Origin: Vigna angularis
Lineage: Eukaryota > Streptophyta > Magnoliopsida > Fabales > Fabaceae
DNA: 64,000 nucleotides
Assembly (NCBI RefSeq): GCF_016808095.1
Contig: NC_068970.1
Span: 49,883,630-49,947,629, forward strand
Reading direction: 5' to 3'
The notes beneath the pieces were generated by a model, which had not been told where the DNA came from, searched no databases, and worked only from the letters and a program-made list of their open reading frames with translations. Each line of letters starts with the position of its first letter. Within the stretch, counting starts at the first letter, position 1. Shown here piece after piece: positions 1-64,000 of this stretch. A program made the translations under genes and the position numbers.

Positions 1-144
1 TATATGGGCACTCAATTATACCAAAGTAATTTCAACCATTAGAGGGAATCTCACTCAAACATGGATCAAAGTCAATTTTTGCAAGCTGCTGGACAATTTG
101 AGAACTAATCACAACAACAATGGGAGCAACAAAGCTCTCTATCA

Positions 145-696
145 ATGGCAAAGCTGGATGACGTCTTTCAACAATTTCTGCAAGAGTCCATCTCCACTCA
201 GAAAAGCATTGAAGCATCATGTAAAAGGATGGAGATGCAGATTGGTCACTTCATTGAGAGATTGGAAGATTTTGGGGTTGAAACTAAAGTTAACCCTAGG
301 GAAGAATGTCAAGCCATGATCATTGGAAGTGACAAGACTTTAGATGAGAAAGAGATAGAGATAAAAGAAAAAGAAGAGTTGAGTAAGAAAGATAAAGATG
401 TAGAAAAAGAAAGAGAAGTGGTTGAGAGAGAAGAGAAAAGGAAAATTTGTGTGAAGATAAAGAAAGTGAGAGAAAAGAAAAAGAGGACGAGAGAAAAAAA
501 GAAAGAATCATGTGAAAAATCCCTTCCTCATTCAAAGAAGTATCATAGGAACGAGAAGGAATTTGAGCACTTTATGGAAATCTTCAAGAAGTTGGAGATT
601 AAAGCTCCTATGATTGAGACATTGAAACAGGTTCCTGGTTTTATCAAATTTCTGAAGAAGTTCAGCAAAAAGAAGAAAAAAGGAAGATGGACTTGA
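145..696 (+). pseudogene. Athila-like Gag, C-terminal remnant
   Basis: A 183-codon open frame. Residues about 19-60 match the 810-residue Gag-Pro ORF at 59907-62339: both have an EIQMG-like segment, a RLE motif and the string VNPREEC. The rest is highly charged Lys/Glu coiled-coil-like sequence. A later segment, MEIFKKLEIK near residue 147, resembles the linker of Athila Gag proteins that precedes protease. The frame ends before any protease motif, and a 'GGGAGGCAACCCAG' non-coding motif follows, so protease and pol are gone. The ATG at 145 is simply the first in this frame, since the true Gag start lies upstream or outside. Gag would form the virus-like particle; this copy cannot encode a whole one. 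Confidence 0.65.
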
Positions 697-841
697 GCTT
701 TATTGGGTCAAGCTAGTGACGTTAAAAGAGCGCGTGCTGGGAGGCAACCCAGTGATTTAAAAACTTTTAATTTTTGGTTTGGTGATGTAATTTTGAACTG
801 TTGGTATTTTTGTTTTGGTTATAAGTTTGTTACAGGGTTTA

Positions 842-948
842 CATCTATTGATGGATGCTAGGTGGATAAGTATCTACTGAAGGATACTAGGTTTGTTACA
901 CCTACTGATGGGTGTTGGTAAGAAAAGTTTGCACCTACTGATGGGTGT
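842..948 (+). other. Cluster of stem-loops with common loop TACTGAWG
   Basis: Three clear hairpins and one decayed hairpin share an 8-nt loop. At 869-888 the arms are AGTATC/GATACT. At 898-915 they are ACACC/GGTGT. At 931-948 they are GCACC/GGTGT with one G-T wobble. The decayed one at 842-857 has arms CATC/GATG and loop TATTGATG. The loop is TACTGAAG or TACTGATG. The same family occurs on the - strand at 59639-59780 with other arm sequences that still pair. Confidence 0.75.
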
Positions 949-1168
949 TGGTGGATTTTGGGTCAGGCTCGTGACGTCAAACAAGTGCTACTTGAGAGGC
1001 AACCCAGTTGATTGACTTTATTTTTGTTTGTTTTGATTATGTTTTAGTTGCATGATAGGGATTGAATGTTTGAGTGAAGGGAGAACTTAAATGCAGGGAG
1101 TGAGTGAGAGGCATCATTATGGGACATCTAGGGTGAGCTAGGAAGAAGGAGAGTAAGTAACGCAAGTG

Positions 1169-1213
1169 CCGCTCAGCGGTAATTAGGGTTTGGCTCATTT
1201 GGGCTCAGCGGGA
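1169..1213. repeat. CCGCTCAGCGG palindromes
   Basis: The palindrome CCGCTCAGCGG (two 5-bp arms around one base) lies at 1169-1179, followed by the related GGCTCAGCGGGA at about 1203. Weaker forms are at about 1699 (CCGCTCAGTGG) and 1815 (CCTCAGCGG). The same palindrome is frequent in the LTR and 3' region of the second Athila-like element. Confidence 0.7.
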
Positions 1214-1903
1214 GTAAGGCCCATTAGGGTATTTTTATACCCTAGGCCGCGGTTTTACCTCTATTTTATAATTTCCTTCTTCCCACACACTCTTAAACAC
1301 TTTCTCAAGAGTTCTCTACACTTTTTCCCTCTTCCCCCTTTACAAAACCTCTTTTCACTCACTTTCTTACTAGGGTTCCATCCAAGTTTGGAGTTTGGTG
1401 AAAGCATTGCTATTGGGGGCTGATTTCTTCACATTCCTAGAGCTTTTTTAATTCATCTAGCATCTCCACCCAAGTAAGTTCAAGCAATTTGTATTTTAGG
1501 GTTCTTGAAAGCATAAATTGATATGAACATGGTTGTTTAAGCATAATTCTTTAGGGATTTTGATTTTTATGCAGGATTTGGTGAATTAATTGTTGTTTGA
1601 ACCGATTAAAATGCTTGATTTGGGTCTTAAACTAGAAATATTGCATGAGGGTGGAGTTAGGAAGTGTTAAAAACAAGGTTTTCAAAATCTGCAGAATCGC
1701 CGCTCAGTGGAAATTTCCCCTGAGTGCGATTTTGACAGAGGTGATTTTGTTGGCTCTTTTTGCTTGTTGGTTTGCTTGTTGGTTGCGCTGAGGGGCTCTG
1801 TTTTCCCTCAGCGGTGATTTGGCATGGTTTTAGGGTGTTGTTTGTGATTTACTAATGATTAACAACATGTCTTGTGGTTGTGTGAATTGTGTTTCATGTA
1901 GGG

Positions 1904-2577
1904 ATGGCCTCCTCATCTGGCAAGAGATACAAGACTATAGGATCCAAGAGAAAGGATAAGGAACCATGTGTCAAAGAAACAGGAATGGTGTAGTGGTGAA
2001 CATTAGGAGAGTTGATTTGACTCCGTTAGCAAAATATTGGATGGCTTTCTCTCATGCCAACATTCAGCCTTGCTCCTATATGTCTGATATTACTATTAGC
2101 AGGGCACTTCTTTTATACAGTGTGCTCAGAGGGATAAGCATTAACATTGGTCAGGTGATAGCCAATGAGATACAGGTATGTGCCAACACTATGAACACCA
2201 AGGCACCTTTGGGACATCCCTCTTTGATCACGCACCTATGTGAGCTTGCTGGAGTGAACATCTTTGTTCCACCATTTGAGAGGCCAAGAAAGGCTATTGA
2301 TGAGGCCTATTACAGACAATATTGTGGAGGTGATGAGGCAGCTCAACCAATACCACCATGTTGTCCTCATAGAGGAAGAGGACCACCACGAGGCCAGGCA
2401 TCTGCAAAGATTCATGAGGCAGAGCCATTTCAGATGAGGGACATGTACATGTCTCTTATAGATGCCCAGATGCAGTCGATCCACAGAGGGCAGGTGGCCA
2501 CTGCTGAGATGATTATTGGGATGTATGATGCACCCCAGCACACAGGTGGACCATGGATGAGTTTCGTAATGTGGTAG
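1904..2577 (+). pseudogene. Frameshifted third ORF of Athila-like element (plant transposon-protein domain-like)
   Basis: The natural start is ATG at 1904 (MASSSGKR...), the same start as in the second element, but that frame stops after about 30 codons. A frameshift near 1960 moves the reading to the frame open from 1966 to 2577. That frame has ALLLYSVLRGISINIGQVI and then HPSLITHLCELAGV, a pattern I recognise from the 'putative plant transposon protein' domain (Pfam PF20167, from memory) found in the env-position ORF of Athila-type elements. A Gly/Arg/Pro-rich linker and a probable helical tail follow; an acidic stretch continues in another frame up to 2725. There is no obvious signal peptide or transmembrane segment. 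Its function in the element is not established. Confidence 0.6.
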
Positions 2578-2726
2578 CGTGGCCAGAGGAGCAAGCCTAG
2601 GGCAGTAGAACTGGAGCAGCTGAAGCTTCAATTATGGATGATGATGAAGATGATGAGGAGGAGGACGCATTTGAAGATGCTGAAGATGATGGAGAGGAGG
2701 AAGATACAGATGACAGCATGGGATGA

Positions 2727-2752
2727 GATAGCATCTACTGATGGATGCTATC
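2727..2752 (+). other. 9-bp stem-loop after the third ORF
   Basis: Arms GATAGCATC and GATGCTATC enclose the loop TACTGATG. The equivalent site in the second element (58975-59000, - strand) has arms GATAGCATT and AATGCTATC around the same loop, so a C-G pair became T-A without breaking the stem. Confidence 0.8.
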
Positions 2753-3479
2753 ATTACTAGAGCAGGATCTTTTCTATCTTTTGTTTTGTATTATTGAACT
2801 TATTTGCTTTTGTTAGTATAATAGGGTTTGATGTACTCAATTTGAAATTGTGTCTATTATGATGGTTTTCTTGTGACTTATGCATGATGAGTACTACTTT
2901 ATGATGCTTGGATATTGATTGATGTTGAGATTGTGCAATATATGCTGAGATACAGGTGATGGTTCAGAAGCTTTGTGAACAAATGCATGATGTTGTGATT
3001 GTGATTATAATGCTAAGCAGGATGTGTATGTGGAATGGTTAAATGAGCCTTTATGTGAGGTTTTTGAGATCCATAGTTTTTGATTGAATGTTATTACCGA
3101 AGGCCACAATCCCTCGAAAACAGCCAGAAGTCGTCAGTAATGACCTTTTACCGATGGCTTATCGATGGCCAAATTACCGTCGGTAAATCCTTTGTCGCTA
3201 ACATTTACCGACGACCCTTTACCCCTTGGTAATTACTGAAGGGTGAAAGCCTTCGGTAATTCCCGAAGGACAAAAGCCTTCGGTAATTACCGAAGGACAA
3301 AAGCCTTTGGTAATTAACGAAGGGCTGAAAAAAAAGTATAAACTCAATCTAGAACCACGGATTCAACAACAAACTTACATTTTAATTGTTACTTACTAAC
3401 AACCATGTCTACACTCCATTCATACAAATGATGGCCCATACCCACTTTTCAATAACTTTAATTATAAGAGAATATTGAA

Positions 3480-3732
3480 GGAAAAACTCTAGGGCCATCC
3501 AGAATGTTGTTCCCTTGCATGATTTAACATCATTCAATTTGATTGCCTGAAAAACAATAAGAATAACACAATATTAGAAAATGGAAAGATAAACAACAAA
3601 AGATTGTTCAGAAATGAAAGCTTGACAAGAACAAAACAAAGTCATGAACTGAGAGCCACCTTCGCCAATCCAAAATCTGAAAGCTTAACAGATCCATTCG
3701 CATCCACCAATATATTTGAACATTTAATATCC
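3480..3732 (-). pseudogene. MEKK1-like kinase exons (catalytic loop and activation segment)
   Basis: Two exons can be read on the - strand. Exon 3732-3660 encodes DIKCSNILVDANGSVKLSDF-GLAK, the catalytic loop with the DFG motif of a MAPKKK, between an acceptor (TTATAG) and a donor (AAG|GTGGCT). Exon 3546 to about 3480 follows an acceptor (TTTTCAG) and encodes LNDVKSCKGTTFWMAL, the activation segment; the usual MAPE appears as MALE. This is the spacing known in plant MEKK1/MAPKKK1 genes. The N-terminal part of the same gene is at 43975-44370, on the other side of the Ogre. Introns are retained, so genomic DNA was captured rather than a cDNA. It is not a working kinase. Confidence 0.75.
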
Positions 3733-4549
3733 CTATAATCAATGGAAATAATTAGGTAATATATACAAAGTTTTTCATGACATTACATTAATGAAACAGA
3801 AATACAGAAAACAAAGTTATAGAAAATATGAGCATACTGCACAACCCCAGAAAAGAAAACACTGATAGTTAAATTTCCAATACCAAACCCACATGTGACA
3901 TGTACACATTCAACCTCTCGATCTTAACCTTGTGCAAAATCGATTTCTGATATAATATATAAACATCCATCCTTAAAAGCTATTCCACAACAGAATCCAT
4001 CTCTGCAGTGGAAATCAGAACATATAAACAAATTAACAAAAGGAATGCACGGGCAGTTAACACTTATGTAACTTCTAAAAGACACCATAAACTTAGTTTG
4101 ACCATTCTATGACAAAAAAAAAATACTCATATAATGCTTATGTGTATTTCCCAATCCGAAAGAGCAACAAAACAAATATATTTTACCATTAAAGAGTTAT
4201 GACAGTTTAGGAAAGCCCCAACAGGGGCTCCATATTAGAGGAAAACTTAAACCATAAAAGCAACACACATAAAATAATATAATCTAGAATATTTGGCAAA
4301 GAAAAAAGTTAAATCAATACTAACTATGTTTTTCATTACTTAAAAATCAACAGCCCAAGGAGTAATGGCACGAGCCAACACATGCAAAAAAGGGATGCAC
4401 TAATCATAGTTGTCAACACTCAATTTCGTCCGGATTGACTAAATATTTTTGTTTTATTGTTTTCTCCTCATAAAAAGAAAAATTGAAAAAAATGTATATA
4501 TAAGAAAAAAAAAGAGTAAAAATAAAATAATAAAAAAAAAAGGATGAAG

Positions 4550-5620
4550 CGTTCGTCCAAACAGTGACCGTTCGTCCTTCTTCACTGTTGCTGTGGCCGC
4601 TCGTCCAAACTGTGCCCGTTCGTCCTTCCCCACTGTTGCTGTGACCGTTCGTCCTTCCTCACTGTTGCTGCGACCGTTCGCCCATAAGCGACTGCTTGAG
4701 CGTTCGGTCTTTCACACTTTGAGGACGTTCGGCAATTCTCATGTTCAACCGTTCGGTCATCCTCAAGCGTTCACTATTCGGCCGTTCGGTCATTGTGTTA
4801 ATTTAGGACGTTCGTCCTCTGTTTCGAACCGCTCGTCCTCGCCTTTATGCGAACGTTCGTCCTCTGTTTCCAACCGTTCGTTCTATGCCTATTTCGAACG
4901 TTCGTCCTCGCCTTTATCTGATTGTACGTCCTTGTCCGCTCGGTCAAACGTGATCAGCTTTCAAGCGTTCAACCTCAAAGACGTTAGGACGTTCGTCATC
5001 AACCGTTCGTCCTCCACCGTTCGGCCTATCAGTTTGATCAGGCGTTCGTCCTAACAGTTCATCCGCTCGTCCTTTGCACTGTTCTACCGTTCGGTAATTC
5101 GGTGTGTTAGATCGTTCGTCCTCATCTTCAACTGTTCGGTCATAATGTTTTGATGAACGTTCGGGCTCAATGATATATGTCTTCAGCGTTCGGCGTTGGA
5201 CGTTCGGCCGGTGTTCAGCAAATAGCCGTCGGTCATGTTTGTGTTAGTGAACGTTCGGTCTTGTTTTGTATTAGTGAACGTTCGGTCTGGTTTTGTATTA
5301 GTGAGCGTTCGGTCTTGTTTTGGGTTAGTGAACGTACGTTCGGTTTTGTGTTAGTGAACGTTCGGTTTTGAAGTTATTTATTCTCATTTGAACGTTCGGT
5401 CTTTATGTATGACTGATAAGCGTTCGGTTTTAGGCGTTCGTTATTGGTGTATGATTGATTTTGAGCGTTCGGTTTATATTGTTTAATGAGCGTTCGGTCA
5501 TCACTTGAACATTCGGTCTTTCATTTCATGTTTGTTTTCAGCGTTGGTATTTCCTGCGTTTGTTTTTGAACGCTCGTTCTGTGCCTTGTACGACCGCTCG
5601 CCCAATTCCTTCCCTTTTCT
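4550..5620. repeat. CGTTCGTCC / CGTTCGGTC motif array in the LTR
   Basis: Dozens of short motifs (ACCGTTCGTCC, AACGTTCGGTC and variants) at irregular spacing of about 15-40 bp, changing from mainly CGTTCGTCC on the left to CGTTCGGTC on the right. The copy in the 3' LTR is at about 38110-39185. Related CGCTCGTCC units form an internal array at 12061-12540. Confidence 0.85.
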
Positions 5621-8539
5621 ACCACTCGTCCAGGGAAATTATTGGTTGGTGTGCGTGGTAATTCATTCACGTGGAAGCACATGGTTCAACTTTGGGCTGC
5701 TGCCACGTCCATAGGAAACGCCATATTCATTTTGTTCTTGGCTTGGAACGTGGTTTTCAATGGAGGAATGAAAAGAATGTTCGCTGATTTTTCATGGCAG
5801 AAGCACAAGGCCTTGTTGGAATAGGAAGCATTGATCACGGACTTGCAGTAGCATGTCATGACCTATACCATTCTAAAGCTGCATGCACAAGGCATGTACA
5901 TTCAGGAAAATCCAGCAAAGAGTGCACACGGTGATGAGGAAAAGGAGAGTTCTATTCTTCATAAAGTGAAGCAAGCATGGCACGGCAAAATGGCTGGAGG
6001 TAAAGAAGGAAGACTGTCACGGCCTGCACCAGCTCGGGACAGCAGCAGCTCACTCATTCCGTTCAGCAGCTGTGAAACGTCCGTCCAATCCAGCAGCTGC
6101 CACGGTCCACCATCCAGCAGTTGAGAAGCTCACGGCCTGCAGCAACAAATTCCATCCAGCTTGAGACGCACATGGCAGCAAAACAAAGGGCATGGTAGCA
6201 CGTGAAGATGGTAAGAAGCATGCAGAAAAATAGTGTAAGTGCACTGGGAAGGAGGTGCTGCCACGTGAAAGTGAGCTGGAGGCACATTGAAGTAATGGCT
6301 TTCTTTGAATAAAGAAAGAGCAGCTGCTATGTTTTGTTTGTATTCACTTTTGTTTGGTTTGGTGAGCATGTGACGGACAGCAGGGCCACTAAGGAAAAGC
6401 AGTCAGAAGTTGGCAGCATTAGAGTCACCAAACGGACAAATCTTTGGAAGTGGACTGAGCACAATGTTTCTTTCTTTCAAATAATTCACAGGAAGAATAC
6501 AATTTTTATTGGAAAAGGGGGCCACCATGTTTAATTTGAAGAATGAGGTCAAAGGAAATTGGCAACATATATTTTCTTTTCGATAAGTGGAGTGCCAAGA
6601 GGGGTCAGCAAAAAAACCAGGTGAATAAACAGATACTCATATGTTGAGTGGAGCACAACGGATGGACTATCCCATGTACTAGACGGCAGAGTATGGCATT
6701 GAGGGTGCTGTCCAACTAAGCACAAAGAATGAATTTAGAAGCATCAGCACGTATGAAAGGAGAGGTGGTGCGCTGATGTAGGGGGCCATTTCATTCTGTT
6801 GAAGAGAGAGGCTTGGAAGGAAACTCCAGGGTTCAGTAGGAGCAGCTGCAGAAATGGAAGTATGTCACAGCCAAGTGCACAAAAGGAAGTGAATGCCGTA
6901 AACTTGAACCATGAAACTCTTCCTGCACCTCCTCCTCTTCTTCTGCTTCCTTCAAGCAGCAGTTCCCATTGGTCCACTGTCCTCAAATGGGTCTCAACCG
7001 GTGCCCCAACCTCACGGCCAACCCCTATCATCACCTTGTTTTTTCTGCATTTTGATCACCAAGTGTTAATAACCACAGTCAACACCTCTGAGCATTTTTC
7101 TCCACCTTCACACCTAATCATCAATCTTCACCCTTACCTCACGGCCATTCCCCCAATCTTCATCATCTTAACATCATCTTCAACACCTCATGACCACAAC
7201 CATTTTTCCTTTCTCACTACCAACTCTGTTATCTTCAACGCCGGTGATCATCTCCAAGACCCCGGGAACACCCGCACATCCCTTCCCTCTTCGTTTTCAC
7301 CTCACAACCAACTTCATCATCTTCTTCCACAACATCAGCAACAACAACATTCCCTATTCATCTCAAACGCCCGCCACTACTAGAAACGGCCATCCTCCAT
7401 ATTCACACACAGCCAATATCATCACCTTCATTTCCAACACGCCTCACGGCCATCCTTATACCATTTCATGGCAGCACCTTAGTCTTCCTCTATTTCCTCC
7501 GTTTTCATCATCCTAACAAACAGAAAACCAAATTTGAGTGTCATCGGAGACTCTGCCTCAGCCTTTACCTGTCGCCCCTGAACCAAACCCGAATCACCAT
7601 CCTTTACCTCCGCGTATGTCTATCGCGACCTTCATCAACAGCACACTTCAGATCCGGTCACCGTCGTTCTCCGCCTTTGCCATCTTCGTCGGCAACTTCA
7701 GTTATGGAGGGCGTCACCGCCTCTACCTCGTAGCCGCCGTCTTCTTCTCTCCTAGGTCAATACCCGCCACCACGAGCTCCAGCGTCGATCATCCGATTCA
7801 CCAACCTGCTACCGTGATATCCACTCCGCCAACCCCTCGCCAGCCATCACCAGCGCCTTCCCTATCGCGAGCCACGCCGCGGTGGCCATGGAAGAAAGAG
7901 TCTCCCCACGCTGTGGCTGCCAAGTCTAGGAAGAAGGGAATTTGCTTCCTTTGGTCTCAGTCAGGATTGAGAAAAACCCTGAAGAAGAGTTTGGGCTTGG
8001 AGCCCGTTTTGGTTTCTTAATAAAAATAATAAAAAAAAATAATAAAAACAGCTTTCTCCTTCACGCAGTCCCCGGTTTTCATCTTTACACCTCCTTCCAT
8101 TTGGGTTTAAACCCATCAATTTCTGCAAACAAATATAAAAAAGCATTTGGGCCGGACAACTAGATACTCAATGCACTTCCAGTTTTATCTTGACACCCCT
8201 GGCGGATACAAAGACAAAAGAGGGGATTTTGGCCCAAACAGAGGAGCTTCAATTTCACATGTCACTCCTGGTTTTATCTCTACATCTCTGATTTGTTTCT
8301 CTTGTTTTATTTTTTTCACGCTTCAGTTTCTTATAATTTTATTATTATTTGTTTGGTCATTTAATTTTTATTGTGTAATCCCCTTGTAAAATAACCCCCA
8401 TCCCTCTGTACTGTATTTTGTATTATTTATTTGTTAAACACTGCACACACTCACTTTTTTTTATATAATTGAACAAAAATCACAAAAATAAGTAAATAAA
8501 ATAATAATAATAATGAATTTGACAAAATCACAGAAATAC

Positions 8540-8790
8540 GTTTTAAAGGTTTAGGCACATGTGTGATCGCACGCATCGTCCTTGTGCCAAAAACCTTTTC
8601 TCTTTCTTCAAAAAAATGCTAAAAATATGTTTCAAAGGTTCAGGCACATGTGTGATCGCATGCATCGTCCTTGTGCTAAAAACCTTTTCTCTCTTTTCAA
8701 TAAAATTACAAAAAATATGTTTTAAAGGATTAGGCACATGTGTGATCGCACGCATCGTCCTTGTGCTAAAAAACCTTTTCATTCTCCTAA
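8540..8790. repeat. Tandem repeat, 3 units of about 86-90 bp
   Basis: Each unit begins GTTTTAAAGGTTTAGGCACA and carries TGTGATCGCACGCATCGTCC and a CTTGTGCYAAAAACC segment. The matching place in the 3' LTR (42104-42435) has four units, which accounts for most of the 87-bp length difference between the LTRs. Confidence 0.85.
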
Positions 8791-8869
8791 ATTAAAATAC
8801 CAAAAACATATAAAAAAAAATCTTCAAAAACTAAAAACATCTATTTTTCAAATTCAAACAATATCGCCT

Positions 8870-9110
8870 TGTCAGAACTACGTGATCCTTGATTCTCCAT
8901 CAAAAGTGGAGATACGTAGGAGCAAGGCCAGTCCTTGTTAGGCTCACTCTCCCAAAAATCCAAATTTATCCATAATCATTTTCTCAAACAATTTTCAAAC
9001 AAATTTTCAAACAGTTTGTAAAAGAACTACGGAACCCTGATTTCTCATTCTTAATGAGAATACGTAGGAGCAAGGTCAATCCTTGTCGGGCCCAAAAAAC
9101 TAAAAAATAT
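8870..9110 (+). other. Two stem-loop units in the Ogre LTR leader
   Basis: Each unit reads GAACTACG - hairpin - ATACGTAGGAGCAAGG. The hairpin at 8894-8912 has arms TCTCCA/TGGAGA. The one at 9042-9060 has arms TTCTCATT/AATGAGAA. Flanks are conserved while arms change together, so pairing is kept. I recall a similar ACTACG...TACGTAGG element near the end of LTRs of other Tat/Ogre families. Confidence 0.65.
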
Positions 9111-9415
9111 ATGTTGTTTCTTTAGAATCTTATTTTAGGGGATAGTTAAACATTTTGAAAACCACATCATATTCGCATATTTAGTTAAAGGTACTGCCTT
9201 AGGGCAGGCGTTGTAGGGTGCTGATAACTTCCCTACACGTAACCGACTCCCGAACCAAGAATCTGGTTCAATTTGACTATGCCTTATCATTTTATGGTTT
9301 TTCCGTAGTTTTCCAGAATAAACTATGGTGGCGACTCCAAAATCTCTTTTCAATATTTATAAATCTTTTTTTTTTTATTGGATCGTCGTCCCGTCGCGAT
9401 TCCGGTTGCGACAGA

Positions 9416-9437
9416 TGGCGACTCCACTGGGGACTCC
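9416..9437 (+). other. Primer binding site of the Ogre-type element
   Basis: TGGCGACTCCACTGGGGA followed by CTCC, starting 2 nt after the 5' LTR. This is the site where a tRNA 3' end primes minus-strand synthesis. Ogre elements are reported to use tRNA-Arg; I infer the same tRNA here without checking it. Confidence 0.85.
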
Positions 9438-10559
9438 AGAGAGTCAGGCCATTTAATTAGATGTGCGAATTCAATGTGGTTTTTCTTTGTGTTCTTCTTC
9501 CTTTTTTTCTTTATCCTTATTTGATATTTGTCATAATTGTATATGTGTTTGTTTTGATTATATTGAACCCTAGGGTAGAAAACATGTTATATCTGCCTGG
9601 GAATTTTTCTGGTTGTTTTGCAGGTGAGGGTTTGGGGTGTACGATTGCATTCTTCCTTTACACACACACAATATGCATATCATGAGTGGGGCCCTATACC
9701 CGGGTCTGAGCGCAACTTAGAAATAGAGGGGTTGTGTAGCGGTGTCATTTGGGACATACTTCCTGTTTGGCTATCGTGAGAACCCCAGCCAGAGTCTGTT
9801 CTCTTCATTTGTGTCTCCACATCTAGTTGATTACTCTGACTGTTGTGGAGAAACAGTGAAAAGAGCCATAGCTCTGGTGGCCTGATTTAAGCATTAGGGA
9901 GCTATCCTTGTGAGTGCATATATTTGGCCCTAGAACTTCAGTCATCCAACCTTTGATAAGGCACAAAAGGGAGAAATGTGTATTCTTATAACCCTCATGT
10001 TTGCTTAATAAAAGTCACGCACCTTGTACATATCATCATATCTCTTTATCTTTTTTTTCTTTCTTTCTTTTGCTTTTTCCTTTTTCTTCGCTCATTGTTT
10101 TTCTTCATAGTCTTGTCACATTTTGTGGATTCTAGTCAAAAATTATAAAGTTGTGATTAAGGCCCTTAAGCTAAAAATGGAAATTAACATGGAATTTGAG
10201 TCAAGGGGTATAAGAATTTGGTGAGTTTGTCAGAGGGGAAGAATTTGGGAAAATATTAAATGCAAGTCTTGAGGCCAAAGCTTTATACAACTAAATCGGG
10301 CAATATACCCATGTCCCGTCCTGGCTGAAGTTTATGGGACCCTTAATCGTTGTTACGAACTTAAAGAGGGAAAGATGTTATGTTGTCTACCAGTGGTGTA
10401 TTTGTGGTTCATTTCCCGTGAGACTGGAGACGCCTTAAATTCCCTGTACCCCATGGACAAATTATTGTAGTATGTAATCGATTACAAGGACATTGTAAAC
10501 GATTACCCGAGAGAAAATTGGATTTTGTACAAAAAGTCCATCACAGGTACTCAGTCAGG
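9438..10559 (+). other. Ogre leader, no intact ORF
   Basis: Region between the PBS and the ORF1 remnant. It contains a 14-bp palindrome TGTAATCGATTACA at 10473-10486 with a half copy at about 10494. I see no coding sequence I can support; any N-terminal ORF1 code is too broken to read. Confidence 0.5.
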
Positions 10560-11400
10560 TGAACATGGGTCACCATTGGAAAAAGAAGTGACTTTTAGGC
10601 ACTTTTGCGCTTGTCTTAGGCTGTTCCTTGTGAACCACATGTGAAAAGAGTAAATGAATGGGCGCAACTTTGTGCAAGTTTAAATGAAGAACAAGTTAAA
10701 TGGTGTGTCCCTTGGGAGCATAGATCGCAGATTACATATCATTGCGGGAGATATCCTAATGTACCCCTCATGGGTATTAGGTGTTGTATTAATTGCAATC
10801 CTGTGTTAGCGCAAAAGATAATTTGAGTATCCTGAGAGGATCGCTAACACCTGCATCTCTCGCCACATTGCAGATCATATGAGGAATGAATCTTCGCTGA
10901 AATGTTCTATCAAGTTAAAGACAATTGGGGGCAATGTTGTTCGCTTCAATGAAAGGCCCAAGATCATGAACTGTTAATGAAAGTTTCCCTTAGCCAATGA
11001 ATCACAGAAAGGGTTAAGACAATCAAGTTGTAATTAATTTCCCTTACCCAAATTGCGAAAAGAAATTTCAAAATGATGAGCAGTGGATAGAAGCAGCAAT
11101 GACAAAACTAGAGAAGGAATGTTTCCATTTAGCTAAGAGGGAACATAAAAGATTGATGAGTCAGATGAAGAAAGAATATGTCGTTGAACAAGGACAAGTT
11201 AAAAGAATTGGAAGAGAAGTCTCTCACAGCTAGCTTCCCTTGCCAATGGAGCCATTGAAAACGTCCTTAAGTTCTTAGTTGATGCTGAGTCTGTAATATC
11301 AATCATCAACCCGCCTAAGGGGATTGAAACATTCCTCAATTACTGCGAGAAGCTGATCAGACAAATGAAGAATGTGATGACTAAAGCCTGCGATGGTTGA
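10560..11400 (+). pseudogene. Broken Ogre ORF1 remnant
   Basis: Ogre elements carry an extra ORF of unclear role upstream of gag. Here 10641-10826 encodes RVNEWAQLCASLNEEQVKW, then YHCGRYPNVPLMGIRCCINC and NPVLAQ, which I recognise as the conserved core of that protein (annotated in plants as a DUF7745-like plant mobile domain, from memory). Further pieces follow in shifted frames: a charged coiled coil (EQWIEAAMTKLEKECFHLAK) at about 11081-11200 and GAIENVLKFLVDAE...INPPKGIETFLNYCEK at about 11252-11360, typical of its C-terminus. Several frameshifts and stops separate them, so no full protein can be made. Confidence 0.65.
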
Positions 11401-12060
11401 CCAAGAATTCCTATGTCTCGCATTTTGGGAACTTCTGAATGATGAATCACCTTATTGACTCAGTTTCGTGTTAATTTCCAAATTATACCGGGGCAATTAT
11501 TTTCACAGCTTTATAATTTCTGACTAGAGATTTTAAACTGCGTTGTGTGTTCTTTTCAGTTAAAAAAAAAAACTAAAATACAGCTAAACATCTAAGATAC
11601 CCTAAAAGACTCGAACCAGTTCACAAATCTTGGAGAACCAAAAAGAAGGAATGAAAGTCGATATCCAGCAACTGAAGGAACAAATGAGCTTAATCTTAGA
11701 GGCCCTAAGCGCCTTACAATGACTTGGAGATTTGTACACACCACAACTACAATAGAGTTTGAGTGGCACAAATTTTCCCTCCTTATTGGTCTTTCCTCGT
11801 ATTACACTCCGCCGTGAGAGGCAGACTCGGGTCATGAAGCCCACAAAAGACCAAGGAGAGCACATTTGAGAGAGGAAACAAGCTGGGGACAACCACTTGC
11901 ATGGTCCTTTGGGGAAATTATTAAGCCAAGTATTGTGAGCACGATGAGGACAAAGCTTCCTGAGTTAAAATCTTCTCACCAAAGTCAATGTTGAGGTTGT
12001 CAGGCACAAATTTGAGGTGCTAGAAAAATTGTGAAAGCCATAAAAGGTGGATGAAGCGCC
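11401..12060 (+). other. Ogre internal sequence without recognisable code
   Basis: No coding match on either strand. The 96-codon - frame at 11602-11892 resembles nothing I know. If a gag existed in the ancestor it would be expected downstream of here, but no Gag or zinc-knuckle motif is visible. Confidence 0.4.
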
Positions 12061-12540
12061 AAGTTTGAAAGTGTTGCATGGACGCTCGTCGCCAAGTGAG
12101 CGGACGCTCGTCACATAGCGAGCGCACGCTCGTTCCATAGCGACGCTCGTTCAGCGCGCAGTGGACGCTGGTCCAGAAAGTAGACGCTCGTCCAGAACGC
12201 TCGAAACGCTCGTCCAGCAGAGGACGTTCGTCCAGAAAGTGGACGCTCGTCCAGAAAGTGGACAGTCGTCCACGCTCGTCCAGAACGCTCGAAACGCTCG
12301 TCCAGCAGAGGACGTTCGTCCAGAAAGTGGACGCTCGTCCAGAAAGTGGACAGTCGTCCACGCTCGTCCAGAACGCTCGAAACGCTCGTCCAGCAAAGGA
12401 CGTTCGTCCAGAAAGTGGAGAGTCGTCCACGCTCGTCCATAACGCTCGAAACGCTCGTCCAGCAGAGGACGTTCGTCCAGAAAGTGGATGCTCGTCCAGA
12501 ATTGGGATGCTCGTCCAGAAAATTGGACGCTCGTGTGACT
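12061..12540. repeat. Internal minisatellite of CGCTCGTCCAGAA units
   Basis: Repeats combine CGCTCGTCCAGAACGCTCGAA with CAGAAAGTGGACGCTCGTC; a higher-order unit of about 87 bp occurs at least three times (about 12180-12480). Long overlapping frames on both strands, including a 284-codon - frame, arise from this repeat and are not genes. The core CGYTCGTCC is shared with the LTR array at 4550-5620. Confidence 0.85.
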
Positions 12541-13644
12541 CAATTATTGAACCCTTCTCTTTAAAAGCTGAATCAGAGGAGTTGCAGAAGCAGATTTGGA
12601 CGGAGAGGAAACTTACGCGTGATGCTACCAAGTCTCCTACGAAAAGGCCTTGTCTACTGGTTTCATGAAACCTGTTAAACTTCCATGATCCAGGGCTTAT
12701 GGTTTCATCGAAAGTGTTGGGTGTTCCAGCGCAAAGCCAAACTTTAATTGATTCAAGATGTTTAAAGTTCGATGGATTGGGCTTTAGGAAAACATAAGTC
12801 ATTATACAAGAGAATTTGATGTTGTGAAGTGTCTTAGTACCGAGGAGGTATACGCATCGATATAGCACCTTCATCCATGACTTTCAATGTGAACATTCAC
12901 TATAAGGTTCTCAAAGCAGTGCTGGAAATCGAGTCCTTAAAGGGTATTGCAGAAAAAAAAATTTAAAAAAAAATCTTGAGTCACTTGTCTTACTTGCAAA
13001 TTACCAAACTCATGTTTTTCGAAAATATCAAATTTGTTAATCAAGAGTAATGTTGCAGTGTCGGATTTTCCCGAATTTAATTGTTTTGTTGCGAGGCATG
13101 TTTTCCATCTTTACAGTTGTGTCAGCGTGTATTTCATCTTTGTTTTCCATCAAAGGCTTATCTTGAGCCCATTTCTTCGTTGTTTCATGCAAATAATTTT
13201 GAGTTTTTCTCTCGTTCTCATTTTTCGAAGTTAATTTTCCTTATTTTCCTTCATCGTAAATATTTTTTTTATGTCCTCTTCTTTTTTGTTTCAAAGGTTT
13301 TTTCGATTAGAATTTTTCTTTGGACCAAATAATAATAAAAAAAAGCATAAAAATCCATTTCATTTCACCATCAAGAGAGATTTACAGTAAGGTCGGAGAG
13401 TTGATTTTGAACAAGGACATCATTTTGATTACACTCATACGATCTTAACATTTGATAAATAAAATAAAAATGCATAAAAAAGGAAAAAAAAAGCAGATAT
13501 AACAAAGAAGTGCAAAGTCACAAATTCAAATAAAAAACAAAAAAAGAGCAGAAAATAAACAAAAGCAAATAAACAATGTTCGGGGTTCGATCACTGGTGA
13601 TCGTTAAGTTACAGGCCTTGAAAATAAAAAGTAAAAAGAAGCAT

Positions 13645-13886
13645 TCAGCGAAAAAATTCCCGAGCTGGTTGCGGTGGTCTGAGGGAGAGCTCCGTCGAAG
13701 GAGCTCTGGTCCGGAATGTGAGAAGCATGGGTGGAGGGATTTGTCGTGTGTCCCTGTCGTCGTCAATGATGATCGGAACGGGGAACAAGTCCAGCAGTCT
13801 CGGCGCCCTCATGATCATCCAGTCGTATTCTTCCAAAAAAAAAAACAAAAAAAATTTGTCAATAATAAGATGAAGAGGGAAATTTT

Positions 13887-13922
<36 letters not shown>

Positions 13923-14221
13923 GGGTGGAGGTGATCAGGATGCTTACCATACATGTATAGCGGCAGTTGTGAAAACTGAGTGCCAGTGGGGTCTATCTCC
14001 GCTTGCCAGCGCCTGACCCGATTGCCGTGGTTGTTAAACCAGCAGTGCACATTGTATTCGCTGACATCTGCGAAAACCCTTAGTCGAGACGCAATCTCGA
14101 CGACTTGCGCTCTGCTGGGATGTGTGACCCCGTAGTTGTAAATATTGGTCATCATTCTGACCTGATCGTCAGTAGGTCTCCACCGCTGACCGGTGTACCT
14201 CTCCATCTCCATCTCGCTCAT
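13645..14221 (-). CDS. Antisense WUSCHEL-type homeodomain gene inside the Ogre (two coding exons)
   Basis: Coding exon 1 runs 14221-13948 and exon 2 runs 13829-13645, giving about 152 residues. Exon 1 residues 13-73 look like a WOX homeodomain: RWRPTDDQVRMM in helix 1 and NVHCWFNNHGNRVRRW in helix 3. It keeps W48, F49, N51, H52, R55 and R57, with Asn for Gln50 and Gly for Lys53. The donor is ATG|GTAAGC and the acceptor TTTGGAAG; exon phases agree. Exon 2 has RLLDLFPV, close to the WUS box (TLxLFP), and ELSLR, a possible EAR-like repressor motif. The intron holds a 31-A run (T on the gene strand). A 5' UTR intron and TATA box lie upstream. WOX proteins are DNA-binding regulators of stem cells. 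Expression is not shown; a decayed or element-adapted copy is possible. Confidence 0.7.
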
Positions 14222-15163
14222 CTTTCCTCTCTAAGTTTTCATACAAAAAAAAAATATATAAAAATAAAAAGAACAAAAACATAACAAAAGCATAAAACAA
14301 AAAGTATTTTCAGTGTTTTCTTTATTCGTTTTTGTTTCCTTTTAAGTTTATCTTGTCCGGTCGGTCTTTGTTATTTCAGTGTCTGGTCTCGGATCTGTTT
14401 CACGGTCCTTGCAAAAGGGTCCTAAACGGATCTATGTCCTTTTGTCTTTGTCCATATTGTCCATGTTCGGTTCATACAATTAAAATTATCTTTTTAAGTT
14501 TTCTGATTTTATGGGGTACGTGGCGTTGTTCTACCCGATTGTCTCTGCCATACCTTCAATCGAAGGGAGATAAACGTCTGGTTTCCAGCCTATATACCCC
14601 TTAAGTTTAAGACAGTTGTGTTTTTAAGTGTTTTAAGTTTTTAAAATTAAAAGAAAGGAAGAAAGAAGACTCAAAAAGAAAAGCAAAGAAGAGCAAGACG
14701 GAAATAAAAGCAGACAAAGCGGAAAGCAGAAGAAAATAAAGAGCTTGCAGGAAAGGAAAGCAGAAAAGAAAAAAACAGAAAAGGGAACAAGAAAGGAAGG
14801 CAGATGCAGAAAGCTAGAGAGTAAAAAATAAACCAGAAATCGTAAAGGAAAAGAAAAACGAAAAAAAACAGAGAAGGAAAGATCGAAAGAACAGAAAAGC
14901 AGAGAAGGAAGGATGGAAGGAAGAAAAACAAAAAATTAAAGGAAAGAAAGAAGATCGAAGAGCTCAGAAGACTTACCTGGAAGTGGAAGGGCTTACAGAA
15001 GCTCGTCGCAGCACTGGGACGCCTCCGAAAGCACACGGGGGCAGAGGCTCCTCGCAGAAATCCAGACGCTCAAAGAATAGAGAGAAGAGAGAAAGGGAGA
15101 GCAAGAGAGAGAGAGTGATCAGACTGAAATGTCGCCCAACGCGGAGGAGCTCTCGACTTATAG
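14222..15163 (-). promoter_or_regulatory. TATA box, 5' UTR exon and 5' UTR intron of the antisense homeodomain gene
   Basis: On the - strand a TATA box (CTATAAG, 15163-15157) is followed by a CT-rich leader typical of plant 5' UTRs. The leader ends at a perfect donor, CCAG|GTAAGT, exon end at 14977. A matching acceptor (AACTTAG, exon resumes at 14230) lies 9 nt before the ATG at 14221. The intron would be 746 nt. The model is inferred from signals only. Confidence 0.55.
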
Positions 15164-15169
15164 CCAAGC

Positions 15170-15470
15170 AAATCCACTGTAGCTACAGTTCCGGTCACTG
15201 CAACCGTCTGGTGTCGGTCTGATTTCTTTCTGAGTTTTACAAAAAAAAAATAAAAAAAAAAATTTGAAAATCTGAAAACGGGTAGGGTTTTGTTGGATCG
15301 ATCCGGCCCAATACCAGACTTCTTGGATGATCCGTTTTTTTTTTTTTTTTTAAAAAAAAATATAATAATAAAATAAAATATAAAAAAATATGATAAATGG
15401 AAAATTTTCAAAAATAATAATTGGAGTGATGTAAAATTTGAAGTGTTCAAAATTGTTTTTCATTTGCATG
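15170..15470. other. AT-rich Ogre interior upstream of the antisense promoter
   Basis: Contains runs of A and T (for example 15241-15262 and 15335-15360) and no readable code. It may include distal promoter sequence of the antisense gene. Confidence 0.35.
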
Positions 15471-15479
15471 ATAAAGGAC

Positions 15480-16340
15480 ATTTTTCAGGTTCATTGGGCC
15501 TCATTGTCATGTTAGCCTTCTTTGAACCCATTTCTTCTGAAATATAAATTTGAGTGAAGAATTATTTTGGCATGTTTGTAATTTCACATCACGCCATTTT
15601 GTTCGATTTTATTCTTTCTTCTTCTACATTTTGAATAAATCCAAAAAAAAAATCAAAAATATTGAAAAAGGAACAGTGCTCGAGCCCATTAGGCCCAATG
15701 GCCTTCGTGGTTTTCTCTCGAGCCTACTTCTTTTGAAAATATGTCAAAAATATTTTGTTTTCACATTTTTGCTGTTGAATGATGTTTTGTACTTTTGTTC
15801 AAATTGTCTTGTGTGATTTTATTTGAATTTGTAACAAAAAATCTCAGAATGAAAGATGAACAGTTTTTGAGCCCATTAGGCCCTTTATCATATGTGGTTT
15901 CTCCTGAACCACTGCATCTGAATTTCTGAAAAATAAAAATCCTTGTTTATGTAGATTTTGTGTTTTCAATTCATAATTTCCCTTTCCATTTGTGTGAACA
16001 AGTATATGTGCAAAAAAGAAAAAAAATAATGGAATTCAGACCTTTGTCTGAAGATTTTGTCATGGTTGTAAAAGAGGAATAGTGTTGGGCCCATTGAGTC
16101 TAGTGGTGTTGCAAAATTGTCTTTACTTCAATCTTGTGAAATCCTTTCATAACACAAAATTAAAAATGATTTTCTTTTAGCTTGATTCCATAAACTTTGA
16201 AAAATGCAAAAAAAAAATGTGTTTTCTTTGTCATCTTCTTGTGACAAGTTCACACGGCTCAGGTCATCTGATCCATTGGGTCAATGTGCCTGGTAAGTCC
16301 AACTTCCTTTTGTTACTTCTCCTCAGGTTTTCAAACGTTT
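15480..16340. repeat. Degenerate tandem repeat of about 200 bp with GGCCCATTRGGCCC core
   Basis: Related blocks at about 15490, 15685, 15865, 16085 and 16265 each contain a segment like GAGCCCATTAGGCCC followed by TTCTCTCGAACC-like sequence and a T-rich, A-rich spacer. Divergence between units is high. No coding content. Confidence 0.55.
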
Positions 16341-16509
16341 TTGGCCCAACTCGGCCCATTACATGCATATTTCAAATTAATTTCTATTTCTAAAAGATAA
16401 AAAACACAAAAACATTTTTCTAATATGTTTAATGTTTTCATATTGTGTAAATGAATAAAACAAAACATTTTTATTTTTCAAACGTTTTTCTAAAATCAAG
16501 TTTCCTCAT

Positions 16510-17070
16510 ATCAATTTTTGCATTGCTCACCAAACCGAGTTTCTGCACTGGTTCCCAAGCTCATTTTCCACATTAGCCCAGAAAGTTCATTTTTCATAAT
16601 GGCTTGCAAAGCCCAGTTTTCATGCTGGCTCGCAAGGCCCAAATTCCAAAATGGCAAAAATCTCAATTTCCATATAAGCTCAGAATGCCCATTTTCCATA
16701 CTGACTTGCAAAGCTCAGTTTCCATACTGACCCGCAAGTCCCAGATTCCACAAAGGCCAAAAAAAAAAAAAAAAAAAAACTCTCAATTTCTACATTAGCC
16801 CAGCGAGCCCGTTTCCCATACTGGTCTGCAAAGCTTAGTTCCCATGCTGACCCGCAGGACCCAGTTTCCATTGGCAAAAACAAATCCCATTTTTCATTGG
16901 CCAAGAAATCCCATTTCCCCAATGGCCAAGAAAGCCCATTTCCCATGCTGGTCTACAAAGCTCAGTTTCCATGTTGACCCGCAAGGCCCAGATTCCAAAA
17001 AATCTCATTTTCCCCAATGGCTCACAAGGTCCAGTTTCCAGGCTGGTCCGCGAAGCCCGATTTTCAAACA
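16510..17070. repeat. Degenerate array of 'TTTCCATGCTGRCCCGCAAGGCCCAG' units
   Basis: About ten units of mixed length (about 45-65 bp) built from 'CCCAGTTTCCATRCTG' and 'ACCCGCAAGGCCCAGATTCC' segments, with a 20-A run at about 16759. Open frames on both strands here are products of the repeat. Confidence 0.75.
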
Positions 17071-17089
17071 AAAAAATCTGTTTTTCAAC

Positions 17090-18240
17090 AAGCATCATCA
17101 TTTTCATTTCATATTACTTTTCTTCATGCATAAAATCAAAAAAAATACGCAAAAGTTGAGTCATTTGTTTTCGATGCAAATCATCCATTTTATGAGATTT
17201 CAAAAAAAATGTAATGGATGTCATAATCTCCTGTAGTCAAATGTTTGAGTCACATATTCTTAAGAGATATCTGTGTGTGCATTGCTTGAAAACATCATCG
17301 TTCAGCCCTCGCTATACCAAGAGATTGGCCCAATCATGTTCTTGAGCCCAAATAATAAACACCAAGTTTTACACTGGGGCAGATTTTCCATTACCTCCAC
17401 TGGTTTTCATTTGGGAGATCCTGGAATCCGTTAAAAAAAAATGAAAAAAAAAGAAAAAAGAAAAAAAAAGGATGAAAAATGACTCTGTTGAGATCATTTA
17501 GTCTTTGTCTCTTAATTGATCTTTTGAAAATAAAACAACCAATATTTGAAATGATGTGTGGCCATTTTTCTTCATCCAAAAAAAAAACAACAAAAAAAAC
17601 AAAAACATATCCTTTGATACCAAATTTGAGCCAATAAGAAATTTCTTTTCAAATTTTACCCAAACAAGGGTTACCATCACGTTAAAAATCGACTCAAATT
17701 GCAGAAAGAGCACACTTAGTGATCAAATGAAGAAAATTCTTCAAAAGTGAAGCAAAAATACAAAGAATCACAAAGTGATGGCAAGCAAGGAATGAAATTT
17801 GAGAAGTGGCAAGAAATTCAAAACAGTTTTGACGAATAACTGATACAAAGTATAGATGGTAACCTTTGTTTTTCAAAAAAAATAACCCAAAAAAATTTAT
17901 TTGGGCCTTTATATCCTTTCTTTCAACACCTTTAGCCCAAGCCACATTACAAGCCCAATAAAAGTCCACACAGATTGGATGATGGTTGCTTAATTTTTCA
18001 TGAAGCTTAATTTTGGAACAAGACAAAAATGACCAACAAAAAAAAATGAGTGATGAAAAATAATTGTCCTCGGATGAAGGGAAGTCCCTATTGATCAAAA
18101 TTATACAAAGGAAAATCAAGCCAATTGGGGCAATCCTTTCAAGCCAATCATTTCCATATCCATCACAAATTCCTGAACACATTCAAATCCCATTCAAACT
18201 CTTCCCCCGATTCCCAAACTAGGGGGCAATTTTGGGCAAC
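17090..18240. other. Ogre interior without recognisable code
   Basis: AT-rich sequence with A-runs. The 162-codon - frame (17694-18182) matches nothing I recognise and shows no domain, so it is not called. Confidence 0.35.
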
Positions 18241-18244
18241 TTTA

Positions 18245-18700
18245 TTTCATATGTTTTGGCCCATTCAAAATATCGAGCAACTTTGTTAGCCTCACATTTG
18301 TTTCATCTGTATATTCAAAGTTCATACCAGGACCGGGGCATCCCTTGTTGGGCCTCTCAGATTTGTCCGTACTGAAATTCATGGATCCACCCTCAAAACA
18401 GGGGCAGACGCTTTGGGGCTTTGTATGATTTTGAGTCCATCTTATCATTCGTAAACCCAAAGTGGGGGGCAACTTCTTGTGGAACCTCGCTTAATTGACT
18501 CATACCCAAAACCAAGGCGTGACTTTCATATGCTTCAGCCCATTCAGAGTATTGAACAATTTTGTTAAATCTCAAATTTTTTTTCATCTGAACATTCAAA
18601 GTTCATACAAAGACTGGGGCATCCCTTGTTGGGCCTTGCATGATCTTGGTTCGCCCCGAACTTCAAAAATCCATCACAACCAAATTTGGGGCAATTTGCA
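18245..18700. repeat. Tandem duplication, period about 282 bp
   Basis: 'TTCAAAGTTCATAC...GGGGCATCCCTTGTTGGGCCT' occurs at about 18315-18353 and about 18596-18636. The preceding 'TCATATG...GCCCATTCARARTAT' segment is likewise repeated (18247 and 18528). Confidence 0.75.
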
Positions 18701-18834
18701 AATCCCACATGATATTCTCACTCCCAGATTCATGACTTATTCCCTCTCAATTCACAAATACATTCATCCATACCATTACTTTTACCATGTTCCAGAGCAG
18801 CTTCTGGGTATCTACTACTTCACAATGGCCTTTG

Positions 18835-21660
18835 TAGCTGATGAACGGGTCGCACCGCTCACAAAAGTGTTTTGCACGAAAATATGCAGTATAACTAGGA
18901 AGTGACTCCTAGGTCGTCTCTCAAGGACCAATTTTTGTGGTTCAGTCTCAGATTTAACACGAAGTGGGGGAGGGGGGTTTGTGGATGTTTTGAATGCGGT
19001 AAAATAAATTAAAACTGACTGGAATATAAATAAGACAACAAAATTTAAAAACACTGAAATAAATTTTAGACACGGTAAAAACTGAACGGAAAAAGATGGT
19101 AAAAATAGAAGACGTTTGAAAATAAAACAAACGGTAAAACGCAATGATAGAAATTAACAGTGCAGAAAATACTGAACGATAAATTTAACAGATAAAAACA
19201 TTTAACTGAAAATGGAATTCATCACAAATTGAACACTTAAATTAAAATTATGGACAGTACAAAGTAAAAAGGAAACGAGCAAAGCTGACACATTCAGAAA
19301 TGAAAACTATGTTTTGGCACTGTTGAAAATAAATTACAGAGAGCTTTCAAAGAGGAAGAGGCAAGAGCCTCTTCCAGGGGCCGTGAGGGGTTCCTAAACT
19401 ACTCTAAATTCGACTACCAAAATCTCCTTTTTAAGTGTGCTCTGCTGCTGCCAATTTATAACCACTTCTCTTAACAAAGTCTCCTGATTTCCTTCTTCAT
19501 TTCACGGACCTTGTCTGCTTATGGGTTTGTCCTAATTGGCAGCTCCTGTTTTGGGGAATTTCTCCCACCAATTTGCTCCTAGTCGTGCCAAAAGAGATCC
19601 TCTATGTGGTGTCCGTTTGCTTAGGTTTTGCTTAGGCTTCCCCCCATTCACGCAAATTCCTTTCAACCGTGTGCCCCACTCCAAACTGCTGTAGCTTCCT
19701 CTGCTGTGCATGCTGGATGTTGTTGTTGCTGCACGTGAAGCTGCTGGACCGTGGCTACTCCAGCTCTTTGCCGAGAACTCCCTTCTTCATTCTAAGAATC
19801 CACTTTTCTCCCTGGACATGTGCTGGAACGTAACTCTCCAAGTGCTGCTGGTGTTGTTGCCTTTGCTTCCATTTTCCAGCTCCTTGCTCACGGCTTCTTC
19901 TTCTTCAACTAGATTAAGATTGTGGAGCATCTCCTTTACTGGACCAGCAGCTGGACATGTGGTTGGACTTCTTCTTCAAACTCGGCTGCTGGACGTTCCT
20001 TCCATGTGCATCCACCCTTCTCCTTTCCGTTCAGCCATGGCCTCCTCACGTTGCAGCTGCTTGCTTGGGCCACTTTGCTGGATGAAGGCCGTGAGCTTCT
20101 CCTTCCAGTCATGTTCAATTCCTAAGCCAAAAATACAAACACTCTCTTACGTGATGGCTGCTGCTATGGAGTTGCTGCTGGACATGGAGGTCTTCTCTAC
20201 TGGTGGCTGCTCCAAGCTAGACGTCTTCTTCTCCAAATGCTGGGCAATGAGCTGCTGCCAAGCCAGGAAGACCGTGAGCCTTTACGTGGTGTGGCCGTGG
20301 ACTCCTCTTCAATAAAATTCTGCACTTGATTTTGGAGATCCTTCATGCGGACAAGAGCTTCCAACGTGGCCCCTCCTCTTCCAATAACCGTGAGCTTTTC
20401 CAACATGGTGGCTCCCACTCTTTGATTTCAATTAAGAATGGCCGTGAGCTTCTTTGGTTGCTTTTCTCAAATAATAGACAATTAAAATGCAATTCACGTT
20501 CCAAGCTATGCCATTAGAAAACCGTAGGTGGTCCCATGATTGTCCCCTTTATCACTTTACAAAACCAAGAAAGGAACATCCCATTTTGTGTGCAGCCGTG
20601 ACTTTTGACAAAGCAAAAGGGGGCCGTGTGATTCCAAACTAATGTGGTCCCTCCCCCTCTTATGTGGCATACTTTTCAATTTTGTTTAATATGTTTGGTG
20701 CTACATTTCATACGTGAATTGTCACATATTCTTCCAAATTAATTGAGAACCGTGAGCACTTGCAAGGTGGTGGTCCCCTCCTTCATTCCAAACCAAAACA
20801 ATTGTTGAAGCTCGTAGCAGTTTTGGACGTGCAAAAATATTGGAGGCCGTGTGGCATGTCTTCTAATTCATCATATTTTTACGAGAAATGAGCTACCAAG
20901 TGGGCCAATATTAGTGTTAAATCCCTGAGTGTTGGGAGGTCTTAGCACCGTGCAATGATCAATTCCAGCTACCACAAGTATCAAACAACAAGCAAACAAT
21001 GCAAACAATTTAGAAGTCACTCAAACAGTAAACACAAGACTAACATAGAGGAGTAAACAAAACAACACAAAACGAATTTGAACAAAATAAAAACTATACG
21101 TGAAAATAGACATCCAGACAAAACTATGAAAAAAAATTGCATGGAAAACGGATAAGAATTGATCTTGAACGAAGACACACAAGTTGACACAACATTCACG
21201 CAGCACTGTGCGAAAATTGAAATAGCTCAGATGTATTGGGCTCAATTGCCATTTCTCAATTAACCTTAAAATGTCCCAAAATATTATCCAACAATTTTCC
21301 TAAAATTAATAATGCAAATAATTAATCTCAGATAATTCAAATTAATTAAAATAAGAATTTCTGATCAAATTAAGCACAATCAGTAAAAACGGGAAAATAC
21401 TGGACAATTAAGCACAATTCCCCAATTAATTCTAGTACAATAAACTAAGTGAAGTGAAGAAAATATTGATTCATCAGTAGCCGTTTTAAGGAGTAAGAGG
21501 CTCAAGTAGCCAACCCGGTACTCTCCAAATCCTTCCAATCGTCCTCCACATTTTTTTGTCCCAACCCTTGATACCAAGCATGTATGCACTAATTATCTCG
21601 TCAAGAAATGCGTAGCACGCAAGCTTCATTTTGAACAATTGACTTTAGAATTTGGACGTC
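18835..21660 (-). other. Possible inverted LTR-like remnant with CTCACGGCC repeats
   Basis: From 18835 (TGATGAACGGGTCGCACCGC...) the sequence resembles in layout the antisense end of the Athila-like LTR at 56425: a similar 'agtat...aggac(c/t)' series in the first 120 bp. Between 19370 and 20850 the phrase CTCACGGCC/CTCACGGTT recurs about eight times on the - strand, as it does on the + strand of the Ogre LTR (6018-7450). It may be an older related element or a rearranged part of the Ogre. I see no second end and no protein, so the call is weak. Confidence 0.25.
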
Positions 21661-21779
21661 CACTGAAGGAAATTGGAAGTCTAGATCGTCATAAATTTGA
21701 TGATTTCAAAGAAAGCAAATTAACTCAGAAAAAAAAATGTCATAGTTTCATAATCTTCCGATACATCATGTACATATTT

Positions 21780-22010
21780 TCATCAACTTTGAATTTGCCT
21801 CCATGTATATTCATCAATTTTTCTTCTTCAAAAAGACAAAAAAAATGCATCAAAGTTTTCCTCTCTAATTTCAAAATTTCATCAAATTTTTCTTCCTTCA
21901 AAAAGACAAAAAAAAATGCATCAAAGTTTTCCCTCCATGTACATTACATCAATTTTTCTTCTTCAAAAAGACAAAAAAAATGCATCAAAGTTTTCTTCTC
22001 CAAATTTCAA
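21780..22010. repeat. Short tandem repeat 'TCTTCAAAAAGACAAAAAAAATGCATCAAAGTTTTC'
   Basis: Three units at about 21828, 21893 and 21958, each followed by CTCTAATTTC- or CTCCATGTAC-like sequence (period about 64 bp). Noncoding, just before the 3' array of the Ogre. Confidence 0.7.
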
Positions 22011-22689
22011 AATTTACATCAGCCAAGATTTCAAATCCTTGTACAAAAATGCAACACCTTGTTTCTTAATTTCAAAATTTTCAAAAAAAAAAAATCAAAA
22101 ATCAAAATCAAAAAAATTTTCTCAAAATTTCAACCAATTCCAATTTTCAAATTCAAAGCAATCAAACCTTTTTCTCTCTGCCATTTTATCTCGGCCATCT
22201 GCAAGATAATGGTCGAAACCTTTTGTTCTCCCATTTTGTCTCGGCCATCTGCTAGATAATGGTCGAGCGCACTTTTCAATTTTGTTTTATCTCGGCCATC
22301 TGCAAGATAATGGTCGAGCGCACTTTTCAGTTTTGTTTTACCTCGACCATCTGCTAGATAATGGTCGATCGCACTTTTTCAGTTCCATTTTATCCCGGTC
22401 ATCTGCAAGATAATGGTCGGAAGCACTTTTCTCTTGTTTTATCTCGGCCATCTGCTAGATAATGGTCGAGCGCACTTTTCTCTTTTTTATCCCGGCCATC
22501 TGCAAGATAATGGTCGAAAGCACTCTTTTGTTTTGTTTTATCTCGACCATCTGCAAGACAATGGTCGAAAGCACTTTTGAGTTTTTTTTATCTCGGCCAT
22601 CTGCAAGATAATGGCCGAAAGCACCTTTTTCAGATTTGTTTTATCTCGGCCGTCTGCTAGCACTACAAGAAAAAGTTGAATTATATACA

Positions 22690-22935
22690 ACCAAAATCCG
22701 TATATAAGACCCAAAATCCGTATATAACACTTGGTTACATACGACTTATATACGGACAAAAATCCGTATATAAAATCATCGTAGCTAAATTATATACGGA
22801 TATATCCGTATATAAATTATATACGGATAAATCCGTATATAATTTATATACGGATAAATCCGTATATAAAATCTGTATATAATACATTAAAAAAATATTT
22901 TTTTACATACGGATAAATCCGTATGTAACATATAA
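22690..22935. repeat. Left subterminal repeats of the CACTA element
   Basis: At least eight copies of the near-palindrome TATATACGGAT-AAATCCGTATATAA or half units of it. The mirror block is at 27775-28015. Confidence 0.85.
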
Positions 22936-23449
22936 TAGAGAAAAAAAATAATTTTAATTGTAAAAATAAAAAGCTTTAAAACAAAGAAACTTACAATATA
23001 AATGAGTGATAATATAGTGATTAAAAAGTCTTAGTAAAAGTAAAAATTATAATTTAGTTGTTAGATATGTAAAAAATATCTCAATCATATTTTGTATAAT
23101 TTAAGGACAAATTGATCTTCTTTGACATTACAACATAATTATTATTTTTTTACATATTAAATAACTAAATCAAGATGTACCAAGATGATTTGCCTTTATC
23201 ATAAAACTACTACAAAATCATAAAATGAAGTGCAAGTGATGGCAAACTTGTATAAACTGACATAACATGGATCACATGTTAGCATCATCATTTATTCCTT
23301 ACATGGATATCTCAAACCACTTTCATCTTCAGGAGTGAACAATTACACTCAAAATTTATGAACAAAAAAGAATGAGAACATTACATTTTTGTAACTAATT
23401 TATCTATACAAATATTCACAAACAGAATTGGAGTACTTGGCAACGGATC

Positions 23450-24210
23450 AAGCTGATACTCAGACTTCGTCAAAGTCACTGTTTTGGAATGTATTTCCTT
23501 CCACCTCATTGTCAAGTTTCTGCAACACAGTGAATTTTGTCATTGAAGACAATAATCCAAGTTAATGTATAAGTATGTCAAACCTATGCAAAAGAAACAA
23601 AAGCAACAAATCATATACCATAAAAAACCAATTCTTCCATTATTTTTTTCATCAGTCAAAGAGAATGGCTGGTGCAAATTAGGTTCTTTACTGACAAGTA
23701 ACAATTAAGTTGCTTAGGAATTAAAGGAAACGTAGCTAGAATTATGCATTACACAAATGTGACGGGAATAAGTTCTATCACTTGAAATAATGGCAGCAGA
23801 CAAGACCTTACTAGTATTGCTTGACTTAGCTTTTTTCCTAGTTTTTCTTCTACTTAAAAAAATGGTGAAAAACTCTTCCGAATTAGGGAGCTGATGATAA
23901 AAGAAAGGCAGGGATAAAGTGGGTTTTAGACAAGAAAAGGAAAACTGACTGAAGTAGTTTTTAGAAATAAGTTGCACATTCTAGCCTCCTTTTTTCTCTC
24001 ATTTAAAAATAATTGAAGCAATGTTGTATGGAGAAACAAAGCTGCAAAACGACTTTTACTTTGTTTTTAGAACTCTAATATTTTGAAAAAAAAAAGTGAA
24101 CCAAACAGTTTACAATTACCACTTGGAGTACTTCATTGACTGACCATCCACCATCCATTCTTTGGGCATCCATGCGACTGTTAAAAAATTCTAACACCTG
24201 CAAATATAAA
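23450..24210 (-). pseudogene. Unidentified captured exons in the CACTA element
   Basis: On the - strand about 24205-24118 encodes [18 protein letters not shown] followed by SVNEVLQVV. About 23522-23460, after a CAG acceptor, encodes KLDNEVEGNTFQNSDFDEV and then a stop. They look like the last exons of a gene (acceptor signals, codon-like composition), but I do not recognise the family. Confidence 0.35.
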
Positions 24211-25307
24211 ATAGACCACATTACTTGAACACTCTTGAGACATGACGTATTATACAAAGACAATATTCACAAATGTAACTAAAGACTATGAAATGTGCTC
24301 CTTTAAAGTTGCAAGATTTTAAAGGGAAAATGCATAATTTTATAGACTAAGAAGGAAATGCATGTTATAGACTAAAGACAAATACAATATTATATAAAGT
24401 TATTGCTATTAGTTTCAACTTTCAACAAATGTAAAGAATTTATAATATATAATTATGCTTAAAACAAATAATTAAAACATAAAATTTTTTATTAAAAGAC
24501 TATAAATAGAGTTCAAAACAAACCGGCCCTTGTACAATATATACAATATAGAGTTGAGTATTAACTAAACTCTAATTTACACCTAAAAGTAAAAATATTT
24601 CCTAAAACATTTGAAAAAGGAAAGAAGAAGAGGACTTTACAGTGTGAAGTCAATCTTCCATTACGCTGTCGTGGCCATCAATGTTGCATTTAATTATTAG
24701 CAAGGATTACCTCAAATATCCAAGTCAATTATTATAAATAAGATAGAATTCAATTCTATCAAAGAATGTGGTTAGACTATGGAACCTGACATTATGATAG
24801 TGTAAGGGTCAAACAGAACAGTAGCTAACATATATGTATTTCGTCATTAAGAATGAAGGATTTCAAGGAGTAAGCAGCATCACTAACATGTCAAACTATA
24901 TCTATGAGTAATATTTGTTCACTCACAGAGTTTTGTGACCAGGTTTTATTTATAAACTTTATCAATCACATGTCAAAAATCCATCAGTTTTTAATGAAAT
25001 ATTAAAAGAAAAAGTTGTATCAGATGAGAGAAACTTCTAAGTTTTAGGTGCTGCTTTATATTTTTACTTTAAACTAATTTAGTTCTTGAAACATAATTTA
25101 GTTCTTTAAACTAATTTAGTTCTTGAAACATAATTTCATAAAATGGACGATATATAATTTTAATTACTAAGAAAAAATCCTATTCAATTCACATTCCACA
25201 ATCCATACCAGTAGTAGTTTAATAGTTTTATTCAATCAATTTGATTCATCTCATATAGATGAAGAAAATTATAAAATTAAAACGAGAAGGAAACTCACAC
25301 ATACAAA

Positions 25308-25630
25308 TCCTTTACTGCAAAAGGAACTTGCTCTGTAAGCAGAAGAGAAATTATAGCTAGGTAGAAAGCAGAGGATTGTCTACCACCAGTGTGTATTCTT
25401 TTATCTGAGAACTGGACTTTGAAACTATGAAGAAAGAAAGTAGATGTCTGCAAACGAAAAATATAGATGTATAAGGAAGATGAATATGACTTGAAGATTT
25501 CTACTTAGAATGTAAAGTTGGTCATTCATAGAATATATCTTATCATGTATCAAAAGACTAGCAAACTTACAAGAATAACAACTAATTTGGCATCAGGGCT
25601 CCACACGGCCTTCATGTTTTCTCCTTCACT
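25308..25630 (-). pseudogene. Captured exons of a RIC1-like protein
   Basis: Exon 25630-25571 (after TTGCAG, before GTAAGT) encodes EGENMKAVWSPDAKLVVIL. Exon 25447 to about 25308 (after TTTGCAG) encodes FFLHSFKVQFSDKRIH, then FYLAIISLLLTEQVPFAVKD. These match my memory of the N-terminal WD40 region of plant RIC1, the Ric1-Rgp1 complex subunit that acts as exchange factor for Rab6-type GTPases at the Golgi. Exon-intron structure is kept, so genomic DNA was captured. Only about 65 residues are present. Confidence 0.7.
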
Positions 25631-25892
25631 CTGCAATGAATGAAAAGACTAGAAAACTATTTTACACTGTCAGTGCATTATCATTAACTAATGTTTTAAT
25701 TCACTATCATGTAGCTTTAGTTAACGAGTTCATAATTAATTTACTAGAATAACAAAAACATGAAAATGAACAAATGTTTTGCCTCATTCTCAAAATTTAA
25801 AAAAATGCAAATTAATAAAAGAGACAAGGCCATAGAACATTCCATTATACTTTAATATGAACAGAATGTTAGAAATGACCAAGAATTGAACT

Positions 25893-25975
25893 ACCAGGGT
25901 GGTCAAAGTTGTAATCTTGTACTTGTGTAAGTTCCTCCTCAGACAAGCTATTGTAAAAGGAATCATGTCATTACT
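25893..25975 (-). pseudogene. Captured exon of a uridine kinase-like gene
   Basis: The - strand frame reads DSFYNSLSEEELTQVQDYNF-DHP. This is the segment of uridine/cytidine kinases around the conserved D-S-F-Y and Y-N-F-D-H-P motifs that contact nucleoside. In plants it is usually part of bifunctional uridine kinase/uracil phosphoribosyltransferase-like proteins of nucleotide salvage. The frame has stops just upstream, consistent with intron or decay. Confidence 0.65.
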
Positions 25976-26097
25976 ATTTATCAGATCCTACCTTTGTGCA
26001 TTGGGATCCAACCTTCAAAATAAAAACAACAGATGAAGTTAATTATATGTGCATAGCGATAGCCATAGTTTTCTTAAAAATCACGATGCATCTTGGA

Positions 26098-26178
26098 TTT
26101 GGATACCTTGAGTGCTAGATAATAAGCCCCATCACTTGTTTTAACATCCCTCATAAAAACTTCAACAACATTAACCTA
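26098..26178 (-). pseudogene. Unidentified captured exon in the CACTA element
   Basis: Encodes VNVVEVFMRDVKTSDGAYYLALK before a donor-like GTATCC. A short continuation VGSQCTK precedes GTAGG near 25990. I do not recognise the source gene. Confidence 0.3.
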
Positions 26179-26323
26179 TAGAGGTTAAGAATAAAACTTC
26201 AACGAAGCCTGTGTTTCTTTTCACCTTGAACATTTCTTCTTCTGCAGAATAAACTCCAAACAAAGCCGTGGTTAATGCAGTTTGCTAAACCAACGAAGAT
26301 AATCCTAGTGTTTTGATACTTAC

Positions 26324-26815
26324 CTCCCTTAGCAAGGCATCATCAAGCTCCTGCTTATCATCAAGAGTTATGTCTTTGGCATAAAATTTAGACAGAATTC
26401 CTTATCCTACAATGCAGATCAAAACCAGAAAGCTCAATTTTGGTGTCCTGAACCAACTTAAACAAAGGAAGTATAAAATTGAATAATGAAGCTGAAAAAC
26501 ATTATACTTTTGTAACAAACCTTGCGTGCTTTTGATGCAAAGATCTATGAATTGATTGAGTAGGATGAGTAGTAAGAACCAGATCAACAGTCTGGTTTTT
26601 CAGTGCATCAAAAACTTCCTAAGGAGACTTCTTCAAGCCAAATACAAGTTTCTTGAGAGTTTCTTCAATGTTTGATTCTGTAGTTGCATTGTTCTCATCT
26701 GCAAAATCTCCTTTCTTCACCTTGTTCCTTCGACGACGAGAAATCTGGACCTCCTCAGCCAATTTGGCCAAGTTAAGCATGTGGGAAAAGGACATGGCAA
26801 CAACAATAGAGTCCC
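26324..26815 (-). pseudogene. Captured exons of phosphoenolpyruvate carboxylase
   Basis: Exon 26815-26521 encodes [37 protein letters not shown], then after an in-frame TAG (expected CAG, Gln) [15 protein letters not shown] and HPTQS. It ends at a donor (GCAAG|GTTTGT). Exon 26406-26324 encodes YAKDITLDDKQELDDALLRE before GTAAGT, with a 2-nt deletion near its start. Both follow the known PEPC gene order and exon limits. PEPC carboxylates PEP to oxaloacetate in the cytosol. Here it is a broken genomic fragment of about 125 codons, lacking the catalytic core. Confidence 0.85.
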
Positions 26816-27179
26816 CTGCATCCAAACAATAGAGTCCCCTGCACACGCATCACAAAGAATCAAACTGAGTAATTAACGGATCCCCATCAACAGTGAACTA
26901 CACAATCCATTGCAGGCCAAAGCATATAATTTTTATGATAAAAAAAAATTAATACACTCATTAATTACAAACGCATTGCGTCATAAACATTAGAAAAGCA
27001 TTCAATTTCTCTATACAGGCAAATAACCAAAGGCGGTTATATCACCATGATGGATCTAAATCTGGCAGAAGAAACAAAACCCATAACAACATATTATTAA
27101 GCAAATGAAGCAAAAGAACACAGTACAAACAATTTTTTCTGCATCTAAGAAACTTCAAAAGGCAAAGGAACTCACTCAC

Positions 27180-27720
27180 CTTTGGTTGCTTCACTAAGGG
27201 CCTTCATAATCAAATGGTATATGTCTCAGTCCTACATACCACTGACAATCTTCTTAAACCGCCAAACACTAGCCTCAATCGATGCTTCCTAACACTCCAA
27301 CCACGGCTTGCGAGACCAACCACAAATGTGTCAAATAAAACAAAAAACGACAAAGATTAGGGTTCGTGATTAACGATTTCATCGATTACTAAGCATTAGG
27401 ATTAGGGTTTACTTACCAGATGAAGATACTCCTTCAGCGTCCAACTACGACACCCGACGAACAAGGAGATTGCTTGGTGAACGCCGAAACACGACGGACA
27501 CTTCGACAGAGAGAGAGGACACAGAAGCAGAGCACGACGGACAGGGACTGTGAAGAGGGCTGGAGAGAGGGACAGGGAGAGTGAAGACGGCTCGAGAGAG
27601 GGACGGCGAGAGCTCCAGGGTTCAAGAGAGAAAGGACTCGAGGGTTCGAGGAGAGACATAGCTCGAGGTTTTCAGAGAGAGTAGCTCGACGGTTCGAGAG
27701 GGATAGCAAAGAGTGAATGA
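27180..27720 (-). promoter_or_regulatory. Possible transcript leader of the CACTA element
   Basis: On the - strand this GC-richer stretch holds repeated CTCTCTCGAACC-like phrases and short Ser/Leu/Pro-rich frames (27402-27659). It sits where the 5' end of an internal transcript reading through the captured exons would begin. Composition differs from the AT-rich interior. Inference only. Confidence 0.3.
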
Positions 27721-28442
27721 TAGGTTTCAGCTTCTAATTAATCAAAAATACATTTTTTTCAAATTATTTTTGAAATCCGTATATAACATACTTTATTCTA
27801 CTTACATACGGTTAATGGAAATTACATTGGGATATATCTTATGAAATTTTCCCGCCGTCACGCGCCTACTTTATGTATGAAATTTATATACGGAAAATTT
27901 GTATATAATATTTGTATGTAATTTTTTTTAAAATCCGTATATAATATCCGTATAAAATATTTAAATTATATACGGATTTATATCCGTATATAATAATCCG
28001 TATATAATTCCAATATTTCTTGTAGTGTAGATAATGGTCGAAAGCACCTTTTGTTCTGTTTTTTATCTCGGCCATCTGCTAGATAATGGTCGAAAGCACC
28101 TTTTCTTTTGTTTTATCCCGGCCATCTGCAAGATAATGGTCGGAAGCAGTTTTCAGTTTTGTTTTATCTCGGCCATCTGCTAGATAATGGTCGAAAGCAC
28201 TTTTCTTTTGTTTTATCCCAGCCATCTGCAAGATAATGGTCGGGAGCACTTTTCTCTTGTTTTATTTTGGCCATCTGCAAGATAATGGTCGAAAGCACTT
28301 TTTCGGTTCCATTTTATCCCGGCCATCTGCAAGATAATGGTCGGACGCACCTTTTGTTTTGTTTTATCTCGGCCATCTGCAAGATAATGGTCGAAAGCAG
28401 TTTTCAGTTTTATTTTGTCTCGACCCTCTGCATGGCAATGGT

Positions 28443-29572
28443 TGTTAGCAAAATGATGAAGATGAAGTTTTGATGATGTCCAAATCAAGTCAAGAACAAT
28501 CAAGAATGATCTTTGTAGATGATGTCCAAATCAAGTCAAGAACAATCAAGAATGATCTTTGTAGACTTGAAATATTTTGTAATAATTGTATGAACATAGG
28601 AAAATTAGTTGTTTCATGTATGTATTCAAAAGTGATGTAAAAATAAATCATAAGCAAAATTCTGTGCAGTGTTAATCGATTAACAAAGGGTGTTAATCGA
28701 TTAACGTTAATCGATTAACAAGGGCTGTTAATCGATTGTTCCAGAGAGCCATGGAGAAGCCCAGCAGTGCAGTGCTAATCGATTAACAGAGGGTGTTAAT
28801 CGATTAGCGTTAATCGATTAACAAGGGCTGTTAATCGATTAACAAGGTGAACGTTTGAAAAACTAGCCGTTTTTAGAGCCGTTGAAGTATCCGTTGGATT
28901 GTTAATCGATTAACCACTGTAGCTAATCGATTAACACAGTCAGAAAGTCTAAAAGCGAAAATGGAGGAGCCTTTGGATGAGTCTATAAATAGACTCTCAT
29001 TTTCTCTCAACCACAATTCTTCCCTTGTGCAAAAATCTCTGAACTCTTGTGAGAACTCTGTGAAATTGCTGAAGCTAAGGAAACTCTTGTCTGCAAAGTC
29101 CTGAAGTGGTACTGCGGTGACAGAGGAATAGCTTGATCATCCTTGGTGTGTCTGAGGAAGTGTCTGGAAGAGAATCATCCTTCGTGAAGCATTCGAAGGA
29201 GGTGATCATCCTTTGTGAAGATTCAAAGGAGGTGTAAGTTCATCTCTTGTGGTTTCAAGAGAGGTGGTAATTTCTAAACTGTTACAAATTGTTTTTCTTT
29301 GTGACTAATATTTGTAATAGTTTTGTGATAGTGAAAAAGGTTTATCTTGTTTGAGATAAGCGACTGGACGTAGGATCTTAGTGATCTGAACCAGGATAAA
29401 ATACCTGTGTAATTTTTCTCTTTCCCTTACTCTTTTATTTACGTTTAATTATCTGCTTAGTAAGAAATTAAGAGAAAAAGATTAAAAAGGGATAATATTT
29501 GAATATAACCAATTCACCCCCCCCCTCTTGGTTTGTTCCCACGCTAACCATTCCGCTGCAGCCGCTCTGACA
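28443..29572 (+). repeat. 5' LTR of the Sirevirus
   Basis: 1130 bp. Starts with two tandem copies of a 'GATGATGTCCAAATCAAGTC' segment, followed by a block of ten GTTAATCGATTAAC palindromes or near copies (28671-28935), TATA-like CTATAAATAGA at 28981-28991 and a C-run near 29517. Confidence 0.95.
28671..28935. repeat. GTTAATCGATTAAC palindrome cluster in the Sirevirus LTR
   Basis: Ten sites, about six of them perfect 14-bp palindromes. The same cluster is at 36464-36728 in the 3' LTR, and four perfect copies lie at 34488-34557 before the third ORF. It sits just upstream of the TATA-like sequence. Conserved LTR palindromes are a reported hallmark of Sireviruses. Confidence 0.9.
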
Positions 29573-29574
29573 AT

Positions 29575-29586
29575 TGGTATCAGAGC
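29575..29586 (+). other. Primer binding site of the Sirevirus
   Basis: TGGTATCAGAGC, 2 nt after the 5' LTR, complementary to the 3' end of plant initiator tRNA-Met. Confidence 0.95.
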
Positions 29587-29606
29587 TTGCTTTGATAGTC
29601 ATTCAA

Positions 29607-31307
29607 ATGGCGGGATCGCATCAAACCTTTGCAGAGGGTGCTTCTATCAATAGACCACCACTATTCACTGGTGAGAATTACGCATTTTGGAAGGTAAGAA
29701 TGCAAATATTTATGGAGTCTATTGATATAGATATTTGGGATGCTGTTGCATCTGGTCCTTTTGTTCCAATTAACAATATGCAGGAACCAAAGCCCCGTGA
29801 TCAATGGACTGCTGAAGATAAGAAAAGATTTGGTAATGATGTAAAAGCTCGTAATATTATTTCATCTGCTTTAACTGTTGATGAGTTTTACAGGATTTCT
29901 ATTTGTAAAACTGCACAAGAAATGTGGGAAGTACTTAGAGTAACCCATGAAGGTACAGATGATGTAAAGAGAGCTAGAAAGAATACCTTAATCCAGGAAT
30001 ACGAAATGTTCAGGATGAAGCAAGGGGAAACAATAGTAGATGTTCAGAAACGCTTCACCAACATCGTAAACCATCTTATTGGACTAGGTAAGTCTTTCGA
30101 TACAGATGAACTTAACATTAAAATCTTGAAGTCTTTAGACAGGTCGTGGCAACCAAAGGTGACTGCAATTTCTGAGTCACAAAATCTCAACACAATGACC
30201 ATGGCGGCATTATTTGGTAAGTTGAGAGAGCATGAACTAGACCTTGGAAGATTAGATGAAGAAGAAGCAAAAACTAAGAAAAAGACTCTAGCATTCAAAT
30301 CTGAGGTAGAAAAGAGCAAAAACAAGATGGAAGATGAAGACTCAGATGAAGATGAAAACTTGAGTTTGTTAATCAAGAGGTTCAACAGGTTCATGAAATC
30401 AAAAGGCAAAGGGAGATTCAGAAATGAAAAGAGAGAAAATCAAGGATCTTCCTCAAACTATAGATGTTATGGTTGCGGAGAAAAAGGACATTTAAAAGCA
30501 GACTGCCCAAATCAAAAGAAGGGTGAAGAAAAGAAAGAAAAGAAATTCTTCAAGAAAAAGAGAGCATACATCGCATGGGACGATGACAACGAATCAATTT
30601 CTGACTCAAGCAGTTCTGATGAAGAAGCAAACATATGTCTAATGGCGGATGACGATGACGCTGGAAGCCAAGTAAGTACATCTAACGATTCAGATAATTC
30701 TAGTCAATATGATAGTGAAACTGAATTGCATGATACTTATGCTGCTTTATTAGTAGAATCCGAAAAATTAGATATAGCTCATAAGAAATTGAAAAAGGAT
30801 TTCAAAGAGTTAAAATTAAATTTTGGAAATATTCTTGAAGAAAATGAAAATTTGAAAATTACTTCTGAAAATTTCTCTAAAATTAATGATAATTTAAAAA
30901 CTGAATTTACAAATTTATCTGAAGAAAACAGAAGTTTGAAAAATAAATTTTTATATCAAGCAGAAGAAATTAGAAATTTAAAAAGTAAAGTTTTATTTTA
31001 TGAAAAAGAAAAATTTATTGCAAATAATGAATGTGAATCATGCATTAAATTCAAATATTTTTCTGAAAACACAACCACTGGAGAATGTAGTAAAAATAAT
31101 GAAAATAAGGTTGTAAAAAATAAGTATGTTCCTAAAATTAAGCATAATCATAGAACCAGTAGAACTTGGGTAGAAAAAGGAACAACTTATAGGAACACAA
31201 ATGTTGCATCATGCTTTTATTGTATGAAAAAGGGTCATACATCTAACAAATGTAAAATTAAGCATTATGGTGTTCCAAGTGGTAGATATGCTTGGGTTGT
31301 AAAATGA
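29607..31307 (+). CDS. gag: Sirevirus Gag
   Basis: 566 residues, start ATG at 29607 (MAGSHQTF) 20 nt after the PBS. The N-terminal half is a UBN2-type Gag domain (GENYAFWKVRMQIFMESID; later RITHEG-like and FGKLREHELDLGRL). A CCHC zinc knuckle follows (CYGCGEKGHLKADCP, near residue 290). Then come an acidic Ser/Asp linker, a long predicted coiled coil (repeated LKxxxxxLxEEN) and a second knuckle-like CFYCMKKGHTSNKC near the end. Gag forms the cytoplasmic virus-like particle and binds the RNA. The frame is intact. Pol begins in a different frame 105 nt on. Confidence 0.92.
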   Translation: MAGSHQTFAEGASINRPPLFTGENYAFWKVRMQIFMESIDIDIWDAVASGPFVPINNMQEPKPRDQWTAEDKKRFGNDVKARNIISSALTVDEFYRISICKTAQEMWEVLRVTHEGTDDVKRARKNTLIQEYEMFRMKQGETIVDVQKRFTNIVNHLIGLGKSFDTDELNIKILKSLDRSWQPKVTAISESQNLNTMTMAALFGKLREHELDLGRLDEEEAKTKKKTLAFKSEVEKSKNKMEDEDSDEDENLSLLIKRFNRFMKSKGKGRFRNEKRENQGSSSNYRCYGCGEKGHLKADCPNQKKGEEKKEKKFFKKKRAYIAWDDDNESISDSSSSDEEANICLMADDDDAGSQVSTSNDSDNSSQYDSETELHDTYAALLVESEKLDIAHKKLKKDFKELKLNFGNILEENENLKITSENFSKINDNLKTEFTNLSEENRSLKNKFLYQAEEIRNLKSKVLFYEKEKFIANNECESCIKFKYFSENTTTGECSKNNENKVVKNKYVPKIKHNHRTSRTWVEKGTTYRNTNVASCFYCMKKGHTSNKCKIKHYGVPSGRYAWVVK

Positions 31308-31411
31308 TTTTAATCTTTTAAATCTAACCCAAAGGACCCATACAAAGTAGTTGGGTACCTAAATAGCTTGTTCTTTTTATGTTGTAGGAATTATCAAAAC
31401 CAAGGAAGTAT

Positions 31412-34400
31412 ATGTGGTGTCTTGATAGTGGATGTTCAAAACACATGACCGGAGATAAAAAGAAATTTACAAGCTTCCGGAAAAAGGAACGAGGCTTTGT
31501 CACCTATGGTGACAACAACAAAGGAAAAATCCTTGGAATAGGAGATATTGGAAGTGAAGATACCTTGATGATCAAAGACGTGCTATATGTGGAAGGATTA
31601 AAGCACAACTTAATTAGCATTAGTCAATTATGCGATAAAGGATTCAAGGTAACCTTCGAACAAAATTCTTGCACTATTTATAAAAATGATTCTTCTGAAA
31701 TTGCTTTGAAAGGAATTAGGCATAACAATATTTATTTGATTGATTTAGAAAATGCATCAAATAGGAATATTTCATGTTTAGTAGTAAAAGAAGAAAATCC
31801 ATGGTTATGGCATAAAAGAGCTGCACATATTCATATGCAACAATTGAATAAACTCATTTCTAAAGACTTAGTAATTGGTTTACCAAAACTAAAATATGTG
31901 AAAAATAAATTGTGTGATGCATGTCAAAAGGGAAAACAAGTGAAATCATCTTTCCATTCGAAAAATGTTGTTTCTAGTTTAAAACCCTTGGAACTTTTGC
32001 ACATGGATTTATTTAGTCCCTCTAGGATAAAAAGTTTTGGAGGAAATTATTATGCTTTAGTCATTGTAGATGATTATTCAAGATACACTTGGACTTTCTT
32101 TCTTACTCTTAAAAGTGAAGCTTTCAAAGAATTTAAAAAGTTTGCAAATTTAGTTCAAAATGAAAAGGACTTGAAAATAAAGGCTATTAGAAGTGACCAT
32201 GGAGGTGAATTTCAAAATGAATCTTTTGAAACTTTTTGTGAATAATATGGCATTTCTCATAATTTTTCTGCACCTAGAACTCCTCAACAAAATGGAGTTG
32301 TAGAAAGAAAGAATAGATCCTTAGAGGAACTTGCTAGAACTATGTTAAATGAATATAGTGTTCCTAAACAATTTTGGGCTGATGCTGTGAGTACTGCATG
32401 TTATGTATTGAATAGAATGCTTATTAGGCCAATTTTGAAATGTACTCCTTATGAACTTTTTAAAGGTAGAAAACCAAATGTTTCACATTTAAGAATTTTT
32501 GGATGCAAATGTTTTGTCTTAAATAATGGAAAACAAAATTTAGGAAAATTTGATTCCAAATCCGATGAAGCTATTTTTCTAGGATATTCTCTAACTAGCA
32601 AAGCTTATAGAGTCTTTAATCGGAAAACACTTGAAATAGAAGAATCTGTACATGTTGTCTTTGATGAAATTGTGGACCTTGAGGCAAAATCTCTTGAGTC
32701 AGATGAATCAGATGCAGGTGAAAATGAAGACTTGCAAAAGACAACAAATGAAGAAAAATTGAATAATCCTCAAGATGATGAAGATCTAAACAAAATATGG
32801 CAACAACCTAAAGGATTATCATTGGACAACATCATTGGCGACATATCAAAAGGGGTAAACACTAGAAGAAATTTAGTAAATTTTTGTATGAATGTAGCTT
32901 TTATGTCGCAGATAGAACCCAAGAACATTAAGGAAGCTCTTCAAGATGAACAATGGTGTATAGCAATGCAAGAAGAACTCAACCAGTTTGAAAGAAATCA
33001 AGTTTGGGAATTGATCCCTAGAGAAGATACTCATCAAGTAATTGGAACAAAATGGGTATTCAGAAACAAACTGGATGAAGATGGAAACATCACCAAGAAT
33101 AAAGCTAGGCTTGTGGCTCAAGGATATAGTCAAGAAGAAGGTATAGATTATGATGAGACATATGCTCCAGTTGCCAGGTTAGAGGCAATACGCCTACTTC
33201 TTGCTTATGCATCTATAATGAAATTTAAATTATTTCAAATGGATGTTAAAAGTGCATTTCTAAATGGTTTTATAAAAGAAGATGTGTATGTTGAACAACC
33301 ACCCGGTTTTGAAGATTTTAAATTTCCAAATCACATCTATAAGTTAAAGAAAGCACTTTATGGTTTAAAACAAGCACCTAGATCTTGGTATGAAAGACTT
33401 AGCAATTTTCTTTTAGAAAATGATTTCAATAGAGGAAAAGTTGATTCCACTTTGTTTATTAAGAGAGTCGGAAAACATATTTTGATTATTCAAGTATATG
33501 TTGATGATATTATTTTTGGATCAACTAACAAATCTCTTTGTGAGGAATTTGCTAAGACTATGCAGGGTGAATTTGAAATGTCTATGATGGGAGAATTAAC
33601 ATTCTTCCTTGGTCTTCAAATTAAGCAAATGAAAGAAGGTACGTTCATTTCTCAAACTAAGTATTGTAGAGAAATTCTTAAGAAATTTGAAATGGACAAA
33701 GCAAAGGAAGCATCTACACCTATGGGAACCTCTTGCTATCTTGACCAAGATGAGTCAGGTAAAGAGGTAAATCAAACTAAATATAGATGTATGATAGGTT
33801 CTTTGCTATATCTCACTGCTAGTAGACCAGATATTATGCAAAGTGTTTGTGTGTGTGCTAGGTATCAATCTAGTCCTAGAGAATCTCACCTTACTGCAGT
33901 TAAAAGAATATTGAAATATCTTAAGGGAACTGCATCCTTTGGTTTATGGTATCCATCTGGAACGGAACCTAGTCTTGTAGGATTTTCCGATGCAGATTAT
34001 GGAGGTTGTAAGATAGATAGAAAAAGCACTAGTGGAACATGTCATCTTCTAGGTAGTTCCTTAGTTTCTTGGCATTCTAAGAAACAAGCCTGTGTAGCCT
34101 TATCTACCACTGAAGCTGAATATATTGCTGCGGGAAATTGTTGTGCACAAATTTTATGGATGAAACAGCAATTAGAAGATTATGACATTCACTTAGATCA
34201 TATACCACTTAAGTGTGATAATACAAGTGCAATAAACCTTACAAAGAATCCCATAATGCACTCTAGAACCAAGCACATTGAGATTAGGCATCACTTTCTT
34301 AGAGATCATGTGCAAAAAGGAGATTGTGAAATAGAATATATTGATACCCAACATCAATTAGCTGATATTTTCACCAAAGCATTGCCTAAAGATAGATTCT

Positions 34401-34441
34401 ATGAGCTTAGAAGAGACTTAGGAATATTAAAAATATCTTAA
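31412..34441 (+). pseudogene. pol: Sirevirus Pol with one in-frame stop
   Basis: One frame of about 1009 codons interrupted by TAA at 32243-32245. Domains in order: protease (LDSGCSKHMTG at the start), GAG-pre-integrase zinc-binding HxxxxH...CxxC (LWHKRAAH, CDACQKGK), integrase core with HMDLF, VDDYSR, RSDHGGEF and, after the stop, [15 protein letters not shown] ([36 protein letters not shown]) and RNase H ([36 protein letters not shown]). Copia order is thus protease-integrase-RT-RNase H. The stop falls between the second Asp and the catalytic Glu of integrase, so integrase, RT and RNase H are not made without readthrough. The same frame continues upstream to WVPK near 31360 but has two TAG codons (31364 and 31385). 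Confidence 0.93.
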
Positions 34442-34487
34442 AATTGGACAAAGGGACAAATTTGCTGATTTTCGGAAATCAGCGTCT

Positions 34488-34557
34488 GTTAATCGATTAA
34501 CACGTCCTGTTAATCGATTAACGTTAATCGATTAACACACCCTGTTAATCGATTAAC
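34488..34557. repeat. Four internal GTTAATCGATTAAC palindromes
   Basis: Perfect copies at 34488-34501, 34509-34522, 34523-34536 and 34544-34557, just after the pol stop and before the third ORF, matching the LTR cluster. Confidence 0.9.
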
Positions 34558-34783
34558 AACGGTAACCTGCAGTAAATTCTGCAGAATCTAGCCGTTATAA
34601 ACGGCTATAAACGGTCATTTTCTTAATTTTGAACGTTAGGGGGGTCATTTTCAGCCTATTTAAACCCATACCATCCCTCATTTTTTACCCATTCACTTTA
34701 CCTATCTCTCTACAACTCAAATTCACTTCTTTTCTTCACTCAAATTCCATTCATTTGCTGTCCAAACCTTCTTTCACACTCTC

Positions 34784-35907
34784 ATGGCTGAACCATCAAG
34801 AAGAAGAAGAAGAAGAAGCTATGGATCGGAAAGCACACCTCTTGCACGTGGTCCAAACATTCATGGGTGGATTTCCGATGATGGAAAGCATGACGAATAT
34901 CTACAAATGTGGAAAGAACGCAAGATTCTTCGTCAAAAATTTGTAGATCTCAATTGGTTCACCACACATCAATTTCAATTTTCTCAGCAATTGATTGAGC
35001 AAGGCGTCCAGCATCTAATGCAACTTCAAGGGTATTATTATCCAGATTTGGTAAGAGTATTCTACTACAATCTAAAATCCCAAAATGGTATTGTTTACAC
35101 TCGTGTAAAAGGGATAGATATCATTCTGGATAATGACATTTGGACAAATGTTGCTCATCTTCCCATTTTAGAAAATACCATGCATGTGCCAAATGACTTT
35201 GGTGATTTTAACAAAATTTTGGCATATCGTTCGTTCATGCGCAACCCTCAACAACCTCTACCAAATAGGCGATATCTTCTTGTAGGAAATCTTAGAATGG
35301 AGGAAAGGGTTCTTCATTATCTTATTGTATGGTTGTTGTGTCCAAGAGGCTCAAACCTAGCCCAATGCTTTGAAATTGATCTCATGATCATGTCTGCCAT
35401 TACTCAAAATATCAAAATCAATTGGGCAGATCTCATCTCCGACACTATTGTCCGGGCAAAGAGGTATGATAGAAGTCATCTTCCATATCCCCTCCTTATT
35501 TCCTTAATATGTGAGTTGATGTTACCGGAGAGAAACATCTCTCCGTCTTACGAAATCATAAAATTGAGGAATCAGCTTTGCATCAAATGGGCTTTATACG
35601 ACAAGGAAATCTGTTTGTCCGTGCTGAAGATGATATTGCACCAGAAGATGATGCTTCAGCTGAAGAAGATGAAGATATACCTATGCCTCATCCAACCAAT
35701 GTTGCTGGACCATCCCATCCTCCCCAAGAATATAGTCTAGAGAGTATATCTAGACAAATTGCAGATATGGCTTCTATGCAACAATCACGGATGGATGATA
35801 TGATGGCTTATCATGCTCTTAGATATGATGAAATTGATAATCATCTTAAGGAGATTGATGACAAACTGGCAAAACTCTATGTACCCGATAGCGATGATGA
35901 GCCCTAG
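34784..35907 (+). pseudogene. Third (env-position) ORF of the Sirevirus, frameshifted
   Basis: Starts MAEPSRRRRRRSYGSES at 34784. Contains LVRVFYYNLKSQNG, then ERVLHYLIVWLLCPRGSNLA and LPYPLLISLICE, which I read as the same plant transposon-protein type domain (PF20167-like) seen at 1966-2577. A frameshift near 35565-35580 moves the C-terminal part to another frame (to 35907). That part is acidic, then helical (SLESISRQIADMASMQQSRM), and ends DSDDEP. SIRE elements carry a third ORF here that was called env-like; I see no convincing signal peptide or transmembrane helix. The function is unknown. Confidence 0.7.
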
Positions 35908-36024
35908 GAAATTTATGTTGTTATTAGTATGTGCCCTTTATATTTCCTTGTATGCTTGCATCTTAATATTCAATAAAATGTATGTTGTCTTTTCTTATTC
36001 TTTCTATGCATACATGCTTTTATT

Positions 36025-36235
36025 AAGGGGGAGTATAATTTCTAATCAAATTAGGGGGAGCACTTCTACATCACTTTTTAATAATGATCAAAACGGGGGA
36101 GAAATATTTAAAGTCTTCAAATTATCTCTATGTTCATTAACAAATTATTTCTTCCTTAAGTTGTATTTCAAATACAGATTATTACCAAAAGCTTTAAAAC
36201 AAGAAGGTTTTGGTCATCATCAAAAAGGGGGAGAT
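36025..36235 (+). other. Repeated purine tracts and PPT of the Sirevirus
   Basis: AGGGGGAG-type motifs recur at about 36026, 36053, 36095 and 36226. The last (AAAAAGGGGGAGAT, 36222-36235) abuts the 3' LTR and is the primer for plus-strand DNA. Multiple PPT-like motifs are a known Sirevirus feature. Confidence 0.85.
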
Positions 36236-37368
36236 TGTTAGCAAAATGATGAAGATGAAGTTTTGATGATGTCCAAATCAAGTCAAGAACAATCAAGAAT
36301 GATCTTTGTAGATGATGTCCAAATCAAGTCAAGAACAATCAAGAATGATCTTTGTAGACTTGAAATATTTTGTAATAATTGTATGAACATAGGAAAATTA
36401 GTTGTTTCATGTATGTATTCAAAAGTGATGTAAAAATAAATCATAAGCAAAATTCTGTGCAGTGTTAATCGATTAACAAAGGGTGTTAATCGATTAACGT
36501 TAATCGATTAACAAGGGCTGTTAATCGATTGTTCCAGAGAGCCATGGAGAAGCCCAGCAGTACAGTGCTAATCGATTAACAGAGGGTGTTAATCGATTAG
36601 CGTTAATCGATTAACAAGGGCTGTTAATCGATTAACAAGGTGAACGTTTGAAAAACTAGCCGTTTTTAGAGCCGTTGAAGTATCCGTTGGATTGTTAATC
36701 GATTAACCACTGTAGCTAATCGATTAACACAGTCAGAAAGTCTAAAAGCGAAAATGGAGGAGCCTTTGGATGAGTCTATAAATAGACTCTCATTTTCTCT
36801 CAACTACAACTCTTCCCTTGTGCAAAAATCTCTGAACTCTTGTGAGAACTCTGTGAAATTGCTGAAGCTAAGGAAACTCTTGTCTGCAAAGTCCTGAAGT
36901 GGTACTGCGGTGACAGAGGAATAGCTTGATCATCCTTGGTGTGTCTGAGGAAGTGTCTGGAAGAGAATCATCCTTCGTGAAGCATTCGAAGGAGGTGATC
37001 ATCCTTTGTGAAGATTCAAAGGAGGTGTAAGTTCATCTCTTGTGGTTTCAAGAGAGGTGGTAATTTCTAAACTGTTACAAATTGTTTTTCTTTGTGACTA
37101 ATATTTGTAATAGTTTTGTGATAGTGAAAAAGGTTTATCTTGTTTGAGATAAGCGACTGGACGTAGGATCTTAGTGATCTGAACCAGGATAAAATACCTG
37201 TGTAATTTTTCTCTTTCCCTTACTCTTTTATTTACGTTTAATTATCTGCTTAGTAAGAAATTAAGAGAAAAAGATTAAAAAGGGATAATATTTGAATATA
37301 ACCAATTCACCCCCCCCCCCCTCTTGGTTTGTTCCCACGCTAACCATTCCGCTGCAGCCGCTCTAACA
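36236..37368 (+). repeat. 3' LTR of the Sirevirus
   Basis: 1133 bp and nearly identical to 28443-29572; the 3-bp length difference equals the longer C-run. Palindromes are at 36464-36728. Confidence 0.95.
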
Positions 37369-37713
37369 ATGGTCAGGTACAGATTTTAATTTTTTCAAAC
37401 GACCCTCTGCATGGCAATGGTCGAACCCAATCAAATTCAAATTTCTCATTCATTTAATCTTGTTCATTTTATTTGAAAAAAAAAAACAAAAGAAAAAAAT
37501 TTAATTCAAAAAAAAAATGAAAAAATTCCATGATTGATCCTGGTTCCTTTTCATTGAAATCCGAACGAAATTAATATTTCTATCTTTACTTATCTTTTAC
37601 TCTGATAATATGAAAACATTGTTTATCATATGATCTAGTAAAATCTAAGTAAAGAGGGGCAACACTCAATTTCGTCCGGGTTGATTAATAAATTTACTTT
37701 CATCAAAAAAACA

Positions 37714-37720
<7 letters not shown>

Positions 37721-37753
<33 letters not shown>
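37721..37753. repeat. (AT)n microsatellite
   Basis: About 16 AT units between the two copies of the duplicated PPT region. Confidence 0.9.
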
Positions 37754-37755
<2 letters not shown>

Positions 37756-37956
37756 CCTCATTCACTGCATCTGTAGCATTGGTGGACCTTCCACGAGGTT
37801 GTCACACTTCAATTTTCTCAGTTTTGTTTGTTTATTTTGTTCTCTGTTTGTTTCTTGTTTATCTTGAAATCCAGACGAAATTAGTATTTCTATCTTTACT
37901 TATCTTTTACTCTGATAATATGAAAACATTGTTTATCATATGATCTAGTAAAATCT

Positions 37957-37973
37957 AAGTAAAGAGGGGCAGC
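37957..37973 (+). other. Polypurine tract of the Ogre-type element
   Basis: AAGTAAAGAGGGGCAGC directly before the 3' LTR start TGTCAACACTC at 37974; the plus-strand priming site. Confidence 0.75.
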
Positions 37974-40900
37974 TGTCAACACTCAATTTCGTCCGGATTG
38001 ACTAAATATTTTTGTTTTATTGTTTTCTCCTCATAAAAAGAAAAATTGAAAAAAATGTATATATAAGAAAAAAAAAGAGTAAAAATAAAATAATAAGAAA
38101 AAAAAGGATGAAGCGTTCGTCCAAACAGTGACCGTTCGTCCTTCTTCACTGTTGATGTGGCCGCTCGTCCAAACTGTGCCCGTTCGTCCTTCCCCACTGT
38201 TGCTGTGACCGTTCGTCCTTCCTCACTGTTGCTGCGACCGTTCGCCCATAAGCGACTGCTTGAGCGTTCGGTCTTTCACACTTTGAGGACGTTCGGCAAT
38301 TCTCATGTTCAACCGTTCGGTCATCCTCAAGCGTTCACTATTCGGCCGTTCGGTCATTGTGTTAATTTAGGACGTTCGTCCTCTGTTTCGAACCGCTCGT
38401 CCTCGCCTTTATGCGAACGTTCGTCCTCTGTTTCCAACCGTTCGTCCTATGCCTATTTCGAACGTTCGTCCTCGCCTTTATCTGATTGTACGTCCTTGTC
38501 CGCTCGGTCAAACGTGATCAGCTTTCAAGCGTTCAACCTCAAAGACGTTAGGACGTTCGTCATCAACCGTTCGTCCTCCACCGTTCGGCCTATCAGTTTG
38601 ATCAGGCGTTCGTCCTAACAGTTCATCCGCTCGTCCTTTGCACTGTTCTACCGTTCGGTAATTCGGTGTGTTAGATCGTTCGTCCTCATCTTCAACCGTT
38701 CGGTCATAATGTTTTGATGAACGTTCGGGCTCAATGATATATGTCTTCAGCGTTCGGCGTTGGACGTTCGGCCGGTGTTCAGCAAATAGCCGTCGGTCAT
38801 GTTTGTGTTAGTGAACGTTCGGTCTTGTTTTGTATTAGTGAACGTTCGGTCTGGTTTTGTATTAGTGAGCGTTCGGTCTTGTTTTGGGTTAGTGAACGTA
38901 CGTTCGGTTTTGTGTTAGTGAACGTTCGGTTTTGAAGTTATTTATTCTCATTTGAACGTTCGGTCTTTATGTATGACTGATAAGCGTTCGGTTTTGGGCG
39001 TTCGTTATTGGTGTATGATTGATTTTGAGTGTTCGGTTTATATTGTTTAATGAGCGTTCGGTAATCACTTGAACATTCGGTCTTTCATTTCATGTTTGTT
39101 TTCAGCGTTGGTATTTCCTGCGTTTGTTTTTGAACGCTCGTTCTGTGCCTTGTACGACCGCTCGCCCAATTCCTTCCCTTTTCTACCACTCGTCCAGGGA
39201 AATTATTGGTTGGTGTGCGTGGTAATTCATTCACGTGGAAGCACATGGTTCAACTTTGGGCTGCTGCCACGTCCATAGGAAACGCCATATTCATTCTGTT
39301 CTTGGCTTGGAACGTGGTTTTCAATGGAGGAATGAAAAGAATGTTCGCTGATTTTTCATGGCAGAAGCACAAGGCCTTGTTGGAATAGGAAGCATTGATC
39401 ACGGACTTGCAGTAGCATGTCATGACCTATACCATTCTAAAGCTGCATGCACAAGGCATGTACATTCAGGAAAATCCAGCAAAGAGTGCACACGGTGATG
39501 AGTAAATGGAGAGTTCTATTCTTCATAAAGTGAAGCAAGCATGGCACGGCAAAATGGCTGGAGGTAAAGAAGGAAGACTGTCACGGCCTGCACCAGCTCG
39601 GGACAGCAGCAGCTCACTCATTCCGTTCAGCAGCTGTGAAACGTCCGTCCAATCCAGCAGCTGCCACGGTCCACCATCCAGCAGTTGAGAAGCTCACGGC
39701 CTGCAGCAACAAATTCCATCCAGCTTGAGACGCACATGGCAGCAAAACAAAGGGCATGGTAGCACGTGAAGATGGTAAGAAGCATGCAGAAAAATAGTGT
39801 AAGTGCACTGGGAAGGAGGTGCTGCCACGTGAAAGTGAGCTGGAGGCACATTGAAGTAATGGCTTTCTTTGAATAAAGAAAGAGCAGCTGCTATGTTTTG
39901 TTTGTATTCACTTTTGTTTGGTTTGGTGAGCATGTGACGGACAACAGGGCCACTAAGGAAAAGCAGTCAGAAGTTGGCAGCATTAGAGTCACCAAACGGA
40001 CAAATCTTTGGAAGTGGACTGAGCACAATGTTTCTTTCTTTCAAATAATTCACAGGAAGAATACAATTTTTATTGGAAAAGGGGGCCACCATGTTTAATT
40101 TGAAGAATGAGGTCAAAGGAAATTGGCAACATATATTTTCTTTTTGATAAGTGGAGTGCCAAGAGGGGTCAGCAAAAAAACCAGGTGAATAAACAGATAC
40201 TCATATGTTGAGTGGAGCACAACGGATGGACTATCCCATGTACTAGACGGCAGAGTATGGCATTGAGGGTGCTGTCCAACTAAGCACAAAGAATGAATTT
40301 AGAAGCATCAGCACGCATGAAAGGAGAGGTGGTGCGCTGATGTAGGGGGCCATTTCCTTCTGTTGAAGAGAGAGGCTTGGAAGGAAACTCCAGGGTTCAG
40401 TAGGAGCAGCTGCAGAAATGGAAGTATGTCACAGCCAAGTGCACAAAAGGAAGTGAATGCCGTAAACTTGAACCATGAAACTCTTCCTGCACCTCCTCCT
40501 CTTCTTCTGCTTCCTTCAAGCAGCAGTTCCCATTGGTCCACTGTCCTCAAATGGGTCTCAACCGGTGCCCCAACCTCACGGCCAACCCCTATCATCACCT
40601 TGTTTTTTCTGCATTTTGATCACCAAGTGTTAATAACCACAGTCAACACCTCTGAGCATTTTTCTCCACCTTCACACCTAATCATCAATCTTCACCCTTA
40701 CCTCACGGCCATTCCCCCAATCTTCATCATCTTAACATCATCTTCAACACCTCATGACCACAACCATTTTTCCTTTCTCACTACCAACTCTGTTATCTTC
40801 AACGCCGGTGATCATCTCCAAGACCCCGGGAACACCTGCACATCCCTTCCCTCTTCGTTTTCACCTCACAACCAACTTCATCATCTTCTTCCACAACATC

Positions 40901-43063
40901 AGCAACAACAACATTCCCTATTCATCTCAAACGCCCGCCACTACTAGAAACGGCCATCCTCCATATTCACACACAGCCAATATCATCACCTTCATTTCCA
41001 ACACGCCTCACGGCCATCCTTATACCATTTCATGGCAGCACCTTAGTCTTCCTCTATTTCCTCCGTTTTCATCATCCTAACAAACAGAAAACCAAATTTG
41101 AGTGTCATCGGAGACTCTGCCTCAGCCTTTACCTGTCGCCCCTGATCCAAACCCGAACCACCATCCTTTACCTCCGCGTATGTCTATCGCGACCTTCATC
41201 AACAGCACACTTCAGATCCGGTCACCGTCGTTCTCCGCCTTTGCCATCTTCGTCGGCAACTTCAGTTATGGAGGGCGTCGCCGCCTCTACCTCGTAGCCG
41301 CCGTCTTCTTCTCTCCTAGGTCAATACCCGCCACCACGAGCTCCAGCGTCGATCATCTGATTCACCAACCTGCTACCGTGATATCCACTCCGCCAACCCC
41401 TCGCCAGCCGTCACCAGTGCCTTCCCTATCGCGAGCCACGCCGCGGTGGCCATGGAAGAAAGAGTCTCCCCACGCTGTGGCTGCCAAGTCTAGGAAGAAG
41501 GGAATTTGCTTCCTTTGGTCTCAGTCAGGATTGAGAAAAACCCTGAAGAAGAGTTTGGGCTTGGAGCCCGTTTTGGTTTCTTAATAAAAATAATAAAAAA
41601 AAATAATAAAAACAGCTTTCTCCTTCACGCAGTCCCCGGTTTTCATCTTTACACCTCCTTCCATTTGGGTTTAAACCCATCAATTTCTGCAAACAAATAT
41701 AAAAAAGCATTTGGGCCGGACAACTAGATACTCAATGCACCTCCAGTTTTATCTTGACATCCCTGGCGGATACAAAGACAAAAGAGGGGATTTTGGCCCA
41801 AACAGAGGAGCTTCAATTTCACATGTCACTCCTGGTTTTATCTCTACATCTCTGATTTGTTTCTCTTGTTTTATTTTTTTCACGCTTCAGTTTCTTATAA
41901 TTTTATTATTATTTGTTTGGTCATTTAATTTTTATTGTGTAATCCCCTTGTAAAATAACCCCCATCCCTCTGTACTGTATTTTGTATTATTTATTTGTTA
42001 AACACTGCACACACTCACTTTTTTTTATATAATTGAACAAAAATCACAAAAATAAGTAAATAAAATAATAATAATAATGAATTTGACAAAATCACAAAAA
42101 TACGTTTTAAAGGTTTAGGCACATGTGTGATCGCACGCATCGTCCTTGTGCCAAAAACCTTTTCTTTTTCTTCTAAAATTACCAAAAATATGTTTTAAAG
42201 GTTTAGGCACATGTGTGATCACACGCATCGTCCTTGTGCCAAAAACCTTTTCTCTTTCTTCAAAAAAATGCTAAAAATATGTTTCAAAGGTTTAGGCACA
42301 TGTGTGATCGCATGCATCGTCCTTGTGCTAAAAACCTTTTCTCTCTTTTCAATAAAATTACAAAAAATATGTTTTAAAGGATTAGGCACATGTGTGATCG
42401 CACGCATCATCCTTGTGCTAAAAACCTTTTCATTCTCCTAAATTAAAATACCAAAAACATATAAAAAAAAATCTTCAAAAACTAAAAACATCTATTTTTC
42501 AAATTCAAACAATATCGCCTTGTCAGAACTACGTGATCCTTGATTCTCCATCAAAAGTGGAGATACGTAGGAGCAAGGCCAGTCCTTGTCAGGCTCACTC
42601 TCCCAAAAATCCAAATTTATCCATAATCATTTTCTCAAACAATTTTCAAACAAATTTTCAAACAGTTTCTAAAAGAACTACGGAACCCTGATTTCTCATT
42701 CTTAATGAGAATACGTAGGAGCAAGGTCAATCCTTGTCGGGCCCAAAAAACTAAAAAATATATGTTGTTTCTTTAGAATCTTATTTTAGGGGATAGTTAA
42801 ACATTTTGAAAACCACATCATATTCGCATATTTAGTTAAATGTACTGCCTTAGGGCAGGCGTTGTAGGGTGCTGATACCTTCCCTACACGTAACCGACTC
42901 CCGAACCAAGAATCTGGTTCAATTTGACTATGCCTTATCATTTTATGGTTTTTCCGTAGTTTTCCAGAATAAACTATGGTGGCGACTCCAAAATCTCTTT
43001 TCAATATTTATAAATCTTTTTTTTTTATTGGATCGTCGTCCCGTCGCGATTCCGGTTGCGACA
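37974..43063 (+). repeat. 3' LTR of the Ogre-type element
   Basis: 5090 bp, nearly the same as 4411-9413, with a low percentage of scattered substitutions by eye (for example CTGTTGCTG/CTGTTGATG near the start). The 86-90-bp tandem array has four units here (42104-42435) against three. It ends GGTTGCGACA, followed by target duplication ATAGT. Confidence 0.93.
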
Positions 43064-43068
43064 ATAGT

Positions 43069-43960
43069 CTTTTTCAATAGATTGTTAACCAAGAGTACAA
43101 GACAGTTTAAAAGTTATGTTATATATGTTCAGATCCTGATTCTATTTGCATGTTTCCTTATTTCCTTAATTTGTTTAGTTTCCTTAGATAGCTTGGTCAT
43201 AATTCCTGAACATTTATGTGTAGAAATAACTCAGCAAAACACAAGAAATCATTTTTCCTTTCATCTCAATAGATCCAATCACTTCTTCACTATCAAAAAA
43301 TTATTGTTTTTAAAAGAAAGGAAATGATTGATTATATTATTTAAGGAGCAAGACATTTTCCCAACAACCACGACTATGCTTCAGTCCACAAACTAAAAAT
43401 AATGATAAGTATTGGCCAAAAGAATTCAAGGTTCATTCCATTTCCTAATCTGCCCATCATAACAAGTAGTTACTATTTATGTTGACAACAAAAACTGGAA
43501 ACAATAACTGATCCTCCTCAATTGTTCAAGGTGAAATTAGGTGAGCCAAGTCACAATAGGATCGTGATGTTTGGGTTGATATTAAGTAGAAAGAGTTATC
43601 CTCACTATCAGTTATAGCGTACTGGTAAGCACCCTCCCACAAAATTGACATTCACATACTGTCATATGCTTTTCCAACATATTCTCATATCCAAACCTTC
43701 TACAATTAACCTGGCAATCTCCTAATTCTAACACTAACATTCCATAACATAGTATCCTACAAAGATTTCAGTAGAAAGAGAGGAATAAAATAGATGAACC
43801 GAATCCCTGAAACTGTTCTCACTAGCCCTACTATAATTGTTTCTCTTTCTATTAACCCTATTCTCTAACTCCAACACCACAGTAAACAATGAAATAAACA
43901 ATAAGGCTTATCTTTCGTTTCTAACAATAACTTTAAGCGAGTATAAGCGAAGTGATGGGC
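43069..43960 (-). other. Right half of the MEKK1-carrying element, intron-like part
   Basis: AT-rich sequence between the Ogre and the MEKK1 exon. On the - strand it lies downstream of exon 43975 and so corresponds to intron sequence of the captured gene. No further exon could be read. Confidence 0.4.
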
Positions 43961-43974
43961 TCAAAAGCACTTAC

Positions 43975-44370
43975 TCAGAAATCCCTTCATAGACATAACC
44001 AAACGAACCACGCCCCAAAAGCTCACCCTTCTGCCAGTTACCCGCGGTAATCACATGCTTGATTCTCCCATTAGGAGATATATTACTAGAATTAGGACCC
44101 GTGGTAGTGCTAGAAGAATCATCTTCGTTCAAAGTAGAAAACCCAGAAAACTCATCCACAATATCTGCAATCCTCGCCGCGTTTTCCTCCTCTTCTCTCT
44201 CCACCCTCACTCCACCAACTTCTCCTTCTTCCTCATCCTCCTAATCCTTTTCTTCTCCGTCCTCATCTTCATCAGAAGCACTCAACTCCACGTAAGTCTC
44301 CTTCCCTCCCTCCGGCGCAAAATCCCGCAACAAATCCCTTGTCGAACACCTGTAGCCTCTAGATTGGCCT
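43975..44370 (-). pseudogene. MEKK1-like MAPKKK, N-terminal exon fragment
   Basis: Reads on the - strand GYRCSTRDLLRDF, PEGGKETYVELSASDEDED, a TAG stop near 44241, then ADIVDEFSGFSTLNEDDSSS and ISPNGRIKHVITAGNWQKG followed by LLGRGSFGYVYEGIS. This is the pre-kinase linker and the glycine-rich ATP loop (GxGxFGxV) of plant MEKK1/MAPKKK1, a kinase of the immune MEKK1-MKK1/2-MPK4 cascade. The exon ends at 43975 with the donor TGA|GTAAGTG, as in intact genes. Downstream kinase exons are found at 3480-3732 across the Ogre. It is a captured fragment, not a working gene. Confidence 0.85.
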
Positions 44371-44389
44371 CACCCTGCGATAGTGGAAG

Positions 44390-44505
44390 CCCTGGTCAGG
44401 TCGCCACAACACTATTGTCACGCCGCCACAACACTATCGTCATGCCGCCACAGAATCGTCGTCACGCCGCCACAACATTGTCGACACGCCGCCACAGCAA
44501 CCACG
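44390..44505. repeat. Short minisatellite CGCCGCCACAACACTATCGTC
   Basis: About four to five units of 25-26 bp inside the MEKK1-carrying element. Confidence 0.75.
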
Positions 44506-44911
44506 TCAAGAAACACCTTCCAACAGCTCCCTCACAACAATGTAATCCGTGAATGACCACCCTCCTCACCGGCACTCTCCTCACGTTGACACAGCGATTG
44601 AAGAAAAGAGAGTTAGGGTTCTGAACAAGGGAGTAGGTGAAGTCTGCGATGCTTGGGGTAGAGGGAAAGAGGAAGACTTGGGGGAAGTTGCGCGAAAACA
44701 ATTTCGGAGAATGGGTTAGGGAAATCCCAAATTCGCATTTCATTGGGTAGATGCTTATACCGACGTTCGTAATCCTTCGGTAAATTTACTGCGCCATTAT
44801 CGACGTTCATAATTCTTCGGTAATCACCACTTCAACATGCCCTTCGGTAATGACTTCGGTAAACTGATATTATCGACGACAAAAAGGTCGTCGGTATTTG
44901 GCCTTCGGTAA

Positions 44912-47290
44912 TTAGTGCATAACGTTGTGTTTGGTTGCCTAGTGTGGGTACTGCCTAACGTTAGTCGCTTTGTATAAAGACCTTGTTCTTTGACTTTGTT
45001 GTTTTGGGTGTGGCTTTTGTGGTGCCTGACATTGTTGTTCTACCATGATCTCACATTTTGGTTGTTCTTCTTACTTCTCAAGATTACCAACTTATGTTAG
45101 TTTGGAACAAAAGCTTCTTATTGTAAAATTAACAAGAATGGGTTAGCGCTAAAATTAGATTAGTGTAATCCAAAATGTAATTACTTACAAAAGCAATGTA
45201 AAAATAAAGATTAAGAAGCTTAAAAGCTAAGGAATAGTTGATTTTGTTAATAATAAATAACTAAAATAATGGTAAAAATTAATATGATCACTTGCGAAAA
45301 CACAATAAGAGATAATTCTTCTACCGATCTTTTCTCTCTTTTCTTATTCTCCTATAATCTTGGTTTAATTTTCTACTCTCTCAAAGAGTTTCTCTTGCTA
45401 GTTATGAGGTACTTGAATTTCTTTTTAGAAGTTTCTATTGTATTTTGGGACAATTTATAAACTATGGATAAATATTTAAGGATATAAACATACATGCCTC
45501 AAGAAATTCATTTATTTCATTTCTCATCAAATTTTACAACAATATTAAGGATTTATCTTGTGTATGAATATTGTCTTTGCACAATTCATTCATAAATTAG
45601 AAATCCACTCTCTTCATGAAATGGGTTTGCTTTTGACCTTCATTTTTCTTTTCCTTCTTGTGGCACAATGTTGTTGGTGTCTAACATCACCAAAAGATAA
45701 CATGCATTTTGTGTATCATATCTTACCACAACAATAATAGTGTTCTATACTATCTTCTAATTTTCTCTCTTTTCTTCTTGAAAATTGAGGAAGAATTTGT
45801 TATGGACAATCAGAGTTCTATAGCAATAAACAAACCTTAACAAAAGAGAGAGAAAAAACAAGAAAAGAGAGATAAATGAACGTTAATGAAGAACCTTATA
45901 GAGGAAAATGTGAGATCAGCAACAGAAGAGGAGAAGAATAGTAAGTTCCATAACAGCACAATGCAAAAACCTTTCACAGACTTGTAAAAGTTTACAAATT
46001 AACCCTATGAGAGGGATAAAGACTCTGAATCGAAACATATACTTGGACTATTTAAGTATAATTTTGGTTTAGAAAAATATATTTTGACAATATTTTGACA
46101 CAACATACGTGTCATTTTTCACTAATTCATTATTTACTTGTTACTGTGTTGACATACTTTAAACTCAATAAAAAAAATGACGTGTTCTATATCAAATGTT
46201 GTCAAAAAAAAATTTGTGTTAACATATCATTATCCTTTTGGTTCACTTAAAAAATCGAAACTTATACTTTTCACAATCAAAATTTAAGCGTTACTTGAAA
46301 ATCAAAATATAAGCTTTAGTTATTTCAAAACAAAGTTTATACTCGGACACTCATAAATATTTTTAAAATAAGGTGACAATGTTTTTTAAGTTATTGAAAA
46401 AAATAGAAAACATGAAATAAGGAATTAGTACAAGTAAAAATTTCTATTTTTATTAATTTTTATATATGTCGATAAAAAATATTAAAAGAAAAATCTTCTC
46501 TCACATATTTCATTAATCTAATTTTCTAACGTATTTAATTTTATGTATTTTATATTTATTAGAATTAAATCATATAATATAAAGAAATCATCTTTGTTTA
46601 ATGAACATTATATTTATCCACTAAATTCTAAAAACTTTAGGGCAACAACACCTTCGCGCCCTTGTTATCCTCCATCACTGGTCTTGTAGACCAGAACTGT
46701 ATAATTTGTACGGTTAAAATTGAGATTATAGAGGGAGACTGGATGAAGAGAAGAGAGGGAAGAACGATGTTGCACATTGAACTTTAATCTTTGAACCAAT
46801 GATACATTAATTGATTCTAATACTAAGGACTAGAATTGAGATTATACATTGACATACAACTTTGTCAAAAAACATTAATTTTGTTATCCGTTTTAATTAT
46901 TATTTATTAATTTTCTAATTTCAATTACTCAGTGTTTGCTCCTTTCTTGGTTGTTAAATACATTTAAAATCTACTTGTTCATTAATTAACTTATAAAAAA
47001 ATAAATAAAAAATGTTGAATTATGTCTCACAAATTTGGCGTGCCGTCGTAGTTAACTATTAATTAATAATAGGCTTAAACCTATAATGACTTCCCCCTCG
47101 TTACTACTTGTATTGTATTTTGCATTTTTAGTAACATAATAATAAGTAATAATTGTTGTATTGGATCATTGGAAATGAAAATGGGACATAATAATTTAGT
47201 TTTTGAATATCCACTCATTGCGAATAACACTAATAAGATACGTACAAGGGAAGGTCTTCGAAAAAGAATGAAAAATAGGTATGTTCATAG
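44912..47290. other. Intergenic AT-rich DNA
   Basis: No coding region, tRNA or structured repeat could be supported on either strand. Frames here are short and A/T-driven. Confidence 0.5.
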
Positions 47291-47300
47291 TCTATAAAAA
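47288..47300 (+). promoter_or_regulatory. TATA box of the proline-rich protein gene
   Basis: TCTATAAAAAG lies about 85 bp before the ATG at 47379. An upstream ATG at 47304 is too close to the TATA box to be in the mRNA, which supports the 47379 start. Confidence 0.65.
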
Positions 47301-47378
47301 GTCATGCCATTCTTCATGGGAATACATGCACATTTGTTCTTCACTTCAGCATATCTACATCTGAAATTCAACCCAGTC

Positions 47379-47813
47379 ATGGCCCCTTATCGTTGCACCA
47401 TTTTTTCTTTAATCTTTGCTATTTTCTTTTCAACCATGGACATTACATTATTACTAGCACGTCCAATAACGGTCCCACCTTCGTGTGGAGCCCTCCCTCA
47501 GCCTCCACTCCCACCTCTGCCGCCACTCCCACCTCTGCCGCCACTTCCACCTCTGCCGCCACGTCCACCTCTGACGCCACGTCCACCTCTGCCGCCACTC
47601 TCACCTCTGCCGCCACTTCCACCTCTGCCGCCACGTCCACCTCTGCCGCCACTTCCACCTTCGCCGCCACTTCCACCTCTGCCGCCATGTCCACCACTGC
47701 CGCCACTCTCACCTCTGCCGCCGCTCCCACCTCTGCCGCCACTTCCACCTCTGCCGCCACTTCCACCTCTGCCGCCACTTCCACCTCTGCCGCCACTCCC
47801 TCCTCTGTCTTAA
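47379..47813 (+). CDS. Secreted proline-rich cell-wall type protein (PELPK-like)
   Basis: 144 residues. Residues 1-29 (MAPYRCTIFSLIFAIFFSTM... ending LLLA) form a typical signal peptide. A short spacer (RPITVPPSCGALPQ) is followed by about 35 tandem PPLPPL-type repeats with occasional PRPPL, PSPPL and PCPPL variants to the stop at 47811. The layout (signal peptide, then only a proline repeat) matches small plant cell-wall proteins of the PELPK/36-kDa proline-rich kind, where prolines may be hydroxylated; the Leu-Pro-Pro repeat differs from classic PELPK units. A TATA box precedes it. The 18-nt repeat is a coding minisatellite, so length may vary among alleles. It is the only ordinary host gene supported in the window. 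Confidence 0.7.
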   Translation: MAPYRCTIFSLIFAIFFSTMDITLLLARPITVPPSCGALPQPPLPPLPPLPPLPPLPPLPPRPPLTPRPPLPPLSPLPPLPPLPPRPPLPPLPPSPPLPPLPPCPPLPPLSPLPPLPPLPPLPPLPPLPPLPPLPPLPPLPPLS

Positions 47814-49740
47814 TCATATTTGCCCACTCTTCCTAATATCCAAGTCCCACTTATTTACTTCCTATTCCTTTCTCCTTTAACCAACGTTCTACTTTGGATT
47901 TCGAAATTGGGTTCCTGTCATTCGCTGCATGCTTTGTTTGAATTTCAATAAGTGGTTTATATAATGATAGCATAAATTATGAAACTTTTCTTTTTGGGTG
48001 TTCCATTTCCATTTCGTCTTTGAATATGTGTATTTCTGTTGCACTTCTGCATTACTTCATGCAGGGCAAGTACCTAGAGTCGATAGACTCTATACTATGA
48101 AATGAATGTATTTTATCATAAGCTGACGCTTAATTAATACCCTAACTTCCTATTAGTATTCGTGGACATACAGAATTAAATGAATAATAACTGATTATAA
48201 TAATATAATTATATAATATAGATATCTAAATTAATAAATTAAGTTTTTAAATATTATATTATTATACTCAAGTTTTTAAATTATTAAACATAAAATAGGA
48301 ATTATAAATTTATCATTAATTACTCGATTAAAATTTATTTTGTTCCATCAAATAATATATAATACAGATTGATATCGTTGAGCGATTGAGAAGAAAGGTA
48401 TATGATATAGAAACACATTATATGGGGTAAGAAGTAGGAAAATCAAGGTTGGTCATCAAGTAATGATATTTTACTCATTGAATAGAAAATAACCATTTAA
48501 CAATTCAAAAATAATAATATTTTAAATATATTTGTTTTATTTTTAAATTTAAAATTATACTATATATACAATTATATTATTAAAGTAGATTATAAGGTGA
48601 ATTTATTTTTTTAAGGACTCAATTGTTAAACTAATGCTCAGCAGCCTACTTACATATCTTTATAACAGATCGATAATTGTTGAAATCTTTGATTCCAAGT
48701 TCATTTGCCTAACCAACCCTATTAAGGACATAGACCCTAGTATACATTTAGACGTAAATCTACACGAAATTTGTAGCTTTTAACGTACGTATGCTATTGA
48801 ACTACAACTGTTATTGCCAAATTGTTGGTGTTTTGACATGATAATTGTTGTTCATCCTATTGGAAAGACATTTCGATCTCTTATCTTAAACTTTTTGAAA
48901 GAGATAATTTAACTTTGTTGAAGATCGAAAAGTTTACGTAAGTTCTTAAACACTCGATTTTAAGGTTCAATTTAAACTATAAGTTACTTTAGCAAATACT
49001 TTTTAATTGTTTAAATATATTTTTTATAGTTCTTAGATAAAACTAGCTCTTAATAAAAGGCATTTAATAACAAGAGCTTCTATAGTGGTTAAAGTAATGT
49101 ACAATTAGATTTGTAAGAAAAGCGTTTAGACATAATAAAGCAATAAGCACACAGTTGTTTTTATACTGGTTTGCTTTACCGAGTTATGTCCAATCTCCTC
49201 TAACACTTAAAGGATTTCACTATAATTTTCAACAAGATTACAAGTGAGTATTTTCACCACTCTTGGTATCTCTAGTCACTCTAAGTAATCACTATTATGT
49301 TAAAGACAAAATCTTCTATATGAACAAACGATCTCACGTTTTGAAGTTTAATCAAATAACATTAAAACGGGTTAAAAATCAAAACGAAATCTAGGATAAA
49401 AACATAGAGCCTAAACCCCAAACAAACAAAAACTAGAATCTGAACCTCAAACATAGAAATCATAGGAAAACACTTAGATCCTACGAAATAGAAAAACACT
49501 TACGCTAGAACAGTCAGACGCATGGTTAGACGGTGTCATGTCTAAAGACGTATGAGAGAGAACTGAGTTAAATGCTTAATGCTTAAATACCTGAAGTTGG
49601 TATTTGTTTTCTCTTGAAAACGAAATAGGTCGAGACAATGTCTTCGACTAAAACAATTAAAAGACATAATTATTAAAAGATATAAAAAAAGTCTGAGCAA
49701 GTTAAACGTTATCTGTCTACAAAGAGACAAAAGCAAAAGA
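47814..49740. other. Intergenic AT-rich DNA
   Basis: 3' flank of the proline-rich gene and strongly AT-rich sequence (48150-48640). No gene or mobile element could be supported. Confidence 0.5.
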
Positions 49741-49789
49741 AGTGTTTACTTGAATCAAGATGATACCATAAGTAAAACAAACACGTCAT

Positions 49790-52700
49790 CATGTGTTGAA
49801 GTATCTATACAATTTGCATCTTCAAATTAACAAAGCTTTATTGTAAAATGCTACATAATGGTAGGAAATCAAAAAACACTTTGTCGTTTTGAGCAAGGAT
49901 TAAATGACATTAAATGTCCAACATTCGAAAACAAAAAAAAAACTGATAAGAAAAGTCATATATGTTGCATGCACATTTTACTCTAATTTTGCAGATAAGC
50001 TATTCTACATGCATCCACAATACTACAAATCAAATATAAAATGTGGACGTAGAGACAAAAGAGATAATTGTAGAATGTTCCTCATTTGAAGCAAAGTCTA
50101 GAAAGATCGTACAACCTACTTCAAGAAAAGGACTAAACAAGCATGCCTACTATGACAAAGTTAACTTACACAATGGCTGCTGTGAAAAGAAGAAAGAGAA
50201 AACACAAGTATCAAGGCTACGAACTACAAATGCAGTCTAATAGATAAATATTCAAAAAGCCTATAAATAGAAGATCTCTCAAGAAGAAAATCAAGAGTAT
50301 AGAATAGGATAGCCAAAGTGCACAAAGCTTACAACGACATATCCATTCTAAAGAGAAAAGGAGAGAAAAGAGCTCAAAGAAAAGAATACATCTGAGTTGA
50401 AAAAAAGAGAAAAGAAAAGAAAAGAGAAAGAGATACTTTCGAGCTTAAACGTCAAATATCTTAGTGTTGTATTGCATTGTAATCAAACCCCTCGTGGAGA
50501 AATGATGGAAGCAACTCCAGGAAATGCAGAAGAAGCTTACCGAAGCAGAGAAGTGGCAGCGGATTGAATGAATTCAGTGGAGTTCTGGATGAACGTAAGG
50601 TGTTTGTGAATATGCTGGAGGTGTTTTAGAGTGGCTGTTTGGTAGAGTTCTAGCTCAGTAGGCTTTCCAAAGGGGAAAGAAGCTAGAGGAGGTGCAAGAT
50701 AACAATGCACAAGGTTGAACTTGAGAGTAAAAGCTGAAAATTGGCAGCATTTCCTTACTTCAAATCAAGTTACATTTACAAGTGATGAAGCTCTCTATTT
50801 ATAGAAGAATGAGAGCTTCTAAAACGTATTGTGCAAGTTATTTTAAATGTGCACATGCTGTAAAACAGATGAAGGAAGCTTGGGAAGCAAGCTATAATTG
50901 CCAACTCAGCAAAGCAATTGAAGAAGATGGAGTTGTTGTCTTTGGTGTTGAACGTAGTGCAAAGGCCTTGAGCACCAACCATCCATTTGTGCTTCTTTGG
51001 TTTTCTTACGTGGCAACCTTTTTAAGTTTCATAGACATGGTTCCTCCCTTTTATTAATATTCTACAAATGCAATGTAAAAGTATTTAGCAAAGAGAAAGA
51101 GAACTTAGTAAGTAATACTCCATAAGAGTAAGGTAGTGAGTGCTCCCTCTTCCTCTTGGATTCTCTTGGACATGGCTCTTGTTAAAGGTCCTATGTTAAG
51201 CTTAGATGGTCCTCCATCAGAGATTTAGTCTAAACTGCATGTAAGTAATCGTTAATTGCAATTTTGAAGAGAATTAAAACACTTACAACTGAAGTCTTTT
51301 GAGTTGAGGAATCTAGGCGCAATAGTATAGTACCAAGAATGGTGCGAATACTCAAAGGAAATCTTGACAGGGTGCTGAGTACTAAGAGTGGTGCGAATAC
51401 TCAAAAAATGTCAGCGAAGTAGCTGAGTACCAAGAGTGGTGAAAATACTCAAAGGAAATTTCGGCAAAGTAGCTGAGTACCAAGAGTGGTGCTAATACTC
51501 ATTTGTAGTCGTGTAAGGATTATAGTGAAACCCTTTGCGGAGGAGACTGGACATAGCTTAGCTGGAGTGAACTAATATAAAATCTCTTTATTCTCTCTTC
51601 TCTTTACTGAGTGATCCTCTTAGAAAACTTGCAGTTGAGTTTTATATTTGAAAGTATAAGAACTCCCAGGCTAAACGATTCTTACTTTTAAAGGAAGTTC
51701 TTACAAACACTACAGTATAAATTATTCTGAATAGCACGCTGTTTTTTGAAAGGCTTATATTTCAAGTCGAGCGTCTAAGCCTTTGAAAGAATATTTTACA
51801 TGCTTGATAACGTGTTATATCAGAAGGGTTGCGAAAAACGTTTTCCATAAATACTATTCAACCCCTTCACCCTTCTTCTAGTGTTTTTCAGGTACTTCAT
51901 GTCACTCTTACTAGTATCAAATTTCACCCACTACTGGTTACTTAGTATTCTTCACCACTACTGATACTCTTGGACAATCCAAATATATTCCTGATATGAT
52001 GTCTAGTTAAGTTTCACTCACTCTTGATTTTCCCTAGAAAAACTCGTTTAGCTACCGTTTAACTTCACTAACTTAAACGTAAGAGTTTCATCCAGTTTTG
52101 GTTTCCACTAGACACACATGTCTAACTACCGTTTAACTCTGCAAAGTTAAACGTAAAGTATTTTAATTCTCTTCAGAATTTATAATCAAAAGATTGATTA
52201 CAAGTTCTTAGACAATAACTCTCACAAAGAGAATATGTGTTCAATACAATTCAATCTAACAGACTCACTAAATATTTATCTATTCTTTCTTCTTACAAAA
52301 GTAAGCTTGTATATCAATGAAGCTTGAGAGTGTTTCTTTTCTTGAGCTTTTCTTTCTCAGGTATTTTCTTTTGAGTTCGTGTGCTTTTGACCCTTTTCTT
52401 CACTTGCTCGCTTGAGCCTTTTCTTTCTACAGGTAATTCTCTTGATTCTCTTTTTGAATGATCTTCTATTTAAAGGCTTGTTCAAAAGATATTTGTTAGA
52501 CAAAGCTTTTCTTTGATCTTTGAGTCTTCTTAGTCTTGTAATATGTAAAAGTCATTGGTTAAAGTCAACTAGTCAAAACATGCTTTCTTTTTTTTTTCAG
52601 TACTTTGAGAAAAGTAGGCAACACAATTTTCTGGCATGACTTTTGATGAGGAGAACATTTTGTGAATATCTTCTTTGTTCCTAACGTTCACTTCAAATTT

Positions 52701-53000
52701 ATATACGATGAAGCAAGTGGATGCGTCTAATAGAAAATCTGCACAAAGTAGAGTAGATATGCATGCAGCAGATATGTCATTTCTCTTATCACTTTTATTG
52801 ATTTTAAATATTGAGCATTTAATGGCATTTAATGTCTGTTCAGAACAACAAAATATTTTTTACATTTTCTACCGTTTAGGTAAGATTTGATCGTTTAAGT
52901 TTTTCACTAAGATACCAAACAATTGATGAAGACTTCACCGTTGGATGAAGTAGATCATTTGGCACATGATATAGTCTATATGTAAACCATTCTTTAGATT
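49790..53000. repeat. Diverged inverted repeat of LTR-like sequence
   Basis: The + strand of about 49960-51300 matches the - strand of about 52140-52760. Landmarks: 'CCTATAAATAGAAGATCTCTC...AATCAAGAG' at 50260-50300 against the complement of 52444-52485; 'CTACATGCATCCAC' at 50007 against the complement of about 52717; 'GAAGAGAATTAAAACACTTA' at 51268 against the complement of about 52165. The 'CAACCCCTTCACCCTTCTTCTAGTG' at about 51868 resembles the end of copia-type LTRs. An extra segment at about 50490-51180 is present only in the + copy. Probably two old LTRs or solo LTRs in opposite orientation. Confidence 0.5.
51320..51515. repeat. Four-copy tandem repeat, about 52 bp
   Basis: Units contain GAGTACCAAGAGTGGTGCGA then ATACTCAAAGGAAAT; the ends GAGTA...TACTC can pair. 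Units start at about 51324, 51377, 51429 and 51474. Confidence 0.8.
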
Positions 53001-53559
53001 TTTCTTTGTTCTATTCAGGAATGTGTTTAACAAGGTGTCTTTTAACACAAGCTTTTGGAATACCATTTGAGATTTTTAACGTTCTTTCCAAAAACATCTT
53101 TTGACACTTTTATCTATCAAGACATATTAATAGTTTGTTTGATCATCACCTAGTGATGTATATCATTCATTGCATTCAACAAGACTTTCATTGATGCACT
53201 AATTAGTTTGGTGGTGCGAATGTTCATACTAGGTGTTTTCTACTAAGGCTTTCTTTAAGGTATTGAGGTTTTTTAGAGCATTTTCACGAATCAATTATAT
53301 CTTAGATATACTGTTATTCTAACGATAACACTATCACATGCTCATTTCGTTTAATATTTTGTTAAACTTTAAAACATATAAGAGCGTTTAGATATTACCG
53401 ACAATCTTGTCTTAACAAGTGTAATATATCTTTACTACATACATGATGTAAAAAAGAAAGTACTAAATGAAAGTATCATATATTTACATCCTTAAACTTT
53501 TGTTTAACTGTGAGACTAAATAAAGATTGATGCTTATGATGTGTTTCTACTTTCCTGTC

Positions 53560-54130
53560 ATTTATGTTAAAAAGTAATTTTTAATAAATATATTAGTATA
53601 ACATTTATACAAATAATAAATTTTGTCTCAATTTAGAGAGGAACAATATTGCTCCATTTTGAGAAAAATTAGGACTAAATTGAATTAAAGAGACATATAC
53701 AAGGACTAAATTGAAATAAAGACAATAACACTTGACATTAACACTAACACGTGGTAGTACCTTGCAACATGACATTGACAATGTCACGTGTCACATTAAG
53801 AACTTGACACATGGAAACAAAATTTTTTACAAACAAATTTAAAACATAAACAAAAATAAATATTAGTAATCGTCACGTGACATGTTGTTAACGTTATTAG
53901 TAATTTTTTTTAAGAGAACCTAATTGAGACATTTATTCAAAAGTTAGGACACATGACATACCATTAATGCTATTAGTAATTTTTTTAAGTGGATCTAATT
54001 GAGACATTTATTCAAAAGTTAATACGCAATTGAAACTTTTTTCAAAAGTTAGGACACAATTGAAACTTTTTTAAAAGAGAGGGCTAACTTGAAGCGTTTC
54101 AACCAAAGTATGAACCAAATAAGTAATTAA
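53560..54130. repeat. Degenerate direct repeats with 'AATTGAGACATTTATTCAAAAG'
   Basis: The segment occurs at about 53924 and 53998, each preceded by 'CTATTAGTAATTTTTTTTAAG'-like sequence (period about 75 bp), with partial copies to 54080. Likely part of an old transposon; no ends identified. Confidence 0.5.
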
Positions 54131-54224
54131 GCATAATAAAAAAGTCTCCATAATTGATGGAAGCTCATTTACAAGTTGTTCTTAGGATTGTCTAGTATTT
54201 GAAAGAGACACCAGGAAGATGAAT

Positions 54225-54715
54225 TTTGTTAAGAAGAAACAAGAATGTTAGTCTTGAAGCATATACTAATGATGATTATGCAGGATCGATTGTTGATAGA
54301 AGATTGATTATTGGTTTTTGCACTTTTCTTAGAGGAAAACTGGTAACTTGGAAGAGTAAAATGCAAAGTGTAATAGTTAGTCCATGAAGCATAATTTTGA
54401 GCAATGACATAAGAGATATGTGAGTTATTGTGGCTAAATATTATATTGGAAGACTTGAAGATAAAATGTATAGACCTTATGATTATAAGTTTGCAATTAG
54501 CATAACTTATAATCCAGTACAACATGATAAAACCAAGCATATTGAAATAGACAAACATTTTATTAAACAAAAGCTTGACTACGACATGATTTTGTATACC
54601 ATATGACTCTTTTCAAGGACAACTTGAAGATATACTTACCAAAGGGTTGAACAACAATAATTTTAAAAGAATTATATATAAGTTAGGAATGGAAAACACT
54701 TATTCACCATCTTAA
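54225..54715 (+). pseudogene. Decayed Ty1/copia RNase H fragment
   Basis: Interrupted + frames encode LEAYTNDDYAGSIVDRRLII, GKLVTWKSKMQSVIV and TKHIEIDKHFIKQKL, matching the copia RNase H motifs DADYGG, SWHSKKQ and [15 protein letters not shown] read in the Sirevirus at 33985-34310. Many stops. It ends KLGMENTYSPS-stop, with a purine-rich AAAGGGAACTATTGAGATATTG after it that may be the PPT and LTR start of this old element. Confidence 0.8.
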
Positions 54716-54724
54716 AGGGAACTA

Positions 54725-55560
54725 TTGAGATATTGTAGGAATTTTTTTATGTTATTCTTATTTACTATAATTATGTATTTATTGAACTTTAATTCTATAT
54801 ATTTTACTTTTATTTCTAAATTTTTTTTGTAAGTATTTTAAAATTTTCCAAAGGATTTATATGTATATATTGATTATGTGTAATGAACAAAAAAAAATGT
54901 GAGACTCATTTTATTCTCTTTTTTTCTTTAGAAAAATCATACATGTTTTACAAGCCCAATAGCAAGAGTGTTTCTCCCTACACCTCCTCACATTTCTTCC
55001 TACACCCCACATTCCAAAAATAAGCTTCTTTAACGGATTTCGGAATTTGTTAAAGAAAGGAAGTGAGATGTTGGATTTTTTAAAATACAAAATATAGTTT
55101 TGGGATTTTAAGAAAATGTGACGTAGAAACACTCCAAAAGCAATTGTACCATTGAAAGTACTCTATAAGTAAAAGATCAAAAAATTGGGACTAAGTAAAA
55201 AGAAAAAAGAAAACTACATAATAACAAGTGTTTCAGGCAGGTAATGAAAGTATTAGGTATAATTGTAGCAAAGGAAAGGATAAAAAAAACTTACCCACCT
55301 AATGAGTATTGTGATATAATGGGTCGTCCTCCGTTTAAATGTTGGAAAATACCTCATTCAAAATGCAACATGTGTGACAACTTGATAATGAAGCAATGAT
55401 ATACATATCAAAACTTCAACAATAAGAAGTCGGTGCTTAAGTAGTTGATAAAGAGGAGGAGGATAACTCTTTAGTAGTACCTCTTTCTCTAGAAGAAATT
55501 CAAGTGAAAGTTATTTAATTGATAATGGTTACAGTAACCTTATCATGATTCATGACGAGG
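54725..55560. other. Probable remnant LTR and unassigned sequence
   Basis: Follows the RNase H remnant; may contain its 3' LTR starting near 54726 (TGAGATATTGTAGG). No matching second LTR is visible. Nothing else supported. Confidence 0.3.
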
Positions 55561-56424
55561 CACTAGTACACTATCAGGATATGACACCGGTTACTTTTGG
55601 TTATAAGCACCGGTTCTACAACCGGTGTATATACCAGCGAGGTAAAAAAGGGTAGATTTTATGCCTCGGTTGTGAACTGGGTTAAAAAGATAGAATTTAT
55701 GCCTCGATTTTTGAATAACCGAGGTAGTAACGTGTTTGTTTTTTAATTTTTTCCACCAGCCTCTGAGCCTCTGTTCCTGGAACTCACACGCAGAAACCCA
55801 AAAATTGAACAGTCAAAAATTTGAAGTAAACAAGCAGATTCAGATACCAAAAATTGAAATAAAAATTGAATCAGGAAATAGGGAACAAGCAAATTGATTG
55901 TTCTTGTGATCTTCATCACAGATGAATGTTTTTGAATCAGCAATACATGAATCCTGTTCAAATCCCTAACCCCCAATCCAGTCAAAACCCCTTCAAATCC
56001 CTAACCCCCAAATCCAATCAAAACCCCATTGAAATCCCTAACCCCCAAATCGGTTTTCCGTGACCACCACTGGCACCATAAGAGGGCTGGACCGGAAGGG
56101 GGCTGGACCGGGTGGAGTGAGATCTGAGATCGCGTCCGGTGCTGGAGATGAGATCTGAGATCGCGTCATGGGTTGGGGTTGCGGGGTGGGATGCAGCCAT
56201 GGCTTTGGGCAGCGAAAATGGAGCGGCAGTGTTGAAGGAGAGGTGGCGACGGCGGAGCAACGAAGTGGTGGCGACGAAGAGGCGGAACGACAGAGCGGAT
56301 CTGGAGCGGATCGACGAAGCTGGCGGTGGATCTGGACGAAGCAGATCTGGAGCGGATCTGTAGTGGATCGACGACGGTGAGGCAGCAACGGGGAGGCCGC
56401 GGCGGTGAGGAAGCAGTAGCGGGG
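55561..56424 (+). mobile_element. Left end of a second CACTA-like element
   Basis: CACTAGTACACTATCAGGAT at 55561 begins a block of ACCGGT/CCGAGGT repeats in both orientations (to about 55735), the look of a CACTA end with subterminal repeats. A GC-rich stretch follows (55990-56424) with overlapping Pro/Ser-rich frames and no known domain. The Athila-like LTR starts at 56425, so the rest of this element is probably beyond the window. Confidence 0.55.
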
Positions 56425-57741
56425 TGATGGACAAATTTGTAAGCACCAAAATATGATGTCACAAACTTGTTTCACAATCGGCAAGTATGACCGAATCGTT
56501 CAAGTAATAAACTTGGTAAGACCAAGTATCGTTCTTCCCAAAGGACTCACGGCCTAGTTTAGTTGTGTGGTTTGTTGATTAGCTAAGACTTACAAACGAA
56601 ATAATTGGATTATATTATGCAAGACGAAAACTAAACATGTATGCATGAATTGATCAATGGCAAAGACAAAAGATAAACACTTTCAATGGATTATATGAAT
56701 GAATATGTTGTTGGGGGTCAATTTCATCTCATCCACTCTCATACATTTTAGGAATTCAACATTCAAATCATCATTGTTAATGCCACTCTCTAAAGTACCA
56801 TTCTAGATGGCTTCTCCCTAATCAAATAGTTCATACAATTCCTAGCATTCCTAATGATTAGTTCATGAGTGCAGGAGCTTAACGACAACCAATATAATAT
56901 TGTCAGTATAATATTGGGAGAAATTCCCCGGATCTAGACTTCCCCGTACGTGTCCGTATCGACAAAACCAATAATCATGCAATAGAATGAGTTAAACAAT
57001 GCAAGCATTGAGCAAAGAGGAAAAACCCTAACTAATGATGAAAGAAAGCATAAGTCTTATATTAAGATGCAAGCATAAATTCCATATATGAGAGCTTCAA
57101 GAGATTACATTGATTCCCCAACAAACATACAAGGTTTAGTTCACCATATTCATGGTGAACCTAGATGAACAATAATGAAAGAATGAAAGAATAAACCCAA
57201 AAAAGGTGAAGAGGTAGCCTGAGCATCCAAGATCCTCCTTCAAAGGGGTGGAAGAGAGAGTGTTTGCCTCGTTTCTGCCAAAGATGTCTAACTATAGGAC
57301 GTGCAAGCCCTTATATACTAATCTAGAGTTACAAAAGATTACAAAAGCCCAAGCCCAAAAAGTGCCGCTCAGCGGTCAATACCGCTCAGCGGTGGTTGCG
57401 CGTCTTCTTTCTTCCCCTCAGCGGCCCTTTTGCCCCTCAGCGGTACCAACGTGACTCCTTGAGTGCCGCTCAGCGGTAAATTACCGCTGAGCGGTGCCTT
57501 CGACTTCTCTTTTTGCACTCTTTCTTGTCTTTTCTAATGTCACTTCTCTCCTTCTTCACTCTTTTCACTAAATTCACCTTAAAACCTGCACAAAAACACT
57601 CAAATCAAGCATAAACCTGTCCAGCTCTCTTATTTCTGAAAATAAAGATAAAAGGCATGATTTCAAGCTAGTTTCTAAGTCTAAAGGTTGCTTTTAGTAT
57701 CAATTTTAAGCATGAAAATAACAGTTTTTCAACTGTTATCA
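56425..57741 (-). repeat. 3' LTR of the Athila-like element
   Basis: 1317 bp, in - sense starting TGATAACAGTTGAAAAACTG and ending TTTGTCCATCA. It matches 62769-64000 except for a 17-bp segment (near 57374-57390, between two CCGCTCAGCGG palindromes) missing from the 5' LTR and a few base changes. CCGCTCAGCGG-type palindromes cluster at 57364-57500. The sense PPT (AAGTTTGGGGTTG) is just outside, at about 57742-57754. Confidence 0.92.
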
Positions 57742-57754
57742 CAACCCCAAACTT

Positions 57755-58970
57755 AGAACTTTGCTTGTCCTCAAGCAAACAAAATGTAACTCCATCTCCA
57801 ACCAATTCATATGATGGTTCACTCATTCAAAATCCTTTTCTCAAGATAAGTAACAGCTTCACTCAAATTTATGACCAAGATTCAATCAAGATGTGCACAT
57901 GCTTTAGTGTTCACAAAGTCATTTAAATTCCAACAAATGCTATTTTTCATGAATGATCAATCAATTAAGCATGGATGTTCATGTGCTTATGGAATATTTC
58001 CTCACTAGGTAAAGTGTTTCACTCAACACACAAGTGTATAAGAGGTATAGTGTTTCGCTCATTCACTCCACTATCACCATGTCACATGAATCAACTTTGC
58101 CTTTCATTTTACCACAATCAAAACATTCACAAGCATGCATCATCACAAGGACTTTTCAATGGCTTATAATGTGGCTGGGCTAACAAGAAAATTGGTTTTT
58201 CTGGATCGCAAAATCCTTGAGTTAAGAGAATCATAACAACACAATCATCTTATTTATTCCCAACTTGCCTTTTACAATTGCAATTGCATTGAGCTTTACT
58301 TCTTTTTCTTTTCTTTTCTTTTTCTTTGCATATTCTTACTTTTTAGCTCTTAGCTCAATGCTTTTTATGTTTTCCCAACAACCCCAAACTTGAACATTTA
58401 ACAATACCACACAAGATCTTCTACTTAACTCAAGGTAAAGATTTTCAATCAAGGGTTTTCAGTGTATGTTCAAGGCTAAGGGTTCAAAGGATAGAACACA
58501 AAGTGTTCTCTTTTAGTGGGCTAATTTTCTGTATTTGGCCAATAAAAAGGGTTTCAACAACACGGCCTTGATCATATGATGCAAAACAAGCAATTGATTC
58601 AATCATAGAAAACCTGGGCAAAATCATTCATGCTTTCAAAATAATAGCATTCAACAATAACAACTCTGGAGCTCAAAACCTCGCATATAAGCTCATTCAC
58701 ATTTGACATACACATCCTGCTTAATTTCACAATCACAATCATGATATCCTGCATTTGTTCACAAAGCTTGTGAATCACCTGTATAAGCATTTAATGTGCA
58801 CATCATCTCAACATAAATCAATCAATAAGCATCATCAAGCATTACTTATCAAACAATCACAGTTAATAGCAAACCATCACACAAAACATGTTTTCAATAG
58901 AGTACATCAAACCCTAATCTAAAAACAAAAACAAATAAGTTCAGAAAACTTAAACCGCAAAAGCATAATC
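57755..58970 (-). other. 3' untranslated region of the Athila-like element
   Basis: Collinear with 2755-3093 of the left copy in its distal part (for example GGTGATTCACAAGCTTTGTGAACAAATGCA). No coding sequence; a T-rich tract is at 58300-58330. Confidence 0.6.
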
Positions 58971-58974
58971 ATAT

Positions 58975-59000
58975 GATAGCATTCATCAGTAAATGCTATC
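58975..59000 (-). other. 9-bp stem-loop after the third ORF
   Basis: Arms (sense) GATAGCATT / AATGCTATC with loop TACTGATG; the partner at 2727-2752 has C-G where this has T-A. Confidence 0.8.
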
Positions 59001-59095
59001 TCAGCTCCTCATCAGTCTGAGCTGTCCTCTGTATCTTCCTCTTCTTGGATCCTATAGTCTTGATTCCTTTTGCCCGATGAGGAGGCCATCCCTGC
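59001..59095 (-). pseudogene. Deleted third ORF of the Athila-like element
   Basis: In sense, ATGGCCTCCTCATCGGGCAA starts the ORF (59092) as in the left copy, runs to GGATCCAAG and then jumps to AGGAAGATACAGAGGACAGC, which in the left copy lies about 740 bp further on (near 2698). All of the plant transposon-protein domain is lost. Confidence 0.8.
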
Positions 59096-59399
59096 ATCAA
59101 ACATAATTCACAAAACCAAAAGATACATTGTTAAGCATTAGTAAACCACAATAAAGAAATCAGCCCCTTCAATGATGCTCTCTCCCAACCCCAAACTTAG
59201 ATGGAAAACTAGTGAGCAAGTGAGTGGAAGGGAGATTTTCTAAAGAGGGATGAGGGAAAAGTTGTAGAGAACCTTTGAAAAGGTATGTAGGAGTGTGTGT
59301 GCAGAGAAGAGTCTGAAAATAAAAGCATTTGCACAGCTTAGGGTATAAAAAATACCCTAATGGGCTCGGGTTCCACTAAGGGGAACTAAAGCTCATTCT

Positions 59400-59440
59400 G
59401 CGAGAGTACCGCTCAGCGGTAAGTTGCCGCTCAGCGGCAC
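59400..59440. repeat. CCGCTCAGCGG palindromes
   Basis: Two copies at about 59409 and 59427, with more in both LTRs, equivalent to 1169 in the left copy. Confidence 0.8.
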
Positions 59441-59580
59441 TTTCGTGATGTGCTCTTCTCCTTCTTTTCTTAACCTACGTGCCTCCTAGACATGCCCCTC
59501 ATTGGTTCCCTGCAATTCAATGTTTAAAAATGCATATGCAAACCCTAACTAAAATAAACAAACAAAAAACAATCAATCAA

Positions 59581-59900
59581 CTGGGTTGCCTCCCAGGTAG
59601 CGCTTGTTTAACGTCACGAGCCTGACCCAAAATCCACCAACACCCATCAGTAGGTGTTTCAAACTTACCAGCACCCATCAGTAGGTGCAAAATCTTCTCA
59701 CCAACACCCATCAGTAGGTGTTACAAACTTAGTATCCTTCAGTAGATACTTAACCACCTAGCATCCTTCAGTAGATGCTAAATTCAACAGAATATTTACA
59801 GAATAATGTTCACAAATTAAACCAAATCAAAATTAAAAGTTTTTCAATCACTGGGTTGCCTCCCAGCAAGCGCTCTTTTAACGTCATTAGCTTGACCCAA
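59581..59900 (-). other. Stem-loop cluster with common loop TACTGAWG and flanking GGGAGGCAACCC hairpins
   Basis: Five stem-loops, arms given as + strand: 59639-59658 AACACC/GGTGTT, 59671-59688 GCACC/GGTGC, 59703-59722 AACACC/GGTGTT, 59731-59750 AGTATC/GATACT, 59759-59780 TAGCATC/GATGCTA. All have the loop CATCAGTA or CTTCAGTA (sense TACTGATG or TACTGAAG). CTGGGAGGCAACCCAG hairpins flank the cluster at about 59581 and 59851; this motif is common near the end of Athila pol regions. Confidence 0.85.
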
Positions 59901-59906
59901 TAAAGT

Positions 59907-62339
59907 TCATGTTCCATCTTCTGTATAGTTGATGTAGTCTTTCCACCAACTTCTCAACTGCTTCCTTTGGACTGTTTTGGTTCTCCTAGAATGTGGAGAC
60001 TCTATCTCTATCATCTCCTTTTCTTTGAAGCCCTTCACAACCCACAACTTGTTCTTGAGTCTCACAGGTGTGCCAAGTTGGAGTTCTCTTTTCTTCCAGT
60101 CCCTAGGAATCTCTTCTCCTTTTCCAGTTTCTTCTTCATCCTTGGGTACCTGAAACAACAAACAATGGTTACCTGAAACCTCAAGATTTTCATCTTGACT
60201 TCTAGTCATGGGTGCATCTCGAAATGCAGCTTTATAACTAGCCTCTTCCTCCTTTGCTTGTGTTTCATCTTTGAAGACATCCACCACCACTCTCTCCTCT
60301 CTGTCTTGGAGCACCACTATACCTTCATGTACATCAATGATGGCCCTGGCCGTTTTCATAAACGGTCTTCCAAGTATGATAGGTATCTTCTCGGTCTCCA
60401 TCTTCATCACCACAAAGTCTGCCAAGAACTGAAGTTTGCCAACACAAACTATAATGTCCTCTACAATCCCACATGGCTCCTTTGAAGATCCATCGGCCAT
60501 TACTAGATTAACCTTTACAGGTTTCACTTTAACATTGCCGATTTGCTCCAGTAAAAAATAAGGTATCAAGTTAACACTTGAACCTAAATCAAGGAGAGCT
60601 TTCTTCACCTTTTTCTTCCCTATTGTACAAGGGATAGAAAAACTGCCTGGATCTGGTGCTTTAGGAGGGAATGACTCTTGCTTAACAGTTATACACTCCT
60701 TTGCCTCATTATCTCTACGTCTTTTCTTTGTAGAGATTTCTTCATCAGATTTAGTGTAAACCGTAATCTGTTGTAAAATCTGTTCCCAAGGTGCATCATT
60801 ATCCACCATTTTGAATAATTCTGTGAAGTCTAGTTGTTTCCCTTGATGGATTGGAAACGGAAAAGTGCTTTTTCTCTCTATTTCTCTTCTTTCTTCTGTG
60901 TCTAACTCAACTTTCTCATCATTAACACTCTCTACCACCTTGCACTCTTCTCTGGGGTTAACCTCAGTATTAGCCCCAAAATTTCTGTCAGGTCTTTCTT
61001 CCAATCGCTTGATAATTTGACCCATTTGAATCTCCCAATTCTTTATTGCAGCTTCAGTGCTCTTTTGAGAAGATTCTGTTTTCTGTATGAATTGATTAAG
61101 AGTTTCTTCCAACCTTGTTTGCCTTTCATTAAGTGTAGACAACTGTTGCCACAAGGTTGGTTGCTGCTGCTTGTTATATTGATTAGCTTGCCCAGTTTGT
61201 CCTTGGCCAATGCTTGGATGTGGTTTCCACCCTTGATTGTAATTCCCTTGGCGGTATGGAAACTGATTAGCCATGAAATTTACATCCTCCACGGCTTCCA
61301 CTGGCAAAGCACATTGACCATTGATATGGTCACCTCCACATAGTTCGCACAACTGGGTTTGTACCTGTGCAGCAGATTTCAACTCTTTAGGTAATTGAGC
61401 CAAAGTTTTAGTCAGAGTCTCCAGCTGTTGAGTTAGAATTTTGTTCTGAGCTAGCAAGGCATCATGAGTTTGTAATTGCAGAACCCCTCTTTGTTGCGTA
61501 GGGGCTCCTCTCTCACTGTGTAGCTCATTGTCACTTGTAGCCATGTTTTCAATAATGTCAGTTGCTTCCTCTGGAGTCTTCCATTTGATATTGCCTCCAG
61601 CTGAGGCATCCAGCATCATCTTGGTTTGTGAACCAAGCCCTCCAAGGAAAGTTAGGACTACTTCTTGATCTTCGAAACCATGCGTGGGAGTTTTGCGTAA
61701 CAAGCTTTTATACCTGTCCCATGCATGTCCAAGTGACTCCTCCATGCCCTGCTTGAAAGACGAAATCTCTTGCTTGCCTTTGGTCACCTTAGATTGTGGA
61801 AAGTACTTGTTCAGGAATTTTGTGACCACTGCTTCCCACTCTGTGAAACTTTCTTCTGGAAAAGAGTTTAACCAAAGCTTAGCATTGCCCCCCAATGAGA
61901 AGGGAAACAAGCTAAGTTTGATAGCTTCGTCTGGCACCCCATTAATTTTGACCGTGTTGCAGATCTCATTGAAAGTTGTAAGGTGCTCATATGGGCTTTC
62001 ATGAGATAACCCATTAAATTGATTACTCTTCACCAGTTGAATTAATGCTGGCTTGACCTCCATGTTGGCTGCATTGACTCTAGGTCTAGCTATGCTGTTA
62101 AAGTGTTGAGGTCCAGCAATATTGGTGTAATCTGCAAGAGTTCTTCTAGCATTGTTATTCTCCATACTTCTTGTGCTGTGAACAGAACCTTGTGGTGATG
62201 TTTGGAGGAGAGTTTCTGGAGAAGGGAAAAGTTCTCTGGACGTTCTGATTCTTCTCCTCCTTCTACTCTCGTCTAGCCCTTCAAAGAGTGGTTCTGTTGT
62301 TTTCTTACTCCTAGTCCGAATTGCTTCCTGCATACACAA
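59907..62339 (-). CDS. Athila-like Gag-protease polyprotein
   Basis: 810 residues, intact. The first in-frame ATG (62339) follows the PBS by about 400 bp. Residues about 110-260 form the retrotransposon Gag core (LFPFSLGGNAKLWLNSFPEE, EWEAVVTKFLNKYFPQSK, AWDRYKSLLRKTPTHGFED). A CCHC knuckle CELCGGDHINGQC lies near residue 335. A Gln-rich and then highly charged linker follows, with VNPREEC shared with the left copy. Protease is near residues 575-690: LLDLGSSVNLIP, where Asp-Leu-Gly replaces the usual Asp-Thr/Ser-Gly as in other Athila elements, and IPIILGRPFMKTARAIID. The tail ends in QLRSWWKDYINYTEDGT and is unfamiliar. A stop, then non-coding motifs, replace RT and integrase. Confidence 0.92.
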   Translation of the reverse strand: MCMQEAIRTRSKKTTEPLFEGLDESRRRRRIRTSRELFPSPETLLQTSPQGSVHSTRSMENNNARRTLADYTNIAGPQHFNSIARPRVNAANMEVKPALIQLVKSNQFNGLSHESPYEHLTTFNEICNTVKINGVPDEAIKLSLFPFSLGGNAKLWLNSFPEESFTEWEAVVTKFLNKYFPQSKVTKGKQEISSFKQGMEESLGHAWDRYKSLLRKTPTHGFEDQEVVLTFLGGLGSQTKMMLDASAGGNIKWKTPEEATDIIENMATSDNELHSERGAPTQQRGVLQLQTHDALLAQNKILTQQLETLTKTLAQLPKELKSAAQVQTQLCELCGGDHINGQCALPVEAVEDVNFMANQFPYRQGNYNQGWKPHPSIGQGQTGQANQYNKQQQPTLWQQLSTLNERQTRLEETLNQFIQKTESSQKSTEAAIKNWEIQMGQIIKRLEERPDRNFGANTEVNPREECKVVESVNDEKVELDTEERREIERKSTFPFPIHQGKQLDFTELFKMVDNDAPWEQILQQITVYTKSDEEISTKKRRRDNEAKECITVKQESFPPKAPDPGSFSIPCTIGKKKVKKALLDLGSSVNLIPYFLLEQIGNVKVKPVKVNLVMADGSSKEPCGIVEDIIVCVGKLQFLADFVVMKMETEKIPIILGRPFMKTARAIIDVHEGIVVLQDREERVVVDVFKDETQAKEEEASYKAAFRDAPMTRSQDENLEVSGNHCLLFQVPKDEEETGKGEEIPRDWKKRELQLGTPVRLKNKLWVVKGFKEKEMIEIESPHSRRTKTVQRKQLRSWWKDYINYTEDGT

Positions 62340-62344
62340 GAAAA

Positions 62345-62735
62345 CAAAATCCTAGAAAAGATTTGTTAGCACAAAAAGATATAGAAGAAGATATAAATTC
62401 AGAAGATAGAAAGATTTAGAAGATAAAAACAAATAAGATAGAATAAAATAAAACCTAATCTAAAAGAAATAAAATCTAATCTAACCTAAAAAAGATAAAA
62501 TAAAATAAAATAAAATCTACCCTAACCTAAAAGATAAAATAAAATAAAATCTAATCTAACCTAATAAAATAAAAATCTAATCTAAAAAGATAAAATAAAA
62601 TAAAATAAAATCTAACCTAATCAAATAAAATAAAAACAGAAAAAATAAAAACAGAAAAAATAAAAACAGAAAAAATAATAAATAAAAAATTCAAAAAGTC
62701 AAAGATAATCAATAATCACACAAATTAACCAGTTA
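62345..62735 (-). repeat. A-rich leader with TAAAATAAAATC microsatellite-like repeat
   Basis: Between PBS and ORF; on the + strand repeated TAAAATAAAATAAAATCTAA and AAAATAAAAACAG units (62430-62690). Confidence 0.8.
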
Positions 62736-62740
62736 AACCA

Positions 62741-62762
62741 CGAGTCCCCGGCAACGGCGCCA
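62741..62762 (-). other. Primer binding site of the Athila-like element
   Basis: Sense TGGCGCCGTTGCCGGGGA followed by CTCG, 6 nt after the 5' LTR. This form is characteristic of Athila-type elements and usually assigned to tRNA-Asp (from memory). Confidence 0.85.
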
Positions 62763-62768
62763 AAAACT

Positions 62769-64000
62769 TGATGGACAAATTTGTAAGCACCAAAATATGA
62801 TGTCACAAACTTGTTTCACAATCGGCAAGTATGACCGAATCGTTCAAGTAATAAACTTGGTAAGACCAAGTATCGTTCTTCCCAAAGGACTCACGGCCTA
62901 GTTTAGTTGTGTGGTTTGTTGATTAGCTAAGACTTACAAACGAAATAATTGGATTATATTATGCAAGACGAAAACTAAACATGTATGCATGAATTGATCA
63001 ATGGCAAAGACAAAAGATAAACACTTTCAATGGATTATATGAATGAATATGTTGTTGGGGGTCAATTTCATCTCATCCACTCTCATACATTTTAGGAATT
63101 CAACATTCAAATCATCATTGTTAATGCCACTCTCTAAAGTACCATTCTAGATGGCTTCTCCCTAATCAAATAGTTCATACAATTCCTAGCATTCCTAATG
63201 ATTAGTTCATGAGTGCAGGAGCTTAACGACAACCAATATAATATTGTCAGTATAATATTGGGAGAAATTCCCCGGATCTAGACTTCCCCGTACGTGTCCG
63301 TATCGACAAAACCAATAATCATGCAATAGAATGAGTTAAACAATGCAAGCATTGAGCAAAGAGGAAAAACCCTAACTAATGATGAAAGAAAGCATAAGTC
63401 TTATATTAAGATGCAAGCATAAATTCCATATATGAGAGCTTCAAGAGATTACATTGATTCCCCAACAAACATACAAGGTTTAGTTCACCATATTCATGGT
63501 GAACCTAGATGAACAATAATGAAAGAATGAAAGAATAAACCCAATAAAGGTGAAGAGGTAGCCTGAGCATCCAAGATCCTCCTTCAAAGGGGTGGAAGAG
63601 AGAGTGTTTGCCTCGTTTCTGCCAAAGATGTCTAACTATAGGACGTGCAAGCCCTTATATACTAATCTAGAGTTACAAAAGATTACAAAAGCCCAAGCCC
63701 AAAAAGTGCCGCTCAGCGGTGGTTGCGCGTCTTCTTTCTTCCCCTCAGCGGCCCTTTTGCCCCTCAGCGGTACCAACGTGACTCCTTGAGTGCCGCTCAG
63801 CGGTAAATTACCGCTGAGCGGTGCCTTCGACTTCTCTTTTTGCACTCTTTCTTGTCTTTTCTAATGTCACTTCTCTCCTTCTTCACTCTTTTCACTAAAT
63901 TCACCTTAAAACCTGCACAAAAACACTCAAATCAAGCATAAACCTGTCCAGCTCTCTTATTTCTGAAAATAAAGATAAAAGGCATGATTTCAAGCTAGTT
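62769..64000 (-). repeat. 5' LTR of the Athila-like element (cut by window end)
   Basis: 1232 bp visible; equivalent to 56425-57672. The outer end and the target duplication are outside the window. Confidence 0.92.

What the first reader, a model, noticed from the sequence alone, without database searches (positions are those of the whole stretch)
13645..15163. Antisense, spliced WUSCHEL-type homeodomain gene carried by an Ogre-type retrotransposon
Seen: - strand TATA box (15163-15157), CT-rich leader, perfect donor CCAG|GTAAGT at 14977, acceptor at 14231, ATG at 14221, homeodomain-like exon, donor at 13947, acceptor at 13830 with matching phase, second exon with a WUS-box-like RLLDLFPV and ELSLR. 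Known: antisense ORFs have been described in Tat-lineage elements, and WOX genes carry a homeodomain plus TLxLFP box. Inferred: the element acquired a WOX gene with introns and a promoter. Introns survive only if transcription is opposite to the genomic RNA, which an antisense gene satisfies. A transposon-borne stem-cell regulator could alter host development, or the regulated tissue could favour transposition.
Basis: partly seen in the sequence, partly recalled or inferred. Interest (0 to 1): 0.9.

Follow-up and report, generated by a model that had tools for sequence, protein, structure and literature searches.

The report
Retrotransposon with antisense WUSCHEL-type gene
A large mobile DNA element in adzuki bean carries, in reverse orientation, its own intron-bearing gene of the plant stem-cell-regulator (WUSCHEL) type, and natural selection has kept that gene's protein intact while the element spread through the genome.

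Summary
Confirmed and extended. The minus strand at 13645-15163 holds a gene with two coding exons for a 152-aa WUSCHEL/WOX-type homeodomain protein with WUS-box-like and EAR-like motifs. It lies antisense inside a complete insertion (4411-43063: 5-kb LTRs, target duplication, tRNA-Arg-like primer site) without recognisable gag or pol: a non-autonomous, Ogre-like element of Vigna angularis. Genome searches gave 621 (exon 1) and 574 (exon 2) candidates; the 150 scored for each all matched. Of 42 copies examined, 37 have an intact coding sequence; TATA, ATG and splice sites are nearly invariant, the exons have no frameshift indels against hundreds outside, and dN/dS is 0.14. Changes shared by copies are conservative, those private to one copy relaxed or neutral: the mark of a gene selected in the replicating element. 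In 13 of 20 wider loci the LTR end and primer site lie where expected, always with the gene antisense. Diverged relatives were found in three Vigna species. Function is inferred: an element-encoded transcriptional repressor. Transcription, DNA binding and benefit are untested; ten literature searches listed no report of it.

The parts
4411..9413 (+). 5' LTR (TG...CA, 5003 bp); target duplication ATAGT at 4406-4410
9416..9434 (+). Primer binding site TGGCGACTCCACTGGGGAC, two bases after the LTR; tRNA-Arg type (tRNA match recalled, not computed)
   Evidence: same LTR end + PBS in 13 of 20 other copies
10318..10817 (+). Decayed sense ORF with two DUF7745 (PF24924) fragments between primer site and gene; probably the Ogre-type ORF upstream of gag (inference)
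13645..13829 (-). Coding exon 2: WUS-box-like RLLDLFPV and C-terminal TELSLR
13830..13947 (-). Intron between the coding exons (GT...AG)
13948..14221 (-). Coding exon 1: ATG and homeodomain (residues 12-70)
14231..14976 (-). Intron in the 5' leader
   Evidence: in annotated copy P0059 leader and exon 1 map at 15231-14998 and 14254-13949
14507..14604 (.). 98-nt conserved noncoding block inside the leader intron; folds better as element-sense RNA (z -3.64) than as gene-strand RNA (z -1.75)
14977..15140 (-). CT-rich 5' leader exon (start site not mapped)
15157..15163 (-). TATA-like box CTATAAG of the antisense gene
   Evidence: 41 of 42 copies
22661..28027 (.). Nested CACTA-type DNA transposon (CACTACAAG...CTTGTAGTG, TSD TAG); later insertion
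28443..37368 (+). Nested Ty1-copia LTR retrotransposon with gag, integrase and RT domains (TSD ATGGT); later insertion
37944..37973 (+). Polypurine tract region (AAAGAGGGGCAGC) before the 3' LTR
37974..43063 (+). 3' LTR (5090 bp); 29 mismatches in 5001 aligned sites to the 5' LTR; target duplication ATAGT follows

Best explanation
An Ogre/Tat-like, non-autonomous LTR retrotransposon family of Vigna angularis carries a host-derived WOX gene as an antisense accessory gene with its own promoter and introns. The introns persist because the element's genomic RNA is made from the opposite strand and is not spliced at them. The gene makes a small homeodomain protein that keeps the two kinds of motif by which WUS-clade proteins recruit the TOPLESS co-repressor, while its recognition helix has changed. 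Most likely it is a DNA-binding transcriptional repressor used by the element in its own cycle, tuning sense transcription of element copies or local chromatin, much as antisense-encoded HBZ does in HTLV-1. Shown: gene structure, element context, high copy number, selection on the protein in the replicating lineage. Inferred: transcription, splicing in vivo, TOPLESS binding, DNA target, and that selection acts through element replication.
For: Homeodomain; predicted fold ranks STENOFOLIA and WUS homeodomain chains in the first eleven places (mean pLDDT only 49.7, ten-residue means 64-82 over residues 11-60; one match at E <= 0.001). Insertion: LTRs, TSD, PBS, PPT. Copies: 621 and 574 first-look candidates, 150 scored and 150 matched for each exon. 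Context: annotated V. angularis proteins P0002, P0017, P0038, P0056, P0057, P0059 run from or into other parts of this element; LTR end + PBS on the expected side in 13 of 20 9.9-kb loci, none on the other side or the other strand. Selection: dN 0.0248, dS 0.1813, ratio 0.137, exon 2 0.181, 860 of 861 pairs dN<dS; frameshift indels over 41 copies 0 in exon 1, 0 in exon 2, 429 in leader intron, 70 in intron 2, 136 in 3' flank; true-frame shared N/S ratios 0.09 and 0.13 against 1.2-2.5 in 8 of 10 other frames. Shared replacements conservative (BLOSUM 0.74 vs neutral -0.43, 0 of 2000), singletons neutral (-0.47). [quoted passage not shown]
Against: No transcript data. The WUS-box is LLDLFPV, not canonical TLxLFP (recalled), in this group. 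No consistent enrichment of known WUS sites in the element. No reverse transcriptase, so lineage is indirect. Copies were selected by exon-1 similarity. 7 of 20 wider loci showed no PBS within 6.9 kb; L016 has part of the PBS-ORF1 region in the opposite orientation. Counts of unchanged sites and of changes inside the homeodomain did not depart from neutral.
Confidence: 0.8

Rival explanations
1. Passive passenger: a WOX gene was captured once and is copied along with the element without being used.
For: Captured sequences in plant LTR elements are reported in large numbers (review PMC13317346, passages read); the element is otherwise non-coding as far as Pfam sees.
Against: dN/dS 0.14, no exon frameshift indels against hundreds outside, conserved TATA and splice sites, conservative shared replacements; same protein architecture at about 48% and 37% identity in two further groups.
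Confidence: 0.04
2. The protein acts as a decoy: expressed from many copies it titrates TOPLESS away from silenced loci, helping the element by derepression rather than by binding particular element sites.
For: WUS-box-like and EAR-like motifs are retained while recognition-helix residues differ from WUS and STENOFOLIA; high copy number.
Against: The homeodomain exon is at least as constrained as exon 2 (0.104 vs 0.181, with the exon-1 sampling bias), and W61, F62, N63, N64, R68 are invariant in 51 protein rows after masking of poorly aligned stretches, which a pure decoy would not need.
Confidence: 0.2
3. Selection is at host level: the plant benefits from dispersed WOX copies, or a few copies have become host genes.
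For: Many copies are annotated as host genes, and one V. umbellata model joins exon 1 to an unrelated coding tail (P0071).
Against: Singleton changes look neutral (protein rows) or much relaxed (DNA), so most individual copies are not maintained; the pattern fits selection on the replicating lineage.
Confidence: 0.07
4. An ordinary host WOX gene into whose introns or flanks an LTR element inserted.
For: Intron-bearing gene with its own TATA.
Against: The gene is internal to a TSD-bounded insertion and recurs on contigs C1 to C11, in the sampled loci mostly with element sequence around it.
Confidence: 0.01

Closest known systems
Antisense ORFs of Retand/Tat-lineage LTR retrotransposons (TRP28 domain; Grande, RIRE2, Retand)
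   Same: Antisense accessory gene in a large plant Ty3/gypsy element, predicted DNA-binding, proposed regulator (PMC11963269: outline and passages read).
   Different: Those lie between pol and the 3' LTR and nearly always encode TRP28; here the gene lies about 4.8 kb after the 5' LTR in an element without pol and is a WOX-type homeodomain gene with introns. 'homeo', 'WOX', 'WUS' and 'intron' do not occur in that main text. The Phaseolus Retand elements of PMC13392006 have a tRNA-Lys primer site (passages read), unlike the site here.
2-ODD (AlkB) ORF in giant Phalaenopsis Gypsy elements
   Same: Host-type domain gained by an Ogre-related element of about 25 kb and kept through replication; a tRNA-Arg primer site is given there as an Ogre trait (PMC9289625: outline, passages and section 12 read).
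   Different: That element has an RT placed next to Ogre. The screen of 121 angiosperm genomes in that paper was anchored on reverse transcriptase, so an element like this one would be missed; 'homeo', 'WUS' and 'Vigna' do not occur in its main text.
WUS/modern-clade WOX proteins (WUSCHEL, STENOFOLIA, HEADLESS)
   Different: 152 aa (HEADLESS has 302); homeodomain 37% and 39% identical to WUS and STENOFOLIA; the Q, K and A of WFQNHKAR replaced by N, G and N; carried by a mobile element.
HBZ of HTLV-1 (antisense retroviral regulator; nuclear role mentioned in PMC11963269, rest recalled)
   Same: Antisense-strand nuclear regulatory protein of an LTR element.
   Different: bZIP, transcribed from the 3' LTR (recalled), unrelated in sequence.

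Membership tests
WOX (WUSCHEL-related homeobox) | Homeodomain of WOX type | tested here: met
   Pfam PF00046 above cut-off; WUS and STENOFOLIA lead the PDB sequence search and the fold search
WOX (WUSCHEL-related homeobox) | WUS-box TLxLFP (WUS clade; consensus recalled) | tested here: inconclusive
   Window has RLLDLFPV (first T replaced); group III relatives have TLDLFPIP
WOX (WUSCHEL-related homeobox) | Clade placement in a tree with host WOX genes | not tested
   Host WOX genes could not be fetched: unanswered
Ogre/Tat-lineage LTR retrotransposon | Long LTRs and large size | tested here: met
   5003/5090-bp LTRs; 38.7 kb, about 24.4 kb by arithmetic without the two nested insertions
Ogre/Tat-lineage LTR retrotransposon | Primer site complementary to tRNA-Arg | tested here: inconclusive
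   TGGCGACTCCACTGGGGAC; match to tRNA-Arg recalled; tRNA search unanswered
Ogre/Tat-lineage LTR retrotransposon | Reverse transcriptase grouping with Ogre, dual RNase H, gag-pol | tested here: not met
   No gag, RT, RNase H or integrase domain in 150 internal ORFs; so an Ogre-like non-autonomous element, not a complete Ogre
Retand antisense-ORF (TRP28) elements | Antisense TRP28 (PF04195) ORF | tested here: not met
   No PF04195 among the families matched by 150 internal ORFs
Protein-coding gene under selection | dN/dS well below 1 in the true frame; frame kept | tested here: met
   (42 copies); the mirrored opposite-strand frame is also low, as shared third positions predict

The most novel reading that the evidence does not exclude
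The element has domesticated a meristem-type regulator as its own master control protein: an antisense-encoded WOX repressor acting on element copies or on stem-cell chromatin to time transposition to cells that found the germline, while a conserved 98-nt block overlapping the gene's leader intron works on the other strand as a structured signal in the genomic RNA (for example packaging or export by a helper element).
Probability: 0.25. Interest if true: 0.93.

Novelty: new variant of a known kind. Interest (0 to 1): 0.82.

Why it matters
Antisense accessory genes of plant LTR retrotransposons have been described without a clear origin or function. Here the gene has a recognisable host-type ancestor whose biochemistry is worked out (homeodomain, TOPLESS recruitment), keeps introns that point to the expressed strand, and shows selection at the level of the replicating element. 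That makes the question of what an antisense gene does for a retrotransposon directly testable, and shows a stem-cell-type transcription factor turned into a mobile-element gene. It also warns that these copies inflate WOX annotations in Vigna.

Tried and rejected
Gag/pol remnants: 150 stop-to-stop ORFs of 46 aa or more from the internal region (of 152; the two overlapping the exons left out; LTRs not scanned) gave DUF7745 (2 ORFs), iPGM_N (1, E 2e-4, sought among ten ORFs at 19.7-21.0 kb and not found there) and DUF5347 (1). Enrichment of WUS-type sites: 15 region-motif tests, two nominally high in the 5' LTR (TGAA 4 of 200 shuffles, CACGTG 8 of 200), the rest not; no claim made. Conserved block: Rfam gave only one sub-threshold match, outside the block; a small sense ORF was rejected because variable sites fall on all three codon positions (read by eye); covariation is thin, one compensatory pair and a few G-U-compatible changes. 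Host WOX donor, group III gene context and tRNA-Arg gene: requests did not complete. Carrier of group II: no primer site in 7.6 kb sampled at 3.1-10.7 kb past the ATG of one copy, so undecided. Site-count and homeodomain-share tests at protein level did not differ from neutral. Literature: ten searches; judged by titles and abstract starts, and by passages of the six papers opened, none reports a WOX or homeobox gene in an LTR retrotransposon. Subscription papers (e.g. Steinbauerova 2011) were not seen.

Full report
The observation. Pfam calls a Homeodomain (E 2.2e-7); a PDB sequence search returns STENOFOLIA (1.2e-10) and WUSCHEL (6.9e-10), then two hits at E 0.37 and 0.53. A model of the 97%-identical annotated protein P0001, built on 25 copies, has helices where a homeodomain has them (mean pLDDT 49.7; ten-residue means 72-82 over residues 31-60, under 50 beyond residue 70), and its eleven best PDB matches are STENOFOLIA and WUS homeodomain chains, one at E <= 0.001.

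The carrier. The gene lies inside a complete insertion: LTRs 4411-9413 and 37974-43063 starting TG and ending CA, target duplication ATAGT on both sides, primer site TGGCGACTCCACTGGGGAC two bases after the 5' LTR and a purine tract before the 3' LTR. The element therefore runs on the plus strand and the gene is antisense, its ATG 4.8 kb beyond the primer site. The LTRs differ at 29 of 5001 sites, plus 4 gaps of 91 positions in all (K2P 0.0058; 0.22-0.45 My at recalled rates 1.3e-8 and 6.5e-9). Two later insertions sit in it, a CACTA element (22661-28027) and a copia element (28443-37368). The rest of the internal region has no gag or pol domain in 150 ORFs of 46 aa or more; the clearest domain is a decayed DUF7745 ORF at 10318-10817, sense strand. 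So the element is non-autonomous. A tRNA-Arg primer site and long LTRs are given as Ogre traits in PMC9289625 (passages), while the Phaseolus Retand elements of PMC13392006 use tRNA-Lys (passages); without a reverse transcriptase the Ogre label stays an inference.

Host. The window lies at C1:49883630-49947629 of an unnamed 448-Mb assembly of 33 contigs.

Copies. The 77 proteins found in three searches are all named as Vigna: V. radiata P0066, V. umbellata P0071 and P0075, the other 74 V. angularis (names are of cluster representatives). The search needs shared 5-residue words, so absence elsewhere is weak evidence. Exon 1 gave 621 first-look candidates, 150 scored, 150 matched at 91-100% identity, 6 of 150 with a stop; exon 2 gave 574, 150 scored, 150 matched at 92-100%, none with a stop. 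These are the best candidates, not a random sample. Six annotated proteins (P0002, P0017, P0038, P0056, P0057, P0059) extend into sequence antisense to other parts of this element. Of 20 loci of 9.9 kb, 13 have the LTR end plus primer site 3.3-6.5 kb away on the expected side; none has a primer site on the other side or on the other strand, and 20 shuffled stretches had none. 12 of 20 match the 9414-12000 region over 87% or more in the right orientation; L016 has half of it in the opposite orientation. The seven without a primer site in range include L027 and L028, which match the window in the gene only.

Selection. 42 copies (the window, L007, L009-L048) were aligned; at least one pair (L016, L031) are neighbours 16.7 kb apart and not independent. 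The spliced reading frame is intact in 37; the five others have a premature stop (4) or lost ATG (1). Mean dN 0.0248 and dS 0.1813, ratio 0.137; exon 1 0.104, exon 2 0.181; dN<dS in 860 of 861 pairs; introns differ by 0.16-0.18, the leader exon and 3' flank by 0.23. Over the 41 copies other than the window, frameshift indels number 0 in exon 1, 0 in exon 2, 142 in the leader exon, 429 in the leader intron, 70 in intron 2 and 136 in the 3' flank (copies share history, so these are not independent events). Per-site nonsynonymous/synonymous ratios for changes shared by copies are 0.09 and 0.13 in the true frames; the other four frames of the same strand give 1.5-1.8, four of six opposite-strand frames 1.2-2.5, and the two whose third positions coincide with ours 0.16 and 0.28; six pseudo-frames in intron and 3' flank give 0.6-1.2. 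Singletons in the true frames are less constrained (0.29, 0.50). In 51 annotated protein rows, replacements shared by two or more rows are conservative (mean BLOSUM62 0.74 vs neutral -0.43, 0 of 2000) while those private to one row are not (-0.47) (permutation 9 of 20000). Counts of unchanged sites and of changes in the homeodomain did not differ from neutral. Because copies were picked by exon-1 similarity, exon-1 values are biased low; exon 2 and splice sites were not picked directly but are linked.

Relatives. Group II (P0060-P0068, P0072; 46-51% identical to P0001) and group III (P0073-P0077; 34-38%) keep the order homeodomain, LDLFP motif, LSLR motif, except truncated models such as P0071 and P0072. 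P0069 and P0070 were not assigned. Group II has the same exon junction; 25 exon-1 places at 69-98% identity to P0060 were listed in the genome. Group III has TLDLFPIP. The nine homeodomains of the three groups compared share a Cys before WF and a Gly at the Lys of WUS KAR, suggesting one origin. The carrier of groups II and III was not established.

A second conserved feature. Inside the leader intron, the stretch 14620-14501 is as conserved as the exons in group I (0.976-0.984 majority identity), and 14507-14604 is nearly unchanged in group II, where the proteins are only about half identical. All 54 loci then held (L001-L054, some places held twice) yielded the block, 20 distinct sequences. 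It folds better on the element-sense strand (-33 kcal/mol, z -3.64) than on the gene strand (z -1.75); one pair shows a compensatory change and several changes are G-U compatible on the sense strand only, while one pair of the single-sequence structure fails in 13 of 20. At 98% identity this is suggestive only. It may belong to the genomic RNA rather than to the gene.

Mechanism. [quoted passage not shown] in Medicago HEADLESS only the combined mutation of both abolished binding (PMC6305195, passages). The retained motifs and homeodomain make a repressor the simplest reading; regulation of the element's own transcription is the favoured use, a TOPLESS decoy the main rival. Neither is shown.

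Novelty. Antisense ORFs in Tat-lineage elements and captured domains in Ogre-like elements are known kinds; a selected, intron-bearing antisense homeodomain gene is a new variant. The ten literature searches listed no report of it, within an open-access library; the RT-anchored screen of 121 genomes (PMC9289625, section 12) would not see an element without RT.

Noticed in passing
14507-14604: 98-nt noncoding block in the antisense gene's leader intron, conserved across two protein groups that are about 50% identical; stable hairpin on the element-sense strand; no Rfam match in the block.
   Followed up: partly
G000 exon-1 list, e.g. C4:5006239/5022477, C3:7267957/7284366, C1:55706141/55722849: Ten same-strand pairs of copies lie 15-22 kb apart with equal scores (read by eye), as expected of tandem elements sharing an LTR.
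   Followed up: no
L013, L018, L019, L022: Primer-site region about 97% identical to the window while the gene region is only 83-88%: element copies look like recombinant mosaics.
   Followed up: no
P0071 (V. umbellata): Annotated protein joins the group II homeodomain exon, at its splice donor, to an unrelated C-terminal tail; possible capture of host exons by the antisense promoter, or a gene-model artefact.
   Followed up: no
10318-10817: Decayed sense ORF with DUF7745 fragments; no paper in the library names DUF7745; it may mark the Ogre ORF upstream of gag.
   Followed up: partly
one of the 150 internal ORFs: iPGM_N (phosphoglycerate mutase) match at E 2e-4, not located; may be a small captured fragment or chance.
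   Followed up: partly
34784-35737: The nested copia element carries an extra ORF after RT with a sub-threshold Transposase_32 match (E 6.5e-11, 42.9 bits against cut-off 45).
   Followed up: no
12184-12488: Tandem repeats of 69 and 88 bp inside the element on the gene's 3' side, giving long chance ORFs on both strands.
   Followed up: no
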